Shown here: in pieces, positions 1 to 64,000 of the stretch
How the letters are laid out: each line of letters opens with the position of its first letter
How positions within the stretch are numbered: position 1 is the stretch's first letter
Source: an uncultured Gilliamella sp.
GTDB taxonomy: Bacteria; Pseudomonadota; Gammaproteobacteria; Enterobacterales; Orbaceae
Reading direction: 5' to 3'
Assembly: GCA_946482005.1 (NCBI GenBank)
Contig: CAMLPV010000007.1
Location: 62,001-126,000, forward strand
Length of the DNA stretch: 64,000 bases
Position numbers and translations under genes: made by a program
The notes under the pieces: model-generated
What the model saw: only the letters and a program-made list of their open reading frames with translations
Databases searched by the model: none
What the model was told of the DNA's origin: nothing

Positions 1-1827
<1,827 letters not shown>

Positions 1828-1828
1828 T

Positions 1829-2947
1829 TTAATGCTCCTTACAGCTTTTTATTCGTTCCTCGATAATACCGCCACCTAGGCAGACTTCACCTTGATAAAA
1901 TACCGCTGATTGTCCTGGTGTGACTGCCGCAACGGGTTGGTCAAACTTCACCTCAATTTTATCTTCACTTATTGGTGTGACACGACAAGGGATATCTTGC
2001 TGACGATAACGGGTTTTGACAGTGCAATCGAACGGCTGCGTCACCACTTTACGATCAACCCAATGCAGTTGCTGAGCAATTAAACCATCTGAATATAGTG
2101 CAGGATGGTCATGTCCTTGAGCAACGATTAATTCGTTATTATTAACATCTTTATCAACCACGTACCAAGGCGTGTCATCGGCTTGTTTTAAACCACCAAT
2201 TCCTAATCCTTTTCGCTGTCCTAAAGTGTGATACATAAGTCCTTGGTGTTCGCCAATAACTTTTCCTTCTACGGTACGAATGACTCCTGGCTGTGCAGGT
2301 AAATAACGAGCTAAAAAGTCACTAAATTTTCGTTCACCAATAAAGCAGATACCGGTTGAGTCTTTTTTAGCTGCGGTTATTAGGCCCAATTCTTCGGCAA
2401 TTTTTCTTACTTGTGGTTTTTCAAGTTCTCCAACAGGAAACAAGCTTTGACGAATTTGGTCTTCACTAAGTGTATATAAAAAATAGCTTTGATCTTTATT
2501 ATTATCGATTCCGCGTAGTAATTCGACTTTGTTGCCATTTTCACGTTTACGAACATAATGACCGGTTGCAATATAATCGGCATTCAAGTCCTCGGCTGCG
2601 AATTCTAGGAAAGCTTTAAATTTGATCTCTTTATTACATAAGATATCCGGATTTGGCGTACGACCGGCTTTATATTCACTTAAGAAATGTTCAAATACAT
2701 TATCCCAATATTCAGCAGCAAAATTGATGGTGTATAATTTGATATTTAATTTATCACAAACGGCTTGTGCGTCGGCGAGATCGACTGCTGCCGAGCAATA
2801 CTCTTCGGTATCATCTTCTTCCCAATTTTTCATAAATAGACCAACAACATCGTAACCTTGTTGTTGTAATAAATAAGCAGAAACGGAAGAGTCTACGCCG
2901 CCGGACATGCCGACAACGACTTTTTTTCGACTGTTTACATTTGGCAT
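1829..2947 (-). CDS. mnmA: tRNA-specific 2-thiouridylase MnmA
   Basis: MnmA adds sulfur to U34 of tRNAs for Lys, Glu and Gln, using ATP and a persulfide passed from the Tus relay. The 372-residue protein has the PP-loop SGGVDSS at residues 15-21. The two catalytic cysteines are Cys104 (in NPDILCNKE) and Cys201 (in STGICFIG), matching the family's paired Cys. The C-terminal beta-barrel segment ends with LGGGIIEE. It heads the mnmA-hflD-purB group. The ATG at 2947 has only a weak ribosome site. Confidence 0.97.
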
Positions 2948-3065
2948 AATAACTAAATTAATGGACTAAATATTGAGGCGATTTTAGCACAACTGAGGTA
3001 AAAAGTATAAGGTTATGCCGTTTTTGATACGGATAGATGTGGTAATTTTCTTGATGATGAGTTAA

Positions 3066-3105
3066 TTGATAAATAATTCGCAGAAAAAGTTGAATTATTT
3101 ATCAA
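3066..3105. repeat. Perfect 14-bp stem-loop
   Basis: TTGATAAATAATTC at 3066-3079 pairs perfectly with GAATTATTTATCAA at 3092-3105 around a 12-base loop. It stands next to a second hairpin (3111-3138) between mnmA and the repressor gene. There is no T run on either side fitting a classical terminator, so its role is open (transcript end protection or regulatory). Confidence 0.6.
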
Positions 3106-3138
3106 TAAAATACTGCATTGATTACCAACAATGCAGTA
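3106..3138 (-). terminator. Terminator of the S24 repressor gene
   Basis: TACTGCATTG (3111-3120) pairs perfectly with CAATGCAGTA (3129-3138) around an 8-base loop. On the minus strand the stem is followed by TTTTATTG, so it fits Rho-independent termination 34 bases after the repressor stop codon. Confidence 0.7.
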
Positions 3139-3171
3139 AGAAATGAAAAAAAACTAATAATATTGCTCATT

Positions 3172-3858
3172 CTAATCCAGATTTTTTAGTAAATAAATTA
3201 CATGACCGATAATTTTAAAATTTTGTAGGTCGTTTTTGTCTCCAATAATATTGGGGTATTTCGGGTTATCTGAAATTAAGACTAAATTTGAACCTTGATG
3301 TTGAATACGCTTGACGGATATTTGGTCATCATATTGTACGGCATAAAGAAAACCATCTATAGGTTTACAATTTGCTTTATTAACAATAATAATATCCTGA
3401 TTAGATATGGTCGGTTCCATGCTATCGCCTTTAGCCCAAACAGCCGCTAAATCCTTAGAATCATAATTATGATGTTTAATTAGGGTAAGATCAAAAGGGA
3501 TTGATTCTAAAACTGAAAACGCTTTATTGGTTTCATTTAAATTATGAAACGGTATGTGAACAGAAACTTGACCCGAGCTTTCATCAGCTAATCGACATCC
3601 TCCTTTACCCGTCGCTAACCATTCAATTGGCACATCACATTTTTGCGCAATAATTGCCAGCCGATTGAGTGATGGATAGGTTTTGCCACATAAGTAATCA
3701 CGGATGACGGCTTCTGACATCCCCACTTTTTTGGCAAAGGCATTACCGGAAAGACCTTCTAATACGAGATTTAATCGGTTTTTAAAATTTATTACACCTG
3801 TCTCAGTTAAGTTTCGTGTTTTTTCTTGTTCTGATAGTTTTTTTACTTTGCTTTTCAT
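3172..3858 (-). CDS. XRE/S24-family phage-type repressor
   Basis: A 228-residue repressor resembling the C/CI proteins of Mu-like and lambdoid phages. An HTH lies near residues 38-75 (NAFAKKVGMSEAVIRDYLCG), followed by an S24 (LexA-type) peptidase fold. The likely serine is Ser146 in GDSMEPT and the lysine Lys183 in ISVKRIQ; the 37-residue gap equals that of LexA Ser119/Lys156. I see no Ala-Gly or Cys-Gly cleavage dipeptide in the linker, so RecA-stimulated self-cleavage is uncertain. It is divergent from a Ner-like gene, the layout of a Mu-type immunity region, yet no phage structural or transposase genes follow. It may be a domesticated regulator. Confidence 0.85.
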   Translation of the reverse strand: MKSKVKKLSEQEKTRNLTETGVINFKNRLNLVLEGLSGNAFAKKVGMSEAVIRDYLCGKTYPSLNRLAIIAQKCDVPIEWLATGKGGCRLADESSGQVSVHIPFHNLNETNKAFSVLESIPFDLTLIKHHNYDSKDLAAVWAKGDSMEPTISNQDIIIVNKANCKPIDGFLYAVQYDDQISVKRIQHQGSNLVLISDNPKYPNIIGDKNDLQNFKIIGHVIYLLKNLD

Positions 3859-3941
3859 TCTATTAATTCCATTTATTGTTGATTTTTTGTTTTTATTATT
3901 TTAATTCGTTTTTTTATGTGTTATCCTTTCTGATAGTTTCA

Positions 3942-3968
3942 TATCGGATTCATCTTATGATACCGATA
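3942..3968. promoter_or_regulatory. Candidate operator between repressor and Ner-like gene
   Basis: TATCGG (3942-3947) and CCGATA (3963-3968) form an inverted repeat in the 154-base divergent control region. The position is right for a shared operator of the repressor and the Ner-like protein. Binding is inferred, not shown. Confidence 0.4.
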
Positions 3969-4012
3969 ATCTGTACAATAGCAAAAAAATTTAACTAATA
4001 GAGGATCTCATA

Positions 4013-4240
4013 ATGAGAGAACAAGATCAAGACTGGACACCATCAAGAGTTGTAGGTGAAATTAAAATACGAGGCGGAAATTTAAGGGCGCTATCCCGTT
4101 CAAGTGGTTTGCAGGCTGATACTTTACGCAATGCTTTATATCGTCATTGCCCTAAATACGAACGTATTATCTCAGAATATTTGAATGTACCTGTTGAGCA
4201 AATTTGGCCATCAAGATATGAAGACAAAGGTGGAAAATAA
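4013..4240 (+). CDS. Ner/Nlp family DNA-binding protein
   Basis: A 75-residue HTH protein of the Ner (phage Mu early repressor)/Nlp (SfsB) family. Diagnostic parts are DWTPSRVVGEIKIRGGNLRA at the N-terminus, LSRSSGLQADTLRNAL over the HTH, and the end motif VPVEQIWPSRY. Ner shuts down early Mu transcription; the chromosomal homologue Nlp is linked to maltose gene control. The ATG at 4013 has a good AGAGGAT site. It pairs divergently with the S24 repressor, which favours a phage origin. A shared hairpin with tpiA ends it. Confidence 0.85.
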   Translation: MREQDQDWTPSRVVGEIKIRGGNLRALSRSSGLQADTLRNALYRHCPKYERIISEYLNVPVEQIWPSRYEDKGGK

Positions 4241-4270
4241 ATTTTTTATTATTTTCCCAAATTAATTAAA

Positions 4271-4293
4271 AAGACGCCTTTTGTAGGCGTCTT
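4271..4293. terminator. Bidirectional terminator (Ner-like gene / tpiA)
   Basis: AAGACGCC and GGCGTCTT form a perfect 8-bp GC-rich stem around TTTTGTA between two convergent genes, with T-rich sequence on both outer sides. Confidence 0.8.
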
Positions 4294-4325
4294 GCATTTT
4301 ATTTGTTTATTTAATCTTTTATATT

Positions 4326-5090
4326 TTATTTTTTAGCTTGTTCTGCTGCTCTAACAATCGCGGCAAAGGCATCTGCTTTTAATGAAGCACCACCTACTAA
4401 AGCACCATCAATATCCGGTTGAGTAAATAGTTCTGCGGCATTTTTGTCGTTTACAGAACCACCGTATTGGATAATAACTTGTTTAGCGACAGCTGCATCT
4501 TGTTTAGCAATGTGGTCACGAATAAATTTATGAACGGCTTGTGCTTGAGCTGGAGTTGCAGATTTACCTGTTCCAATTGCCCAAACTGGTTCATAAGCAA
4601 TTACCGCACCATTAAATGCTTGAACACCTAAGGCATTAATTACCGCATCAATTTGGCGAGCGCATACTGCTTGAGTTTGACCAGCTTCGTTTTCCGCTTC
4701 TGTTTCGCCAATACAGAGAACTGGTACCAGTCCAGCTTCTTTTAATACGCCAAATTTTTGTGCAATAAACTCATCTGATTCTTTATGATAAGTACGGCGT
4801 TCAGAGTGACCAATAATGACATGGGTCACACCGATCTCTTTTAACATAGTCGCTGAGACTTCACCAGTGTAGGCACCAGAAAGATGAACACCAACATCTT
4901 GTGCGCCTAATAGAATATTTGAGCCACCTAATTGATGTTTAACGAAATCTAAATAAACCGTTGGTGGTGCAATTGCAATACCACAGTTTGCTTCCGTTGA
5001 TAGCTCAGATCTTAGCCCTGCAACTAAGTCTTTTGCCATTCCGATACTACCATTGAGTTTCCAGTTACCCATAACGAGAGGTTTTCGCAT
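4326..5090 (-). CDS. tpiA: Triosephosphate isomerase
   Basis: Interconverts dihydroxyacetone phosphate and glyceraldehyde 3-phosphate in glycolysis. The TIM barrel is complete: [15 protein letters not shown] with the substrate lysine, IGHSERR with the electrophilic histidine, [11 protein letters not shown] with the catalytic glutamate, and YGGSVN and GALVGGASL for phosphate binding. I chose the ATG at 5090, which has GGAG seven bases upstream. An in-frame TTG at 5102 would add MEKI but would include that ribosome site. Length is 254 residues, close to the E. coli 255. It is divergent from zapB. Confidence 0.97.
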
Positions 5091-5190
5091 AATTTTCTCC
5101 AACTTAAGATTTAAAAAGGTGTTGATTTCATAATGAATTGGTTATAATGGATGTTATTATACACCAAATAAATTGAGCTTGAGGAAAAAT

Positions 5191-5436
5191 ATGTCATTAG
5201 AAATATTGAATCAGTTAGAAACTAAAATTCAAAACACAGTAAACACTATTAATACTCTGAAACAAGAGATTGCAATTTTAAAACAAGGTAATCAAGAACT
5301 TGAACAATTAATTAATGAGAGTTCTGATGAGATGAAAGCATTACGTGACGAGAATGAGAAGTTAAAACAAGATCAACAAGTTTGGCAACAACGTATTCAA
5401 ACTCTGTTAAGCAAAATTGGTGAAATAACACAGTAA
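5191..5436 (+). CDS. zapB: Cell division protein ZapB
   Basis: ZapB is a small, wholly coiled-coil cytosolic protein that joins the Z-ring through ZapA and links it to MatP. The 81-residue product starts MSLEILNQLETKIQNTVNTI and shows continuous heptads, with many Gln and Glu and no Cys. E. coli ZapB is also 81 residues. The ATG at 5191 is preceded by GAGG at the right distance; a TTG 18 bases upstream is less likely. Confidence 0.93.
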   Translation: MSLEILNQLETKIQNTVNTINTLKQEIAILKQGNQELEQLINESSDEMKALRDENEKLKQDQQVWQQRIQTLLSKIGEITQ

Positions 5437-5453
5437 ACGGTTCAATCTTCTTT

Positions 5454-5480
5454 AACGCGACTTAGGTCGCGTTTCTTTTA
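5454..5480 (+). terminator. zapB terminator
   Basis: AACGCGAC (5454-5461) and GTCGCGTT (5466-5473) form a perfect 8-bp stem with a TTAG loop, followed by TCTTTTATT. Confidence 0.85.
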
Positions 5481-5512
5481 TTAAGCTCAACTAACGTGAA
5501 GACGATATTTAA

Positions 5513-6814
5513 ATGCGTGAACAGTTAAAAACTCTATGGCTTACTGAAACTATTCATTTAATTGAGTCAGAATCCGGGCGATTTGCTGATCAAGATATTA
5601 ATCGGCAAGTTAATGCTATGCCAACATCTTTGGTTAATCGAATTGTGATGCGTGCCACTCTATTGTCAAAACAAAATGGTTTGTATTCGGCTCAGAAAAT
5701 TATTTTGCGTTCTATAAAGCTCTCTTTTTTATTGTTACTGTTATTATCAATTTTTTTAGGTAGCTCATTAACATTTAGTGCGTTGAGTCAAAATCCAATC
5801 AATTTGTATTGGGCGCTATTTAGTTTATTGGGTGTTCATTTTATTACACTCATAATTTGGCTAGGTTCATTTTTCTTTTTTTCACGTTTTGGCGGAAGTC
5901 TATTAATTCATTGTTGGTTATGGATAGCCGAAAAACTGTATCAAAAGAAGACAGTGCAACAGCTGATCCCGGCTTTTATCTCATTATTTGGCTCTCGCAT
6001 TCGTTGGGTGATTGGTTTTGTTCTGAATCTGTTTTGGACAATTATTTTAAGTAGTGCATTAATCATTTTAATTGTGTTGTTCTCAACGCAGCATTATAGC
6101 TTTGAGTGGAAAAGCACATTATTAAGTGCAGATGCCATTATTCGCTTAACCCATTATTTAGGTTATTTGCCCTCTTTGTTGGGCTTTTCGTTGCCGAAAG
6201 ATGAGGTGATTAAACTTAGTGAACATGCATTAAACCCTGGCGATATTCGTTCTTCTTGGGCAATTTGGTTATTGGGTGTTTTTATCTGTTATGGATTGGC
6301 TGTACGGTTCGTGTTGATGATTATCTGTGGGATTACTTGGCTAGTCAGTAGTCGAAAAATCAAATTAAATTTGAATGATCCCGATTATCAAATTCTAGCT
6401 CAGCAATTACAACCACTTTTTAGCAATGTGGTTGATGAAGATAAGTTAGGTGAACATAAATGGCAATTACCAATATCACAGATTGAAGATGGGCAGGGCG
6501 TTTATTTAGTGGCTGTAGATATTGGGGAAACTTGGAATCCTCCCGATTCAAGTCCTTTTTATGGTTTTCTAAATACTCATGAAGCGCGTAGGGCTATATT
6601 AGATTCTTTACAATTAAAACCTGCTCATAAGTTGTTAATTGCAATTGATACTGACCGCGCCCCCGACCGCGGAATATTAAACTTTATTCAACAATTGATA
6701 AATAAATCACAACAAAGTCGTATTTGGTTTATTAATCAAGGTAAACAATTGCATAATTGGCAATCTCTTTCTTTACCGTTAGCTAATCCTAATTGGTTAG
6801 AACAAGGTGATTAA
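5513..6814 (+). CDS. DUF2868 membrane protein
   Basis: A 433-residue inner-membrane protein of the DUF2868 family, function unknown. It has a soluble N-terminus (about 1-65), a pair of membrane segments near 68-91 and 98-130, another near 164-190 and one near 247-280, then a cytosolic C-terminal domain of about 150 residues (VVDEDKLGEHKWQLPI onward). It is followed directly by a DUF3482 GTPase, a pairing I recall from other gammaproteobacteria, so the two probably act together at the membrane. Confidence 0.8.
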   Translation: MREQLKTLWLTETIHLIESESGRFADQDINRQVNAMPTSLVNRIVMRATLLSKQNGLYSAQKIILRSIKLSFLLLLLLSIFLGSSLTFSALSQNPINLYWALFSLLGVHFITLIIWLGSFFFFSRFGGSLLIHCWLWIAEKLYQKKTVQQLIPAFISLFGSRIRWVIGFVLNLFWTIILSSALIILIVLFSTQHYSFEWKSTLLSADAIIRLTHYLGYLPSLLGFSLPKDEVIKLSEHALNPGDIRSSWAIWLLGVFICYGLAVRFVLMIICGITWLVSSRKIKLNLNDPDYQILAQQLQPLFSNVVDEDKLGEHKWQLPISQIEDGQGVYLVAVDIGETWNPPDSSPFYGFLNTHEARRAILDSLQLKPAHKLLIAIDTDRAPDRGILNFIQQLINKSQQSRIWFINQGKQLHNWQSLSLPLANPNWLEQGD

Positions 6815-6815
6815 T

Positions 6816-8174
6816 ATGATAACTTCATTAAAATTAGCGATAGTCGGGCATGCAAATTTCGGTAAAACGTCATTGTTACGTGCATTGATTCGTAATAGTC
6901 ATTTTGGTGAGGTTTCTGATAGGCCTGGCACAACCAGACACGTAGAATCGATCAAACTGCCTTTAGCCGATAATACCGACATAACCTTTTATGATACCCC
7001 GGGATTTGAAGACAGTTTGGCGCTTTATGATTATATTAATCGGTTGGTTCCACAAAATACTAAACTTGACGGTATTGATAAATTAACACTATTTTTACAA
7101 AGCCCTGAATCTGAAAACCTATTTAACCAAGAAGCTAAAGTAATTCGTCAGGTGTTAAATTGTGATGCAGCTATTTATGTGATCGACGTGCGAGAGCCCG
7201 TTCTACCTAAATATCACGATGAATTAGCTATCTTAGCTAATAGTGATAAACCGATTCTTGCCGTACTTAATTTTGTTTCAGCTGAAGAACAAAATGAAAA
7301 AGAATGGAAAAGGCTACTTTCAAGAATGGGAATTCATGCTAACATAGGGTTCAACGCGGTATTTCCACCACTAGATGGTGAAGAAAAATTATACAAAAGC
7401 CTAGCTTTACTGATTGAACCAGCTAAAAAAATATTGGATAATTGGTTGGTTAACATTGCTGAAATTCGTGAATCACGTAATCATACAGCTAATTTGATTA
7501 TTGCCGAAACATTAGTCGACGTGACTGCTTTTTATGAAATGGCTAAATCTGATGATAAGCAAGCTGTAGCTGATATGCAAAATAAAGTCAGAAAACGTGA
7601 ACAGAAAGCAATTAATGATTTATTGAAACTCTATCAATTCGATTCAACTCAAGAAAGTGAAGAGAATCTGCCTTTAATTAAAGGCAGATATAATGCAGAT
7701 TTATTTAATCTTGATGCGTTAAAAATGATGGGGATTCATTTAACTAAAGGTTTTGTGTCAGGAGCGACAATTGGTGCAAGCATCGATTTAGCTACCGGTG
7801 GATTATCATTTGGTTCCGCCGCATTAATAGGTGCTGCTGTTGGCAGTTTGATGCAAACCGCAAAGCATTATGGTTCTAGAATGCGTTATCAGCTTTCTGG
7901 ATATAGTAAACTAAGTGTTGATGATGCGATTATTTGTTTTCTTTCTATACGATTAGTTCGGCTTAAAGAAAGTTTAAATTATCGTAGTCATGCTAATCTT
8001 AGCCCAGTTAGGTTGTCCAAATTAGACAAGAACGAGTGGCAAAAAGGTGTTCTGCCGAAAAGTTTAAAGGTAGCAAGACGTTATTCGCATTGGTCGACTT
8101 TAAGTAAAGGAACAAAAAGAAATGACAAAAAAAGACAATCGATTATTAACGATGTTGCACAACAATTGCAATAG
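6816..8174 (+). CDS. Era-like GTPase with DUF3482 C-terminal domain
   Basis: About 452 residues. An N-terminal TRAFAC GTPase has G1 GHANFGKTS at 11-19, a DRPGTT switch segment at 35-40 and DTPG at 60-63. The long C-terminal half fits DUF3482 and contains a glycine-rich hydrophobic stretch (FVSGATIGASIDLATGG and following) that could enter the membrane. Physiological role unknown. I use the ATG at 6816; a GTG nine bases earlier, overlapping the upstream gene, is also possible. The 3' end overlaps the next gene by 53 bases, so the three genes appear to be one operon. Confidence 0.85.
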   Translation: MITSLKLAIVGHANFGKTSLLRALIRNSHFGEVSDRPGTTRHVESIKLPLADNTDITFYDTPGFEDSLALYDYINRLVPQNTKLDGIDKLTLFLQSPESENLFNQEAKVIRQVLNCDAAIYVIDVREPVLPKYHDELAILANSDKPILAVLNFVSAEEQNEKEWKRLLSRMGIHANIGFNAVFPPLDGEEKLYKSLALLIEPAKKILDNWLVNIAEIRESRNHTANLIIAETLVDVTAFYEMAKSDDKQAVADMQNKVRKREQKAINDLLKLYQFDSTQESEENLPLIKGRYNADLFNLDALKMMGIHLTKGFVSGATIGASIDLATGGLSFGSAALIGAAVGSLMQTAKHYGSRMRYQLSGYSKLSVDDAIICFLSIRLVRLKESLNYRSHANLSPVRLSKLDKNEWQKGVLPKSLKVARRYSHWSTLSKGTKRNDKKRQSIINDVAQQLQ

Positions 8175-8646
8175 AGTTAAAAAGCGATTTTCAATAATTA
8201 CTTTGATTTTATCGATATTCTTATTATTTGGTTGTGGTACTAGTCAAGGTAAGATGTCTGTGAAGTCTGATCCTGTAATGTTGACAAAAATTGAACAACA
8301 TTACAATAAATGGAAGAAAACTCCCTATCGTTATGGTGGAACCACGCTAGCCGGTAGTGACTGTTCGGCTTTAGTAATGAATTTTTTTAAAAATAAGTTA
8401 TCAAAAAATCTACCGAGAACTGCTGCAGAACAAGCTAAATTAGGTTATCAAGTGACTAAACCTAAGGCGGGTGATTTAGTTTTCTTTAAAACTGGACGTA
8501 GTAATAGTGGTTTACATGTAGGTATCTATTATGCTGATGGTCGATTTTTACACGCTTCCACCTCAAAAGGTGTTATCTACTCTAATTTGAATGATACCTA
8601 TTGGAAAAAACACTATTGGATGACTCGCCGTGTAACAGGTAGCTAA
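8122..8646 (+). CDS. NlpC/P60 family lipoprotein (cell-wall hydrolase type)
   Basis: A 174-residue lipoprotein with a long basic N-terminus, a hydrophobic segment and lipobox LFGC with Cys38 as the lipid site. The NlpC/P60 catalytic triad is visible: Cys81 in GSDCSALV, His132 in GLHVGIY and His144 in RFLHAST. Such enzymes (NlpC, MepS) cut peptide stems or cross-links in peptidoglycan from the outer membrane. The ATG at 8122 has an AAAGGA site but lies inside the GTPase gene; a later ATG at 8152 would still leave the signal peptide. Closest known relatives are E. coli NlpC and MepS; substrate not determined. Confidence 0.88.
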   Translation: MTKKDNRLLTMLHNNCNRVKKRFSIITLILSIFLLFGCGTSQGKMSVKSDPVMLTKIEQHYNKWKKTPYRYGGTTLAGSDCSALVMNFFKNKLSKNLPRTAAEQAKLGYQVTKPKAGDLVFFKTGRSNSGLHVGIYYADGRFLHASTSKGVIYSNLNDTYWKKHYWMTRRVTGS

Positions 8647-8673
8647 AAAGATTTATATTGCTAAAAAATAAAA

Positions 8674-8708
8674 AAACTCTCTATAGGTTAACTTTAGAGA
8701 GTTTTTTT
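8674..8708 (+). terminator. Terminator of the NlpC-lipoprotein operon
   Basis: AAACTCTCTA (8674-8683) and TAGAGAGTTT (8695-8704) pair perfectly, and a run of T follows. Confidence 0.85.
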
Positions 8709-8755
8709 ATTCCTCAAAAAATTTCACTTTTACTAAATCTCTTTTTAATGAAGTT

Positions 8756-8786
8756 AAACGGATTAATTTAGTAAACCAATCCGTTT
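8756..8786. terminator. Hairpin just after nifJ
   Basis: AAACGGATT (8756-8764) pairs with AATCCGTTT (8778-8786) seven bases beyond the nifJ stop codon. It probably ends nifJ from the right and may also back up the terminator from the left. Confidence 0.55.
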
Positions 8787-8792
8787 TTAAAT

Positions 8793-11700
8793 TTAACTAT
8801 CTGCTGGCGTTTCTATATCAGAATAGGTAGCTAGCATCTGTAAGAATTTAAATTTAGAGTTCACCATTTTAGCCGATTGCGTATGCAAGGTATTGGCAAT
8901 CACAGGTTCGAGCGTTTCTAAACGGCGGAAACGTTGTTCTCTGAGTAATACATCGGTTAATGATTCGCTATTTGGTGCTTTTGAGTCTAATGCTAAACCT
9001 GGTTTACCTTCTAGTGCACGACGAGGATCGTAACGATATAGTGGCCAAAAACCAGATTTAACCAAATCTTTCATTTGTTCATGAGATTTAGATAAATCAT
9101 AGCCATGCTCTTCACAAGGACTATAAGCAATAACAAGAGAAGGACCGTCATAGGCTTCAGCTTCTTGTAAGGCTTTAAGTGTCTGGTTCAATTGTGAACC
9201 TAATGCAACTTGAGCGACGTAAACATGACCGTACATCATTATACTTACCCCCAGATCTTTTCGGGCTTTATTTTTACCTAAATCAGCAAATTTAGATACC
9301 GCCCCCATTGGGGTTGCTTTTGATTGTTGGCCACCGGTATTTGAGTAGCATTGGGTATCAAGTACTAAGATGTTAACATTTTCGGTTAAACTCATTACAT
9401 GGTCGAGCCCACCAAAACCGATATCATAAGCCCAACCATCACCGCCAATTGCCCAGACTGACTTGTCGATCAGGTAGTCGGCATTCTGCATTAGATCTTT
9501 AGCTTCGGACGAGCTTAAATGCGCTAATTGTTGACGCAATAAATTGACTTGCTTACGTTTTTCATCAATGGAAAGATCCGATGATTGTAAACTCATTACA
9601 ATCTCTGGTGAAATTTCACCAGCGACATGTTCCAGTAAACGTAACGCCCGTTTTTTATGTTGGTTATAGGTAATTCGATAACCAAGGGCAAACTCAGCAT
9701 TATCTTCAAATAATGAGTTAGCCCAAGCTGGACCACGACCACTACGATCGGTAGTATATGGTGATGATGGTAAATTACCGCCATAAATTGATGAACAACC
9801 TGTTGCATTGGCAATAGCCAGATGATCACCATATAGCTGTGTTAGTAATTTAATATAAGGTGTTTCACCACAACCAGCACATGCTCCAGAATATTCAAAT
9901 AATGGGGTTAATAGTTGTGATGTTCTTATATCTATTCGTTCGAGTGTTGTAATCTCACGATCAGGTAGGGCAGTAAAGTAGTTGTAATTATCTCGTTGTG
10001 TTTCAAGATTATCGATGCGTGATTGCATGTTGATTGCTTTGATATCAAAGTTATTACGATCACGTGATGGGCAAACTTCAACACACAACTTACATCCGGT
10101 ACAATCTTCTGGGGCAACTTGTAATACATAACGTTGACCTTTCATGTCTCGTGCTTTTACTTCAAGTGAGCTTAGTGATTCTGGTGCATTGACCATATCA
10201 TCAGGTGTTACTACTTTGGCTCGAATAGCGGCGTGCGGACAAGCTACCACACAATGGTTACATTGGGTACAAAGTTCAGGTTTCCAAATTGGAATTTCTT
10301 CAGCAATATTACGTTTTTCCCATTTGGTCGTACCAACAGGCCATGTTCCATCCGGCGGGAAGGCTGAAACTGGTAAGGTATCACCTAAACCAGCTAACAT
10401 GGTAGCCGTTACCATCTTAACAAAATCAGGTGCATTACTTGGTACGATAGGTGGTCGCGAAGGGCTACTTTGATCAACACAACTTAACGGAATTTGTTCA
10501 AGAGAGGCGATAGCCAAATCAAGCGCTTTCCAGTTATTTTCAACAATATCTTGCCCTTTACTGCTGTAACTTTTGGCAATAACTTCTTTTAGCTGATTAA
10601 TACTGAAATCATTTTTGAATATTTCCGATAAATGGAAGAATGCGGCTTGCATTACGGTATTAATTCTTGCCCCTAAATTACATTCTCGAGCAATTTTAGC
10701 CGCATTAATTATATAAAAATGTGCTCTTTTCTTAATTAGTTGGACTTGTACTTCCTTAGGTAATCGATGCCAAATCTCATCCTTGCTATAAGGTGTGTTT
10801 AACAAGAAGATACCATCGTCTTTTAATCTTTCGACGATTTGGTATTTATCGATAAACTGATCTTGATGACAACCGATAAAATGTGCGCTAGTGATTAAAT
10901 AGGGAGAATCAATTGGTTCAAGGTTTACTCTCAGGTGAGAAGTGGTTAAACCACCGGCCTTTTTCGAGTCATAAACAAAATAACCTTGAACATAAAATGG
11001 TGAACTATCACCAATGATTTTGATATTATTTTTAGTCGCAGATACCGTTCCATCACTTCCCAAGCCATAAAATAGGGCTTCGAGGGCTGATTTTTGCGGT
11101 ATAGATTGTTCGGGTAACGGTAATGACAAACCGGTAATATCATCGTAAATGCCAACAGTAAAGCGAGGTTTTGGCATGTCAGTTGTTAATTCGTTAAATA
11201 TCGCTAATACACAGCGAGGATCGAACTCTTTTGATGATAAACCATAACGACCACCAATAATTTTTGGCAAATAATCGCGTTCACCACGAGAAAAGCTTTC
11301 TGCAAATGCGGTCATTACATCTAAATAAAGTGGTTCAGCTTGAGCTCCTGGCTCTTTGGTGCGATCCATCACCGCGATTTTTTTCACGCTTTGCGGAATA
11401 ATATCAAGAAGATGTTTTGCTGAAAAAGGGCGGAATAATCTAACGATAACTAGACCAACTTTTTCATCGTTTTTGATAAGATGATCGACCACTTCTTTGG
11501 TTGTACTGACACCAGAGCCCATGATGACAATAATACGCTCAGCATCTTTTGCACCATAATATTCGAAAGGTTGATATTTTCTTCCGGTCTCTTTTGCAAA
11601 TGCTTGCATTGCATCAACAACATGATGGTAAGCATTTTCATAATACGGATTAACCGCTTCACGACATTGGAAGTAAGTATCCGGATTGGCTGAAGTTCCG

Positions 11701-12335
11701 CGTATTACCGGTTTATCTGGAGTTAATGCTCTAGCTCGAAACGCATCTATCGCTTCGGTGGGTAATAACTGCCGAATTTGGTCATCACTAATTGGATGAA
11801 TTTTATTTACTTCATGTGATGTTCTAAAGCCGTCAAAAAAGTGGACAAATGGTACTCGGCTGTTAAGGGTTGCTATTTGCGAAATCAACGCCAAATCTTG
11901 GGCCTCTTGTACCGAGCTAGAACAAAGCATAGCGAACCCCGTTTGCCTGATTGACATGACATCTGAGTGATCACCAAAAATAGATAACGCATGAGTTGCA
12001 ACAGTACGAGCGGCAACATGTAAAACAAAGGGGGTTAACTCTCCGGCTATTTTATATAGCGAAGGAATCATTAATAGTAAACCTTGGGAAGAGGTAAACG
12101 ATGTTGCTAATGCGCCCGTCATTAAAGCACCGTGCACGGTTGATATTGCACCGGCTTCGGATTGCATCTCTACCACTTTTGGCGTATCACCAAATACATT
12201 GGGTTTATTAAAGTCTGCCCATGTACTTGCTTGCTCAGCCATGGATGAACTTGGTGTAATTGGATAAATAGCAATGACTTCGTTTGCACGATATGCGACA
12301 GATGACACCGCACTATTAGCATCTGATATGATCAT
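8793..12335 (-). CDS. nifJ: Pyruvate:ferredoxin (flavodoxin) oxidoreductase
   Basis: A single-chain 1180-residue enzyme (NifJ/YdbK type) that oxidises pyruvate with CoA to acetyl-CoA and CO2, passing electrons to flavodoxin or ferredoxin. The N-terminal domain begins with EVIAIYPITPSSSMAEQAS. A two-cluster ferredoxin domain shows CTQCNHCVVACP and CTGCKLCVEVCP. The C-terminal thiamine diphosphate domain has GACAGCGETPY and GGDGWAYDIGFGGLDHV. Length fits the family (about 1170-1200). It stands alone and indicates low-oxygen pyruvate metabolism, since these enzymes are usually oxygen-sensitive. Confidence 0.97.
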   Translation of the reverse strand: MIISDANSAVSSVAYRANEVIAIYPITPSSSMAEQASTWADFNKPNVFGDTPKVVEMQSEAGAISTVHGALMTGALATSFTSSQGLLLMIPSLYKIAGELTPFVLHVAARTVATHALSIFGDHSDVMSIRQTGFAMLCSSSVQEAQDLALISQIATLNSRVPFVHFFDGFRTSHEVNKIHPISDDQIRQLLPTEAIDAFRARALTPDKPVIRGTSANPDTYFQCREAVNPYYENAYHHVVDAMQAFAKETGRKYQPFEYYGAKDAERIIVIMGSGVSTTKEVVDHLIKNDEKVGLVIVRLFRPFSAKHLLDIIPQSVKKIAVMDRTKEPGAQAEPLYLDVMTAFAESFSRGERDYLPKIIGGRYGLSSKEFDPRCVLAIFNELTTDMPKPRFTVGIYDDITGLSLPLPEQSIPQKSALEALFYGLGSDGTVSATKNNIKIIGDSSPFYVQGYFVYDSKKAGGLTTSHLRVNLEPIDSPYLITSAHFIGCHQDQFIDKYQIVERLKDDGIFLLNTPYSKDEIWHRLPKEVQVQLIKKRAHFYIINAAKIARECNLGARINTVMQAAFFHLSEIFKNDFSINQLKEVIAKSYSSKGQDIVENNWKALDLAIASLEQIPLSCVDQSSPSRPPIVPSNAPDFVKMVTATMLAGLGDTLPVSAFPPDGTWPVGTTKWEKRNIAEEIPIWKPELCTQCNHCVVACPHAAIRAKVVTPDDMVNAPESLSSLEVKARDMKGQRYVLQVAPEDCTGCKLCVEVCPSRDRNNFDIKAINMQSRIDNLETQRDNYNYFTALPDREITTLERIDIRTSQLLTPLFEYSGACAGCGETPYIKLLTQLYGDHLAIANATGCSSIYGGNLPSSPYTTDRSGRGPAWANSLFEDNAEFALGYRITYNQHKKRALRLLEHVAGEISPEIVMSLQSSDLSIDEKRKQVNLLRQQLAHLSSSEAKDLMQNADYLIDKSVWAIGGDGWAYDIGFGGLDHVMSLTENVNILVLDTQCYSNTGGQQSKATPMGAVSKFADLGKNKARKDLGVSIMMYGHVYVAQVALGSQLNQTLKALQEAEAYDGPSLVIAYSPCEEHGYDLSKSHEQMKDLVKSGFWPLYRYDPRRALEGKPGLALDSKAPNSESLTDVLLREQRFRRLETLEPVIANTLHTQSAKMVNSKFKFLQMLATYSDIETPADS

Positions 12336-12602
12336 TAAAAAACCTTGTATTTTATAGTGTTATGACATTACTTCATTATTATATTTTTGGCTATTGTACC
12401 AGAAAGTATGATAGCTTTTAGTTATTTTTATGTTAAATTTTTCGTTGTAGCTGGTCGTTTTTAATCACAACTAAGGAAATTATTAGCTGTAAACTGTAGA
12501 GAAAAGATTAATTACTGAGCTAATTAAAAGCGTTAATAGCTATGAAGATTTTTAACGTCTGAATTATGCTTAGTCATGATAGGCAGTACTTATGTGAAAA
12601 TT
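12336..12602. other. Non-coding gap upstream of nifJ
   Basis: With the hairpin that follows, this is a 313-base gap between nifJ and purM, both on the minus strand. It is AT-rich, has stop codons in all frames, and must hold the nifJ promoter, but no clear consensus boxes or operator stood out. Confidence 0.5.
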
Positions 12603-12636
12603 TATATTATCCAACTAGTTGTAGTTGAATAATATA
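12603..12636 (-). terminator. Long hairpin after purM
   Basis: TATATTATCCAACTA (12603-12617) pairs with TAGTTGAATAATATA (12622-12636) with one mismatch and a 4-base loop. It lies 13 bases past the purM stop. The minus-strand T run is short, so it may protect the transcript end as much as terminate. Confidence 0.55.
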
Positions 12637-12648
12637 AAAAAAGAGGCG

Positions 12649-13686
12649 TTATTTTATAATTACTCGCTCAGCGGATGATGACGTTTTTATTTCACCTAAT
12701 AGCCATGCTTTTTCACCATGTTGATTAAGTAACTGGATAGCTTGGTCTACTGACTGTTTTGGTAAAGCGATAATTAAACCGACACCGCAGTTAAATGTGC
12801 GATACATTTCATGACGGCTTACGTTACCAGCCTGTTGTAGCCAGTTGAAGATGGCCGGCCATTGCCAACTAGATTCATCAATAATCGCTTGAGTGTTATC
12901 CGGTAAAACTCGAGGAATATTTTCCCAAAAACCACCACCGGTAATATGGGCAATCGCATGAACGTCGATTTTTGTAATCAAATCTAACACTGATTTGACG
13001 TAAATTTTAGTTGGAGCAAGTAAATGATCGGCTAATGGTTTGCCATCCAATTGCTCTGTAGCAGGGTTTACACCACTGACTTCAATTATTTTACGCACCA
13101 AAGAATAACCATTGGAATGAGCACCACTTGATGCAAGGGCAATTAATGCATCACCATCTTGTACTTTACTGCTATCAATTATTGCCGATTTTTCAACAAC
13201 ACCGACACAAAATCCAGCTAAATCATAATCGTCACCTTGATACATACCAGGCATTTCCGCCGTTTCACCACCAACTAATGCACAACCAGATTGTTTACAA
13301 CCTTCAGCGATACCTGTAACGACAGTTGCTGCTACATCAACATTGAGTTTACCGGTTGCATAATAATCTAGGAAGAATAATGGTTCTGCCCCTTGAACAA
13401 TCAAATCATTAACGCACATCGCAACTAAATCAATACCAATTGATTCATGACGATTTAAATCCATCGCAAGACGTAATTTTGTACCAACACCATCAGTACC
13501 TGACACTAAAATAGGTTGCTTATATTTTTGTGGAATTGCACATAATGCACCAAAACCACCTAGTCCACCCATAACTTCAGGACGTTTGGTCTCTTTTACG
13601 ACAGATTTAATGCGATTGACCAATTCATTACCAGCATCAATATCGACACCGGCATCTTTATAGCTAAGAGATTTGTTATTTGACAC
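12649..13686 (-). CDS. purM: Phosphoribosylformylglycinamidine cyclo-ligase
   Basis: PurM closes the imidazole ring (FGAM to AIR, using ATP) in purine synthesis. The 345-residue protein has the family landmarks [16 protein letters not shown] at the start, [25 protein letters not shown] and [17 protein letters not shown]. coli PurM is also 345 residues. The start is a GTG at 13686 with AAGGA eight bases upstream. The usual partner purN is not next to it, so purM appears to be a single-gene unit here. Confidence 0.96.
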
Positions 13687-13777
13687 GGGGAGCAGTCCTT
13701 ACAGTAGAAAAATTGCTGGTTATTTTAGCAAGGATGAAATTTATTGGCGACTAATTATTGCTAAAATAACTCATTGA

Positions 13778-14197
13778 TTAAATGGAATCGTTATTTTCAA
13801 ACCAACTTTCTAAAATAATAATGGCGGAAGTTGCATCAACATGGCCTTTTTCAAGAGCTCGGTAACCGCGCGAAGCAAAAATATGTGATTTTGCCTCAAC
13901 AGTTGATAATCGTTCATCTTGTAGATGTACTTGATAACCAAACATACCATGCAAGCGATTAGCAAATTTACGTGCTCTAGCTGTTAAAGGTTGTTCTGTA
14001 CCATCCATATTTAGTGGCAAGCCTACCACTAAATAATCTGGTTGCCAGTCGTTGAGTACTTTTTCAATAGATTGCCAATTGGGTATGCCATCACGCGCTT
14101 TGAATGAACAAAGCGGATTTGCTGTTTTAGTAATATCTTGGCCAATAGCCGCCCCTATACTGGCCGTACCGAAATCAAAAGCTATAATGGTTGCCAT
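13778..14197 (-). CDS. ruvX: RuvX/YqgF family RNase H-fold nuclease
   Basis: A 139-residue YqgF/RuvX protein, implicated in 16S rRNA 5' processing and proposed as a Holliday-junction resolvase. The RNase H fold is seen in [16 protein letters not shown] (first catalytic Asp), [10 protein letters not shown] and [12 protein letters not shown]. It starts three bases after the yqgE stop, in the conserved order gshB-(GNAT)-yqgE-ruvX. Confidence 0.93.
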
Positions 14198-14200
14198 GGT

Positions 14201-14758
14201 TTATGCATTACCCATTTGATGAGAAATCGTACTGATATTAATACCCAATGCTTCAGCGGCTTTTTTCCAACGATCCTCAATAGCAACTTCAAAAATAATT
14301 TGTGGATCAGCTTTAGTAACTAACCAATCATTTTTGGCGACTTCATCTTCAAGTTGCAAAGAGTACCAACTGGAGTAACCTAGCGCTAAAAAGATATCTT
14401 TCGGTTGTTCAGGTGAGCCGATTGATTTCAATGCATCAAGTGATGTGGTTATCATAACATCGTCAGAAATTTGTATACTAGAGGCAAATCCCTGATGCGG
14501 TGTATGTAGGATAAATCCTTGCTCATCAGCAAGAGGTCCACCACAAAATACTGGATGCTCAAGCTCAGCACAACTTTTTGAGGCGGTGATTTCGAGCCGA
14601 GATAACACAGTTTCAACATTGAGTTCTAAAATAGGCTTATTAACAATAATGCCCATTGCACCATCTCGATTATGTTCACAAATATACACCACAGAACGAC
14701 TAAATATAGAATCATGAACTGTTGGCATAGCAATAATAAAATGATTTTTTAAATTCAT
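14201..14758 (-). CDS. yqgE: UPF0301/AlgH family protein YqgE
   Basis: A 185-residue YqgE/AlgH homologue (E. coli 187). Family features are HFIIAMPTVHDSIFSRSVVYICEHN, GAMGIIVNKP, and FCGGPLADEQGFILH with LALGYSSW further on. The biochemical role is not known; AlgH was first linked to alginate regulation in Pseudomonas. It sits immediately before ruvX and is probably co-transcribed with it. Confidence 0.93.
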   Translation of the reverse strand: MNLKNHFIIAMPTVHDSIFSRSVVYICEHNRDGAMGIIVNKPILELNVETVLSRLEITASKSCAELEHPVFCGGPLADEQGFILHTPHQGFASSIQISDDVMITTSLDALKSIGSPEQPKDIFLALGYSSWYSLQLEDEVAKNDWLVTKADPQIIFEVAIEDRWKKAAEALGINISTISHQMGNA

Positions 14759-14778
14759 ACGCTCACATTGTAGTTAAA

Positions 14779-15231
14779 TTATAATGCACATTTACCAATT
14801 TTGACTTTATGTTCAACATTACAACGCATTAATACTTCAGGATAATTGGTTTCCTCATTGATGGATTCCCCAACAATTGCAAAATCTTGTGATAAATAAA
14901 AGTTTATCGCATCACTATTTTGCTTATATACATGAACTGATAGTTCTTTGTGGTGCTGTTTGGCTTTTTCTAATAGCGCCGAACCAGTACCTTGATGTTG
15001 AGAATTTTTTTCAACAAACAATCCAGAAATATAATTTTCAGTCAAACCGATAAAACCGACAACACCATTAATATCTTGTACATAAATCGTCGACATCGGA
15101 ATCAACATCTTAACTATATCGTAATTCTGTTTAAAAAATTCAGGATCTATAAAATTGTGGGCCTGCTCGTTACCTTGTAGCCATAAATTCATTATGGCAT
15201 CTAAATCTTTTGCTTGGTATTCTCTAATCAT
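14779..15231 (-). CDS. GNAT N-acetyltransferase (YiaC-like)
   Basis: A 150-residue GNAT acetyltransferase. Motif A is VEKNSQHQGTGSALLEKAKQ (acetyl-CoA pyrophosphate loop QGTGSA), followed by SVHVYKQNSDAINFYLSQDF. The whole chain resembles E. coli YiaC (MIRE start, LWL near residue 17, NFY motif), a protein lysine or N-terminal acetyltransferase. It begins two bases after the gshB stop, so it is inserted into the otherwise conserved gshB-yqgE pair. Substrate not predictable. Confidence 0.85.
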   Translation of the reverse strand: MIREYQAKDLDAIMNLWLQGNEQAHNFIDPEFFKQNYDIVKMLIPMSTIYVQDINGVVGFIGLTENYISGLFVEKNSQHQGTGSALLEKAKQHHKELSVHVYKQNSDAINFYLSQDFAIVGESINEETNYPEVLMRCNVEHKVKIGKCAL

Positions 15232-15233
15232 GT

Positions 15234-16190
15234 TTAACTCTTTTTATTTAATCTTAATTCAATCGCATCCATTAAAAGCCCTGTGATTGATAAATCAGGA
15301 TGAGCAGCTTCAATTTCTCGTACACAAGTTGGGCTAGTGACGTTTATCTCAGTTAACTTATCACCAATGATATCAAGCCCTACAAATAACAGTCCTTTCT
15401 GTTTTAATGTTGGTCCAATACTGTTGGCAATTTTCCAATCACTATCGCTTAAAGCTCTTACTTCACCATGACCACCAGCAGCTAAGTTTCCTCGTGTTTC
15501 ACCTTTTTGCGGTATCCGTGCTAAACAATAAGGAACAGGAACACCATCAACAACTAATACCCGTTTATCACCATCTTTGATGGCGGGTATAAAGTTTTGA
15601 GCCATACAATAACGGCGGTTATGTTCAGTAAGCGTTTCAATAATAACGGAGATATTTGGATCATCTTGTTTGATCCTGAAAATTGAAGAACCGCCCATAC
15701 CATCAAGTGGTTTTAAAATAATATCTTGATACTGCTGATGAAAAGCCTTAATTTGTGATGTTTGGCGAGTAACTAAGGTTTCTGGTGTAAATTCAGCAAA
15801 CCAGGCCGTAAATAATTTTTCATTACAATCACGTAGGCTTTGCGGTTTGTTTACCACTAAAACGCCTTTTCCCTCGGCGCGCTCTAAAATATAGGTCGCA
15901 TAGATAAATTCGGTATCAAAAGGTGGATCTTTACGCATTAATATTACGTCAAGTTCACTTAAAGCTATTGTTTGATCATCACCTAAATCAAACCAATGTT
16001 CACTGTTATTATGTACCGTTAATGTTCGAGTGGTAGCACTTGCTTCACCATTACGTAAAAACAGATCATTCATCTCCATATAATAAAGTTGATAACCTCG
16101 CTTTTGTGCCTCGAGTAGCATAGCAAAGCTGGTATCTTTCTTTAATTTGATATGACTAATGGGATCCATAACAATACCAAGTTTGATCAT
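15234..16190 (-). CDS. gshB: Glutathione synthetase
   Basis: Joins gamma-glutamylcysteine and glycine with ATP. The 318-residue protein has the GshB N-terminal domain (KLGIVMDPISHIKLKKDTSF), VILMRKDPPFDTEF, and the ATP-grasp core IILKPLDGMGGSSIFR, with the metal-binding end GLDIIGDKLTEINVTSPTC. E. coli GshB is 316 residues. It probably heads gshB-GNAT-yqgE-ruvX. Confidence 0.97.
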   Translation of the reverse strand: MIKLGIVMDPISHIKLKKDTSFAMLLEAQKRGYQLYYMEMNDLFLRNGEASATTRTLTVHNNSEHWFDLGDDQTIALSELDVILMRKDPPFDTEFIYATYILERAEGKGVLVVNKPQSLRDCNEKLFTAWFAEFTPETLVTRQTSQIKAFHQQYQDIILKPLDGMGGSSIFRIKQDDPNISVIIETLTEHNRRYCMAQNFIPAIKDGDKRVLVVDGVPVPYCLARIPQKGETRGNLAAGGHGEVRALSDSDWKIANSIGPTLKQKGLLFVGLDIIGDKLTEINVTSPTCVREIEAAHPDLSITGLLMDAIELRLNKKS

Positions 16191-16403
16191 GGTGACTCCT
16201 TACTGATTTTATTTGATGGTACTAATTTTTGATTGTAGTAAATTTGGTGTTGATGACCTGCATGCTTTTCTACCTATTCAATAAATCTTATACGAAATTA
16301 GGGTAGGGGTGGTGTTAGCAAGAGTAATCAAATTTGCAACTATCATACTCGTTACCGATTAATAAGCAAAGCAATCATTTGTTAACTTATTCATTTTAAG
16401 TAA

Positions 16404-17129
16404 TTAACCTAAATCACCTAGACGAACCTGAAGGGCGGTTATTGCTGTGAGCGCAGCGGTTTCAGTACGTAAAACCCGCGGTCCGAGTAAAATATCAGTA
16501 AACTGATATTGATGTGTCATTTGAATTTCTTCATCAGACAGTCCACCTTCTGGTCCAATTAATAAACTCAGATTTTTATTATCAGTGGGTAATTGATTAA
16601 TCCCTTTTTCGGCTTTGGGATGTAAGTTTATTTTTAAACTGTCCGTTAAACTAGCGCACCAATTTTCCAATTTTATTACTGGATTTATGGTTGGGACAAT
16701 GTTACGCCCACATTGTTCACATGCTGAGATGACAATTTTTTGCCATTGTTGCACTTTTTTTTCTAGCCTTTCTTGATCAAGTTTGACACCACAACGTTCA
16801 GAAAATAACGGTGTTATGGTTGTGACCCCTAATTCAACTGATTTTTGAATGGTAAATTCCATTTTATCACCACGAGAAATAACTTGTCCTAAATGGATAT
16901 TTAGTGGTGATTCACGATCATCTAGGACAGTATTGGCAGTTTTTACCACAACCGACTTTTTGTTCACTTCTTGAATCACAGCGGGAGTAATATGGTTAGA
17001 ACCATCAAATAAAGTTATGGATTCGCCGGGCTTCATTCTTAAAACACGGATCAGATGATTAAATGCATTATCATCTAAAGTTATTAAACTATTTTGATTA
17101 ATCGAGTAGGGCTGAAAAATTCGCGTCAT
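16404..17129 (-). CDS. rsmE: 16S rRNA m3U1498 methyltransferase
   Basis: RsmE methylates U1498 of 16S rRNA using SAM. The 241-residue protein has the SPOUT knot features [14 protein letters not shown] and [16 protein letters not shown], plus the N-terminal PUA-like part with [19 protein letters not shown]. The gap of 213 bases to gshB suggests separate transcription, although rsmE and gshB are also neighbours in E. coli. Confidence 0.96.
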
Positions 17130-17227
17130 ATAAACTATTATTTACTATAATTTGCAATAAATTATAGCGTAATTTATTAAGTTTCGGTAATCTCTATTTT
17201 AAATATTAGTAATATATGGAATTAAAT

Positions 17228-17596
17228 ATGACCTTGATGATTACAGATAGAGTACTAATTGAATCACTAACGGTTTATACCACAATTGGAGTCTATGATT
17301 GGGAGAAAACCATAAAACAAAAGTTAGTTCTTGATTTAGAAATTGCTTGGGATAATAAGCCAGCAGGAAAAAGCGATAAAGTTGAGTTTTGTTTAGACTA
17401 TTTTGTGGTTTGCCAATCGATAACTTCATTTATTGAAGCTAATAAATTTGAACTTATCGAAACGGTAGCCGAACGTGTTGCAGAATTAGTCATTGCACAA
17501 TTTTCAGTACAATGGTTAAAAATAAAAGTTTCAAAACCAGATGCTATTGCCAATGCTGGTAATGTTGCTGTGCTAATTGAACGTAGTGCTAATTAA
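17228..17596 (+). CDS. folB: Dihydroneopterin aldolase
   Basis: FolB converts dihydroneopterin to 6-hydroxymethyl-dihydropterin in folate synthesis. The chain follows E. coli FolB closely: VLIESLTVYTTIGVYDWE (active-site Tyr and the EQ/EK turn), KLVLDLEIAWDNKPAGKSDK, LIETVAERVAELV and IKVSKPDAI. The start is uncertain: ATG at 17216, 17228 and 17237 are all in frame. I chose 17228 because GGAA lies about seven bases upstream; 17237 would match the E. coli N-terminus more closely. Confidence 0.92.
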   Translation: MTLMITDRVLIESLTVYTTIGVYDWEKTIKQKLVLDLEIAWDNKPAGKSDKVEFCLDYFVVCQSITSFIEANKFELIETVAERVAELVIAQFSVQWLKIKVSKPDAIANAGNVAVLIERSAN

Positions 17597-17615
17597 CCTC
17601 AACAAGATTAAATTA

Positions 17616-18635
17616 ATGAGTAAACAAAACAAAGTGCTAAATGAGTCACTTAATGAACTAACTGATATGTCACATCATAAAGCTAGAGGATTTGAAAATA
17701 TCGAACCTTTTTCGATTAGATTAATTGATGCTTTGCGTTGGCGGATTAAACGTAAAGTCTTACCACCAAAAGCGGGATATCACGCATTTAATCAAACTTG
17801 GTGTAGCTCAATTGATATTAATCTAGAAGGAAATAGAGTTTGGTGGATAGGTCATTCAACTACGTTGATAAGACTTAAAAACAAATGGATATTAACCGAT
17901 CCAGTTTTTTCTAACCGAGTATCGCCGTTTCAATTTATCGGCCCAAAACGACGAACCCAACCGGCCATTACTATTGATCAATTACCTATGGTTGATGTGG
18001 TTGTGATATCGCACAATCATTATGACCATCTTGATTTTAATAGTATCCGGCAACTTATAACACGTTTTCCACAAATGACTATTTTGGTTCCTTTAGGGCT
18101 CAAAGCAAAATTGAAAAAGTGGGGAGCGAAGCAAATTATTGAGTTAGACTGGTGGCAATCTATAAATACTCATGAAATAACTTTTACCGCTACCCCAGCA
18201 AAACATTGGAGTAATCGTGGTGTTTTTGATGTAAATAAAGCCTTATGGTGTGGCTGGGTAATACAAAACGATATTGATAATCCATTGTTAACTAAAACCA
18301 TCTACTTTATGGGAGATACCGGTTATTCAGCGAGTTTAAAAAAAATTGCTGACCGATTTAAACAGATCGATCTAGCGCTGATACCAATTGGTGCATATGC
18401 TCCGCGATGGTTTATGCAATCACAGCACATCGATCCACAACAAGCATTGCAACTTTATGATGAGTTAAATTGCCAATCGGCTATAGCGATTCATTGGGGC
18501 GCTTTTGAATTAGCTGATGAGCCATTAGACGAGCCACCAGCTTTATTAAATTCCTTAAAGGAAGATCGAGTTTTTCATTTATTAAAAATAGGTGATAGCT
18601 TAGCTATCAATCCGTTTAATAATGCATTAAAATAA
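17616..18635 (+). CDS. Metallo-beta-lactamase fold hydrolase (NAPE-PLD/UlaG-like)
   Basis: About 339 residues. The metallo-hydrolase motif is SHNHYDHLDF, with WWIGHSTTLIRLKNKWILTD before it, and later AKHWSNRG, FMGDTGYS and IAIHWGAFEL supplying metal ligands. This subgroup includes NAPE-PLD-like phospholipases and ascorbate-6-phosphate lactonase relatives. The N-terminus (GFENIEPFSIRLIDALRWRI) is typical of the bacterial branch. The substrate is unknown. I chose the ATG at 17616; an in-frame TTG at 17577 would overlap folB. Confidence 0.8.
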   Translation: MSKQNKVLNESLNELTDMSHHKARGFENIEPFSIRLIDALRWRIKRKVLPPKAGYHAFNQTWCSSIDINLEGNRVWWIGHSTTLIRLKNKWILTDPVFSNRVSPFQFIGPKRRTQPAITIDQLPMVDVVVISHNHYDHLDFNSIRQLITRFPQMTILVPLGLKAKLKKWGAKQIIELDWWQSINTHEITFTATPAKHWSNRGVFDVNKALWCGWVIQNDIDNPLLTKTIYFMGDTGYSASLKKIADRFKQIDLALIPIGAYAPRWFMQSQHIDPQQALQLYDELNCQSAIAIHWGAFELADEPLDEPPALLNSLKEDRVFHLLKIGDSLAINPFNNALK

Positions 18636-18685
18636 TTCACAATAATAATTTTAAATAACATTTTGACATTTGAGAGGGAAATAAG

Positions 18686-18892
18686 ATGAAATCAGTAATT
18701 CTTGCTCTAACTTGCATTACGCTAAGCTTAAGTTTAATGGCTTGTGGTGGTAAAAATGATGAGGGCAAACAATATCATTGGTCAAAAGCGCATGGCGTAC
18801 TTGAAGATTGTCGTGGCGTGATGAGTAAATCAGCACAATGTCAAAAAAATTCAAACAACCAACAATACTTAATCCAAATCGATAGGTATTAA
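18686..18892 (+). CDS. Small lipoprotein, unknown function
   Basis: A 68-residue predicted lipoprotein: signal peptide MKSVILALTCITLSLSL, lipobox LMAC with Cys20 as the lipid site, then a 48-residue mature chain with two more Cys (DCRGVMSKSAQC) that could form a disulfide. The ATG has GAGAGGGA upstream. It ends one base before the EamA gene, so the two are probably co-transcribed. I do not recognise the family; the C-x9-C spacing loosely recalls EexN-type entry-exclusion lipoproteins, but this is weak. Confidence 0.7.
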   Translation: MKSVILALTCITLSLSLMACGGKNDEGKQYHWSKAHGVLEDCRGVMSKSAQCQKNSNNQQYLIQIDRY

Positions 18893-18893
18893 T

Positions 18894-19322
18894 ATGAGTC
18901 CTTGGCTTATTTATGCCTTGTTATCGGCGATTACCGCGGCGGCTGTTGCGATTCTCGGTAAGATTGGTTTACAACATCTTGACGCTAATACCGCCACTGC
19001 AATTCGGGCAATTGTCATGGCGATATTCTTGGTTGGTGTGGTAGTTGTACAAGGAAAGCTAAATTTAATCAATACGTTTTTTAACGACAAAAAGGCACTT
19101 CTTATTATTGCATTGAGTGGGGTAGCAGGGGCATTATCATGGTTATTTTACTTTATGGCAATAAAAGAAGGAAAAGTATCACAAGTTGCGCCTATTGATA
19201 AATTAAGCGTTGTTTTTGCAGTAATTTTTGCCGCTATCATCTTTGGTGAAAAAATTTCATTAATTTCAGCCATTGGTGTTGCCATGATTGCGGCGGGTGC
19301 CGTTTTAGTTGCGCTATTTTAA
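18894..19322 (+). CDS. Half-size EamA/DMT family transporter
   Basis: A 142-residue, about five-helix membrane protein with one EamA domain, half the usual ten-helix DMT transporter. Helices are seen at WLIYALLSAITAAAVAILG, AIVMAIFLVGVVVV, LLIIALSGVAGALSWLFYF, VVFAVIFAAIIFGE and LISAIGVAMIAAGAVLVALF. Such single-repeat members probably work as dimers. Its stop overlaps the convergent moeA stop by nine bases. Substrate unknown. Confidence 0.85.
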   Translation: MSPWLIYALLSAITAAAVAILGKIGLQHLDANTATAIRAIVMAIFLVGVVVVQGKLNLINTFFNDKKALLIIALSGVAGALSWLFYFMAIKEGKVSQVAPIDKLSVVFAVIFAAIIFGEKISLISAIGVAMIAAGAVLVALF

Positions 19323-20540
19323 TAAACTATTGAATAGCTCTACTGTCACCAATTCCCCTTGAGCAACATTGCCTCTATCTTGTTCAAGTACAATAAAGCA
19401 ATTGGCGTGGTTAAATGATTGGGTTAGATGTGATCCTTGTTGACCTGTTGAAACCACTTCTAGCTCACCGTCAGAATTGATTTGCAACCTGCCACGTTGA
19501 AAATCTAAGCGACCAACACTTTTTTTAAGACTAGTTGCTGTTTTTACTTTAAACGACAGTGTATCGTTGCTTAAATTCTGTCCGGAAAGTGCAACAATCA
19601 AAGGCTGAACTAATTGATAAAATGTCACTAAAGTCGAAACTGGATTGCCAGGTAACCCACAAAATAATGCATCCCCTATCTTGCCAAAAGCAAACGGTTT
19701 GCCTGGTTTTATGGCAATTTTCCAGAAATTGATCTCACCAAGTTCCGCTAAAGCGGTTTTAGTATAATCCGCATCACCGACAGAAACCCCACCGCTAGTA
19801 ATCACTAAATCAGCGAGTTTAGATGCGGTATCTAACGATTGTTTAATTAGGTTTGGATCATCGGCAATAATACCTAAATCGATGATTTGGCAATTTAATT
19901 GCGTCAATAATAATTTGAGCGTAAATCGATTACTATCATAAATAGTACTATTATTTGTTAGCGGATTACCTATATCGGATAACTCATCGCCAGTTGAGAA
20001 AATAGCGACTTTTAATTTACTAAATACGGTTAATTCTGCTATGCCAAGTGTAGCTAAATGCGATAGTGTCGCAATGGTTAAACGAGTCCCTTTATCTATT
20101 ACCACTGAACCTTGTTTACTATCTTCACCGATATAACGAATATTGCTACCTGATTTGATTTCATATGGAAATTTAATACCAGCAGCGGTTGATTCGGTCT
20201 GTTCTTGCATAACAACCGCCTCAGCTTCATCAGGAACAGGGGCTCCAGTCATAATACGTAAGCAAGTCCCTATCGGCCAATTTAAATTTGAGATATCATC
20301 GCCGGCAAAAATAGTGGTTGCTAATGGTAATAACTTCGACTGATTGATATCTGATAAACGCACCGCATAGCCATCCATAGCTGAATTATTAAAGCTAGGC
20401 ACATTAATTGGCGAAATCACCGGTTCAGCAGTAACACGATCTAAAGCTGCTAATAACGTCACTTTTTCAGTTAAAGGTTGATGATTTAATGATGCCGCTT
20501 CAAGTAAAGCTTTTTTAGCTTGTTCAAAGGTTAATAACAT
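19314..20540 (-). CDS. moeA: Molybdopterin molybdenumtransferase
   Basis: MoeA inserts molybdate into adenylylated molybdopterin. The 408-residue protein (E. coli 411) has NVPSFNNSAMDGYAVR, RIMTGAPVPDEAEAVVMQE, the MoCF-fold motif TSGGVSVGDADYTK, and GLPGNPVSTLVTFY. It implies the cell makes molybdenum enzymes, although no Mo-enzyme and no moeB lie in this window. The 3' end overlaps the convergent EamA gene by nine bases. Confidence 0.96.
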   Translation of the reverse strand: MLLTFEQAKKALLEAASLNHQPLTEKVTLLAALDRVTAEPVISPINVPSFNNSAMDGYAVRLSDINQSKLLPLATTIFAGDDISNLNWPIGTCLRIMTGAPVPDEAEAVVMQEQTESTAAGIKFPYEIKSGSNIRYIGEDSKQGSVVIDKGTRLTIATLSHLATLGIAELTVFSKLKVAIFSTGDELSDIGNPLTNNSTIYDSNRFTLKLLLTQLNCQIIDLGIIADDPNLIKQSLDTASKLADLVITSGGVSVGDADYTKTALAELGEINFWKIAIKPGKPFAFGKIGDALFCGLPGNPVSTLVTFYQLVQPLIVALSGQNLSNDTLSFKVKTATSLKKSVGRLDFQRGRLQINSDGELEVVSTGQQGSHLTQSFNHANCFIVLEQDRGNVAQGELVTVELFNSLLK

Positions 20541-20648
20541 AAATGAAATTCCTTATAATCGTTTGTCCGTTATCGTGATAGATGATAAGTCGTTGAGTTG
20601 TGAGGGGAACAAATAATATATTTTAGTTAATTGTTAAACAAGAAACTA

Positions 20649-20669
20649 GGTGCCGAACTCTACGGCACC
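20649..20669 (-). terminator. ychF terminator
   Basis: GGTGCCG and CGGCACC form a perfect 7-bp GC-rich stem 14 bases beyond the ychF stop. Confidence 0.65.
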
Positions 20670-20682
20670 AATTAAAACATAA

Positions 20683-21774
20683 TTAAACGTTAAATAAGAA
20701 ATTCATAATATCGCCATCTTGCACAATATAATCTTTTCCTTCTGAACGCATTTTCCCAGCTTCTTTTGCCCCTTGTTCGCCACCATATTTAATAAAGTCA
20801 TCAAAGGCAATGGTTTGTGCGCGAATAAAACCTTTTTCAAAATCGGTGTGAATTTTACCGGCAGCTTGCGGCGCAGTATCACCAACAGAAATAGTCCAAG
20901 CACGAACTTCCTTAACACCAGCAGTAAAATAAGTTTGTAAATTAAGCAGGCTATAACCAGCGCGAATGACTCTATTTAAACCTGGTTCGGTTAAACCAAG
21001 ATCTTGCATAAACTCATCACGGTCAGCATCATCTAGCTCCGCAAGTTCGGCTTCAATAGCTGCACAAACTGGTACGACTACGGCTTTTTCTTGTTCGGCA
21101 ATGGCTTTTACTTTGTCTAAAAAAGGGTTGTTTTCAAAACCATCCTCATTGACATTCGCAATGTACATAGTTGGTTTTAAGGTTAAGAAGCTGAGATATT
21201 TAATCGCAGCCAACTCTTCTTTGCTTAAATCTAAAAGTAATAGTTTTTTACCCTGTTCAAGATGCGGAAGACACTTTTCAAGAATCTCAAGTTCATATTT
21301 TGCCTCTTTATCTCCACCTTTAGCGCGTTTTTGTAAACGGGTAATTGCTCTTTCGCAGGCTTCAAGATCTGCTAATGCCAATTCAGTATTGATGATTTCG
21401 ATATCTTCAGCAGGATCGATTTTCCCTGCAACATGAACAATGTTTTCGTTTTCAAAACAACGAACAACATGGCCAATTGCTTCGGTTTCACGAATATTGG
21501 CTAAGAATTGATTGCCCAAACCTTCACCTTTCGACGCCCCTTTAACTAAACCTGCGATATCAACAAATTCCATCGTAGTTGGTAATGTTCGTTGTGGCTT
21601 AACGATTTCCGCTAGTTGATCTAAACGCGGATCGGGCATTGGCACTACACCTGTGTTTGGTTCGATAGTACAAAACGGAAAGTTAGCCGCTTCAATACCA
21701 GCTTTAGTTAATGCATTAAAAAGCGTTGACTTGCCCACATTAGGTAGACCGACAATTCCACATTTAAATCCCAT
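20683..21774 (-). CDS. ychF: Redox-responsive ATPase YchF (OLA1 family)
   Basis: An Obg-like P-loop protein that prefers ATP and associates with ribosomes. It has 363 residues, as in E. coli. Motifs are [14 protein letters not shown] (G1), [20 protein letters not shown] (G3 region), NVNEDG in place of NKxD, explaining ATP specificity, and a C-terminal TGS domain ([20 protein letters not shown]). It is followed by its own hairpin and looks monocistronic. Confidence 0.97.
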
Positions 21775-21945
21775 ATTATTTATTACCTTGTGTTATGAAA
21801 ATCTTAATAATAGGCACTAATTATATACTAAATCGAGCTCATTGTGCCAATGCTGACGTGGTTTAAAAAAAGTTTAATCAAATCAATAGAGAATATTGCT
21901 AAAAATTGATTATCAAAATCAGATAATTAACTGTCAGATATTTTT

Positions 21946-22773
21946 TTAATTTTCAAAGGTTAAACCGAGTTGATATAACTGATTCTTTTTCAGTCCATAT
22001 ATTTCAGCCGTTATTGCCGCCGCTTTTTTCAATGGTAACTCTTTGAGCAGTAGTTTTAGCGTATTAATTGCTTTTGGATCAATTGCATCAGCAGTTTTAT
22101 TATTACCCTCGACAATCAGTACAAATTCCCCTTTTTGACGATTACTATCTTCCTGTAACCAATTAATCAGATCTAATATGGAAAAATTGACGATAGTTTC
22201 CCAAGTTTTAGTTAGCTCTTTGGCTAGCACGATCTGTTTATCACTTCCCCAAATGGTTTGCATATCCTGCAAGGTATCTAAAAGTCGATGTGTCGATTCA
22301 TAAAAAATCATCGTTCTTGGTTCATCTAGTAATGTAGTTAGATAATCTTGTCGGGCTTTTGTTTTGGCGGGTAAAAATCCTTCATAACTGAATTTATCAG
22401 AAGGCAAACCAGAAGCAGATAGCGCTGCGATAGCAGCACAAGCACCGGGAATAGGTACCACATTAATATTATTTTCACGGCAAGCTTTCACTAGATGATA
22501 ACCAGGATCATTAATTAATGGTGTTCCTGCATCCGATATTAAAGCAATTGATAAACCTGATTTTAGTTTTTCAATCAATAGTTGTGACTTTTCTTGCTCA
22601 TTATGATCATGTAAGGCGAAGAGTTTGGCTTTAATTGCCAAATGTTGTAAAAGTAGTCCACTATGACGGGTATCTTCAGCGGCAATTAGATCAACTTGTT
22701 TAAGCGTATTAATGGCACGCAGTGTAATATCTTCTAAATTACCAATAGGGGTTGCAACAATATATAGAGTCAT
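21946..22773 (-). CDS. rsmI: 16S rRNA C1402 2'-O-methyltransferase
   Basis: RsmI modifies C1402 in 16S rRNA together with RsmH. The 275-residue protein has the tetrapyrrole-methylase fold: [48 protein letters not shown] and [21 protein letters not shown]. coli RsmI is 286 residues. The gene is divergent from the NlpD-like gene. Confidence 0.96.
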
Positions 22774-23143
22774 TATTTCAGATTTTTGTCGATTTTAAGC
22801 GAGAAATATACTATACCAAACATTGATTGTATATACTGTTAATAGCGAAAATCGCCTTAGCGGCTATCAATTAATTAAGAGGATCTTTTAGATGATTGTT
22901 AACTTGATTATTAATTGGCAGATTTAATGCTGGTTAATAATTATACTTTTGCGTTTAATTATACTATATTATGTGATAATAAATTGCGAATTTTGATGAA
23001 TTTCTAGCTTTTAACTAATAAATCAGCATTTTTAGAAGTGATTTTATTGATTTAGCTTATCAGTAATTAATATAATAGCAATTTGTTATAAAAACGATAA
23101 AATATGTTTATTAAAACTATACGAATTAATGAAAGGTGTAATT
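22774..23143. other. Divergent control region rsmI / nlpD-like
   Basis: 370 bases of very AT-rich sequence between two divergent genes. It must carry both promoters. Several TATAAT-like hexamers are visible, but in DNA this AT-rich I cannot choose one. No tRNA, small RNA or operator stood out. Confidence 0.4.
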
Positions 23144-24142
23144 GTGAAAAAAGTTATCACATTAAGTTGTTTAAGTCTGATGATTGCTGCGTGTACGCAA
23201 ACTAATCCAGCAGAAATAGAAGATATCTCTGTTAGTCAGGGCTCTTCAACCTCATCGGTTTATTCTAAGCCGCCTAAAGATATTTCTACTGGTAGTCGAG
23301 GGGCGTCCTCTTCGACTTATCCTACAGCAACAACTGCTTCTCGTTCTTCAACGGCGACTAGCTCTAACCCTGATCAAGAACAAGTTGTTACATCTACTGA
23401 GCGTATTGTTTATAATCGAGATTATAATAATATCCCTAAAGGGGGATATAAAGGCGATACCTATACTGTTAAACGAGGTGATACATTATTTTATATTGCT
23501 TGGGTAACTGGTAATGATTATCGTGCACTAGCTGCTAAAAATAACATTAAAGAACCTTATGCAGTTAATGTAGGTCAAGTACTTGATGTAAGTGGTAGTA
23601 CCACGATTGTTAAAACTAAAAAAACTACATCAACTCCGGTTAAAACGACAACTGTTCAAACGACAACAGTTAAAACTCCAAGCGTAGAAACTACTACGGT
23701 TGAAACAATTAGCGAACCAGTTTCTCAACCGACGACACCAGCTAAGCAGCCAACTCAGACCAGTACAACAACTAATGTGGCTAATATTAGATGGCAATGG
23801 CCGGCACAAGGGAAGATTATTGAAAAATTTTCAAACTCGACTAAAGGTATTGATATTTCAGGTGTTTTAGGTGATAAGGTGGTTTCTGCAGCTGATGGGC
23901 GCGTGGTTTACTCTGGTAATGCATTGCCTGGTTATGGTAACTTAATTATAGTGAAACACAACGATGACTATTTAACAGCCTATGCGCATAACCAAACTAT
24001 TTTAGTTAAAGAGCAACAAAATGTTCGAGCAGGTGAACAAATTGCCACAATGGGCGCAACCGGGACCTCATCAGTAAGATTGCATTTTGAAATTCGTTAT
24101 AAAGCGCAATCAGTCGATCCATTAAAATACTTATCAAATTAG
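23144..24142 (+). CDS. nlpD: NlpD-like LytM lipoprotein (amidase activator)
   Basis: About 332 residues. The signal peptide MKKVITLSCLSLMIAAC ends in lipobox IAAC; a Ser/Thr-rich linker follows, then LysM (YTVKRGDTLFYIAWVTGNDY), a Thr/Pro linker and a C-terminal M23/LytM domain. The zinc-site residues are lost: KGIDIS replaces HxGxD and RLHFE replaces HxH, as in NlpD/EnvC, which activate amidases rather than cut peptidoglycan. I chose the GTG at 23144, with AAGG upstream; an ATG at 23129 would include that site. Unlike E. coli, no rpoS follows; gpmA is next. Confidence 0.85.
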   Translation: MKKVITLSCLSLMIAACTQTNPAEIEDISVSQGSSTSSVYSKPPKDISTGSRGASSSTYPTATTASRSSTATSSNPDQEQVVTSTERIVYNRDYNNIPKGGYKGDTYTVKRGDTLFYIAWVTGNDYRALAAKNNIKEPYAVNVGQVLDVSGSTTIVKTKKTTSTPVKTTTVQTTTVKTPSVETTTVETISEPVSQPTTPAKQPTQTSTTTNVANIRWQWPAQGKIIEKFSNSTKGIDISGVLGDKVVSAADGRVVYSGNALPGYGNLIIVKHNDDYLTAYAHNQTILVKEQQNVRAGEQIATMGATGTSSVRLHFEIRYKAQSVDPLKYLSN

Positions 24143-24152
24143 TAAGTATTTT
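24124..24152 (+). terminator. Hairpin spanning the nlpD stop codon
   Basis: AAAATACTTA (24124-24133) pairs with TAAGTATTTT (24143-24152), placing the last codons and the TAG stop in the loop. A short T run closes the stem, so it can act as a terminator. Confidence 0.55.
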
Positions 24153-24174
24153 AAATAAATAAAAATGATTAAAA

Positions 24175-24212
24175 CATTAAAAATGTACTAATTAAAACGT
24201 ACATTTTTAATG
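24175..24212. repeat. Perfect 14-bp inverted repeat upstream of gpmA
   Basis: CATTAAAAATGTAC (24175-24188) pairs with GTACATTTTTAATG (24199-24212) around 10 bases. It has no T tail after it. It could be a terminator-like block or an operator or leader structure in front of gpmA (start 24265). Confidence 0.55.
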
Positions 24213-24264
24213 AAAACCAAATTCATTTATCCATTTTATTTTATGTAACAAAGGAGTTATATTC

Positions 24265-25017
24265 ATGGCAGTAAAAAAATTAGTTCTCATTCGTCACGGA
24301 GAAAGTGTTTGGAATCAGGAAAACCGTTTTTGTGGTTGGACTGATGTTGATTTATCTGACAAAGGTAACAAGGAAGCTGCTGAAGCAGGTAAATTATTAA
24401 AACAAGAAGGTTTTACATTTGACTATGCATATACTTCAGTATTAAAACGCGCAATTCATACATTATGGCACATTCTTGATGAAGTTGACCAAGCATGGTT
24501 GCCTGTTGAAAAGAATTGGAAATTAAATGAACGCCATTACGGTGCGTTACAAGGTCTAAATAAAGCTGAAACTGCTGCTAAATATGGTGATGATCAAGTT
24601 AAATTATGGCGTCGCGGTTTTGCAATTACCCCTCCTGCGTTAGAAAAATCAGACGAACGTTTCCCTGGTCATGATTCACGTTATAGCAGCTTACCTGAAT
24701 CAGAGTTACCTTTAACTGAAAGCTTAGCATTAACTATTAAACGTGTACTTCCTTACTGGGAATCAACTATAGCCCCGCGTGTTGCAAAAGGTGAACGTGT
24801 TATTATTGCTGCTCACGGTAACTCTCTTCGTGCTTTAGTTAAACATTTAGACAATATCAGTGATGATGACATTATCGATGTTAACATCCCAACTGGTGTA
24901 CCTTTAGTTTATGAATTTGACGACAACATGAAAGTGGTTAAGCATTATTACTTAGGTAATGCCGATGAAATCGCAGCTAAACAAGCAGCGGTAGCCAACC
25001 AGGGTAAAGCAAAATAG
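24265..25017 (+). CDS. gpmA: 2,3-BPG-dependent phosphoglycerate mutase
   Basis: Interconverts 3- and 2-phosphoglycerate in glycolysis. The 250-residue protein (E. coli 250) has the histidine phosphatase motif [12 protein letters not shown] (phospho-His), [29 protein letters not shown] and [16 protein letters not shown] with the second catalytic His. The ATG has AAAGGAG upstream. A strong terminator follows, so it is a single-gene unit. Confidence 0.98.
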
Positions 25018-25030
25018 TTTTTTTACCCAC

Positions 25031-25066
25031 AAAAGGTAAGTTGTAAAACTTACCTTTTATTTTTCT
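25031..25066 (+). terminator. gpmA terminator
   Basis: AAAAGGTAAGTT (25031-25042) pairs perfectly with AACTTACCTTTT (25047-25058) around a GTAA loop, followed by ATTTTT. Confidence 0.9.
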
Positions 25067-25105
25067 GATAACGATTATTACTATTTATTTTTTGAGACGC
25101 TAATT

Positions 25106-25681
25106 TTGTCAAAAATTTATTATATTTATGGCGTGATGAACGCTGGAAAATCTACTGAATTATTACAAATCGATCATAATTATTTAAGCAATAATATGCA
25201 GACACTATTACTTAAATCATCGGTCGATACAAGAGACTCGGCTGTTGAAATTGTCTCTCGACTGGGTTTACGTAAAAAAGCATTACAACTTGATGATAAT
25301 ACTGTTGATGATATCATCGAACAGATAAAACGAAATAACTATGCTTGTATTTTGATTGATGAAAGTCAGTTTTTATCCTCTAAAACCATCTGGAAATTAT
25401 CTGACGTATGTGATGAATTTAGCGTTCCAATGATGTTCTTTGGTCTAAAAACAGATTATATGGGACACTTATTCGAAGGTTCCAAAACACTATTAGAAAT
25501 AGCTGACAATTATAGAGAACTGAAAACGGTTTGTTGGTGTGGTAAAAAAGCCACAATGATTCTTTTAGAAGGTGAAAATGGACAAATAGTTAAATATGGG
25601 AATTCGATACATTTAGGGGATAGCGAATACCATTCAGTTTGTCGGAAACACTGGAAAGCAGGGCAAGTCAGACCAAATTAA
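25106..25681 (+). CDS. tdk: Thymidine kinase
   Basis: Phosphorylates thymidine for nucleotide salvage. The 191-residue protein has the P-loop GVMNAGKSTELLQ, the DESQFL motif, ELKTVCWCGKKATM with the first two zinc cysteines, and VCRKHW near the end for the others. The start is a TTG at 25106; alignment with E. coli Tdk (205 residues) supports it, since the P-loop lies only about 10 residues in and no ATG fits upstream. The TTG start implies modest expression. Confidence 0.94.
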   Translation: MSKIYYIYGVMNAGKSTELLQIDHNYLSNNMQTLLLKSSVDTRDSAVEIVSRLGLRKKALQLDDNTVDDIIEQIKRNNYACILIDESQFLSSKTIWKLSDVCDEFSVPMMFFGLKTDYMGHLFEGSKTLLEIADNYRELKTVCWCGKKATMILLEGENGQIVKYGNSIHLGDSEYHSVCRKHWKAGQVRPN

Positions 25682-25731
25682 CAAATATACTTGTTCTTGA
25701 TGGATTAATATTAAAAATAAGGAATTAACTC

Positions 25732-26940
25732 ATGAAACTTAGAAAGCTCTCGTTAGTTACTGCTGTGGGATTAATCTCATGTTCTGTTAGTGCACAACAT
25801 TATGTTATTACAGATACCGATTTACAAATTAGAAAAGGTGCTTGGGTTGTTAAAAATACTGACATTAACCAAGATGCGCCGACATTTTTAATAAGAAATA
25901 CTGTTCTTAGTGGTGGATTGCAACATGACTCTGAAGTGTTAACTATTCAAAGTGATGGATTGACCATTAGATTAAGTCCAACTCGCGGTTTGGGTATCTT
26001 GTCTGTGGAAGGTGATGGTATTCGTTTAGGTTGGAATTCTCCAGTTAAAGAAGTTGTTAATCCACAGTATATCAATTTAGAAAGCCGTGGTGGTAATGGT
26101 TGGCTAGAAGGCTTTAATGAAATGCTGGTTCGTTGTGGTTTTGAATGGACAGGTCATGCCGTACAAGCTGATGGTATGTTGTATACCCTTCATGGCCGAG
26201 CGCAAAATACTCCAGTTGCAAAATTGTTTGTTGATATTGAAGATAAAGCTCCATATACCATCACCGTGAGTGGTCTAATCCAAGAAAAAGCTTTCAAAAA
26301 AAGTAATTTAGAAACTTGGGTTAGACTTAGCTATGTTCCTGGTAGTAAAGAATTTACCGTTCATGATACAGTGACAAATAAAGGCGATTATCCTAAAGAT
26401 TATCAAATTATTTATCACAGCAATTTTGGGACGCCAATTCTTGAAAGGGGGGCAAAATTTGTTGCACCAGTTAAAGAAATTTCACCATTTAATGATTATG
26501 CAATAAAAGGTCTAAAAAATTGGCAAACTTACTTAGGACCAACTAGAAACTTTGATGAAATGGTCTTCAATATTTATCCTTATGCCGATTCAAGAGGGCA
26601 AACTCAAGTTATGTTAGCTAATAAGGTGGGTAATAAAGGGGTGGGTATTTCATTTAATACTCGGGAATTACCTGTGCTTACTTTATGGAAGAATACTGAT
26701 ACATTTAATCAAGGCTATGTAACAGGTATTGAACCAGGTACAAGTTTCGCTTATCCAGTCACTATAGAACGTGAACAAAAGCGTGTTCGTCAATTACCAC
26801 CAGGAAAAAGTGCTAACTTTACCTTAAAATATAGCTTATTATCGAGTAAAGAAGCAGTAAGAGCTTACAATAACGCTATCAAAACGATTCAAGGGGATCA
26901 AAAAACCACAGTTGTTGACGAACCAATGGCTCTAGAATAA
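25732..26940 (+). CDS. Periplasmic DUF4432 (aldose-epimerase-like) protein
   Basis: A 402-residue exported protein: signal peptide MKLRKLSLVTAVGLISCSVSA with a likely cut before QHYV, then a beta-rich DUF4432 domain. Relevant stretches are LTIRLSPTRGLGILSVEGDG, GGNGWLEGFNEMLVRCG, IIYHSNFGTPILERG and GYVTGIEPGTSFAYP. DUF4432 has the galactose-mutarotase fold, so a role in binding or epimerising a periplasmic sugar is possible but unproven. Neighbouring genes do not clarify it. Confidence 0.75.
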   Translation: MKLRKLSLVTAVGLISCSVSAQHYVITDTDLQIRKGAWVVKNTDINQDAPTFLIRNTVLSGGLQHDSEVLTIQSDGLTIRLSPTRGLGILSVEGDGIRLGWNSPVKEVVNPQYINLESRGGNGWLEGFNEMLVRCGFEWTGHAVQADGMLYTLHGRAQNTPVAKLFVDIEDKAPYTITVSGLIQEKAFKKSNLETWVRLSYVPGSKEFTVHDTVTNKGDYPKDYQIIYHSNFGTPILERGAKFVAPVKEISPFNDYAIKGLKNWQTYLGPTRNFDEMVFNIYPYADSRGQTQVMLANKVGNKGVGISFNTRELPVLTLWKNTDTFNQGYVTGIEPGTSFAYPVTIEREQKRVRQLPPGKSANFTLKYSLLSSKEAVRAYNNAIKTIQGDQKTTVVDEPMALE

Positions 26941-27102
26941 ATCATACTCAATATCACCACTGACCATGTAGTTGGTGGTGTATTCAACTCTTTTAACATT
27001 TTAAATTCCTATCCCCACGAAAGATAATGTTATCTATTACAGCTTAATCTAAGTTAAAATAGTTAGCAAATTCTAACATTAGATTTAACAGTAGGAATTG
27101 AA

Positions 27103-27696
27103 ATGACTGTGAGAAGGATAATAATTGGCATAAGTGGTGCAACAGGCTTTGCTTATGGTATAAAGGCTTTAGAGCTTCTCAAACCCATGGAGCTTCAAAC
27201 CCACCTCGTTATCTCTAAAGCAGCAAAAATCACAGGAAATTACGAGCATTCTAAATCCCAATTGGCCCAATTAGAATCCTTAGCCGATGTCGTCTATGCT
27301 GTTGATAATATTGGTGCCGCAATCGCTAGTGGGTCATACAAAACGATAGGCATGTTAGTCGCACCTTGCTCGATGCGAACGCTGGCAGCAATAGCTCATG
27401 GTTTATCCGATAATTTATTAACCCGTGCTGCGGATGTTGTCTTGAAAGAACGCCGTCGTTTAGTTTTAATGACGCGTGAAACACCATTACATTTAGGGCA
27501 TATTAAAAATATGGAAATGGTGACATTAATGGGCGGTATTATTTTTCCACCTGTCCCTGCGCTATATCAACACATCGAAAGTATCGATGATATGATTACC
27601 CACAGTGTTGCCAGAGCACTTGATCTGTTCGATATTGATGTACCTAGTTTACCACGCTGGGGTGAAGATCTGCATTTAAATCAAAAGCCTGAATAG
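27103..27696 (+). CDS. ubiX: UbiX/Pad1 family flavin prenyltransferase
   Basis: A 197-residue UbiX-family protein that makes prenyl-FMN, the cofactor of UbiD-type decarboxylases. The FMN-binding start is [16 protein letters not shown]; later motifs are [20 protein letters not shown] and [16 protein letters not shown]. The end [13 protein letters not shown] is typical of the B subunit of hydroxyarylic acid decarboxylases (Pad1/EcdB branch). No UbiD gene is adjacent, so its partner lies elsewhere. Confidence 0.88.
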
Positions 27697-27700
27697 TAGA

Positions 27701-28141
27701 ATGAAACTCCCCGATGCTAAAATCATAAAATTTATTCAACAGCAACATGTCTTAAGTTTAAGTGTGATATTAGCAGAACATCAACCTTGGACATGTAATG
27801 CATTCTATGTATTTGATGAAGAAAATTGCTGCTTATATCTCTTATCAGAATTAAAAACCAAACATGCACAAGCGATGTTAAAAAATCCAAATGTCGCCGG
27901 TACAATTAGTATTAGTCCAAAATCGGTCGCTAAGATTCAGGGCATTCAATTTTCAGCTAAAGCTGAACTACTTACTGAAAATCAGGCAAGCCATGCCTAT
28001 AAGCTCTATTATCACGCTTTTCCCTTTGCCAGAGTGATGAAAGCTCCGATTTGGTCAATATGTTTACAAGAAATTAAGATGACCAGTAACCTAATGGGTT
28101 TTGCGCATAAAACTTATTGGCAACGTAGTGAAGTGCTTTAA
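27701..28141 (+). CDS. YhbP family (PNP oxidase-fold) protein
   Basis: A 146-residue member of the YhbP/UPF0306 family with the FMN-binding split-barrel fold. It follows E. coli YhbP through QQHVLSLSVILAE, CNAFYVFDEENCCLYLL, KTKHAQAM, IQGIQFSAKAELL and FPFARVMKAPIWSI. Function unknown. It starts four bases after ubiX, so both are on one transcript, suggesting a flavin link (inference). Confidence 0.85.
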   Translation: MKLPDAKIIKFIQQQHVLSLSVILAEHQPWTCNAFYVFDEENCCLYLLSELKTKHAQAMLKNPNVAGTISISPKSVAKIQGIQFSAKAELLTENQASHAYKLYYHAFPFARVMKAPIWSICLQEIKMTSNLMGFAHKTYWQRSEVL

Positions 28142-28177
28142 GACGATGATATTTCGGTTTCGCCATGATCATCGTCT
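28141..28177. terminator. Hairpin between convergent yhbP and GFA genes
   Basis: AGACGATGAT (28141-28150) pairs perfectly with ATCATCGTCT (28168-28177) around 17 bases. Its place between two convergent genes suggests transcription termination, although no T run follows. Confidence 0.5.
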
Positions 28178-28212
28178 GGTTAATTACGATTTATACTATT
28201 ACTGGTCTAATT

Positions 28213-28614
28213 TTACTTAGCCGGAATACCTTCTTCATATTCAGGGTAACCATCACAAATAGTATCCCAATTTGCTTTTGAACCGGTATATACATGAATA
28301 CGTTTTTCAGCATTAATCGGTTCGTTAATCAGACCTATGCGCAAACGATAAGTACTAGTATCATTATCGCGACTAGAAAAAATATGCGAACCACATTTAC
28401 CACAAAAATGGCGATTAACGCCAGCGTCGGAATAGACTTTGATATTCTCTTCGCCTTTAATAAAGGTTAAATCTTCTTTATTAACCACTGTAGCCGAATT
28501 AAAAGCCGAACTAGTTTGTTTGCGACAACGTGAACAGTGACAAAAAACTATCGCTTTAATATCACTATTAAGTTGATAGACAATGTCACCACACAAGCAA
28601 TTACCGGTCATCAT
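28213..28614 (-). CDS. GFA-family zinc protein
   Basis: A 133-residue protein of the GFA (glutathione-dependent formaldehyde-activating) family. Its zinc cysteines are CLCGDIVY near the start, CHCSRCRKQT, and CGKCGSHIF. The Gfa namesake joins formaldehyde and glutathione, but most family members are uncharacterised and no formaldehyde dehydrogenase lies nearby. The gene stands alone. Confidence 0.87.
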   Translation of the reverse strand: MMTGNCLCGDIVYQLNSDIKAIVFCHCSRCRKQTSSAFNSATVVNKEDLTFIKGEENIKVYSDAGVNRHFCGKCGSHIFSSRDNDTSTYRLRIGLINEPINAEKRIHVYTGSKANWDTICDGYPEYEEGIPAK

Positions 28615-28653
28615 AATTAATTTCCTTATTTATCAGATTTGTCATTTCCTACT

Positions 28654-29247
28654 GCATTGTATAGGTAATTAAAAATATGATAAAGATGATTTAATGATTA
28701 ACCTCATTAGGAGAAATAGCAAAATAGTTGGGAAACGGTTTTGGTGGAAATAAAGAGATTAATAATTAGAACCAAATTAATTTCGTGATTTAGTTATTAG
28801 ACTAACCACTTGTTAAAGCATTGTATGGGTAAATAAAAAATATGATGCAGATGATTTAATGATTATCCTCTTGAGAAAAAATAGCAAAAAAGTGAGAAAC
28901 AGTTTTGGGGTAATAAAGCCGCGAATAATCAGCGCCTATTTTCTTTATTGTGTTGTCAGATTTATCATATGTAGATAAATAAAAAAATAATGCCGATGAC
29001 TTAATAATTAATTTCGTTGAGGAAAAATAGCAAAAAGATCAAGGAACATTTTTGTGGTAATAAAGATGCTAATAATTAGAACCAAATTAATTTCTTAATT
29101 TATTTATCTGACTTACCACTTGTTAAGGAATTGTAGAGTTAAATAAAAAAGATATAAATGGTTTAATAATTAATCTTATTTAGAAAAAAATAACAAAAAA
29201 CTTGAGTAAACAGTTTTGGGTAGTAATAAGTAGGCTAATAATTAATG
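28654..29247. repeat. Block of four degenerate ~150-165 bp tandem repeats
   Basis: The 696-base gap between the GFA gene and pdxT is built from four diverged copies starting near 28654, 28818, 28965 and 29128. Each begins like GCATTGTATGGGTAAATAAA, followed by GATGATTTAATGATTA, AAATAGCAAAA, GTTTTGGGGTAATAAAG and CTAATAATTAGAACC. Three copies keep TTAAG/TTTATCA-type ends. All frames contain stop codons, so it is not a gene; origin unknown. Confidence 0.75.
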
Positions 29248-29266
29248 GTAATATCCAAATTTTCAC

Positions 29267-29302
29267 AAAACACCCCATGTTTATCCATTAAATATGGGGT
29301 GT
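29267..29302 (-). terminator. pdxT terminator
   Basis: ACACCCCAT (29270-29278) and ATGGGGTGT (29294-29302) form a 9-bp stem. Read on the minus strand it is followed by TTTTGTG, nine bases past the pdxT stop. Confidence 0.75.
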
Positions 29303-29310
29303 ATCTTCAA

Positions 29311-29892
29311 TTAACATTTTTCAACAAAATAGCGCATTATGCGATTATCAGCCGTTAATTCGGGATGGAATGAACAGACTAAAATATTATTTTGTTCTGC
29401 CATCACACAATGATTATCAACAAACGCGAGTTGTGTTACTTGCTTAGCCGTTTTGGCAATATAAGGTGCTCGAATAAAGACGGCAGGAATTTGTTTACCG
29501 ATAGGAGCAATATCTAACATGGTTTCAAAGCTGGCGATTTGCCGACCAAAACCATTACGTTCGACAGTAATATCCATTAAACCCAGTTGTTCAACCTCAT
29601 TATGCTGAGTTGCACTACCACAAAGCACCAATCCAGCGCAGGTGCCAAAGATACCTTTACCTTGTTTAGCAAAAGTTTGGATTGGTTCAAATAATCCATT
29701 TTGTCTAATTAAACGGCTAATAGCGGTCGATTCACCGCCGGGAATAATCAAACCATCAAGCTGGCTTAATTGCTCGGGTTGCTTAACTGTTATTGGGGTC
29801 ACCCCATCAAGGCTGGCGAGCATATTTAAATGCTCACTTACAGCACCTTGTAAGTTAAGCACACCAATGGTTTTACTCACCTTTGAAGTCAT
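29311..29892 (-). CDS. pdxT: PLP synthase glutaminase subunit PdxT
   Basis: The glutaminase half of the PdxST pyridoxal 5'-phosphate synthase; it releases ammonia from glutamine and channels it to PdxS. It has 193 residues: IGVLNLQGAVSEH, LIIPGGESTAISR, nucleophile Cys85 in GTCAGLVLC, and VCSFHPELTAD with the catalytic His and Glu. The ATG at 29892 shares its A with the last base of the pdxS TAA (TAATG), so the two are translationally coupled. Confidence 0.97.
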   Translation of the reverse strand: MTSKVSKTIGVLNLQGAVSEHLNMLASLDGVTPITVKQPEQLSQLDGLIIPGGESTAISRLIRQNGLFEPIQTFAKQGKGIFGTCAGLVLCGSATQHNEVEQLGLMDITVERNGFGRQIASFETMLDIAPIGKQIPAVFIRAPYIAKTAKQVTQLAFVDNHCVMAEQNNILVCSFHPELTADNRIMRYFVEKC

Positions 29893-30773
29893 TACCAACC
29901 CCGATCTTGCATTCTTTCTGATTCACTTAATTTGCTGATCTCAATTCCTTTCATCGCTTCACCTAATCCTTTTGATAGTTCAGCCAATCTTGGATAATCA
30001 TCAAAATAAGTGGTGGCTTGAACGATTGCTTTGGCAAATTTTTCTGGATTTTGCGATTTAAAAATACCCGAACCGACAAATACACCATCTGCACCAAGTT
30101 GCATCATTAGTGCTGCATCAGCAGGTGTCGCCACACCGCCAGCGGCAAAATTAACCACAGGTAATTTTCCAAGTTGTTTGATTTGTAATACTAACTCATA
30201 AGGTGCACCAATTTCTTTAGCAAATGTCATCAGTTCATCTTTTGATTTGCCAACCACTAGACGAATTTGCTCATTGACACGACGCATATGTCTTACTGCT
30301 TCAACAATATTGCCAGTTCCTGGTTCACCTTTGGTGCGTAGCATCGAAGCTCCTTCCCCAATTCGGCGTAATGCCTCACCTAAATCACGGCAACCACAAA
30401 CGAAAGGTACGGTAAATTCATCTTTTAATAAATGATATTGTTCATCAGCAGGGGTGAGCACTTCGCTTTCATCAATATAATCCACGCCCATTGACTCTAA
30501 AATACGTGCTTCAACAATGTGACCAATTCGTGCTTTGGCCATCACCGGTATAGTTACCGCCTTCATTACCTCTTCAACGATAGTTGGATCCGCCATTCTT
30601 GCTACGCCCCCAGCTGCACGAATATCGGAAGGAACACGCTCTAAAGCCATTACTGCCACAGCACCAGCTTGTTCAGCAATTTTTGCTTGTTCGGCATTAA
30701 CGACGTCCATAATCACGCCGCCTTTTTGCATCTGCGCCATTCCACGTTTTACAGTTTGTGTACCTGTTTTCAT
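29892..30773 (-). CDS. pdxS: PLP synthase subunit PdxS
   Basis: Builds pyridoxal 5'-phosphate from ribose 5-phosphate, glyceraldehyde 3-phosphate and ammonia. The 293-residue TIM-barrel protein has Lys80 ([10 protein letters not shown]) and Lys148 ([12 protein letters not shown]), the two lysines that hold the intermediates in the family, and [20 protein letters not shown]. This deoxyxylulose-independent route replaces the PdxA/PdxJ route of E. coli. It is divergent from a MocR regulator. Confidence 0.98.
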
Positions 30774-30830
30774 TGTTACTCCTGAATTGTTAGCTGTCTA
30801 GTCTGGGGAATATTATTCAGAATTAAATCA

Positions 30831-30873
30831 CTGCAATAAACAGCCAATTGGACTATAATTAACCCATCCAATT
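30831..30873 (+). promoter_or_regulatory. Candidate pdxR promoter and regulator sites
   Basis: TATAAT at 30854-30859 with CTGCAA 17 bases upstream could be the promoter of the MocR gene. Two CCAATT hexamers (30844-30849 and 30868-30873) lie around it as direct repeats 24 bases apart, which suits MocR proteins that bind direct repeats. Prediction only. Confidence 0.35.
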
Positions 30874-30917
30874 TTGCCTTTAAGGTAATAAGTTCTATAA
30901 AACTTAATTAATAAAAG

Positions 30918-32318
30918 ATGTGGAATAAACAAAAATTAAGCCCTTTTAGTGGTGCATTATTTAAAAAAGTCACACAATTGATTGAAAGCTATATTGAACA
31001 AGGGGTGTTAATAGCTGGCGAACGATTACCATCTGAGCGTAATTTAGCCAAGGAACTACAAGTTAACCGTTCAACTATTGTACATGCGCTAGATATCTTG
31101 ACTGAACGAGGAATTTTAGTGCGTAAGGTTGGTAGTGGGACTTTTGTTAATGAACAAAAATGGGGGCTACAAGTTTATTCGACCATTAATTGGCGATTGC
31201 CCGCCAATTTTTATCAGCATCGTAACAACGTCTACCAACAAAAAGTGGTACAGGTTCGGCAACAAATGGCGCATATTTGTGATTTAGCTAATGGTGATTT
31301 GCCAACCAATATGATCCCTAAATTGATATTACCTCATATCACCTCTCATGAAATGGTTGCTTATGAAAAGCAGAGTGACAGGTTGCAATTGGGATTACCT
31401 TCACTCAAACAGCAAATAGCCAACTATATGTCAACGCAATTTGCTATGACAATTGATATTGATCAAATCTTAATAACCTCAGGTACCCAACAATCACTAT
31501 TTTTAATTACCCAAGGATTATTAAAGCCCGGTGATGCAATAGGTATTGAATCACCTTCTTATTTTTATTCGTTGCCCCTGTTCCAAGCAGCCGGTGTTCG
31601 GCTTTATGGCATTGAATGTGATGACGAGGGGATAACCTTAGAGAGTTTACAAAAAGTAGCGTTAGAGCGGCAAATTAGATGGTTATTTCTAAATCCAATA
31701 TTTCAAAACCCTACTGGCTGCGTGATGAGTAATCCACGAAAAAAACAGATATTGGCCTTTTGTCGGCAACAGTGTATTGGTATTGTTGAGGATGATGCTT
31801 ATAGTGGATTAGCCTTTGATGCAAAGGTTAACATTGCACCAATAAAAAAATTCGATACCAGTAATCAAGTGGTCTATTTAGGTTCATTATCCAAATATAT
31901 TGGTCGTAATATACGTATTGGGTGGATGATTGCTCCCAAGGAAATCATCGAAAAATTAGCCAATATACGGCACTATATAGATTCTGGATTGAGTATATTA
32001 CCGCAACTTTTAGCCGAAGAGTATTTAACTCATCACTATCAAACCCATCAAAAATGGTTACGTCAACAACTAAAACATAAAGCCAATCAACTAATGGATT
32101 GGTTCAATGACTATTTCAAAGGAGAGATTACTTACCAAATACCTACCGGTGGTTTTCATTTATATGCTCATTTACCCGTTAACAGTGCCGCACAAGAGTT
32201 GGTGATTTTAAACCAACTGTTATCCAAACATATAATTGTGTCCCAAGGCATTGAGTTCGGGGATAATTTTGGTTCAATACGATTAAGCTATGGACATTTT
32301 AAAGAAAATCTGATTTGA
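30918..32318 (+). CDS. pdxR: MocR/PdxR-type regulator (GntR HTH + aminotransferase)
   Basis: A 466-residue MocR protein. An N-terminal GntR winged HTH (SYIEQGVLIAGERLPSERNL) is joined to a class I aminotransferase-like domain with a PLP lysine in LGSLSKYIGRNIRIGW and the NPTG motif in FQNPTGCVM. PdxR proteins of this type sense PLP and control pdxST; the divergent arrangement with pdxST supports that role. The MFS gene that follows is probably in the same unit. Confidence 0.85.
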   Translation: MWNKQKLSPFSGALFKKVTQLIESYIEQGVLIAGERLPSERNLAKELQVNRSTIVHALDILTERGILVRKVGSGTFVNEQKWGLQVYSTINWRLPANFYQHRNNVYQQKVVQVRQQMAHICDLANGDLPTNMIPKLILPHITSHEMVAYEKQSDRLQLGLPSLKQQIANYMSTQFAMTIDIDQILITSGTQQSLFLITQGLLKPGDAIGIESPSYFYSLPLFQAAGVRLYGIECDDEGITLESLQKVALERQIRWLFLNPIFQNPTGCVMSNPRKKQILAFCRQQCIGIVEDDAYSGLAFDAKVNIAPIKKFDTSNQVVYLGSLSKYIGRNIRIGWMIAPKEIIEKLANIRHYIDSGLSILPQLLAEEYLTHHYQTHQKWLRQQLKHKANQLMDWFNDYFKGEITYQIPTGGFHLYAHLPVNSAAQELVILNQLLSKHIIVSQGIEFGDNFGSIRLSYGHFKENLI

Positions 32319-32353
32319 TTACGCCTACCAAGCTTTTCGTTGGTCAAATTATT

Positions 32354-33574
32354 ATGGAAAATTCAAAAACCGCTTTATTATCTACAAACAAATTATTGCT
32401 CATTGCTGGCACTGGTTGGCTTTTTGATGCAATGGACGTGGGATTACTCTCCTTTATTTTAGCTGCTTTAAAACAAGATTGGGGGCTAACACCTTCACAA
32501 CTGGGTTGGATAGGTAGTGTAAACTCAATTGGTATGGCTGTTGGTGCCTTTTTATTTGGTATTTATGCCGATAAAAAAGGGCGCAAATCCGCTTTTTTAT
32601 TTACTTTACTAATGTTCAGTATCGCCAGTGGCTTAAGTGCTTTTGCTTGGGGACTGGGTAGTTTACTGATTTTACGATTCTTCATTGGTATGGGCTTAGG
32701 TGGCGAATTGCCAGTAGCATCAACGCTAGTGAGTGAAAGTGTGGAACCTGAAGTACGTGGTCGCGTCGTGGTGTTACTCGAAAGCTTTTGGGCTGTAGGT
32801 TGGATTTTGGCCGCGTTGATCGCTTACTTTTTAATTCCTCTACCGGCTGTCGGTTGGCGTGGCGCAATGATCTTATGTGCAATACCGGCTTTTTATGCGC
32901 TTTATCTACGCTTTAACTTACCTGACTCACATTCATATCAATATCAAGATAATAATGCTCAAAAAGAGCCAATCATCAAGAAATTACAATCGCTCCTATC
33001 AAGCTCATTTCGTCGTCAAACGATAATGTTATGGATAGTTTGGTTTTGTGTTGTATTTTCATATTATGGCATGTTCTTATGGTTGCCAAGCGTGATGATG
33101 CATAAGGGTTTTGATATGGTAAAAAGTTTTGGTTACATTTTTATGATGACTTTAGCGCAATTACCGGGTTATTTTACTGTTGCTTGGCTGATCGAACGAG
33201 TAGGGCGAAAATGGGTATTGATGGCGTATCTATTAGGAACCTTGATCAGTGCCTATCTATTTGGTATTGCTGATTCAATTAACCAACTGCTTATCTGTGG
33301 TGCATTATTATCATTCTTTAATCTAGGCGCATGGGGAGCAATGTATGCTTATACCCCAGAACAATACACTACGAATATTCGCGCAACAGGTGCCGGTATG
33401 GCTGCTTCAATTGGCCGAATTGGCGGTATATTAGGTCCACTGATGGTGGGATTCTTAATGGCTAACCAAGTTAGTGTTAGCATGATATTTGGGCTATTTA
33501 GCTTATCAATTCTTGTGGCTATTTTAGCCATATTATTCCTTGGTAAAGAGACCAAACAAACTCATCTTTGCTAA
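32354..33574 (+). CDS. MFS transporter (aromatic acid/nicotinate-like)
   Basis: A 12-helix major facilitator of about 406 residues. Landmarks are TGWLFDAMDVGLLSFILAAL, the loop motif GIYADKKGRKS, RFFIGMGLGGELPVASTLVS and a second loop ERVGRKWVLM. The DAMD and GMGLGGE stretches are typical of the sugar-acid/aromatic-acid branch that includes NiaP-type nicotinate carriers. Because it follows pdxR, a vitamin or B6 precursor is a fair guess. The start is unsure: ATG 32354 (used) or TTG 32315 overlapping pdxR. Confidence 0.8.
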   Translation: MENSKTALLSTNKLLLIAGTGWLFDAMDVGLLSFILAALKQDWGLTPSQLGWIGSVNSIGMAVGAFLFGIYADKKGRKSAFLFTLLMFSIASGLSAFAWGLGSLLILRFFIGMGLGGELPVASTLVSESVEPEVRGRVVVLLESFWAVGWILAALIAYFLIPLPAVGWRGAMILCAIPAFYALYLRFNLPDSHSYQYQDNNAQKEPIIKKLQSLLSSSFRRQTIMLWIVWFCVVFSYYGMFLWLPSVMMHKGFDMVKSFGYIFMMTLAQLPGYFTVAWLIERVGRKWVLMAYLLGTLISAYLFGIADSINQLLICGALLSFFNLGAWGAMYAYTPEQYTTNIRATGAGMAASIGRIGGILGPLMVGFLMANQVSVSMIFGLFSLSILVAILAILFLGKETKQTHLC

Positions 33575-33581
33575 CGCATTA

Positions 33582-33627
33582 AAACCTTTTTCACTTTTTC
33601 AATTAAATTGAATGTTGAAAAAGGTTT
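33582..33627. terminator. Bidirectional terminator (MFS / IclR)
   Basis: AAACCTTTTTCA (33582-33593) pairs perfectly with TGAAAAAGGTTT (33616-33627); the loop holds a smaller CAATT/AATTG stem. It separates two convergent genes. Confidence 0.75.
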
Positions 33628-33636
33628 ATCTTTTAA

Positions 33637-34389
33637 CTAGCCGATTATTTTCTTAGTTAACATGCTAGCAGCGGTCAGCAAATACGCTGTAAATTCAGCA
33701 ATTCGTTCTTGCGGCATTTGAAACCTTATTCCTGAGGTACTTATGGCGGCGATAACATTACCATGTTTATCAAAAATCGGTGCTGCTAAGCAAGTTACTT
33801 CATCAAAGTCTTCGCCGTCGTCAAACGCCCAACCTTGTTTTCTTACGACTTGTAATGCCTTTTTATAATCAGTTTTAGTTGCTATGGTATTTTTGGTTTT
33901 ACTCGGTAATTGTTCATTAGGAAACAGCTCATCAATATGTTGCTCCGGTAACCAAGCTAACAAAACCTTACCCAATGCTGAACTATGTAAAGATAATCGG
34001 CGACCTAACCAACTTTTAATCTGTATTGCGTTATCGCTCTCAATTTTAGCTAAGTAGATTGCCGCATCGCCATCTAAAATACCTAAATGACAAGCTAGCT
34101 GAGTTTTATCTCGTAAAAACGAGAGTGGTTCGAGAGCTAAATCCTTAATATTAAATTGCTCAATCGCTTTGTTACCAAACTCATACAGATTAAGCCCTAA
34201 AAAGTATTTATTTCCTTTTTGCCGTAACAAACCATTAGTCACCATACTTTTTAAGATTAATGATGAAGAGCTTTGCGGTAACGAAAGCCCTTGATAGATT
34301 TGCGTATAAGTCATCCCGCCATTTTGAGCAATAAAATTCAAAATTAGAGCGGCTTTATCGATGGCTGGCGCTTGAGATATTTTACCCAT
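33637..34389 (-). CDS. IclR family transcriptional regulator
   Basis: About 250 residues: an N-terminal winged HTH (ILNFIAQNGGMTYTQIYQGL then SLPQSSSSLILKSMV) and the IclR effector-binding domain (HLGILDGDAAIYLAKIES, HSSALGKVLLAWLP, EVTCLAAPIFDKHGNVIAAI). I start at the ATG at 34389; an upstream start at 34416 would run through the operator-like box. It is divergent from a DapA-family aldolase gene, which it probably controls through two identical boxes (34393-34412 and 34569-34588). Confidence 0.88.
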   Translation of the reverse strand: MGKISQAPAIDKAALILNFIAQNGGMTYTQIYQGLSLPQSSSSLILKSMVTNGLLRQKGNKYFLGLNLYEFGNKAIEQFNIKDLALEPLSFLRDKTQLACHLGILDGDAAIYLAKIESDNAIQIKSWLGRRLSLHSSALGKVLLAWLPEQHIDELFPNEQLPSKTKNTIATKTDYKKALQVVRKQGWAFDDGEDFDEVTCLAAPIFDKHGNVIAAISTSGIRFQMPQERIAEFTAYLLTAASMLTKKIIG

Positions 34390-34392
34390 ACA

Positions 34393-34412
34393 TTTACACC
34401 AATATATTGAAA
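34393..34412 (-). promoter_or_regulatory. IclR operator-like box, copy 1
   Basis: TTTCAATATATTGGTGTAAA, read on the minus strand, lies just upstream of the iclR start codon; its core CAATATATTG is a perfect palindrome. The same 20 bases occur in the opposite orientation at 34569-34588. Position suggests autoregulation. Confidence 0.6.
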
Positions 34413-34479
34413 CCAATTTAGTCTAAATACATCTATAATTTTTTACAATGATTTATTAGACATATTTATGCTTTAATTT

Positions 34480-34495
34480 GGTGATCTCGATCACA
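34480..34495. promoter_or_regulatory. CRP-like site
   Basis: GGTGA-TCTCGA-TCACA matches the CRP consensus (TGTGA-N6-TCACA) with one mismatch, midway in the iclR/aldolase divergent region. It suggests catabolite control of the aldolase gene. Confidence 0.65.
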
Positions 34496-34568
34496 ATAAC
34501 TAAAAAATATTATTGAGTAATTGGCAAATTGATTAAATAGTTAGTTGGTAATAACTGTTTATATATTA

Positions 34569-34588
34569 TTTCAATATATTGGTGTAAA
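34569..34588 (+). promoter_or_regulatory. IclR operator-like box, copy 2
   Basis: Exact second copy of the 20-base box, 16 bases before the aldolase ATG and beside its AAGGAT ribosome site. Binding here would block the aldolase transcript start or early leader. Confidence 0.6.
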
Positions 34589-34604
34589 ACATAAGGATCT
34601 TATT

Positions 34605-35495
34605 ATGAAAAAATCCCCTAAATTCTCAGGAACCATTTGTCCTGCTATCACGCCATTTAACGCTAAAAATAGTGTTGATTTTGCCGCTATGGAAAAACAT
34701 TACCAAATGTTAACCGAAGCAAAAATTAACGGTATTTTGGTGATGGGTACCATTGGTGAGTTTGCGACATTAAGCATTAAGGAACGATTAGCTATTATCA
34801 AACAAGCACAGCAATTCACTGACTTACCGCTAATTGTCAATGTATCTACCACCGTTGTTGATGACATGATCCGTTTAGCGGATGCGGCGTATGATGCAGG
34901 ATATCCAGCGGTAATGGCTTTACCTCACTATTACCTATCACAAACAGCCAATCAATTGTATGAATATTACAAATATCTCGATTCGCGGTTTTTAGGTGAT
35001 TGGTTTGTTTATAACTTCCCTGCGCGCACTGGCTGTGATGTTGATGCAAAACTTGTCGCAAAACTTATGCTAGATTGTCCTAGGTTTATTGGTATTAAAG
35101 ATACGATTGATTGTGCTTCACATACCCGTTCCATTGTGCTTGCTTCTCAATCTATCCGTAAGGATTTCTCAGTATTTGCTGGTTTTGATGAATATTTTAT
35201 TCCAAATTTACTTAATGGTGGTGCTGGGGTACTTTCTGGTCTAAATAATGTGGTGCCGGAGCTCTTTGCAAGTGTAATGAAAGCATTTAATGAGAATGAT
35301 TTTCATCAGATCCAACTTCTACAAAAAGAGATTAGTCGTTTATCAAATATTTACAATATTGGTGATGATTTTGTTACCACAATAAAAACCGCAGTTGCTG
35401 AAAAACATGGTTACTTAAAAGCCAATTCAAGGAACTATGGTGGAGCATTGCATGATAAGCAGATAAATGAGGTAAAGCAATTATTTAAACTATAA
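34605..35495 (+). CDS. DapA/NanA family aldolase or lyase
   Basis: A 296-residue class I aldolase-fold enzyme of the dihydrodipicolinate synthase/N-acetylneuraminate lyase family. The Schiff-base lysine is Lys165 in FIGIKDTID, with the general-base Tyr136 in FVYNFPARTG, and GTIGEFATLS near residues 48-57 in place of GTTGE. The YNFPxxTG form and the control by IclR and a CRP-like site point to a 2-keto-3-deoxy sugar-acid aldolase (YagE/YjhH type) rather than lysine synthesis. Exact substrate unknown. The ATG at 34605 has AAGGAT; an upstream TTG is rejected. Confidence 0.85.
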   Translation: MKKSPKFSGTICPAITPFNAKNSVDFAAMEKHYQMLTEAKINGILVMGTIGEFATLSIKERLAIIKQAQQFTDLPLIVNVSTTVVDDMIRLADAAYDAGYPAVMALPHYYLSQTANQLYEYYKYLDSRFLGDWFVYNFPARTGCDVDAKLVAKLMLDCPRFIGIKDTIDCASHTRSIVLASQSIRKDFSVFAGFDEYFIPNLLNGGAGVLSGLNNVVPELFASVMKAFNENDFHQIQLLQKEISRLSNIYNIGDDFVTTIKTAVAEKHGYLKANSRNYGGALHDKQINEVKQLFKL

Positions 35496-35611
35496 TGACT
35501 AAATAGAAGGTAACCGCTTTAGTAGTAAAAACCTTAATAATCTTACCAATAATTACATCAATTCATTATCAATGCTTTGTTGGTAAAATTAACGTTAAAC
35601 ATTAACTAAAC

Positions 35612-35640
35612 AACAACAGCCGCTCAATGCTGTTGTTTTA
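35612..35640 (+). terminator. Terminator after the aldolase gene
   Basis: AACAACAGC (35612-35620) and GCTGTTGTT (35629-35637) pair perfectly around an 8-base loop; TTTTA follows. Confidence 0.75.
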
Positions 35641-35778
35641 ATGGTTAAAAAATAAAGCCAAGAATTTATCATTTTATTTACAAAAAATTATCTTACGCCC
35701 TGATATAACAAGGTTTAACTCCCTTGCTATCTATGTTAGATTACTTGCTCCATTCATTATTGAGCAGGTAGGTTGATT

Positions 35779-36042
35779 TTGAATCTTTCTCCAAAAGCTT
35801 TCCATTATTTGGGTGTCGTCGCAACGATTGCATCGTTAGGCATGTACGTATCCTATATCCCGCAAATTATTGACAATCTTCATGGATTTAAAACCAATCC
35901 GACACAACCTTTGGCGGCAGCAATTAACTGCTCTTTATGGGTCTGTTATGGTTTATTACAACAGAAAAAGGATTGGCCAATTGCGATAGCTAATTTTCCT
36001 GGTGTATTATTTGGTTTAATCGCATTTTTTACTGCTTTATAA
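35779..36042 (+). CDS. SemiSWEET sugar transporter
   Basis: An 87-residue, three-helix SemiSWEET protein (MtN3/PQ-loop type); two copies form one sugar pore. Helix 1 is YLGVVATIASLGMYVSYIPQ with the PQ motif, helix 2 PLAAAINCSLWVCYGLL with a conserved asparagine, and helix 3 WPIAIANFPGVLFGLIAFF. I chose the TTG at 35779, six bases after GGTAGG; a TTG at 35773 is also in frame. No ATG start fits. The gene stands alone between terminators. Confidence 0.85.
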   Translation: MNLSPKAFHYLGVVATIASLGMYVSYIPQIIDNLHGFKTNPTQPLAAAINCSLWVCYGLLQQKKDWPIAIANFPGVLFGLIAFFTAL

Positions 36043-36092
36043 CATCTTTATATTATCTTTATAACTTCTTGTTTAAATTTCTTGTTTTTTTT

Positions 36093-36127
36093 ACAGCATA
36101 ATTTAAAGGTTATGCTGTATTTTTTTA
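36093..36127 (+). terminator. SemiSWEET gene terminator
   Basis: ACAGCATAA (36093-36101) pairs perfectly with TTATGCTGT (36110-36118) and is followed by ATTTTTTT. Confidence 0.9.
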
Positions 36128-36537
36128 GCCATTATTACTTAATGTTACTCAAATGAATTGTAATTTTTGTAAATTAAATTTAAATATTTTTGCCCAAAAA
36201 TATAGAATACTGGTGAAGAACAAAATTTAATCAAGAAATTAAATTTATAATAATCATTATATTACATAGTTATCAACAGGTTTGTTAAATACTTATTAAG
36301 TAATGAAGTGGATAATTTCATCTTGGCATTTTTTAGAAAAAGCTAACTTATCTGTTTTTTTATTCAATTCGATCATTGTCATGCATTATTGATTAGATTA
36401 TAGTTAAAGTCAGTCTGTTTTTTAGGCTGGATTCATCTTTGATATCAATAGAACGTAATGATGTCATTAATCTGAATTTAATTAAATTTGCATGGTTAGT
36501 ATGACAAGTGTTACAGACATAAAATAAGGAAATCACC
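36128..36537. other. 410-base AT-rich non-coding stretch
   Basis: Lies between the SemiSWEET terminator and the next small gene. No gene, repeat or firm promoter was found; it presumably contains the promoter of the gene at 36538. Confidence 0.4.
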
Positions 36538-36771
36538 ATGGCTGACATTAATCTTTCTGATGATTTAATAAAAGATTTTATTTATTCTATGTACCGCAAA
36601 GAAGTGTTATTAAATCTAAAAGGTGTGGTTTTGACGGAAGAAGATCGAAAACAACTTCATGAAAAAAGAGATTTTGTAAATAGACTATCTGAAGCCGAAC
36701 TATCTGATATTCGAGCTTGGGTTTTAAATAAATTAAAATTACTTGAAAACCAACATCAAGAACGTGATTAA
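36538..36771 (+). CDS. Small acidic helical protein, unknown
   Basis: 77 residues, beginning MADINLSDDLIKDFIYSMYR. The ATG has AAGGA at the right distance, which supports it as a real gene. It is rich in charged residues (KGVVLTEEDRKQLHEKRDFV), has no signal peptide or membrane segment, and is probably all-helical. I do not recognise the family. It lies upstream of the DUF1161 gene with a 138-base gap, so co-expression is unclear. Confidence 0.65.
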   Translation: MADINLSDDLIKDFIYSMYRKEVLLNLKGVVLTEEDRKQLHEKRDFVNRLSEAELSDIRAWVLNKLKLLENQHQERD

Positions 36772-36909
36772 AAAAATTTAATCCTATTTATATTAGGCTA
36801 GCTTTTTCAACGATCTTGATAAGATATATTTATTGCATCTAAGCAAACGATATGGAATGATCATATAATCGTTTTATAATATTTATTTAGATAATTTAAA
36901 GGAAAGGTT

Positions 36910-37491
36910 ATGAAAAAATTAGCGATAATGTTATTGTTAAGTTTTCCAGTGGTGGTATCTGCTTCTAATTGTGACGATATTAGAGCAAATATCGCCGAAA
37001 AAATCAAAAATAACGGTGTGCCTGAAGATAACTTTCAACTAACACTGGTTCCCGCTGATCAAGAAATACAAGGTCAAGGTAAAGTAGTTGGTTCATGTAA
37101 TGGTGGTAAGCAACGCATTATCTATATTCGTGGTAAAGTCAGTTCATCATCAAACATACAATCAGTTAAAGACGAAACTAAAGCCCCAGTTGAGCCATCA
37201 ATATCACCAAACTCAACAACGCCGCAGGTTGATGGCACTCCTAATAAAGATGTTGCACCTGTTACCAATTCATCTGAAAATGAGAAAATTCAATCAGAAG
37301 TCGAATCAACAGTAACCTCAACATCGGCAACAACTACTCAAGATACTACATCTCAATCTACTACATCTCAATCGTCTTCATCAGTTGAAAAAGCATCAGA
37401 GGTAAATGATTCAGTAGTACCTGAAGTTGCCCCTACAGATAATCAATCAATATCTGAAGATCAAGCAACCGATAATAAATCAGCAAATTAA
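36910..37491 (+). CDS. DUF1161 periplasmic protein with Ser/Thr-rich tail
   Basis: 193 residues. Signal peptide MKKLAIMLLLSFPVVVSA, then a DUF1161 domain of about 60 residues (NCDDIRANIAEKIKNNGVPE, VVGSCNGGKQRIIYIRGK; two Cys likely form a disulfide). From about residue 78 the tail is low-complexity Ser/Thr/Pro/Glu sequence including a repeated TTSQS. Known DUF1161 proteins are about 80 residues, so the tail is an unusual extension. It may be periplasmic and disordered. Function unknown. Confidence 0.75.
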   Translation: MKKLAIMLLLSFPVVVSASNCDDIRANIAEKIKNNGVPEDNFQLTLVPADQEIQGQGKVVGSCNGGKQRIIYIRGKVSSSSNIQSVKDETKAPVEPSISPNSTTPQVDGTPNKDVAPVTNSSENEKIQSEVESTVTSTSATTTQDTTSQSTTSQSSSSVEKASEVNDSVVPEVAPTDNQSISEDQATDNKSAN

Positions 37492-37507
37492 TTTTTAACA
37501 TTAACAG

Positions 37508-37550
37508 TGCGGATAACCTTATATCATTAAAAATGAGTAAGTTATCCGCA
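37508..37550 (+). terminator. Hairpin after the DUF1161 gene
   Basis: TGCGGATAAC (37508-37517) pairs perfectly with GTTATCCGCA (37541-37550) around 23 bases, 16 bases past the stop codon. No T run follows. Confidence 0.5.
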
Positions 37551-37675
37551 TTAGCGATTTAATAAACTAAGCATAGGCTGTGCGTTAAACACCAAAAATC
37601 TTCGTATTGGTTAGCTTTTGTCTTTTCTTACTAAAAACCAGTGAAGGGGAAAAAGGAATAGGACAATAATAAGCT

Positions 37676-37704
37676 TGCTTTTCCAACCAATAAGTGGAAA
37701 AGCA
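37676..37704 (-). terminator. asnA terminator hairpin
   Basis: TGCTTTTCCA (37676-37685) and TGGAAAAGCA (37695-37704) form a perfect 10-bp stem 13 bases past the asnA stop. Confidence 0.6.
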
Positions 37705-37717
37705 GATAGGATTTAAT

Positions 37718-38710
37718 TTACAAAAGTTGTTGATAATTTTGCTTAGTCATATCATCCCAAACGCTTGCTTGGACTTGACCAATATGTTGTTGTTGTAGAA
37801 GTAGCATTGTTAATCGAGATTGCCCAATTCCGCCGCCAATTGTCTGCAAAAAATCACCATCGGCTAACGCCTTATGCCAAGCATATTGTAAGCGATCTTC
37901 ATTATTGGTTAATTTTAATTGACGTTTTAACGTTTCAGGATCGACACGAATACCCATTGATGAGATTTCAAAACCACTATTTAACACCGGATTCCAAACT
38001 AAAATATCACCATTTAAGCCTTTCGAACCCATCTCATTGTCACTGCTCCAATCATCATAATCCGGAGCGCGAACATCGTGTTTTTCATTGTTTGATAATT
38101 CACCACCAATACCAATTAAAAATACCGCACCCAACTCTTTAGTAATTGCATTTTCGCGCTCTTTCGGTGATAAATTCGGATAACGTTTTAACAATTGCTC
38201 ACTATCCATAAAAGTGATCGTTTCTGGTAAAAAACAAGAAAGGTGATATTTTTCGGAAACCGCTTTTTCGGTTGCTTTAATCGCACTATAAATCTTCTCA
38301 ACAGTATGCTTCAAATAAGCTAAATTACGATCTTCAGGACGAATTACTTTTTCCCAATCCCATTGATCGACATAAACCGAATGGATAGGAGAGAGTTTTT
38401 CTTCATCAGGGCGTAGGGCCTTCATATTGGTATAAATACCTTCTCCAACTGGAAAATGGTGTTGGCTCAAAATTTTACGTTTCCATTTCGCTAATGAATG
38501 CACCACTTCAAATTGTGCATTTGGAATACTCTTAACATTAACTTGAACTGCTTTCTCAGTACCAGATAAATTATCTTGAACTCCATCACCAATCTGACTC
38601 AATATTGGTGCTTGAACTTCGATTAGTGAAAGGTTATTGGCTAATTGCTCGGCAAAAAAGTGTTTAACAAAATTGATCCGTTGTTGCTGCTCTTTAAATG
38701 ATATCGTCAT
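37718..38710 (-). CDS. asnA: Aspartate-ammonia ligase
   Basis: Makes asparagine from aspartate and ammonia with ATP. The 330-residue protein (E. coli 330) is a class II tRNA-synthetase-fold enzyme: [15 protein letters not shown] at the start, [44 protein letters not shown] and [16 protein letters not shown]. It uses ammonia rather than glutamine, which suits a cell releasing ammonia from allantoate (inference). No asnC regulator is adjacent. Confidence 0.97.
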
Positions 38711-39640
38711 GTTTCATCTCAAAAAGTGAATTGGTTAGTGACGATAAATTAAACTAGAAAACAGAAATATGCAAGTCTAGTTAATCGAAGTGAATCACAG
38801 ATGAAAAATTATTCTTATCATTCTCAAAATACGATAAGTATTCAAAATATTTTTAATTTTACCAGTTAGTTAAAAGAAAACGATTAGAAATGAATTAAAT
38901 AGTTTGTATTATTCATAATAAAATATAATTTGTTTTTAAACCACCTTGCTTAATCTTATTGCATCAATCTTCTCAATTGGTAATCACATGGATTAATCAC
39001 TTAAATTACTCATGCTTGTTAAATTGATGGTAGTTATCCCATTTTAATGAATGTAAACATTGAAATATTTCAATTTTAATGCTAAAGACCATCAAATAAT
39101 CAACAATTATCTAATTCTCCTTCTATCAATACATATAGATATTGACGAAAGATCGAATATAGATAATCCAGTATGGTTAAAATATCAATCAATCCTTTCT
39201 AATTTCATTCCATCATACCATACATAATATAAATCGCTTATAAGCTTAAAAACGTGCAAAATACAAATAGCTATTGGCTAAAAATAACTCATTAAAACTC
39301 AAGAAAAAATTTTAAGAAATGTAGTTTTGCTGCGCAAAATCTGTTCTAAAACTTAATAAATTCCTTGTTCGAATTTTTTAAAACAACCAATTATCTCCGA
39401 ATAAATTTTTTTATCATCAATATGCTTAAGTTTGTAAGAAAAGGTAGAGTGCTTATGCTTTATTTGGAATAGGGGGTATAAGATGCAATTTTGGTGTCTT
39501 TAGTAATCTTCTTTACGAACGTTAACAATTAAATAGAAAAAAATGTTGCATCGTTTTTTTTCAGTCACTATACTTTTTCAACCGTTAAATGTAAACGGTT
39601 AGAATCTAGTTGATGAGTATAAAATCGCAAATAAATCAAA
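38711..39640. other. 930-base non-coding region upstream of asnA
   Basis: The longest gene-free stretch in the window. It is AT-rich with stops in all frames. Visible elements are a 14-bp perfect palindrome TTGAAATATTTCAA (39060-39073) and a small TTTTGC/GCAAAA hairpin (39325-39339). The asnA promoter must lie at its left end. I found no tRNA, repeat family or clear gene relic. Confidence 0.45.
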
Positions 39641-39647
39641 AGATTAC

Positions 39648-39676
39648 TTGACAGGGTTGTCGAAATGGATTATAAT
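39648..39676 (+). promoter_or_regulatory. Perfect sigma-70 consensus promoter
   Basis: TTGACA (39648-39653), a 17-base spacer and TATAAT (39671-39676). Both hexamers and the spacing are exact consensus. The transcript should start near 39683, inside a 7-bp repeat tract, and run into the surface protein gene at 39763. Confidence 0.85.
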
Positions 39677-39679
39677 TTT

Positions 39680-39707
39680 AAACACGAAACACGAAACACG
39701 AAACATG
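39680..39707 (+). repeat. Four 7-bp tandem repeats at the transcript start
   Basis: AAACACG occurs three times in a row followed by AAACATG, directly after the -10 box. Repeat-number change would alter the 5' end of the surface-protein mRNA. Confidence 0.8.
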
Positions 39708-39762
39708 GCCAACCTATAATTTAGTTTCATCAAAGCTAAGTTCACAATCTTCACTCTTAACA

Positions 39763-41166
39763 ATGGTTTGTTTTTTATCGAGATTGCAAGGAATTGCACG
39801 AATTTTATTGCAATCGTTGCCTCGATCACCTTTATCCCAGCAGATCTTTTTAGGGTTATGGTTTGGATTGTCGGTAATAACTTCCTATTCTAGCCACGCT
39901 TTAACCTCTAAAACATCAAATATTATTAATGGTAATGCACCATATTTAACCTTCGATGGTGGTCGCTCACGAGCAACCAACACCGATGCTCTGTTCTGGA
40001 TATCTCTTTCTAATGGTCGAAAATTTACTCCTGCAACTAATGATTCAAGTATAACCAATCCAATCGAATTACCTACAATTGGTGAGAGTGTTGCAGATAT
40101 AGATATGTTAGTCCCAACTAATAGTGATTCTATTGCATTAAGTTTACTTATCGGTCCACCCTATAATTATTGGGGCGATGATGATGGCGATGGTCAGGGG
40201 GATGACGGTATAACGGTTACAGGTAATTTAATGTTAGCTATCTCTGATAAATATAATCAAACAGTTGCCCGTAATGAAGAGCTTACTGTTTGTAGGTCGC
40301 CTTATAAATTGACCTTATCTAATACTGAAGGTACATTAAAAACACGTTATGGTGTACCTAATGAAAGTCTTTTAAGTCAAAGAAATGTGACCTATTATGT
40401 TCAGCCTAAAGCATCACCTTCGGTCTGTTTTGCTAAACCAAATTTAAATGCTGGTACAGGTCCTCACGCTGGTTTTGCTTGGATTTGGAACTCTGATAAG
40501 GGGTTTCTCACACAATCCGTTTCGTCGTATGGTTTAAATTTTCCTACCACAGGTGCTAATAATTTATATTTTGATTTAGATATAGTTGGTAGTGAACCTT
40601 TAACTTGGGCGCAAGTTTCCCGTGGCGGTATTACTGCTACTATGACCAATTCAACAAGTACTAGCGTTCGCGTTACCTTAACTGGCCCAGTTGCTACCGA
40701 CTCGCAATGGGAGTCAGATAATCCGGGTAATATCGATCAGCCATCTTTGCCTCAGGTATTTGAGTTAATAGGTCGAGACAGTCATGGTAATGCCATCGTC
40801 AAATATGGTTTTGAGTTAAAGCAATGGTTTGTTAACCGCGGTGCTAAAAAAGGTTACAACTATTCTAGCATATCATCTTGGTGCCCTAATATTGGATACC
40901 GTATGCCTAAAGTTAAGGATTTAACTAATTCTAATGAGCGTGGATTAGGTGCCACGCCTTTATCAAAGGGTAATTATTATCAGCGCCATATTGCTGCAGG
41001 TTTATTCACGGAGTGGGGCTATATGAAAGGCTACCAAAATGCCAACTTCGCCACTTACGGCGGTTATTGGACGACCGATAACCAGTTTGCCGTTTGGTCG
41101 GGTTCTGGTTGGTTGTATGCCGTTATTAGTCCAAGAAATAGCAATGGGCTTTGCGTCTATCCTTAG
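39763..41166 (+). CDS. Exported surface protein (adhesin-like)
   Basis: 467 residues with a long N-terminus and a hydrophobic export segment (LSQQIFLGLWFGLSVITSYS, likely cut after SHA). The mature part is beta-rich and includes an Asp-rich loop (WGDDDGDGQGDDG) that might bind calcium. The final ~130 residues (WCPNIGYRMPKVKDLTNSN, FTEWGYMKGYQ, YGGYWTTDNQ, GLCVYP) resemble the lectin-like end module of invasin/intimin-type adhesins, but no outer-membrane barrel is present. ATG 39763 lacks a clear ribosome site. Probably surface-exposed; ligand unknown. Confidence 0.7.
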   Translation: MVCFLSRLQGIARILLQSLPRSPLSQQIFLGLWFGLSVITSYSSHALTSKTSNIINGNAPYLTFDGGRSRATNTDALFWISLSNGRKFTPATNDSSITNPIELPTIGESVADIDMLVPTNSDSIALSLLIGPPYNYWGDDDGDGQGDDGITVTGNLMLAISDKYNQTVARNEELTVCRSPYKLTLSNTEGTLKTRYGVPNESLLSQRNVTYYVQPKASPSVCFAKPNLNAGTGPHAGFAWIWNSDKGFLTQSVSSYGLNFPTTGANNLYFDLDIVGSEPLTWAQVSRGGITATMTNSTSTSVRVTLTGPVATDSQWESDNPGNIDQPSLPQVFELIGRDSHGNAIVKYGFELKQWFVNRGAKKGYNYSSISSWCPNIGYRMPKVKDLTNSNERGLGATPLSKGNYYQRHIAAGLFTEWGYMKGYQNANFATYGGYWTTDNQFAVWSGSGWLYAVISPRNSNGLCVYP

Positions 41167-41540
41167 CGCTTTATTTCTTGCTTATTAATTCTTAAACTGG
41201 AGTGGCATAAACAGTAAAAACTGAGTTAGTTCTCTTGGAAATATTTGATTGCTAGAGACAATTGAATTAATGAAATGGTTAATAAAAAACGATTTTAAGA
41301 CTTAGCGTGTACTCATCGCTTCGAGTAGAGGCTATTTGGGGCGTAATGGTATTATTACCGCAAAAATAAAGGAATACATGTTTTGAAACTTTAAATTAAC
41401 CCATTGCTAACCCTTTTTTTTAGTTAAAAATAAAATCATTAAAAATCATTGCATTATAATACAACTTAAAAAAAGGGTTTTTTAAACCCAAATTGCCCTT
41501 TGCCTTTTAGCAAACAATGTTTATAGTATGTCTTGTTCTA
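41167..41540 (+). other. CRISPR leader region
   Basis: 374 bases without a gene, becoming more AT-rich towards the first repeat. Small palindromes occur (GGTATTATTACC; GGGTTTTTTAAACCC near 41475-41489). The array's orientation and decayed right end place the leader here. Confidence 0.6.
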
Positions 41541-41868
41541 GTTCACTGCCGTGTAGGCAGTTTAGAAAAATTTTACATGAAGGTTATTTAAACATCTTAG
41601 GTTCACTGCCGTGTAGGCAGTTTAGAAAATACTTCCCTAAAGGATCAATGCTAATTACATGTTCACTGCCGTGTAGGCAGTTTAGAAATGCCGGTAGTAA
41701 TGGCTCTTTTTCACCTGCGAGTTCACTGCCGTGTAGGCAGTTTAGAAATTGCGCATCTTTCTGCATTCTCTTTGCTATTTGTTCACTGCCGTGTAGGTAG
41801 TTTAGAAATTTAACAATGTTTTTTTCTCGTCTTCGGTGGCGTTCACTGCCGTGTAGACAGTTCTCCGT
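41541..41868 (+). CRISPR. Orphan type I-F CRISPR array, 6 repeats, 5 spacers
   Basis: 28-bp repeats start at 41541, 41601, 41661, 41721, 41781 and 41841, each unit 60 bases, so all five spacers are 32 bases. Repeats 1-4 are identical: GTTCACTGCCGTGTAGGCAG plus handle TTTAGAAA. The CTGCC-GTGTA-GGCAG hairpin fits Cas6f (Csy4) processing of I-F arrays. Repeat 5 has one change (GGTAG). Repeat 6 is decayed (GACAG and a changed handle), marking the leader-distal end. No cas gene lies in the window. Confidence 0.97.
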
Positions 41869-41869
41869 C

Positions 41870-41886
41870 TCTCAAAAAAATTGAGA
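41870..41886. terminator. Hairpin after the CRISPR array
   Basis: TCTCAA (41870-41875) pairs with TTGAGA (41881-41886) over an A-rich loop and is followed by GGGGGTTTTTG. It may end the array transcript or allD on the other strand. Confidence 0.45.
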
Positions 41887-41910
41887 AAGGGGGTTTTTGT
41901 TATTCTAAGT

Positions 41911-42960
41911 TTATTCAGCAAACTTATTTTTATGATCATAACGATTGTAATGAATATCATCACTAATTAAGTAATTATAGATATCATCAACAATCTCTAT
42001 GCCATTTTTTAAGTAATCGGCTTCACGTTTTTTGCTTCTTTCGCCGGGAAAGAAAACTTCACTAACGCCTTTGGCTGGTTTAGCTTGTTTTAGTTGGTCT
42101 AGCATAGCGGACATAGTTTGTTTAAAAATATCTAGGCCGATAAAATATTCAGGATTGATCACAATATGCAGATGACCAAGGTTTCGACCTTTAGAGAGGT
42201 CGGCATACATTGATGAGACGTTTTTGCCAAATGGCAAGCCCAGTAGAATGCCAGAAAGCACATCTACCATCATCATTAAACCATAACCTTTAGCATCAGA
42301 GATTGGTAATAGGGCATTTACTTTGTAGGGATCAGTTGTGGGTTCACCATGTTCATCAACCGCCCAAGTTGGTGGAATTGCAGCGCCTTTAGATCTTGCG
42401 TATAAGACTTTTCCCCATGCTTGAACTGTGGTTGCCATGTCGAACGAAACAACACGCTCATCGTTAGTCGGTGCAGCAAAAGCGATAGGATTAGTGCCAA
42501 AAAATTCTTCGGCGCCACCATAGGGAACAGCCATTGGGTCGGACTGGCACATGGATATGGCGACTAAGTTTTGTTTAGCAGCCATTTCAGTAAAGTAGCA
42601 AAGCGAGCCGCTATGCGACATTCGACGAATTCCTACTACGGCAACGCCATTTTTTTTTGCCATTTCTATCGCTTTGTCCATACCAACTTTAGCGGCAACT
42701 AAACCGCAACCATTATCAAAATCTAATATTGCTGACGATGGACCAGTCTGTTTATAGCTGACATTAGGATAGGCAGTCATGCCTCCTTTGGCAATGCGTT
42801 CAGCGTAGTATTCAACTCGTACGGCGCCATGTGAGTGAATGCCTCGTGCATCGGCAAATGCTAGCGTATCTGCGGCGATATCGGCATGCTCTTGAGTCAA
42901 TCCCGCTTTATGTAATTTTTTGGCAATTAAGTTGTGTAGTGTTGGTCTATCTAGTCTCAT
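41911..42960 (-). CDS. allD: Ureidoglycolate dehydrogenase
   Basis: Oxidises (S)-ureidoglycolate to oxalurate with NAD. The 349-residue protein equals E. coli AllD in length and is closely similar: DARGIHSHGAVRVEYYAERI, GVAVVGIRRMSHSGS, SMCQSDPMAVPYGGAEEFFG, FDMATTVQAWGKVL, GYGLMMMVDVLSGILLGLPF. I start at the ATG at 42960 with GAGGAG upstream; an extension to 42978 is not supported. Last gene of the left allantoate operon; its product is the substrate of FdrA-YlbE-YlbF. Confidence 0.95.
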   Translation of the reverse strand: MRLDRPTLHNLIAKKLHKAGLTQEHADIAADTLAFADARGIHSHGAVRVEYYAERIAKGGMTAYPNVSYKQTGPSSAILDFDNGCGLVAAKVGMDKAIEMAKKNGVAVVGIRRMSHSGSLCYFTEMAAKQNLVAISMCQSDPMAVPYGGAEEFFGTNPIAFAAPTNDERVVSFDMATTVQAWGKVLYARSKGAAIPPTWAVDEHGEPTTDPYKVNALLPISDAKGYGLMMMVDVLSGILLGLPFGKNVSSMYADLSKGRNLGHLHIVINPEYFIGLDIFKQTMSAMLDQLKQAKPAKGVSEVFFPGERSKKREADYLKNGIEIVDDIYNYLISDDIHYNRYDHKNKFAE

Positions 42961-43008
42961 TTTAAAACTCCTCGCCACGCTATCGGTTATGGCTATTTAG
43001 ATTTTTCG

Positions 43009-43911
43009 CTATTGTGTGATGATGGTGCCTTTGGTTTGTGCTAATAGCGATTCAATATCGGTTAAGTTGCCGATATAAGCGGTGTTACCGGTTTGCTGAA
43101 CAAATTCAATGACTGATTTTATTTTTGGCCCCATAGCACCGTCATCAATTGCCATTGGTTGTATTCGTTTAGTATCGACTTTGCCTAAAGCTGTTTGTTG
43201 TGGTGTTCCCCAGTTTTCATATACGGCATCAGTATCTGTTAAGATCATTAAATGGTCGGCTTTCAGTTCAATGGCGAGTTGTGCAGCGCTATGATCCTTG
43301 TCGATCACCGCCTCAATACCTTTGTAGCCCGATTTATCTTTAATTACCGGAATACCTCCACCACCATTGCAGATAACGATAGTATCTTGGTTGACAAGGT
43401 CTTTAATAGTATCAAGTTCGATAATTTTTTGTGGTTTTGGTGATGCGACTACTCGACGTAGGTATTTGCCATCTTGTTTAAATTGCCAGCCATATTGAGC
43501 TTGGAGTTTTTGTTGTTCTTCTGGTTGATATACAGGCCCTATATATTTGGTAGGCTCTTTAAATGAAGGGTCGTTGCTATCTACCTCGACTTGCGTTAAT
43601 ACACAAGCGACTTGGTTGACATTGTCATATTGCTGTAAGCTTTGCTTTATCATATAACCTAACATGCCTTGTGTTTGTGCAACTAGCACATCCAGAGGGT
43701 AAGCAGGTACATTGGGGTAACTAGCATTTTGTAGGGCAAGAAGTCCCACTTGCGGCCCGTTGCCGTGCACAATAACAAGTCGATATTTATTGGCTAATTT
43801 TGCAATAAATTTAGTGGTGCTGTTGATATTTTGATATTGGTTATCAATAGAGAGTAATTCGTTTCGTTTTGAAATCGCATTACCACCTAATGCTATAACT
43901 ATGAGTTCCAT
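43009..43911 (-). CDS. arcC: Carbamate kinase (allantoin pathway)
   Basis: Transfers phosphate from carbamoyl phosphate to ADP, giving ATP, ammonia and CO2. The 300-residue amino-acid-kinase-fold protein shows VIALGGNAISKR, VIVHGNGPQVGLLALQNA, CNGGGGIPVI and LMILTDTDAVYENWGTP. No arginine deiminase gene is near; its place between allE and allD marks it as the YbcF (AllK) type that uses carbamoyl phosphate from oxalurate cleavage. This is the energy-yielding step of the pathway. Confidence 0.94.
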   Translation of the reverse strand: MELIVIALGGNAISKRNELLSIDNQYQNINSTTKFIAKLANKYRLVIVHGNGPQVGLLALQNASYPNVPAYPLDVLVAQTQGMLGYMIKQSLQQYDNVNQVACVLTQVEVDSNDPSFKEPTKYIGPVYQPEEQQKLQAQYGWQFKQDGKYLRRVVASPKPQKIIELDTIKDLVNQDTIVICNGGGGIPVIKDKSGYKGIEAVIDKDHSAAQLAIELKADHLMILTDTDAVYENWGTPQQTALGKVDTKRIQPMAIDDGAMGPKIKSVIEFVQQTGNTAYIGNLTDIESLLAQTKGTIITQ

Positions 43912-43937
43912 ACGGTGTCCTATATTATGTTTATTGT

Positions 43938-44717
43938 TTAGAGTTCCACATCACGATGGCAATCTTTAGAGTAGATATAACTTAATGGCTGCTGGCCAAC
44001 GGCGTAACAAGCTTGCAAAGCATAGGCACCCATAAAAATGTAGTCATCCTTTTTGACCGGTATCCATTGATTATCAAGCAGATACATACCTTCACCGCTA
44101 AGTAAATAGGCGCCATGTTCTTGTACATGGGTTTCGATATAGCCATGACTTGCGCCTGGTAGGAAAGTGAGAATATGGAAATTCATATCAAATCCGAGCT
44201 CTTTAGGCAGTAAGTCTTGGATGAATACGTTATCCATATTTTCATAATTTACCCGCTCAAGATGTTGAATATGATTGGCAATCACACGTGTTTGATATCC
44301 TGAAATAGGGTTATAGCGGCGTTTGTATAAAAATAAACGCGAGGAAGGCATCAAATTTTGTAAATAGAGTTTGACGCCTGCGGGGCAATAGATATAGCCA
44401 CCAGTTTGTAGATGATATGTTTGCTCATTAGCTTTAGCACTAACTTCGCCTTCAATCACATAAGCAAATACTTCAATGCCATCATCACCAAATCCTTGTA
44501 AGTTTTGTCCACCTTGATACATGGTGAGAAGATAATCGACAAAAGAAGCTCCAAGTTTAGGCGTAGCTAAAATAGTAATGTCACAATTTTCAAAACCAGG
44601 AATTATATTTTTAACTAGACCATCTGGAGGGATTAAGGCAAAATTTTGCCGTTTGATCACTGCGCGTGAAGCTAATAGGTCTTTTGGGTAACCGATGTTA
44701 TTGTTGATATATCCCAT
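43938..44717 (-). CDS. allE: (S)-ureidoglycine aminohydrolase
   Basis: Converts (S)-ureidoglycine to (S)-ureidoglycolate and ammonia (manganese enzyme, bicupin). 259 residues versus 261 in E. coli AllE. Motifs: DLLASRAVIKRQNFALIPPD, FAYVIEGEVSAKANEQTYHL, FLPGASHGYIETHVQEHGAY and LLSGEGMYLLDNQWIPVKK (metal-binding cupin). I start at the ATG at 44717 with AAGGAG seven bases upstream; an extension to 44756 is less likely. It lies in the left operon after the MFS gene. Confidence 0.93.
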   Translation of the reverse strand: MGYINNNIGYPKDLLASRAVIKRQNFALIPPDGLVKNIIPGFENCDITILATPKLGASFVDYLLTMYQGGQNLQGFGDDGIEVFAYVIEGEVSAKANEQTYHLQTGGYIYCPAGVKLYLQNLMPSSRLFLYKRRYNPISGYQTRVIANHIQHLERVNYENMDNVFIQDLLPKELGFDMNFHILTFLPGASHGYIETHVQEHGAYLLSGEGMYLLDNQWIPVKKDDYIFMGAYALQACYAVGQQPLSYIYSKDCHRDVEL

Positions 44718-44833
44718 AATGATCTCCTTGGAACATATGCTTGAGATTTTAGGCAAAATATGCCGTTAACATACTAATTTCAGTCAACTATTTATCGTAT
44801 TTCTTGTCGATAAATAGTTGCTAGTTTGCGTAA

Positions 44834-46066
44834 TTAATTGGTTATGTGTTTACGCAAATTAATTACAAAGAATAAGGCTGTTGCAATAAATAAGATTGCA
44901 ATAGCAACATAAAACCCTGTAATTTTGGTTCCTGTTATATCCGCTAATAAACCAGTTAATGGTGGGGCGATCACTGATGAACTCATACCAAAAAAGTTAA
45001 ATACCCCAAATGCTGTACCATAACTGTTTTTAGGTGCAATATCCGCCACATGCGAAATGAGAATCGGTTCAACCACAAACTTACCAAATAATCCATAAAG
45101 GATTAATCCCATTAATAATAAGGTGATGGTTGAGGATTGAACTGCCATTAATAAAGTCATCGCAGAGAGCAGTTCCAAGACAATGATAAAGAAAAGTCGT
45201 TTAGACCGAAATTTATCCGAAATTTTGCTGATAACCAACGCACCAGGAATGGCGGCGAAAGCCACTAATGATGATGCCGAACCGATACTACCGCCGGTAA
45301 AGCCACGTTCAGTTTCGAGAAAATTAGGTAACCAGCTTACCACCATGTAGTAACCATAACATGTCGCAAAGTACATGATGTAACACGCTATCATCGGGCT
45401 AGTAAAAAAGTTGTTTTTTTCTTTTGGCGCAATATTTGTATCGGGTTTCTGCTGTTTTTTCTGAGCAATAACGGTTTTGACTGATGGTTCTTTGATAATG
45501 ATCGCAAATCCAGCAATTAGGCAGAGTGTTAGCACAGCAATAATATAGAGCATATATTGCCATGGCATATTTAAAGCTTTAACTAAAAAGCTAGTCGATA
45601 GTAAACACACCCCCATACCTAATGCGGCTCCAGTATTGATAATGGCTGAAGCAAAACTACGGTTTTCAGCAGGAATATTTTCAGCAGACAGGGACCAAGC
45701 CGAACCATAATAAGACCCACAACCAAGACCAGCGAGCAAACTACCAATGTAGATCATCGTCATGGTTTGTGCATTACCAATCATAATTGCCGCAATGGTA
45801 AAGAGGATAAAACCGGGAATGACGACTGCTTTTTTGCCATATTTATCGACTAAGATCCCAGCAGGGATTTGCATTAAGGTATAGGAAAAAAAGTAACAGC
45901 TAGCAATTAAACCAAGTTCAGTATTGGATTGCGGTCCTACAGTTTGCTGAATTTCCGGAAAAATTGCAGCTAAAACCGGACGATAAATCCACATGACTAA
46001 CCAACCAAGGAATAGTAAAGCGACGATTTTATGCCAGTACTGAATGCCACCTTTTTTTTCTGTCAT
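44834..46066 (-). CDS. MFS transporter, candidate allantoate permease
   Basis: A 410-residue, 12-helix major facilitator. N-terminal WHKIVALLFLGWLVMWIYRP, loop GILVDKYGKKAVV, and the C-terminal half with KISDKFRSKR. It is read between allC and allE with only 12 bases after allC, so import of the pathway substrate (allantoate or a ureide) is the natural inference; the family alone does not reveal the substrate. It differs from the purine-related carriers AllP/YbbW used for allantoin in E. coli. Confidence 0.85.
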   Translation of the reverse strand: MTEKKGGIQYWHKIVALLFLGWLVMWIYRPVLAAIFPEIQQTVGPQSNTELGLIASCYFFSYTLMQIPAGILVDKYGKKAVVIPGFILFTIAAIMIGNAQTMTMIYIGSLLAGLGCGSYYGSAWSLSAENIPAENRSFASAIINTGAALGMGVCLLSTSFLVKALNMPWQYMLYIIAVLTLCLIAGFAIIIKEPSVKTVIAQKKQQKPDTNIAPKEKNNFFTSPMIACYIMYFATCYGYYMVVSWLPNFLETERGFTGGSIGSASSLVAFAAIPGALVISKISDKFRSKRLFFIIVLELLSAMTLLMAVQSSTITLLLMGLILYGLFGKFVVEPILISHVADIAPKNSYGTAFGVFNFFGMSSSVIAPPLTGLLADITGTKITGFYVAIAILFIATALFFVINLRKHITN

Positions 46067-46078
46067 TTTATTTCCTTA

Positions 46079-47305
46079 TTATTCTTGATAAGCCAATTGA
46101 TAAAGGGCGTAAGTTAATGCTTTTATTCCTTCGACTAAATCTTCAGTTTTAGTGTCTTCTGCTGGATTGTGACTAATGCCTTTGATACTAGGTACAAATA
46201 ACATCGCGGTTGGCACTCGTGGTGCGAATATTTGCGAATCGTGACCAGCTCCGCTATGCATCACGCGATAGCTTAGATTTTCTTGTTTGCAGATGTTTTC
46301 CAGCATTTTGATTAGTTTGTTGTCCATGGGAATTGGTGGTTCATCCATCCAACGATTTATTTCAATTTCAAGACCAAGTTCTTTGGCAATACGTAACATG
46401 TCAGCTTCAAGTTCTTCAGTAAATTGCTTCAGGTCTGCTTGATCTGTATGACGGCAATCAATTGTGAACATCACTTCACCAGGAACCACATTAACCACAT
46501 TCGGTTTTGGCTCGACATGACCGAAGGTTAATACTAGCGGATCGCCTACTTTGATTGCTTTATTAATTGATTCTTGGCAAATTCGGCTAAAGGCGTAGAT
46601 GGCATCTTTGCGATAGCTCATTGGCGTGGTGCCGGCGTGATTAGCTTCACCAATTAAACGAATATTATAACGACGTTGGCCGACTATGCTGGTAACCACC
46701 CCGATGCTTTTTTGTTCTCTTTCCAGTACACCACCTTGTTCGATGTGGATTTCTAAAAAGGCTTTGATGTCGGTACGCGCTTTTTGGCTGTTAAATTTGA
46801 ATCCGCAGTTGCGCATAGCGTCGACAAATTTAATACCATTATTGTCTTCAATTGAAGCAACATCCTCATTATTAGCAATGGCAAATACGTTTTTGCTTCC
46901 CCAAAAGACATAAGGAAAGCGACTGCCTTCTTCTTCGGCCATGGAGATAAGTTCTAAGGTGCGTAACGGTTGACCGTAATTTTCTTTAAGGTATTTCATG
47001 GCAAGCATAGCGGCAATGATGCCAAGTTGACCATCGAGTTTGCCACCATTGACCACGGTATCAACATGCGATCCCGACATGATGACTTGATCTCTGTATT
47101 TGCTACCTTCAAATCGACCATATAAGTTGCCGACATCATCGAAATAGGTGTTCATGCCAATATGTGAGAGTTTTTCTTGGATGGCTTTTTGGGCAGCTAG
47201 CCACTCTGCTGTATAAAGTAATCGGGTAGTACCACCTTGTTCTAAACCTCCAAAGCTAGATATCCATTTAACGGCATTAGCAACATCATCGTATAAAATA
47301 TTCAT
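46079..47305 (-). CDS. allC: Allantoate amidohydrolase
   Basis: Hydrolyses allantoate to (S)-ureidoglycine, ammonia and CO2. The 408-residue M20/M28-family metallo-amidase (E. coli 411) has SGSHVDTVVNGGKLDGQLG with the metal-binding His and Asp, MAEEEGSRFPYVFWGSKN with paired Glu, EIHIEQGGVLE, and HSGAGHDSQIF near the end. First gene of the left operon, divergent from fdrA. No allantoinase (allB) is present in the window. Confidence 0.95.
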   Translation of the reverse strand: MNILYDDVANAVKWISSFGGLEQGGTTRLLYTAEWLAAQKAIQEKLSHIGMNTYFDDVGNLYGRFEGSKYRDQVIMSGSHVDTVVNGGKLDGQLGIIAAMLAMKYLKENYGQPLRTLELISMAEEEGSRFPYVFWGSKNVFAIANNEDVASIEDNNGIKFVDAMRNCGFKFNSQKARTDIKAFLEIHIEQGGVLEREQKSIGVVTSIVGQRRYNIRLIGEANHAGTTPMSYRKDAIYAFSRICQESINKAIKVGDPLVLTFGHVEPKPNVVNVVPGEVMFTIDCRHTDQADLKQFTEELEADMLRIAKELGLEIEINRWMDEPPIPMDNKLIKMLENICKQENLSYRVMHSGAGHDSQIFAPRVPTAMLFVPSIKGISHNPAEDTKTEDLVEGIKALTYALYQLAYQE

Positions 47306-47705
47306 AAATATTTACCTGCTATTTAAAACTCCATCATTGTTAACATCGACTATTTTTGATATTAACCGCGCATATCATTTCGATATTACCGATCATTTTA
47401 AATGTTTTTTTTGTTTACCATACTATTAATAGCAAATAATAATGTGATCAAACTAGCTTTTTTATGTTTGTGAAATTTAATTAAATTAAGGAGTTATTAT
47501 TATAAAAAATTTTTTAATAATTATTTATCATACTGATTTTAAATAATATTATACTTTTGATATCGTTAATGTTTTGTGATGTATTACCTGCTTATTCGGC
47601 ATTTTTTCCGTAATATATAAATACTATCTAACAAGTAGATTTTTATAATGAGCTTAAAGAGGTTCAAAGTTAATCGCATTTTTCATAATTGAGAGGCCTG
47701 TTCTC
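47306..47705. promoter_or_regulatory. Divergent control region of the two allantoate operons
   Basis: 400 bases between allC and fdrA, AT-rich. Both operon promoters and presumably AllS sites must lie here. A half-match to a CRP box (TGTGATCAAAC near 47442) is visible; no clear LysR T-N11-A operator could be singled out by eye. GAGAGG precedes the fdrA ATG. Confidence 0.5.
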
Positions 47706-49373
47706 ATGATTCAATCTTTTATAAAAAAAGGAAGCTTTCAAGATTCTGTCAGTTTGATGTTGATATCGAAAAAACTCAGTAATCTTGATGAGGTTGAAGA
47801 AGTATCTGTCATGATGGGTACTCCTGCCAATAAATCGTTATTAACCGCAACAGGGTTTTGGAGTGATAGTTTCAATGATGCAACACCAAATGATATTTGC
47901 GTCGCTATTAAAACCAAAGATGATGCTAAAGATGTTGTTGAGTTAATCAGTCAACAACTTGAGGATGCTTTAAAAAATATTGCTCAAGCTCAACAAGGTG
48001 GTGCCAAGTTACTTAAAGCTAGACGCTTGGCCAGTGCAACAAAAAAATTACCTGATGCAAATTTAGTCTTAATTTCGATTGCAGGCGAGTACGCCGCTGA
48101 GTTAGCCGATCAGGCATTAGATGATAATAAAAACGTGATGATCTTTTCTGATAATGTATCTATCGAAGACGAAATCCGTTTAAAAACTAAAGCAGCTAAA
48201 AAAGATTTAATTGTGATGGGACCAGATTGTGGAACCGCATTTATTGCCGGTGCACCATTAGCGTTTTCCAATGTTATTCCTAAAGGAAATATTGGCGTAA
48301 TTGGGGCATCTGGTACTGGTATTCAAGAGGTGGTTTCGCAAATCGCTTTATTAAATCAAGGTATCACGCAAGCCATCGGCTTAGGTGGCCGTGATTTGTC
48401 GCTCGAAGTAGGTGGTATTAGTGCGCTTACAGCGTTAAATATGTTAGCGGCCGATGCCGATTCCCAAGTGATTACCTTTATCTCTAAACCACCGGCAGAA
48501 AGTGTACGGGAAAACGTGATTTCAGCGATGAAATTAATTCCTAAACCAGTAGTAGCGCTATTTTTGGGCTCAAAAATCGATAAACCTCAAGACGATAATA
48601 TCTATTTTGCCAGAACACTCGATGAAGCCGCACGATTAGCCTGTTTGCTCAGTCCTGTTGAGGCGACAGCCAATAAGTTACCTAATTTAGCCAATAAAAC
48701 TATTACTGGCTTATATACTGGGGGAACCTTAGCTTCCGAAGCGGCGATGTTGCTTGCTCAGGAACTCGGTTTAACCACCAGTCATCATCACGATAAAGGA
48801 ATTATGTTAGATCAACAAGGGCATAAAATTATCGATTTAGGTGATGATTTTTATACGGTGGGTAAACCTCATCCAATGATTGATCCTTCTATTCGTGAAG
48901 AGGAGATCGCTCGGTTAGGTGATAAACCTGATGTTGGCGTATTACTTGTGGATTTGGTGATTGGCTATGGTGCAAATGGTGATCCAGCCGAATCAGTGAT
49001 TGCTGGTTATCAAAAAGCCTGTGCTAAGCGAGATGAAAATCATCCACTGATTGTTATCGCGACCGTGACCGGTTCAGAACAAGATCCACAATGCCGTAGC
49101 AAGCAAATCGAAGCATTAAAAGCAGCCAATATTGTTGTGATGAATAATTTACCTGAAGCTATTTTGCTTGCCAAAAAACTGATCACACCAACTAAATCAA
49201 CCAACTTAATTAAAACCTATCCTTTATTAAGTCATATTAGTGTTATCAATGCTGGTTTGAGAAGTTTTGCTGAAGATCTTCAATCATCGAATATTCCTGT
49301 TGTGCATTATCAATGGGCGCCAATAGCCGGCGGCAATAAAAAATTAGCGGCTATTTTGCAAAAATTAAATTAA
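47706..49373 (+). CDS. fdrA: FdrA, oxamate transcarbamylase component
   Basis: 555 residues, the same length as E. coli FdrA, with succinyl-CoA-synthetase-like folds: MGPDCGTAFIAGAPLAF, IGVIGASGTGIQEVVSQIAL, TQAIGLGGRDLSLEVGGISA and TGLYTGGTLASEA. FdrA, YlbE and YlbF (also AllF, AllG, AllH) were reported to form the oxamate transcarbamylase that turns oxalurate and phosphate into oxamate and carbamoyl phosphate. First gene of the right operon, divergent from allC. Confidence 0.93.
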   Translation: MIQSFIKKGSFQDSVSLMLISKKLSNLDEVEEVSVMMGTPANKSLLTATGFWSDSFNDATPNDICVAIKTKDDAKDVVELISQQLEDALKNIAQAQQGGAKLLKARRLASATKKLPDANLVLISIAGEYAAELADQALDDNKNVMIFSDNVSIEDEIRLKTKAAKKDLIVMGPDCGTAFIAGAPLAFSNVIPKGNIGVIGASGTGIQEVVSQIALLNQGITQAIGLGGRDLSLEVGGISALTALNMLAADADSQVITFISKPPAESVRENVISAMKLIPKPVVALFLGSKIDKPQDDNIYFARTLDEAARLACLLSPVEATANKLPNLANKTITGLYTGGTLASEAAMLLAQELGLTTSHHHDKGIMLDQQGHKIIDLGDDFYTVGKPHPMIDPSIREEEIARLGDKPDVGVLLVDLVIGYGANGDPAESVIAGYQKACAKRDENHPLIVIATVTGSEQDPQCRSKQIEALKAANIVVMNNLPEAILLAKKLITPTKSTNLIKTYPLLSHISVINAGLRSFAEDLQSSNIPVVHYQWAPIAGGNKKLAAILQKLN

Positions 49374-49384
49374 GAGGTTTTGAT

Positions 49385-50644
49385 ATGTTAAGTACCGCAA
49401 TAAATGAAGCAAACCAAAAAATTATTGAAAGAATTAAAGCGGCTAGACCACATTGGGTAGGCGTTGTTGCTGCGAAAGAAGCCGTACCAACCTTAGCGCA
49501 AGGTAAAAAACTTTTACATGCTGGTCCGCCGATTGTTTGGCATGATATGACAGGACCAATGCAGGGAGCTTGTATTGGTGCCTGTTTGTTTGAAGGTTGG
49601 GCGCAAGATGAAAAACAAGCTTTACAGTTATTAGAATCAGGCCAAGTCGAATTTATTCCTTGTCACTCTGTTAATGCGGTTGGTCCGATGGGGGGCATAA
49701 CCTCAGCCAATATGCCAATGATTGTGGTTGAAAACGTTACCCATGGTAATCGCGCTTACTGCAATTTAAACGAAGGTATTGGTAAAGTGATGCGTTTTGG
49801 TGCTTATGGTCAAGAGGTGTTAGATCGTCATCGTTGGATGAAAGAGTCATTAGGACCAGCCTTAAACGATGCGTTAAAGCTGTTTGATAATGGTATCGAT
49901 TTAACCGCTTTGATGGCACAAGCGATTACCATGGGCGATGAATTCCATCAACGAAATATTGCCGCTTCAGCGTTATTATTAAGAACACTTTCTCCGAAAT
50001 TAATTTTACTTGACCGCAGTAAAGCAGAAATGGAAAAAATCTTTAGCTTTTTAAGCGTGACAGATCAGTTCTTCCTAAACGTGGCGATGGCATTTTGTAA
50101 ATCCATTATGGATAGCGCGGCGCAGATTAAAGAAGGGACTATTGTTACCGCAATGACGCGTAATGGTAAAGAATTTGGTATTAAAGTCAGTGGACTTGGC
50201 GATCAATGGTTCACTGCTCCAGTGAATACACCGCAAGGTCTGTTCTTTACCGGCTATTCGCAACAAGATGCTAACCCAGATATCGGTGATAGTGCCATCA
50301 CTGAAACCTTTGGAATTGGCGGTGCGGCGATGGTCGCTGCGCCGGGAGTAACTCGCTTTGTTGGCGCGGGTGGTACAGATGCAGCATTTGAAGTATCTGA
50401 AGAGATGAGTGAAATTTATTTAGAACATAATATGTTGTTGCAAATTCCGACATGGAACTTTCAAGGATGCTGTTTAGGCTTAGATCTTCGTCTGGTTGTT
50501 GAAACGGGGATCACACCATTGATTAATACTGGTATTGCCCATAAACAAGCCGGTATAGGTCAAATTGGCGCAGGAACAGTTAGAGCACCGTTAGCCTGTT
50601 TTGAAAAAGCACTCGAGGCATTAGCCAAAAAACTAGAAGTGTAG
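49385..50644 (+). CDS. ylbE: YlbE (DUF1116), oxamate transcarbamylase component
   Basis: 419 residues, equal to E. coli YlbE. DUF1116 landmarks: AGPPIVWHDMTGPMQGACIG, SVNAVGPMGGITSANMPM, HRWMKESLGPALNDALKLF and GTVRAPLACFEKALEALA. It follows fdrA by 11 bases. Assigned as the AllG part of the three-subunit enzyme acting on oxalurate; the reaction is known for the complex, not for this chain alone. Confidence 0.92.
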   Translation: MLSTAINEANQKIIERIKAARPHWVGVVAAKEAVPTLAQGKKLLHAGPPIVWHDMTGPMQGACIGACLFEGWAQDEKQALQLLESGQVEFIPCHSVNAVGPMGGITSANMPMIVVENVTHGNRAYCNLNEGIGKVMRFGAYGQEVLDRHRWMKESLGPALNDALKLFDNGIDLTALMAQAITMGDEFHQRNIAASALLLRTLSPKLILLDRSKAEMEKIFSFLSVTDQFFLNVAMAFCKSIMDSAAQIKEGTIVTAMTRNGKEFGIKVSGLGDQWFTAPVNTPQGLFFTGYSQQDANPDIGDSAITETFGIGGAAMVAAPGVTRFVGAGGTDAAFEVSEEMSEIYLEHNMLLQIPTWNFQGCCLGLDLRLVVETGITPLINTGIAHKQAGIGQIGAGTVRAPLACFEKALEALAKKLEV

Positions 50645-50647
50645 ATT

Positions 50648-51586
50648 ATGAGTTTGCTATATGCCGATGATGAATGCTTAAATAAGCCGATTAATCAGGC
50701 GCGACCAAATATGCACGCTGTTGAGCTTTTTCAACCGCGTGCTATAGCGCAAGCAACGCATATTATCAAACCTCTTTTAGTTAGTGCAGATATTCCGATA
50801 GAAGCGGGTGAGTTGTCACTTTTTAGTACTCATCCGCAAACTATTAATTTAATTACTCCAAATCAGCGATTAATCACCATTCATCGTTATAATAGTGGTT
50901 TATCGCCTATGGGCATGGTGCTTAAATCATCTGATTTTGATGACCTTTTAACGTTTTTATTGGATGGTGAGATACCTCTTTATCAATTACCAACTGGCGA
51001 ACTGCAAATTGGGCTATATCTCATTTCACTTGCAACACATGTTTGTCAGTTAACTCTTAAAAGTCATTCATTAATTAATAAATCCGATATTGCCAGTCTG
51101 TTAAAGCAAATTAACCAACCAACCGGTTTATTTGGTGAATTGAGCAATAATTTAAGTGGCGAGTATCCACCGCAACTTGAAATGTTATGTAGCACTATGA
51201 ATAATTTGATGAATGGCATCGTTGATGATATTACACCGTTTATTGGTTTAGGACCGGGTTTAACCCCAAGTTTTGATGATATTATTGTCGGCATGTTGGC
51301 AGTTATTTCTGGCGATCATCGTTTTACCACTCAAATGCGACAACTAAAATTAGCCTTTGAGCCATTGCCATTAGACTTATTAACTACTAAGGTGAGTGTT
51401 AGTTTTTTGACTTATGCACTGCAAGGAAAATTTTCTTTATTGGTGTTACAAGTGATTAAATCATTTGAAAAACAAAATTATCGCCATTCATCAATAAAAA
51501 ATTTATTGAATTATGGTCACACCTCTGGATCCGATTTGTTACTTGGTATATGGTTAGGTATAGATCGTTTTGTTTTAAGGGATTAA
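50648..51586 (+). CDS. ylbF: YlbF (DUF2877), oxamate transcarbamylase component
   Basis: 312 residues, somewhat longer than the roughly 270 of E. coli YlbF. The DUF2877 core is seen in FIGLGPGLTPSFDDIIVGML and the C-terminal YGHTSGSDLLLGIWLG. It starts three bases after ylbE, and allS starts three bases after it, so translation is probably coupled. Third subunit (AllH) of the oxalurate-cleaving enzyme. Confidence 0.88.
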   Translation: MSLLYADDECLNKPINQARPNMHAVELFQPRAIAQATHIIKPLLVSADIPIEAGELSLFSTHPQTINLITPNQRLITIHRYNSGLSPMGMVLKSSDFDDLLTFLLDGEIPLYQLPTGELQIGLYLISLATHVCQLTLKSHSLINKSDIASLLKQINQPTGLFGELSNNLSGEYPPQLEMLCSTMNNLMNGIVDDITPFIGLGPGLTPSFDDIIVGMLAVISGDHRFTTQMRQLKLAFEPLPLDLLTTKVSVSFLTYALQGKFSLLVLQVIKSFEKQNYRHSSIKNLLNYGHTSGSDLLLGIWLGIDRFVLRD

Positions 51587-51589
51587 ATC

Positions 51590-52513
51590 ATGCTAGATAC
51601 TGAAACCATGCGAACCTTTATAAAAGTAGTTGAGAGCAATAGCTTTTCAAAAGCGGCTAAGCTACTTTACAAAACACCGGCGGCAATTAGTTATCGTATC
51701 AAATCATTAGAAGCGGATCTCAATACTCAGCTTTTTGAGCGCACCACGCGAACCGTGACACTTACGCTAGCAGGACAACATCTTTATGAACAATGTAGTC
51801 AATGGTTACTTTGGTTATCAACCATGCCGGAGGAGTTGCAACAAATTCGTGATGGTGTTGAGCGTAAAATTAATATTACCATCAATAATCTGTTATACGA
51901 TGTTGAAGCGGTAACTGATTTGTTAACGTTTTTAACAGAGAAATTCCCATTCACAACTTTCAATATCAATCGACAAGTTTATATGGGAGTGTGGGATTCT
52001 TTATTGCATGGTGAATGCCATTTAGCTATCGGTGCAACGGGTACCGAATCGCTCGATACCATGATTAATATCTTACCACTTGGTGAAGTAAGTTGGGTGT
52101 TTGTGGCGGCAAAACATCATCCTATTACACAAATTGATGGCGCATTATCCAATGATATCTTACGTAAGTATCCAGCAATTAATGTTGAAGATACTTCTGT
52201 TCATATGAATAAGCGAGTAGCCTGGTTATTACCAAGTCAATCCGAAATTATTGTGCCAAATATAAGCACCAAATTAGCTTGTCATTTAAAAGGGTTAGGT
52301 ATTGGCTTTTTACCAAAATCAATTTGCCAATCATATTTAGAGTCAGGTGAATTGGTAGCATGTAAAGTGGTGAATGAACGTAAACCATCACCACTGTCAT
52401 TAGCTTGGAAAAAATCCCATATGGGTAAAGTGATGAATGAAATTGTGAATCTATTTAAATTTCATCATCCCATTGCCAACAATTTTTTAAAAAATATAGA
52501 TAAAAGAAGATGA
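51590..52513 (+). CDS. allS: LysR-type activator AllS
   Basis: 307-residue LysR regulator: N-terminal HTH TETMRTFIKVVESNSFSKAA with TPAAISYRIKSLEADLNTQ, then a co-inducer domain. It tracks E. coli AllS along its length (FERTTRTVTLTLAGQHL, EELQQIRDGVERKINITINN, RQVYMGVWDSLLHGECHLAI, IGFLPKSICQSYL). AllS activates allDCE in E. coli when allantoin is present. Here it lies inside the operon between ylbF and the aminotransferase gene. Confidence 0.92.
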   Translation: MLDTETMRTFIKVVESNSFSKAAKLLYKTPAAISYRIKSLEADLNTQLFERTTRTVTLTLAGQHLYEQCSQWLLWLSTMPEELQQIRDGVERKINITINNLLYDVEAVTDLLTFLTEKFPFTTFNINRQVYMGVWDSLLHGECHLAIGATGTESLDTMINILPLGEVSWVFVAAKHHPITQIDGALSNDILRKYPAINVEDTSVHMNKRVAWLLPSQSEIIVPNISTKLACHLKGLGIGFLPKSICQSYLESGELVACKVVNERKPSPLSLAWKKSHMGKVMNEIVNLFKFHHPIANNFLKNIDKRR

Positions 52514-52563
52514 ATCAGTGTAATCTTCAACTAATTAACTCGATATAATAAAGGAAAAAAATA

Positions 52564-53796
52564 ATGTTAGACCTAGATAAATATGACCAAATTAATCCGC
52601 CTACGCGACTATTAATGGGACCAGGTCCAATCAATGCTGATCCACGCGTGACTAGAGCGATGGCGGCACCTTTAATTGGTCAGTTTGACCCAGTTATGAC
52701 TGATTATATGAATCAGACTATGTCACTTTATCGGGATATTTTCAAAACCCAAAATGAACAAACATTTGTTATTGATGGCACCGCAAGAGCCGGTATTGAA
52801 GCAGTTCTGGTGTCAACAATTAAACCAGGTGATAAAGTATTAGTGCCAGTATTTGGTCGTTTTGGTCTATTACTTTGTGAAATTGCCCATCGTTGTCGTG
52901 CTGATGTGCATACTATTGAAGTGCCATGGGGCGAAGTGTTCGATCCTAATGTGATCGAAGATGCCATTAAAAAAGTTAAACCAAAACTCTTACTTTGTGT
53001 ACAAGGTGATACCTCAACCACATTATTACAACCGCTAGATAAAATTGGTGAAATTTGTCGCCGTCATGGGGTGTTGTCTTATGTGGATGCAACTGCATCG
53101 ATTGTAGGTAATCCACTAGAAGTTGATAAATGGCAACTTGATGGGGTATCAGTTAGCTTACAAAAATGTTTGAGTGGTCCTCCGGGAGTTGCACCTCTTA
53201 CTCTAAGTCCAAAAATGGTCGAAATTATCCAAGCTCGTAAATGTGTTGAACTTGGTATTCGAGCGGATAATGATGAAGGTGGCCGAGATGAGATGATCTA
53301 CTCTAACTACTTTGATATCGATATGATTATCCGTTACTGGAGTTCAGAACGTATTAACCACCATACCGAAGCGACATCAATGCTTTATGCTGCACGTGAA
53401 TGTGCGCGAATAGTGTTGCAAGAAGGTCTTGATAATGTCATTGAACGTCACCGTATTAATGGGGCGGCGATGGTTGCGGGTTTACAAGCCATGGGACTTA
53501 AATTGTTTGGTGATCTGGATCACAAAATGAATAACGTTGTTGGTGTTGTTCGCCCGGAACATATCAACGATCTCGAAGTTCGTAATTTAATGCTAAATGA
53601 TTTTGGTATTGAAATTGGTGCTTCATTTGGTCCGCTCAAAGGCAATGTATGGCGCATCGGAACTATGGGCTACAATGCTAGAAAATCTTGTGTTATGCAA
53701 ACATTAACCGCTTTCGAGGCAGTGTTAAATCGGGTTGGCTTTAAAACCACCCAAGGTGCTGGTTTACAAGCGGCTTGGAACGTTTATAACAAATAG
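52564..53796 (+). CDS. pucG: (S)-ureidoglycine-glyoxylate aminotransferase (PucG-like)
   Basis: 410-residue class V aminotransferase. LLMGPGPINADPRVTRAMAA and FDPVMTDYMNQTM at the N-terminus, VDATASIVGNPLEVD before the PLP lysine Lys201 in SLQKCLSGPPG, and the end NVWRIGTMGYNARKSCV. PucG of Bacillus moves the amino group of ureidoglycine to glyoxylate, giving oxalurate and glycine. Its place after allS makes this reading preferable to alanine- or serine-glyoxylate aminotransferase, but sequence alone cannot exclude those. E. coli lacks this gene in its all cluster. Confidence 0.82.
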   Translation: MLDLDKYDQINPPTRLLMGPGPINADPRVTRAMAAPLIGQFDPVMTDYMNQTMSLYRDIFKTQNEQTFVIDGTARAGIEAVLVSTIKPGDKVLVPVFGRFGLLLCEIAHRCRADVHTIEVPWGEVFDPNVIEDAIKKVKPKLLLCVQGDTSTTLLQPLDKIGEICRRHGVLSYVDATASIVGNPLEVDKWQLDGVSVSLQKCLSGPPGVAPLTLSPKMVEIIQARKCVELGIRADNDEGGRDEMIYSNYFDIDMIIRYWSSERINHHTEATSMLYAARECARIVLQEGLDNVIERHRINGAAMVAGLQAMGLKLFGDLDHKMNNVVGVVRPEHINDLEVRNLMLNDFGIEIGASFGPLKGNVWRIGTMGYNARKSCVMQTLTAFEAVLNRVGFKTTQGAGLQAAWNVYNK

Positions 53797-53813
53797 TAAA
53801 TATAATAATAAAA

Positions 53814-53829
53814 GTTCACTAAAGTGAAC
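53814..53829. terminator. Small palindrome after pucG
   Basis: GTTCAC-TAAA-GTGAAC lies 17 bases past the pucG stop. The stem is only 6 bp and lacks a T run, so termination is uncertain. Confidence 0.35.
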
Positions 53830-53918
53830 GGAATTATACCCATTGGATTTTTGAGCTTTTGATTTACCACAATTAATAGTAATTTGTTGACCTAATTAGC
53901 GACAAATTACTATAAAAA

Positions 53919-54038
53919 TACTGCAATTAACAATATGGTAGTTATCAATACGATAGTTATCAAAACGATAGTTATCAATACGGTAATTTTCAATATCATA
54001 GTTAAAGATAGAGCAGTAAAAAATAGAGCAGTTAAAAA
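53919..54038 (+). repeat. 15-bp tandem repeat, about eight copies
   Basis: Consecutive 15-mers run from 53919 to 54038. The best-kept are TATGGTAGTTATCAA, TACGATAGTTATCAA, AACGATAGTTATCAA and TACGGTAATTTTCAA; the first and last copies have drifted (for example TAGAGCAGTAAAAAA). It fills most of the 321-base gap between pucG and the MFS gene and ends 79 bases before that gene's start. Confidence 0.85.
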
Positions 54039-54117
54039 ATGTAGTTGAGAAACTGTAACAAAAATAAGTTAACTGTTATTCCAAGTTAATTAGGATGACA
54101 CTATTTAAGGAAATCGT

Positions 54118-55395
54118 ATGAATGAGTTAAATACTAAAATTCCTACCTCTGGGTATAAGCAAAAAAAATGGAAAGGGCGGTATACCATCTTATTACTTTT
54201 ATGGTCAGGTTGGTTACTTTCATTTCTTGATCGCATGGTCATGAGTGTATCACTGCCTTTTATTGGTCACGACCTTGGTATTGATAAGACTGTGCAAGGT
54301 TCTATTATCAGTGCCTTCTTTATTGGTTATGCACTGTTTCAAATTCCCGGTGGTTACTTAGCGGATAAATTTGGCCCGCGTAAAGTGATGGCTTTTGCTA
54401 TTATTTGGTGGTCAATGTTTACTCTGTTTACTGGGCTTATCTATGTATTGCCTTTAATGTTATTAACCCGATTTATGTTTGGTGCCGGTGAAGGCTGTTT
54501 TCCTGCCTCATCTTGGAAAACTATTGCTACTTATTTTCCCGCCAAAGAGCGCGGGCGAGCAACGGCAATTCAATCATCAGTTAATACCTTAGGGCCAGCA
54601 ATATCGGTAATTGTGGCGGTTGCCATTATTGAATGGTTAGGTTGGCGTGATGTCTTCATCATTCTAAGTATTCCCGGTTTTATATTAGGCTTTTTTATCT
54701 ACAAATTTATTCGCAACAATCCAACGGAAAATAGGCTGATTGATGCAAATGAACTACAAGAATTAGCAATTAACAACGATAATACCGTTGAAACTGTCAC
54801 AAATAGTTCGGTTTCATTAATAAATGTATTAAAAATGCCAATACTGTGGAAATTATCGCTAATCTGGTTTCTATTCGACATCACATTTTGGGGCTTCACT
54901 ACTTGGTTACCAAGTTACTTACTTGAAGCTAGAGGATTGTCACTATCCAAAACCGGCATCTTAGCGGCAATACCTTTTCTATTTGGCGCATTAGGCACCT
55001 TAGTTGGCGGTTATTTTGCTGATAAGTTTGCACAAAAATTAAAATATGTCTATGGCTTAACTGCTTTCATCTCGGGAATATTTCTATTTTTGATGTTCCA
55101 AGTTGAAAACCTTCAAGCGGCAATGGTCTTCCAATGTGTATCGGCACTATTTATGTTTATTGCATTCGCTATCTTCTGGGGAATGTTAATGCATATGATT
55201 CCCCCAGCAATTATGGGTAAAGCCTCAAGCATTGTTAATTTTGGCGGCCAAGTCGCTGGCGTATTATCACCATTCATCATCGGCTTCCTAATCGATAACG
55301 CCAATGGTGGTTATAACCATGCCTTCTTATTTATGGTTATAGCGTTAATAAGCTCAGCCATATTGACCTTTTTCATCAAAAAGATGAATATTTAA
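54118..55395 (+). CDS. MFS transporter, anion:cation symporter type
   Basis: A 425-residue, 12-helix carrier of the ACS family: LSFLDRMVMSVSLPFIGHDL in helix 1, GGYLADKFGPRKVM in the first loop, and FMFGAGEGCFPASSWKTIA in helix 4, the conserved organic-acid site region. ACS members carry glucarate, hexuronates, phthalate and allantoate (yeast Dal5). Its position after the allantoate genes suggests a ureide, oxamate or other organic anion, but the repeat-filled gap means it may be an independent unit. The ATG has AAGGAA upstream. Confidence 0.85.
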   Translation: MNELNTKIPTSGYKQKKWKGRYTILLLLWSGWLLSFLDRMVMSVSLPFIGHDLGIDKTVQGSIISAFFIGYALFQIPGGYLADKFGPRKVMAFAIIWWSMFTLFTGLIYVLPLMLLTRFMFGAGEGCFPASSWKTIATYFPAKERGRATAIQSSVNTLGPAISVIVAVAIIEWLGWRDVFIILSIPGFILGFFIYKFIRNNPTENRLIDANELQELAINNDNTVETVTNSSVSLINVLKMPILWKLSLIWFLFDITFWGFTTWLPSYLLEARGLSLSKTGILAAIPFLFGALGTLVGGYFADKFAQKLKYVYGLTAFISGIFLFLMFQVENLQAAMVFQCVSALFMFIAFAIFWGMLMHMIPPAIMGKASSIVNFGGQVAGVLSPFIIGFLIDNANGGYNHAFLFMVIALISSAILTFFIKKMNI

Positions 55396-55422
55396 AGCAT
55401 TGAAAATGATGAGTTGAAATAG

Positions 55423-55453
55423 AAAAATACTCAAACTTAGTTTGAGTATTTTT
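55423..55453 (+). terminator. Terminator of the MFS gene
   Basis: AAAAATACTCAAAC (55423-55436) pairs perfectly with GTTTGAGTATTTTT (55440-55453) around TTA. A second copy occurs at 55948-55978. Confidence 0.93.
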
Positions 55454-55517
55454 TTGTGTCTTTAAGTAATATTAATTTATTATAATTAATTGATAAATAA
55501 GTAATAATCCACCAAAA

Positions 55518-55653
55518 CTATCCACTTTATAATTGACAAAATGATATAGACTGCTCAATTTTGCACAAAAAACTCAATGAACTTACGTCATGATGCTACC
55601 AAAAAGTATTGGAGCAATTCGGTTATTTGTGGGTAAGAGGGATATGGTATTTT
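55518..55653. repeat. Diverged intergenic duplicate, copy 1
   Basis: Shares the order of CACTTTA, GACTGCTCAATT, ACAAAAAACTCA, AAAAGTAT, GAGCA and CGGTTATTT with copy 2 at 55726-55865, about 208 bases away. No reading frame is kept in common, so it is probably not a gene. Confidence 0.65.
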
Positions 55654-55725
55654 CTTGGCAATAAGCATGATTTAGCGAAGGAAGATATCTTATTTTATTC
55701 ATGTTCTTTAATATTAAAACAGTGA

Positions 55726-55865
55726 ATAGTCACTTTAATATTAGTGATAAGGTATGGACTGCTCAATTATTTTTTACAAAAAACTCAGTAAGATTAGATA
55801 ACGATGATTCCCAAAAGTATCTGAGCAGTGCGGTTATTTATGGGTAAAGCTAGATATAATATTTT
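55726..55865. repeat. Diverged intergenic duplicate, copy 2
   Basis: Second copy of the unit at 55518-55653. It leads directly into a copied 3' end of the MFS gene. Confidence 0.65.
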
Positions 55866-55872
55866 ATTGAGA

Positions 55873-55980
55873 GCCTTATAAGCTTGCCATATTGACCTTT
55901 TTATCAAAAAAATGGTCATGTAAGCTGTCGATGATAAGAAATGATAGAAAAATACTCAAACCTAGTTTGAGTATTTTTTT
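55873..55980 (+). pseudogene. Duplicated 3' tail of the MFS gene with its terminator
   Basis: The stretch from about 55873 (AAGCTTGCCATATTGACC, then ATCAAAAA) to 55980 repeats the last ~54 bases of the MFS gene (from about 55342) plus its terminator, with small changes. It is a remnant, not a working gene: only the last ~17 codons of the original are represented and the frame is shifted by a deletion. Confidence 0.7.
55948..55980 (+). terminator. Second copy of the MFS terminator
   Basis: Same 14-bp stem as at 55423-55453, with loop CTA. It also faces the 3' end of the RbsD-like gene, so may act on both strands. Confidence 0.85.
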
Positions 55981-56014
55981 ATGATGAATAATAGAGATGA
56001 AAGTGAAAAACTCG

Positions 56015-56431
56015 CTAAGCCACCACACCAACAGTTAGTAATATATTGGCGAATCGCCGATTTTCACCGGTTGCAATAACTAACAATGTATCGTTTGATT
56101 TAGCTAATGAATAAAATTCATTACGTGCAACATGTGCTATTTCTACTGCTTCAGGGAGTAGTTTTTTGTATTCTGCTTCAATTTCATTAACAAAATCAGC
56201 AGGGCTTTCCATTAAAACGGCTTTTTCAACATTAATATATTTTAAGATTTTTTCGAGAATCAATGTACTTTTAATCTCACCCACACAGAAATTAAGATAG
56301 ACAATTGTGGCATGAGGTGAAGAGTTTGTCACAAAAGAATAATTACTATCGGCAATTAATATATTGGTTTTATGTCCGCATTTTGCTAATGTTTCTAATA
56401 GCTGCGGATGAAGAATTTCAGTTTTTATCAT
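56015..56431 (-). CDS. RbsD/FucU family sugar mutarotase
   Basis: 138 residues from the ATG at 56431 (AAGGAA upstream). RbsD/FucU enzymes interconvert ring forms of free monosaccharides in the cytosol. The pocket residues match RbsD: His20 in KCGHKTN and Asp28 in IADSNYS, and the C-terminal RRFANILLTVGV parallels RbsD's YANIILCAGV. It follows the SDR gene by 51 bases in one operon. The sugar is unknown; the family suggests a free sugar rather than a sugar acid. Confidence 0.85.
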   Translation of the reverse strand: MIKTEILHPQLLETLAKCGHKTNILIADSNYSFVTNSSPHATIVYLNFCVGEIKSTLILEKILKYINVEKAVLMESPADFVNEIEAEYKKLLPEAVEIAHVARNEFYSLAKSNDTLLVIATGENRRFANILLTVGVVA

Positions 56432-56482
56432 ACAAATTTCCTTGTTTCTTGACATAACTTTACATTATGTCAAGTCAACTAA

Positions 56483-57247
56483 TTACATTCTATAAACTCC
56501 ACCATTAATATCGATTGTCGCGCCAGAAACAAAACCGTCGTATTCTGATGCTAAAAATTTAATAACCCGCGCGACATCTTCGGAACTACCAGCTCGACCT
56601 AATGGAATGGATCTGATGGTTTCATCTGCTGATTCTTTAGTGGTATGCTGATTGTGAAAACGAGTACCAAGAATAAGACCAGGCGCAACAGCATTAACTC
56701 GGATACCATGCTCACCAAGTTCTGCTGCTAATGACCGCGTCCAAGTTAAAACCGCACCTTTGGTCATTGAGTAAACTAATGAACCAGCATGACCACCAGA
56801 TCGACCAGCTAGCGACGCTAGATTGATAATACTGGCACCATCTTTAGCTTGTTTTAAATATGGTAGTGCATTTTGGGTAACATTTAACATGGTAGTCATA
56901 TTGACATCAATTACGGTTTGCCAAAATTGTTTATCGATTTCACCTAACCATTTTCTGGCAATAATTCCGCCTACATTATTGATAAGAATATCAATGCCAC
57001 CTAAAAATTCTGCTGCCGCATTAACACATTGTTGCGTTTCTTCTTCTTTGGTTAAATCTGCATAGCCATATTCAGCTCTTTGACCTAATTTATTGGCTAA
57101 CTCAACTAACTCTTTAGGGCCTTCTTCGCCACTAAAATAGTGCAGGTAAACATCACAACCGGCTTCAATCAGCTCTTTGGCTGTTGCTTTGCCGATACCT
57201 TGTTCTGCACCTGTAATAAATACTTTTTTACCAGATAACTTACCCAT
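56483..57247 (-). CDS. SDR family oxidoreductase
   Basis: 254-residue short-chain dehydrogenase: cofactor site FITGAEQGIGKATAKELI, NNVGG after the fourth strand, catalytic Ser in LASLAGRSGG, and YSMTK with the Tyr and Lys. The closing GATIDINGGVYRM is typical of classical SDRs. The ATG has AGGAG. Divergent from the TRAP genes and upstream of a mutarotase, it probably oxidises or reduces the imported sugar or polyol. Resembles KduD- and gluconate-dehydrogenase-type SDRs; substrate not fixed. Confidence 0.88.
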   Translation of the reverse strand: MGKLSGKKVFITGAEQGIGKATAKELIEAGCDVYLHYFSGEEGPKELVELANKLGQRAEYGYADLTKEEETQQCVNAAAEFLGGIDILINNVGGIIARKWLGEIDKQFWQTVIDVNMTTMLNVTQNALPYLKQAKDGASIINLASLAGRSGGHAGSLVYSMTKGAVLTWTRSLAAELGEHGIRVNAVAPGLILGTRFHNQHTTKESADETIRSIPLGRAGSSEDVARVIKFLASEYDGFVSGATIDINGGVYRM

Positions 57248-57290
57248 TTTTATCTCCTTTTAGATAATTTATGTGAAATAAAATTTGACT

Positions 57291-57302
57291 GTTACTGGTA
57301 AC
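57291..57302. promoter_or_regulatory. Palindrome near the SDR start
   Basis: GTTACTGGTAAC is an inverted repeat 44 bases before the SDR start codon. It is followed by GGGATGA, and a related TGGTACGGGATGA occurs at 57566-57578 before the TRAP operon, so both promoters carry a related element. Confidence 0.45.
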
Positions 57303-57342
57303 GGGATGAGTTTTAAATTATATAGCCAAATTTTTTAGAAAA

Positions 57343-57358
57343 TGTGACATAAATCACA
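57343..57358. promoter_or_regulatory. CRP site (perfect half-sites)
   Basis: TGTGA-CATAAA-TCACA matches the CRP consensus half-sites exactly, 96 bases upstream of the SDR start on the other strand. Confidence 0.8.
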
Positions 57359-57430
57359 GAATAAAATAATTGTATTTTTATCAAAATAGTAGCTTTGGTC
57401 GATCAAGCCAGGTTGTAACAAGTAATTAAC

Positions 57431-57446
57431 TAAAACGTTACAGTTA
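57431..57446. promoter_or_regulatory. LacI-type operator candidate 1
   Basis: TAAAACGTTACAGTTA contains ACGTTA with the central CG usual in LacI-family operators. Related sites occur at 57538-57564. The LacI regulator encoded downstream is the likely ligand-responsive binder. Confidence 0.5.
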
Positions 57447-57462
57447 TATTATTTCTCTTAAA

Positions 57463-57478
57463 TATGATCTAAATCACA
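57463..57478. promoter_or_regulatory. Second CRP-like site
   Basis: TATGA-TCTAAA-TCACA differs from the CRP consensus half-sites by one base; it lies 140 bases upstream of the DctP start. Confidence 0.7.
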
Positions 57479-57527
57479 CATTTAACATTTTCTTAAAAAA
57501 CTTGTTTACTAATTTATCTAATTGAAA

Positions 57528-57564
57528 TTATAGTTAACTATAACGTTACAGTAAAACGTTATAG
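57528..57564. promoter_or_regulatory. Operator cluster before the TRAP operon
   Basis: TTATAGTTAACTATAA (57528-57543) is a perfect 16-bp palindrome. It runs into CTATAACGTTACAG (57538-57551) and GTAAAACGTTATAG (57551-57564), two near-palindromes sharing ACGTTA. This fits a double LacI-family operator at the promoter of the TRAP genes. Confidence 0.55.
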
Positions 57565-57617
57565 CTGGTACGGGATGAAAAAATTTTTTGCAATTAATCT
57601 AAGTTAAGGTTTTTAAT

Positions 57618-58634
57618 ATGAATAATTTAAAACAGCTATCAACAAAAATTATAACTGGCGCAGTATTGTGCTTGTCATCTTTTGCATTGGTTCCGCAAAT
57701 ATCTTATGCGGCACCTCAAGTTAATGTCAGAGTTTATTCTTCCCTACCTGAAAACGATAATTCTGCTCATTATATATGGTATGCCAGTTTCAAAGAAAAT
57801 TTAGCCAAACGAGTAAATGATAAAGTTAAATTTAGCTATTTTCCTAATGCCATGTTAGGTAAAGAAGCCGATGCTGCACAACAGGTAAAAATTGGTGCAA
57901 TTGATATCATGATTTCGGGTACGTCTATTTGGTCTACGATTGTACCAGAGATAGGTATTCTTGATTCAGGTTATTTATTTAATGATATGGATCATGTCGG
58001 TCGTTCATTAGATGGTGATGCGGGTACTAAACTTGCTTCAATTATGCAAACAAAAGCCAATATTAAAGTATTAGGATTTGGTTATAGCTTGGGTGCAAGA
58101 AATATCTATACCAAAAAACCAGTCAATCAACCGGAAGATTTGAATAGCCTTAAAATTAGAGCACTTCCGGTACCTAACTTCCTTGAAACCATAAAAAGTA
58201 TGGGTGCCGTGCCAATTCCTATGCCTGGTGGTGAAGTTTATTCTGGCTTACAGATGGGGGTAATCGATGGTGTTGAACACGATGCACCGACTGTTTTGAC
58301 CAGTAAATATTATGAACAAACTAAAAACGCTATTTTAAGTCAACACATTTATAACCCAATCGTAGCGGTAATGAATAAAAATGCTTTTGAACGTCTTCCA
58401 GCTGAACTTAAAGAGGATTTTATTGCGGCAGCTAAAGAGGCAACCGATCATGAAAGAAGTTTATCGGCAAGTTCTGAACAAAAAGCTATTGATGAACTTA
58501 AATCACTAGGTGTCAATTTTGTTACTGTGGATAGAGCTTATTACAAAGAAAAAACAAAACATGTGCATGAAGATTTTGTTAAAAAATATCCACAAACAAA
58601 AGAAATTGTAGAATTTATTCAATCAATTGAATAA
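57618..58634 (+). CDS. TRAP transporter solute-binding protein (DctP)
   Basis: 338-residue periplasmic binding protein. Signal peptide with cleavage near SYA-APQ, then the DctP fold: FPNAMLGKEADAAQQVKIGA, ARNIYTKKPVNQPEDLNSLK with the conserved arginine of IRALPVPN that pairs with the ligand carboxylate, and EVYSGLQMGVIDGVEHDAPT. The arginine implies an acidic ligand such as a sugar acid. First gene of the TRAP operon. Confidence 0.92.
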   Translation: MNNLKQLSTKIITGAVLCLSSFALVPQISYAAPQVNVRVYSSLPENDNSAHYIWYASFKENLAKRVNDKVKFSYFPNAMLGKEADAAQQVKIGAIDIMISGTSIWSTIVPEIGILDSGYLFNDMDHVGRSLDGDAGTKLASIMQTKANIKVLGFGYSLGARNIYTKKPVNQPEDLNSLKIRALPVPNFLETIKSMGAVPIPMPGGEVYSGLQMGVIDGVEHDAPTVLTSKYYEQTKNAILSQHIYNPIVAVMNKNAFERLPAELKEDFIAAAKEATDHERSLSASSEQKAIDELKSLGVNFVTVDRAYYKEKTKHVHEDFVKKYPQTKEIVEFIQSIE

Positions 58635-58659
58635 TTTAGAGTGTTGTCAGGAGAAAGTT

Positions 58660-60525
58660 ATGTCAGATATTACTGGTACAAACACATTACTTGTTCCAGT
58701 GATATCCCCATTAAGTCGATTTTTAACAAAAATAACTGCGATTTTAGGGGGATTATCACTCTTTATTAATGTTCTTGTGGTATTTTCATCGGTTATATTT
58801 CGCTATGCTTTCCATTCACCTTTAGAGTGGGCGGAAGAGGTAGCTAGAGCATTAATGATAGCGTTAGTCTTTTTCGGTGTTGCCACTTCTTCAGGCAGAG
58901 GTGGGCATATAGGGATAGATTTATTTTTAGGATTATTACCTAGCTCGCTAAGAGCCTATGTTGTGCATAGTACTCGCTGGATTTTAGTCTTTGTCTCAAT
59001 TGGTCTGGTCATCTCAAGTTATGATTTGGTTTATATATCGTTAGAACAAACAACTGAAACCGGCATGCCGTTAGCATTATTTTATATACCGGTATTTATT
59101 GGCGCTATAGTCATGTTTGTTGCAACGTTAGAACATGTATTTCAACAAGAAAAGAAAATAGTATTGAGAAGTGGTATTGGCGTTTTAGGGTTAATTGTTA
59201 TTGGTTTTACTACTTATTCATTATTTCCTGAATTAGAGTCATTACCAGCCTTTTTTATGTTTGCTTGTTTTTTCTTAGGAATTATAGCTGGGATTCCGAT
59301 AGCCTTTACTTTGGGTCTATCTTCGATGGTATTTTTCTTAAGTAATCCAACTTTACCATTTGTATTTTTTGCCCAACAAGTTTCGGCAGGTGTAGACCAT
59401 TTCGTATTATTAGCGATACCATTTTTCTTACTTGCTGGTTCGGCAATGGAAATCAATGGTATGTCTTCTCGTTTAGTCGAATTTATTGTTAGAGGAATGG
59501 GTAGATTCAAAGGCGGTTTGAATATGACTACCGTGTTATCCATGGCCTTTTTTTCCGGTATTTCTGGTTCGAAATTAGCTGATGTAGCCGCAGTCGGTGG
59601 CGTATTAATGCCAGCGGTAAAAAGAACAAAGCAAAGTCGCGAAGATGCTGCCGGTGTATTTGCCGCGTCAGCGGTAATGGCTGAATCAATCCCTCCTTGT
59701 GTTAATCTGATCGTTATGGGCTTTGTTGCCAATATTTCAATTGGTGCTTTATTTATTGCCGGTATAGTACCAGCCGTATGTTTGTTAATTATTTTATTAA
59801 TCACGGCTAATATTTTTGGAAAGAAAATCAATGTATCGGATGCTTATCCTGTTCTTATGCCTAAAAAACAGTTAATCCTTGGTGCAGCTGTTGGGTTATT
59901 AATGATTCTTATGATTGGTCGTGGTGTGGTGGCCGGAATTGCAACATCAACAGAAATCTCGGCTTTTGCTGTGGTGTACGCTATAGTCGTTGGTCGCATT
60001 GCATTTAGAGAATTAACCTTAAAAGCAACCATCAAATTGTTTATTGATATGTCAGCCATGTCAGGGATGTTGTTATTTATTGTTGCCTCAGCAACAAGTT
60101 TATCTTACGCATTAACCATTGAGATGATCCCGCAAAAATGTGCTGATATCTTGGTATCTATCGGTACTAATCATGGCGCATGGTTATTTTTAATCTTATC
60201 GATTTTAATACTCATTGTATTTGGTTCAGTATTAGAAGGTGCACCAGCATTAATTATATTTGCTCCAATTCTGGTACCAATTGCAATTCAATTAGGATTC
60301 CATCCATTACATTATGGTATAGTAATGGTTTTTGCTATGGGTTTTGGATTGTTCTCGCCGCCTATTGGATTAGGGCTCTATGCTACCTGTACCATTTGTG
60401 GAGTAACAATGAAAGATGTTATGAAACCTATGTTTAAATATCAGATGGTAATATTTGTTGGAATAATCTTAGTCGCTTTATTCCCATTTATTACAACATG
60501 GTTACCTAACATAATGGGATATTAA
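58660..60525 (+). CDS. Fused TRAP transporter membrane protein DctQM
   Basis: 621 residues joining the small (DctQ, about 1-170, four helices, with EWAEEVARALMIALVFFGVA) and large (DctM, the rest, 12 or more helices) TRAP subunits. DctM landmarks are FFSGISGSKLADVAAVGGVL and SAVMAESIPPCVNLIVMGFV. It uses a sodium gradient for uptake with the upstream DctP. The ATG at 58660 has GGAGA; an in-frame TTG at 58627 would overlap dctP. Such fusions are known, for example in Haemophilus SiaQM. Confidence 0.92.
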   Translation: MSDITGTNTLLVPVISPLSRFLTKITAILGGLSLFINVLVVFSSVIFRYAFHSPLEWAEEVARALMIALVFFGVATSSGRGGHIGIDLFLGLLPSSLRAYVVHSTRWILVFVSIGLVISSYDLVYISLEQTTETGMPLALFYIPVFIGAIVMFVATLEHVFQQEKKIVLRSGIGVLGLIVIGFTTYSLFPELESLPAFFMFACFFLGIIAGIPIAFTLGLSSMVFFLSNPTLPFVFFAQQVSAGVDHFVLLAIPFFLLAGSAMEINGMSSRLVEFIVRGMGRFKGGLNMTTVLSMAFFSGISGSKLADVAAVGGVLMPAVKRTKQSREDAAGVFAASAVMAESIPPCVNLIVMGFVANISIGALFIAGIVPAVCLLIILLITANIFGKKINVSDAYPVLMPKKQLILGAAVGLLMILMIGRGVVAGIATSTEISAFAVVYAIVVGRIAFRELTLKATIKLFIDMSAMSGMLLFIVASATSLSYALTIEMIPQKCADILVSIGTNHGAWLFLILSILILIVFGSVLEGAPALIIFAPILVPIAIQLGFHPLHYGIVMVFAMGFGLFSPPIGLGLYATCTICGVTMKDVMKPMFKYQMVIFVGIILVALFPFITTWLPNIMGY

Positions 60526-60532
60526 TATCATC

Positions 60533-60573
60533 AATTTGCTAGTTAAGTTTTACTTAATTAGCAAATTAATTTT
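60533..60573 (+). terminator. Terminator of the TRAP genes
   Basis: AATTTGCTAGTTAAG (60533-60547) pairs with CTTAATTAGCAAATT (60553-60567) with one G-T pair, and AATTTTTAA follows. Confidence 0.75.
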
Positions 60574-60721
60574 TAATCAACCAGTGTAATTGTAAACAAC
60601 TTGATTAACATAATTACCATCTTTATTTATACTCATCTTTTAAAATAAGTTCAGTTGTTAGTAAACTTTTTGTATAGTGTATTTTATCTAAAAGCGTATA
60701 AAAATCTTTAAGGAATTTAGT

Positions 60722-61768
60722 ATGGTTGACATTCGCGATGTTGCTAAACATGCCGGCGTCTCTGTAAGTACTGTCTCTAATGTATTAAATGGCCGAATAG
60801 ACCAAATGCGAAAAGAAACATTAAAGCGCATAGAAGAGAGTATCAAAGTATTAAAATATCATCCGAATAAACTTGCGCAACAATTGAAAACTGGACATGT
60901 AAAGATGTTAGGGATATTAGTTCCTTCCATCATGAATCCAAATTTTGCTGCCTTAGTTAACAACATTGAATCAATAGCTAAAGAAAAATATGGTTATCAA
61001 GTCCTATTGGCCAACACTTCTCGTCAAGATAAACAAGAAAAATTGTTTCTCAATGATCTGCTGTCTTTTGGGGTTAAAGGTGTCATAGTGGTTTCATCGT
61101 CAATTGAAAAGAAACATTTTATTAACGCCATTAATAAAGGGATGGTGATGGTAAATTATGACGGATTAACTTCAGAGGAAGCCCATAACAACAAAAAAAT
61201 TCTGATTGATAGTATTTCAATGGATAATTTTCAAGCAGGAAAGCTTGCAGCAGATTTTTTATTACAGCAAGGGTGCAAAAATATTGTCTTTGCTACGATA
61301 AAAGGAAATATTACCAGTCGGAATAACAAAATATTAGGTTTTTTAGATAGTTTAAAAAGTGCCGGTTTAAGTACCAAAAATCGTATTATTGAAGGCACGG
61401 CGCAGTTTGCCTATGGTGATAGTGAATTAGCGGAAATAGGTAAATTATTGGCAAATGAAATTATCAAAAACAACAAAGCGTTGCCTGATGGAATAGTCGC
61501 TATTAACGATATGTTAGCGATAGGTATTATTTCTGAATTAACTCGCTTAGGCGTGAAAATCCCGCAAGATATCTCCGTTATTGGTATCGATAATATGTTT
61601 TTAGATACCGTGTTTAGTCCGTCATTAACATCGATAGCTTCACCATTATCGGATATGGCAACATTAATGGTTGATCGCCTAATTGCAATGCTTAATGGCG
61701 ATAAAATCGAACCTCGCGAGTTTCTATTTAAACCTTATTTAGTTAAACGAGAATCGGTTCGTTATTAA
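60722..61768 (+). CDS. LacI family transcriptional regulator
   Basis: 348 residues: N-terminal HTH DIRDVAKHAGVSVSTVSNVL and hinge helix with NKLAQQLKTG, then a periplasmic-binding-protein-like effector domain (MLGILVPSIMNPNFAALVNN, DGIVAINDMLAIGIISEL, DISVIGIDNMFLDTVFSPSL). The ATG has AAGGAA upstream. It probably represses the TRAP and SDR genes through the ACGTTA sites at 57431-57564. The ligand should be the imported compound or a derivative. Confidence 0.9.
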   Translation: MVDIRDVAKHAGVSVSTVSNVLNGRIDQMRKETLKRIEESIKVLKYHPNKLAQQLKTGHVKMLGILVPSIMNPNFAALVNNIESIAKEKYGYQVLLANTSRQDKQEKLFLNDLLSFGVKGVIVVSSSIEKKHFINAINKGMVMVNYDGLTSEEAHNNKKILIDSISMDNFQAGKLAADFLLQQGCKNIVFATIKGNITSRNNKILGFLDSLKSAGLSTKNRIIEGTAQFAYGDSELAEIGKLLANEIIKNNKALPDGIVAINDMLAIGIISELTRLGVKIPQDISVIGIDNMFLDTVFSPSLTSIASPLSDMATLMVDRLIAMLNGDKIEPREFLFKPYLVKRESVRY

Positions 61769-61778
61769 TATCAATCAA

Positions 61779-61823
61779 TAAGAATATGAATAGTTCGTGG
61801 TATTAGTTCATATTCTTAATTTT
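61779..61823 (+). terminator. Terminator of the LacI gene
   Basis: TAAGAATATGAA (61779-61790) pairs perfectly with TTCATATTCTTA (61807-61818); ATTTTAG follows. Confidence 0.75.
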
Positions 61824-62023
61824 AGACTGACTGAAGATTTAAAATGACCATCAACGGTAAAAATAGATCACAATTGACCTAAAAAGTTGAGGGGCAGGGT
61901 ATCTAGCCTCTCGAAATGCATCAATCTTTTAATCAAGAATAATAATCAAGTTAAATAATAAGTTGCAATATTTTGCTTAAAAGTTATTATATTTCGAACA
62001 CTTATTTATGGATAGGACTGTGT

Positions 62024-62806
62024 ATGCACAACTCTTTTTTTTCTGTTATTTTATCTTCATTGTTATTATTAATCTCTTCATTTAGTTTTGCTAGCGAGCA
62101 AACTTATGTGGTTGGTGCTGGTGGAACATATCGACCCTTTGAATACGAAAATAGTGATAAACAATTAGAAGGTTTTGATATTGATCTTATTAAAGCGATT
62201 GCTGAAGTACAAAACTTCAACATCAAATTAATCAACACGCCGTGGGAAGGTATTTTTGCTACCTTAGATAACGGTGAGCGCGATATCATCATTTCAGGTA
62301 TTACGATTACGGATAAACGTAAAAATTCTGTTGATTTTTCATTGCCTTATTTTCCTGCTGAACAAGTTATCGTTTCGCAAAAATCAACTGAGATTAAATC
62401 AATTAATGATTTAAGTAGTCATACTGTTGGTGTAGTTAACGGTAGTACCGCTGATGTAGTTGTTTCTAAAGTATTAGGTAAAAATAGTACGGCAATCAAA
62501 CGTTTTGATAATACTCCGTTGTTACTTCAAGAACTTTATGAAGAAGGCATTAGTGCCGCGGTTGGTGATGTTGGTGTAGTTAAGTTTTATATCAAAATGC
62601 ATCCCGGCAAAGATTTTAATTTAGTTTATGATGATACGTTTGAATCGCAATACTTTGGTATAGCCGTCGCTAAAGGTAATAGTGAGCTACGTAATAGCAT
62701 CAATGAAGGACTTAAAAAGATTGTTGCAAACGGGACTTACGCTTCAATTTATAAAAAATGGTTCGATAGCAATGTTCCATCTTTACCATTAGATTCTAAA
62801 GAGTAA
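62024..62806 (+). CDS. Amino-acid ABC transporter binding protein
   Basis: 260-residue type 3 solute-binding protein (GlnH/HisJ-like). Signal peptide MHNSFFSVILSSLLLLISSF ending near FA-SEQ. Ligand-pocket motifs: GTYRPFEYENSDKQLEGFDI, DIIISGITITDKRKNSVDFS (the Thr and Arg that bind the alpha-amino-acid group) and VGVVNGSTADVV. The ATG at 62024 has an AGGA site. First gene of a three-gene ABC operon; the amino acid is probably polar. Confidence 0.9.
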   Translation: MHNSFFSVILSSLLLLISSFSFASEQTYVVGAGGTYRPFEYENSDKQLEGFDIDLIKAIAEVQNFNIKLINTPWEGIFATLDNGERDIIISGITITDKRKNSVDFSLPYFPAEQVIVSQKSTEIKSINDLSSHTVGVVNGSTADVVVSKVLGKNSTAIKRFDNTPLLLQELYEEGISAAVGDVGVVKFYIKMHPGKDFNLVYDDTFESQYFGIAVAKGNSELRNSINEGLKKIVANGTYASIYKKWFDSNVPSLPLDSKE

Positions 62807-62818
62807 AGTGGAATTGTC

Positions 62819-63580
62819 ATGGCATTTAATTGGCAAATTGTTGAAGAATATACCCCCCTTTTTATAGAAGGGGCAAAAACTACCGTTCAATGTACTATTA
62901 TTTGTGTGATTTTAGGGACATTATGGGGATTGACTTTAGGTATTGGACGAACAGCATCCACCAAATATGGTTTGTGGAAATGGGTGCTTTATTATGGCGT
63001 GCAATGGCCTGTCAAAATTTACGTTAGTGCTTTTCGCGGTACACCATTATTTGTACAAATCATGGTAGTGCATTATGTTTTAATGCCGTTTTTTCTAAAT
63101 CCTCGTGATGGATTATTGGTCTCTGATAATCTTATCTCAGTGGCTACCGCGCGCTATTGGCGTTCGGAGTATGGTGCTTTTATTTCTTGTGTTACGGCAA
63201 TTACGTTAAATGCCGGAGCCTATATTTCCGAAATTTTTAGAGCGGGTATCGAATCAATTGATAAAGGTCAAATGGAAGCGGCTAGGTCACTTGGAATGAG
63301 TTATGGCAGTACCATGCGTAAGGTGATTTTACCGCAGGCTTTTAAACGCATGCTTCCTCCGTTAGGTAATAATGCCATTGCTATTTTGAAAGACTCGTCA
63401 CTCGGTGCCGCCATCGGTCTTGCTGATTTAGCTTTTGCCGCAAGAACATCTGGTGCTGCATATGGTTCTTACTCTGAACCTTATATTGTTATTTCCATTG
63501 TGTATTGGGTAATGACGTTCTCGCTTTCATTATTGGTTAAATATTTAGAAAAAAGGTTAGGCAAAAGTGATTCACATTAA
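62819..63580 (+). CDS. Amino-acid ABC transporter permease
   Basis: 253-residue inner-membrane permease of the HisMQ/GlnP family. N-terminal LFIEGAKTTVQCTIICVILG, FRGTPLFVQIMVVHYVLMP, and the EAA loop MEAARSLGMSYGSTMRKVIL that docks the ATPase. An extra ~30 residues between helices 2 and 3 (NPRDGLLVSDNLISVATARY) make it longer than the usual 215-240. It follows the binding-protein gene by 12 bases. Confidence 0.92.
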   Translation: MAFNWQIVEEYTPLFIEGAKTTVQCTIICVILGTLWGLTLGIGRTASTKYGLWKWVLYYGVQWPVKIYVSAFRGTPLFVQIMVVHYVLMPFFLNPRDGLLVSDNLISVATARYWRSEYGAFISCVTAITLNAGAYISEIFRAGIESIDKGQMEAARSLGMSYGSTMRKVILPQAFKRMLPPLGNNAIAILKDSSLGAAIGLADLAFAARTSGAAYGSYSEPYIVISIVYWVMTFSLSLLVKYLEKRLGKSDSH

Positions 63581-64000
63581 AAATCTACAAAAACAATTTG
63601 GTGATATCCATGTGTTACGTGGTATTTCTTGTGATATTCAGGAAAAAGAGGTGATTTCAATTATTGGTCCTTCCGGATCAGGAAAAAGCACCTTTTTACG
63701 TTGCATAAATGGACTAGAAGACATTACTTCAGGAGAAATTGAAGTCAATGGATTTAAACTACCTAACGCTAAAACCAATATTAATCAACTGCGTGAATCG
63801 GTAGGTATGGTTTTTCAACGCTTTAATCTTTTTCCGCATATGACAGTGTTGCAAAATCTCATTTTAGCACCAATGGATGTAAAGAAAATGCCCAAAAATG
63901 AGGCCATAACTAAGGCGGAAGGTCTGTTAGTTAAGGTTGGATTGATTGATAAGATTGATGCTTATCCCAATCAATTATCAGGTGGACAACAACAACGTGT
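63567..64000 (+). CDS. Amino-acid ABC transporter ATPase, 3' end missing (window edge)
   Basis: GlnQ/HisP-type ATPase cut by the end of the window (about 145 residues present). Translation from the GTG at 63567 gives VIHIKNLQKQFGDIHVLRGI, Walker A GPSGSGKST, the Q-loop in VGMVFQRFNLFPHMTVLQNL, and the signature LSGGQQQRV at the very end. The GTG start overlaps the permease gene by 14 bases with TTAGG upstream, so translation is coupled. Confidence 0.95.
   Translation, partial: MIHIKNLQKQFGDIHVLRGISCDIQEKEVISIIGPSGSGKSTFLRCINGLEDITSGEIEVNGFKLPNAKTNINQLRESVGMVFQRFNLFPHMTVLQNLILAPMDVKKMPKNEAITKAEGLLVKVGLIDKIDAYPNQLSGGQQQR

Follow-up and report, generated by a model that had tools for sequence, protein, structure and literature searches.

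A Gilliamella gene cluster joining the E. coli-type oxamate branch of ureide breakdown to a predicted ureidoglycine aminotransferase step

The 64,000-nucleotide stretch of DNA analysed here (the window), whose source genome is Gilliamella, holds at 41911-53796 two divergent operons that we read, with a probability of roughly 0.7, as a fermentative ureide-disposal pathway in which the oxamate branch known from E. coli is joined to a ureidoglycine aminotransferase (UGXT) step. The cluster is a real variant of a known pathway, with its function predicted from sequence. Each of its steps is known elsewhere, and the union of two routes to oxalurate in one cluster is the new part. Judged from relatives, the gene arrangement suggests that both routes would feed one energy-yielding last step.

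The minus-strand operon comprises allD, encoding ureidoglycolate dehydrogenase (41911-42978; TIGR03175, 575 bits against a cut-off of 496; 59% identity to E. coli AllD), allK, encoding a catabolic carbamate kinase (43009-43911; NF006926, 442 bits, cut-off 416; 55% to E. coli AllK), allE, encoding (S)-ureidoglycine aminohydrolase (43938-44756; TIGR03214, 336 bits, cut-off 200; 65% to E. coli AllE), a major facilitator (MFS) carrier gene, the candidate allantoate importer (44834-46066; PF07690), and allC, encoding allantoate amidohydrolase (46079-47305; TIGR03176, 678 bits, cut-off 598; 60% to E. coli AllC). Beyond the divergent promoter region (47306-47705), the plus-strand operon begins with the genes for three subunits of oxamic transcarbamylase (OXTCase), namely allF, also called fdrA (47706-49373; NF004760, 873 bits, cut-off 433; 63% to E. 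coli FdrA), allG or ylbE (49385-50644; PF06545, 325 bits, cut-off 27; 73% to E. coli YlbE), and allH or ylbF (50648-51586; PF11392, 84 bits, cut-off 25; 34% to E. coli YlbF). It continues with allS, encoding a LysR-type activator (51590-52513; NF007501, 468 bits, cut-off 372; 55% to E. coli AllS), and the UGXT gene (52564-53796). All ten genes are intact open frames at these coordinates and eight of the ten score above the cut-offs of specific curated models, which bears out the operon layout and the identities given in the earlier note. For AllE and AllD, the listed starts probably lie too far upstream. The usual AllE start in relatives is an ATG near 44717, giving 259 aa, while AllD often starts near 42960, giving 349 aa; these are probably the true starts.

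As predicted from these assignments, AllC would convert allantoate into ureidoglycine, CO2 and ammonia, and ureidoglycine could then reach oxalurate in two ways. In the first, AllE would release ammonia and AllD would make NADH; in the second, UGXT would hand the amino group to a keto acid. Phosphorolysis of oxalurate by AllFGH would give oxamate and carbamoyl phosphate, and from the latter AllK would produce ATP, ammonia and CO2. The acceptor of UGXT would most likely be glyoxylate leaked from unstable ureidoglycine and ureidoglycolate, such that the enzyme would clear a harmful by-product and yield glycine, replacing the E. coli glycerate branch.

The only profile matched by UGXT is Aminotran_5, and none of the NCBIfam models scores above its cut-off. 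Its top solved relative is 3nnk, a ureidoglycine-glyoxylate aminotransferase that we take to be Klebsiella HpxJ (650 bits), compared with 430 bits for 3isl (B. subtilis PucG) and 272 bits for 1vjo, the best alanine-glyoxylate aminotransferase. Gln40 and Asn265 correspond to PucG Gln37 and Asn264, the residues diagnostic of ureidoglycine aminotransferases; in 1vjo, His and Tyr occupy these positions. Of 81 alignment rows, 79 retain the Gln and 79 the Asn, the exceptions being one partial row, one frame-broken row and one 31% outlier, and the PLP lysine is present as Lys201. We conclude that the window aminotransferase is a ureidoglycine aminotransferase of the PucG/HpxJ type by predicted activity. 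An alanine- or serine-glyoxylate enzyme, serving glyoxylate clearance only and leaving ureidoglycine untouched, would share the fold family and would fit the absence of AllA and of any above-cut-off Gcl from 44 genomes of the window's family (Orbaceae; the window's own genome included, 81% complete). We nevertheless hold it to be highly improbable in view of the gap between 650 and 272 bits, the diagnostic Gln and Asn, the retention of AllFGH without allD in one relative (G029), and the loci elsewhere at which UGXT is grouped with allG, in many cases together with allC, and neither allE nor allD is visible.

Comparison of the window with 13 relatives revealed an identical gene set and order in all 14 Gilliamella clusters, save for the loss of allD in G029, and the cluster is therefore not a product of chance. 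Blocks within the divergent promoter region are conserved across nine aligned sequences (alignment A1), while promoter and terminator scans returned site numbers no higher than in shuffles. AllH evolves fast (high dN), and no solved relative was found for it at E below 0.1. Across the 44 family genomes, AllG and UGXT occur together in 16; AllG stands without UGXT in G043 alone, where it belongs to another operon, and UGXT without AllG in G036 alone, a genome 74% complete. G043 was set aside as a UGXT-free OXTCase control, because the AllG-like operon there is a distant relative and the stretch gave no match to allC, allE or allD.

These comparisons also bear on whether the cluster is simply the E. 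coli all pathway with UGXT as an incidental neighbour of little flux, decaying in some lineages. UGXT may indeed be minor, because an above-cut-off AllD is present in all but one of the 16 genomes that have AllG and UGXT, and single genes have been lost or split in three relatives (allD in G029; allK, now in two frames, in G003; allC, likewise in two frames, in G032). Against this, UGXT is full-length beside allS in every one of the 14 Gilliamella clusters and under strong constraint (dN/dS 0.00-0.04 in six comparisons), and we regard an incidental UGXT as unlikely.

The convergence of AllE-AllD and UGXT on oxalurate, as first proposed from the window, is supported by gene neighbourhoods elsewhere: of 16 loci outside the Orbaceae at which UGXT lies near allG, 15 showed neither allE nor allD in the flank examined, so that there are lineages in which the UGXT route alone is seen. 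The allD loss in G029 (99% complete) adds moderate support. There, allD is reduced to a C-terminal tail adjoining allK, and open frames are present for allC, allE, allF, allG, allH, allK, allS, UGXT and allB. Since 22 of 26 residues of the tail, counted by eye, are still identical to window AllD, the loss may be recent, and it is therefore weaker evidence than a bypass maintained over a long time would be. G029 also has wider spacing between allF, allG and allH than the window, and this genome may hold a pathway in decay, given the split allK of G003 and allC of G032.

The further proposal that the cell freely chooses between NADH plus ammonia and glycine is weakened, since the second option needs glyoxylate. 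Neither AllA (ureidoglycolate lyase) nor isocitrate lyase was found in any of the 44 family genomes. The Gcl model was matched in all 44, as expected of related enzymes, and no glyoxylate carboligase scored above the cut-off (best 355 bits vs 711); the E. coli-type glycerate branch, AllA plus Gcl, is thus absent by these measures, Gcl being judged by its cut-off. Glyoxylate supply is for these reasons the weak point of such a choice. The search for enzymatic sources covered AllA and isocitrate lyase. As no source was found among these, flux through UGXT could be no higher than the leakage of glyoxylate allows, or the acceptor would be a different keto acid.

Pyruvate or another common keto acid, giving alanine or a similar product and dispensing with glyoxylate, would suit this missing supply and the closer match of UGXT to 3nnk than to PucG; 3nnk, taken above as HpxJ, is assumed to accept several keto acids, and French and Ealick in 2010 reportedly found HpxJ to work with alpha-keto acids in general. 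We consider such an acceptor possible but the lesser prospect, as 3nnk is named for glyoxylate and as ureidoglycine itself decays to glyoxylate (PMC4016543, in the part available), which should supply some of it. Returning to glyoxylate as the preferred acceptor, we tentatively suggest that the glyoxylate arising through AllE and spontaneous decay might be spent by UGXT on a second ureidoglycine, giving oxalurate and glycine and then ATP via AllFGH-AllK. UGXT would in that case catch leaked glyoxylate rather than form a side branch, the pathway would be self-balancing and AllD dispensable, as in G029, and AllC-UGXT-OXTCase-carbamate kinase would be a whole pathway recurring among bacteria where AllE and AllD are unseen.

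A search of the window for allantoinase found none, in agreement with the earlier note, which had taken this to mean that allantoate may be imported directly. That reasoning fails for the window genome and fits three relatives. In G016, the closest relative, allB-allW lie in an 18-kb region that is missing from the window assembly save for two matches of ~30 bases. Because this orthologous region is missing and the genome is listed as 81% complete, the absence of allB from the assembly is uninformative; we reject a true absence of allantoinase as a finding, and the missing gene is probably an assembly gap. Of the 16 family genomes that carry AllG together with UGXT, 12 have an allB scoring above its cut-off. 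Direct uptake does fit G010, G027 and G028, in which no allantoinase scores above the cut-off and the allB-allW site is empty. A PuuE-type allantoinase was rejected as a substitute, with 0 of 44 genomes above the cut-off; the single match, found in G037, reached 129 bits vs 425. OHCU decarboxylase, a sign of urate-to-allantoin breakdown, was found in one of the 44 genomes, also G037.

The carrier matches only the general MFS model PF07690, and with its best NCBIfam model, TIGR00893 (D-galactonate type), it scores 111 bits, well short of the cut-off of 395. It is present in all 14 Gilliamella clusters at 74-100% identity. Rather than importing allantoate, the carrier might export oxamate, which the available part of PMC12535856 terms a dead-end by-product in E. 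coli; its retention in strains both with and without allB would agree with this. We find export doubtful, given that G010, G027 and G028, without allB-allW at the usual site, need another ureide importer, that this carrier is the sole one inside their allC operon, and that another MFS gene is found past UGXT.

A 2024 paper identified the OXTCase genes, and two separate oxalurate sources, UGXT in B. subtilis and the E. coli route, are given in a 2016 review; both are named in the available part of PMC5270733, and that of PMC10722301 has Gilliamella and allantoin, treated separately. Literature searches for ureide use by Gilliamella and for UGXT with OXTCase in one cluster gave none among the matches listed. 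Here, both predicted oxalurate sources stand before one OXTCase, and the natural loss of allD, present in strain ESL0727, would let the UGXT route be tested in an unengineered strain. A bee-gut symbiont would also have a plausible source of nitrogen and ATP in insect ureide waste.

Compared with known systems, the cluster resembles the oxamate branch of the anaerobic allantoin pathway of E. coli K-12, with which it shares allC, allE, allD, allF, allG, allH, allK and allS at 34-73% identity, including AllC, AllE and AllD by equivalog models, allFGH and the catabolic carbamate kinase, as well as an allF-headed operon divergent from the other genes. It differs in that comparison with E. coli queries gave no match in the window to allA, allR, gcl, hyi, glxR or glxK, the dedicated window search having covered allB and allW, and AllA and Gcl having been searched genome-wide. 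In addition, allK sits in the allC operon, whereas in E. coli it follows allH; allS lies downstream of allH; the MFS carrier and UGXT are added; and allB-allW are sited elsewhere in Gilliamella relatives. OXTCase activity of AllFGH and activation of allF by AllS/ArcA are experimental in E. coli (PMC11326118 and PMC12535856, in the parts available). In Gilliamella, with allS present and promoter blocks conserved, control by AllS and ArcA with anaerobic expression may apply.

The likeness to the Klebsiella HpxJ and B. subtilis PucG branch lies in the homologous UGXT with its diagnostic residues. We take the Klebsiella-type hpx pathway to lack OXTCase and to have UGXT next to an AllC-like enzyme distinct from the E. 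coli equivalog; the Gilliamella cluster departs from this, with AllC above the E. coli equivalog cut-off and allFGH present. K. pneumoniae is reported to be without OXTCase genes in the available part of PMC11326118. On the tree, the 27-row sister group has an AllC-like gene of 33-36% identity at 22 of 27 loci and, unlike Gilliamella, an allF/allG match at 0 of 27 in the flank examined. Clusters with UGXT, allG and allF also occur in Granulosicoccaceae, Alphaproteobacteria and Clostridia. The tree does not place their UGXTs closest to the Orbaceae enzyme, and they differ at the 15 loci described above, where neither allE nor allD was seen in the flank examined. These clusters pair UGXT with OXTCase genes as Gilliamella does, and the cluster of Lachnotalea glycerini (L069) further resembles it in carrying allC, allE, allD and allK.

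The cluster described in the earlier note is confirmed as ten open genes arranged in two divergent operons on either side of a 400-base promoter region, with allD, allK, allE, an MFS carrier and allC on the left, and allF, allG, allH, allS and the ureidoglycine aminotransferase gene (UGXT, window 52564..53796, + strand) on the right. In a profile search, eight of the ten matched specific curated models over cut-off, while the carrier and UGXT matched broad Pfam families only; identity to the E. coli counterparts of eight genes ranges from 34 to 73%. Within the promoter region, conserved blocks at window 47400-47520, including TAATGTGATC and AAATTTAATT, are common to nine promoter regions and are possible candidate regulator sites; in E. 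coli, allF is activated by AllS and ArcA (PMC12535856). Downstream of UGXT lie a 15-base tandem repeat of about five copies (53927-54004) and a second MFS gene (54118-55395) that varies across relatives, its best match in the stretch from G007 reaching 25% and that in G035 being a 160-aa frame.

UGXT is 100% identical to the aminotransferase of G. apicola ESL0177, which places the window in a Gilliamella genome. Among solved structures it scores highest against 3nnk, a ureidoglycine-glyoxylate aminotransferase (650 bits), and PucG (3isl, 430 bits), with the best alanine-glyoxylate aminotransferase, 1vjo, far below both (272 bits). Its Gln40 and Asn265 align with Gln37 and Asn264 of PucG, a pair which we take to hold the ureido group, and 1vjo carries His and Tyr at these positions. 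In an alignment of 81 rows, made up of the window and 80 loci, 79 retain Gln, 79 retain Asn and 80 retain the PLP lysine; the rows that deviate are a partial sequence (L076), a broken frame (L078) and a 31% outlier (L079).

One gene order is common to the window and 13 Gilliamella relatives, and each of the 14 clusters encodes UGXT, the carrier, AllE, AllF, AllG, AllH and AllS at full length. Damage to a single gene is seen in three of the relatives: G029 has lost allD, while two frames replace allK in G003 (L126, 13989-14913) and allC in G032 (L124, about 11285-12508); the two splits may represent decay or sequencing error. In G015 and G023, allD runs off the stretch compared and is whole in the genome search. 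AllH (window 50648-51586) evolves much faster than its neighbours, with a dN of 0.183 relative to G018, against 0.011 for AllG and 0.041 for AllF at similar dS. Over six comparisons its dN/dS spans 0.12-0.49, and the other cluster genes do not exceed 0.20 wherever dS is usable.

The proposal that two routes, AllE-AllD and UGXT, converge on oxalurate receives moderate comparative support from natural losses. In G029 (99% complete), the sole match to the ureidoglycolate dehydrogenase family is a C-terminal tail preceded by stop codons, a remnant of about 29 codons (L131, 4059-4212) adjoining an intact allK, and the remaining cluster genes are open frames. With AllD lost, UGXT is the only recognised route to oxalurate there, which supports the UGXT route without proving it. 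The loss may be recent, since 22 of 26 residues of the tail, compared by eye, are identical to those of the window. Outside Orbaceae, UGXT lies near allG in 16 fetched loci, and allE and allD were found in the flanks of only one (L069, Lachnotalea glycerini); the other 15 showed neither within the flank compared, at a threshold of E 1e-10 with 40% of the query aligned, and in several the flank is short (L049, L050, L062, L064, L076). Two further loci are partial cases, L074 with allE and allD and no allG in the stretch compared, and L065 with allF and no allG match. Separately, a locus from another genus of the family (L150 of G001) contains degraded allD-like sequence interrupted by eight stops, a hint that allD was lost earlier there; the genome search of G001 returned neither AllG nor UGXT.

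Among 44 genomes of the window's family, taken to be Orbaceae, AllG and UGXT were each found in 17 and occur together in 16, the trait being patchy, with AllG absent from 27. UGXT occurs without AllG in G036 (74% complete), and AllG without UGXT in G043, where it belongs to another operon. That operon (L123) is a distant OXTCase-like one (oxamic transcarbamylase; AllG 47%, AllF 38%, AllK 41%) with a LysR gene, and no allC, allE or allD match was found in its stretch. AllD exceeded the cut-off in 15 genomes, all within the 16, and allantoinase in 15, of which 12 are within the 16 and three outside (G033, G034 and G036, 59 to 74% complete). In a quick UGXT tree of 79 rows (L076 and L078 excluded), with SH-aLRT support only and rooted on the very long outgroup L079, which drew a tool warning, the nine Orbaceae rows form one clade (support 99) within a 37-row set (97) whose other members are one Desulfovibrio row and 27 rows mostly from Enterobacterales. 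On this tree, having allG close to UGXT requires a minimum of 7 changes among 72 labelled rows (22 positive; seven were left unlabelled for short flanks or doubtful kinship), so that UGXT and the OXTCase genes were either joined repeatedly or often separated.

The accompanying interpretation is partly borne out, the idea of a free choice between NADH plus ammonia and glycine being less supported than convergence itself. In E. coli, glyoxylate is produced by AllA and consumed by Gcl (PMC12535856), and none of the 44 family genomes yielded AllA, isocitrate lyase or, over cut-off, Gcl. Among control genomes, AllA and AllG were each matched in E. coli alone, isocitrate lyase in 8 of 14 (5 over cut-off) and Gcl in all 14 (1 over cut-off). 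The likeliest glyoxylate source is the decay of ureidoglycine and ureidoglycolate; PMC4016543 describes ureidoglycine as breaking down to glyoxylate, ammonia and urea, there at 60 degrees C. UGXT would then catch leaked glyoxylate and be limited by that leak. Alternatively, given the same missing enzymes, its acceptor may be a keto acid other than glyoxylate.

Direct allantoate uptake, also proposed, has less support than convergence. The window's genome is listed at 81% completeness, and the 18-kb stretch carrying the allantoinase cassette allB-allW in its nearest relative, G016, is missing from it, so the lack of an allantoinase there is uninformative. The cassette occupies one site in G003, G006, G007, G015, G016, G018 and G032, between genes labelled by eye as NAD-binding-oxidoreductase-like and flhA-like; it adjoins UGXT in G029, and allB lies within the cluster in G037 and G038, which fall outside Gilliamella. 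G010, G027 and G028 (each 99% complete) are without it at this site: the flanks stand about 55 to 115 bases apart, as rechecked in G027 (L158) and G028 (L159), and no allantoinase exceeded the cut-off in these three genomes. Because they fall in two lineages of an AllC/AllF/AllG tree whose deeper branching is without resolution, two separate losses are likely, though not proven. Four G010 contigs (C17, C25, C35, C42) match one and the same region with identical scores, and this assembly looks redundant. The carrier occurs in all 14 Gilliamella clusters, with identities of 74 to 100%. It is the leading candidate for the putative allantoate importer; as a rival reading, it may export oxamate. 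G037 and G038 have no carrier between allC and allE; in both, an MFS gene sharing 34-38% identity is found past allD, and in G038 it is broken in two.

Published work shows AllFGH to be the OXTCase of E. coli and reports Klebsiella pneumoniae as lacking OXTCase genes (both PMC11326118), and describes PucG as characterised in B. subtilis and E. coli as having no such enzyme (PMC10163214). A union of UGXT and OXTCase in one cluster was not found described in the literature searched, most subscription journals lying outside it. Each chemical step is thus already known; what differs from the known pathways is that both routes are united in one cluster, and the Gilliamella cluster thus represents a previously known pathway in a new form.
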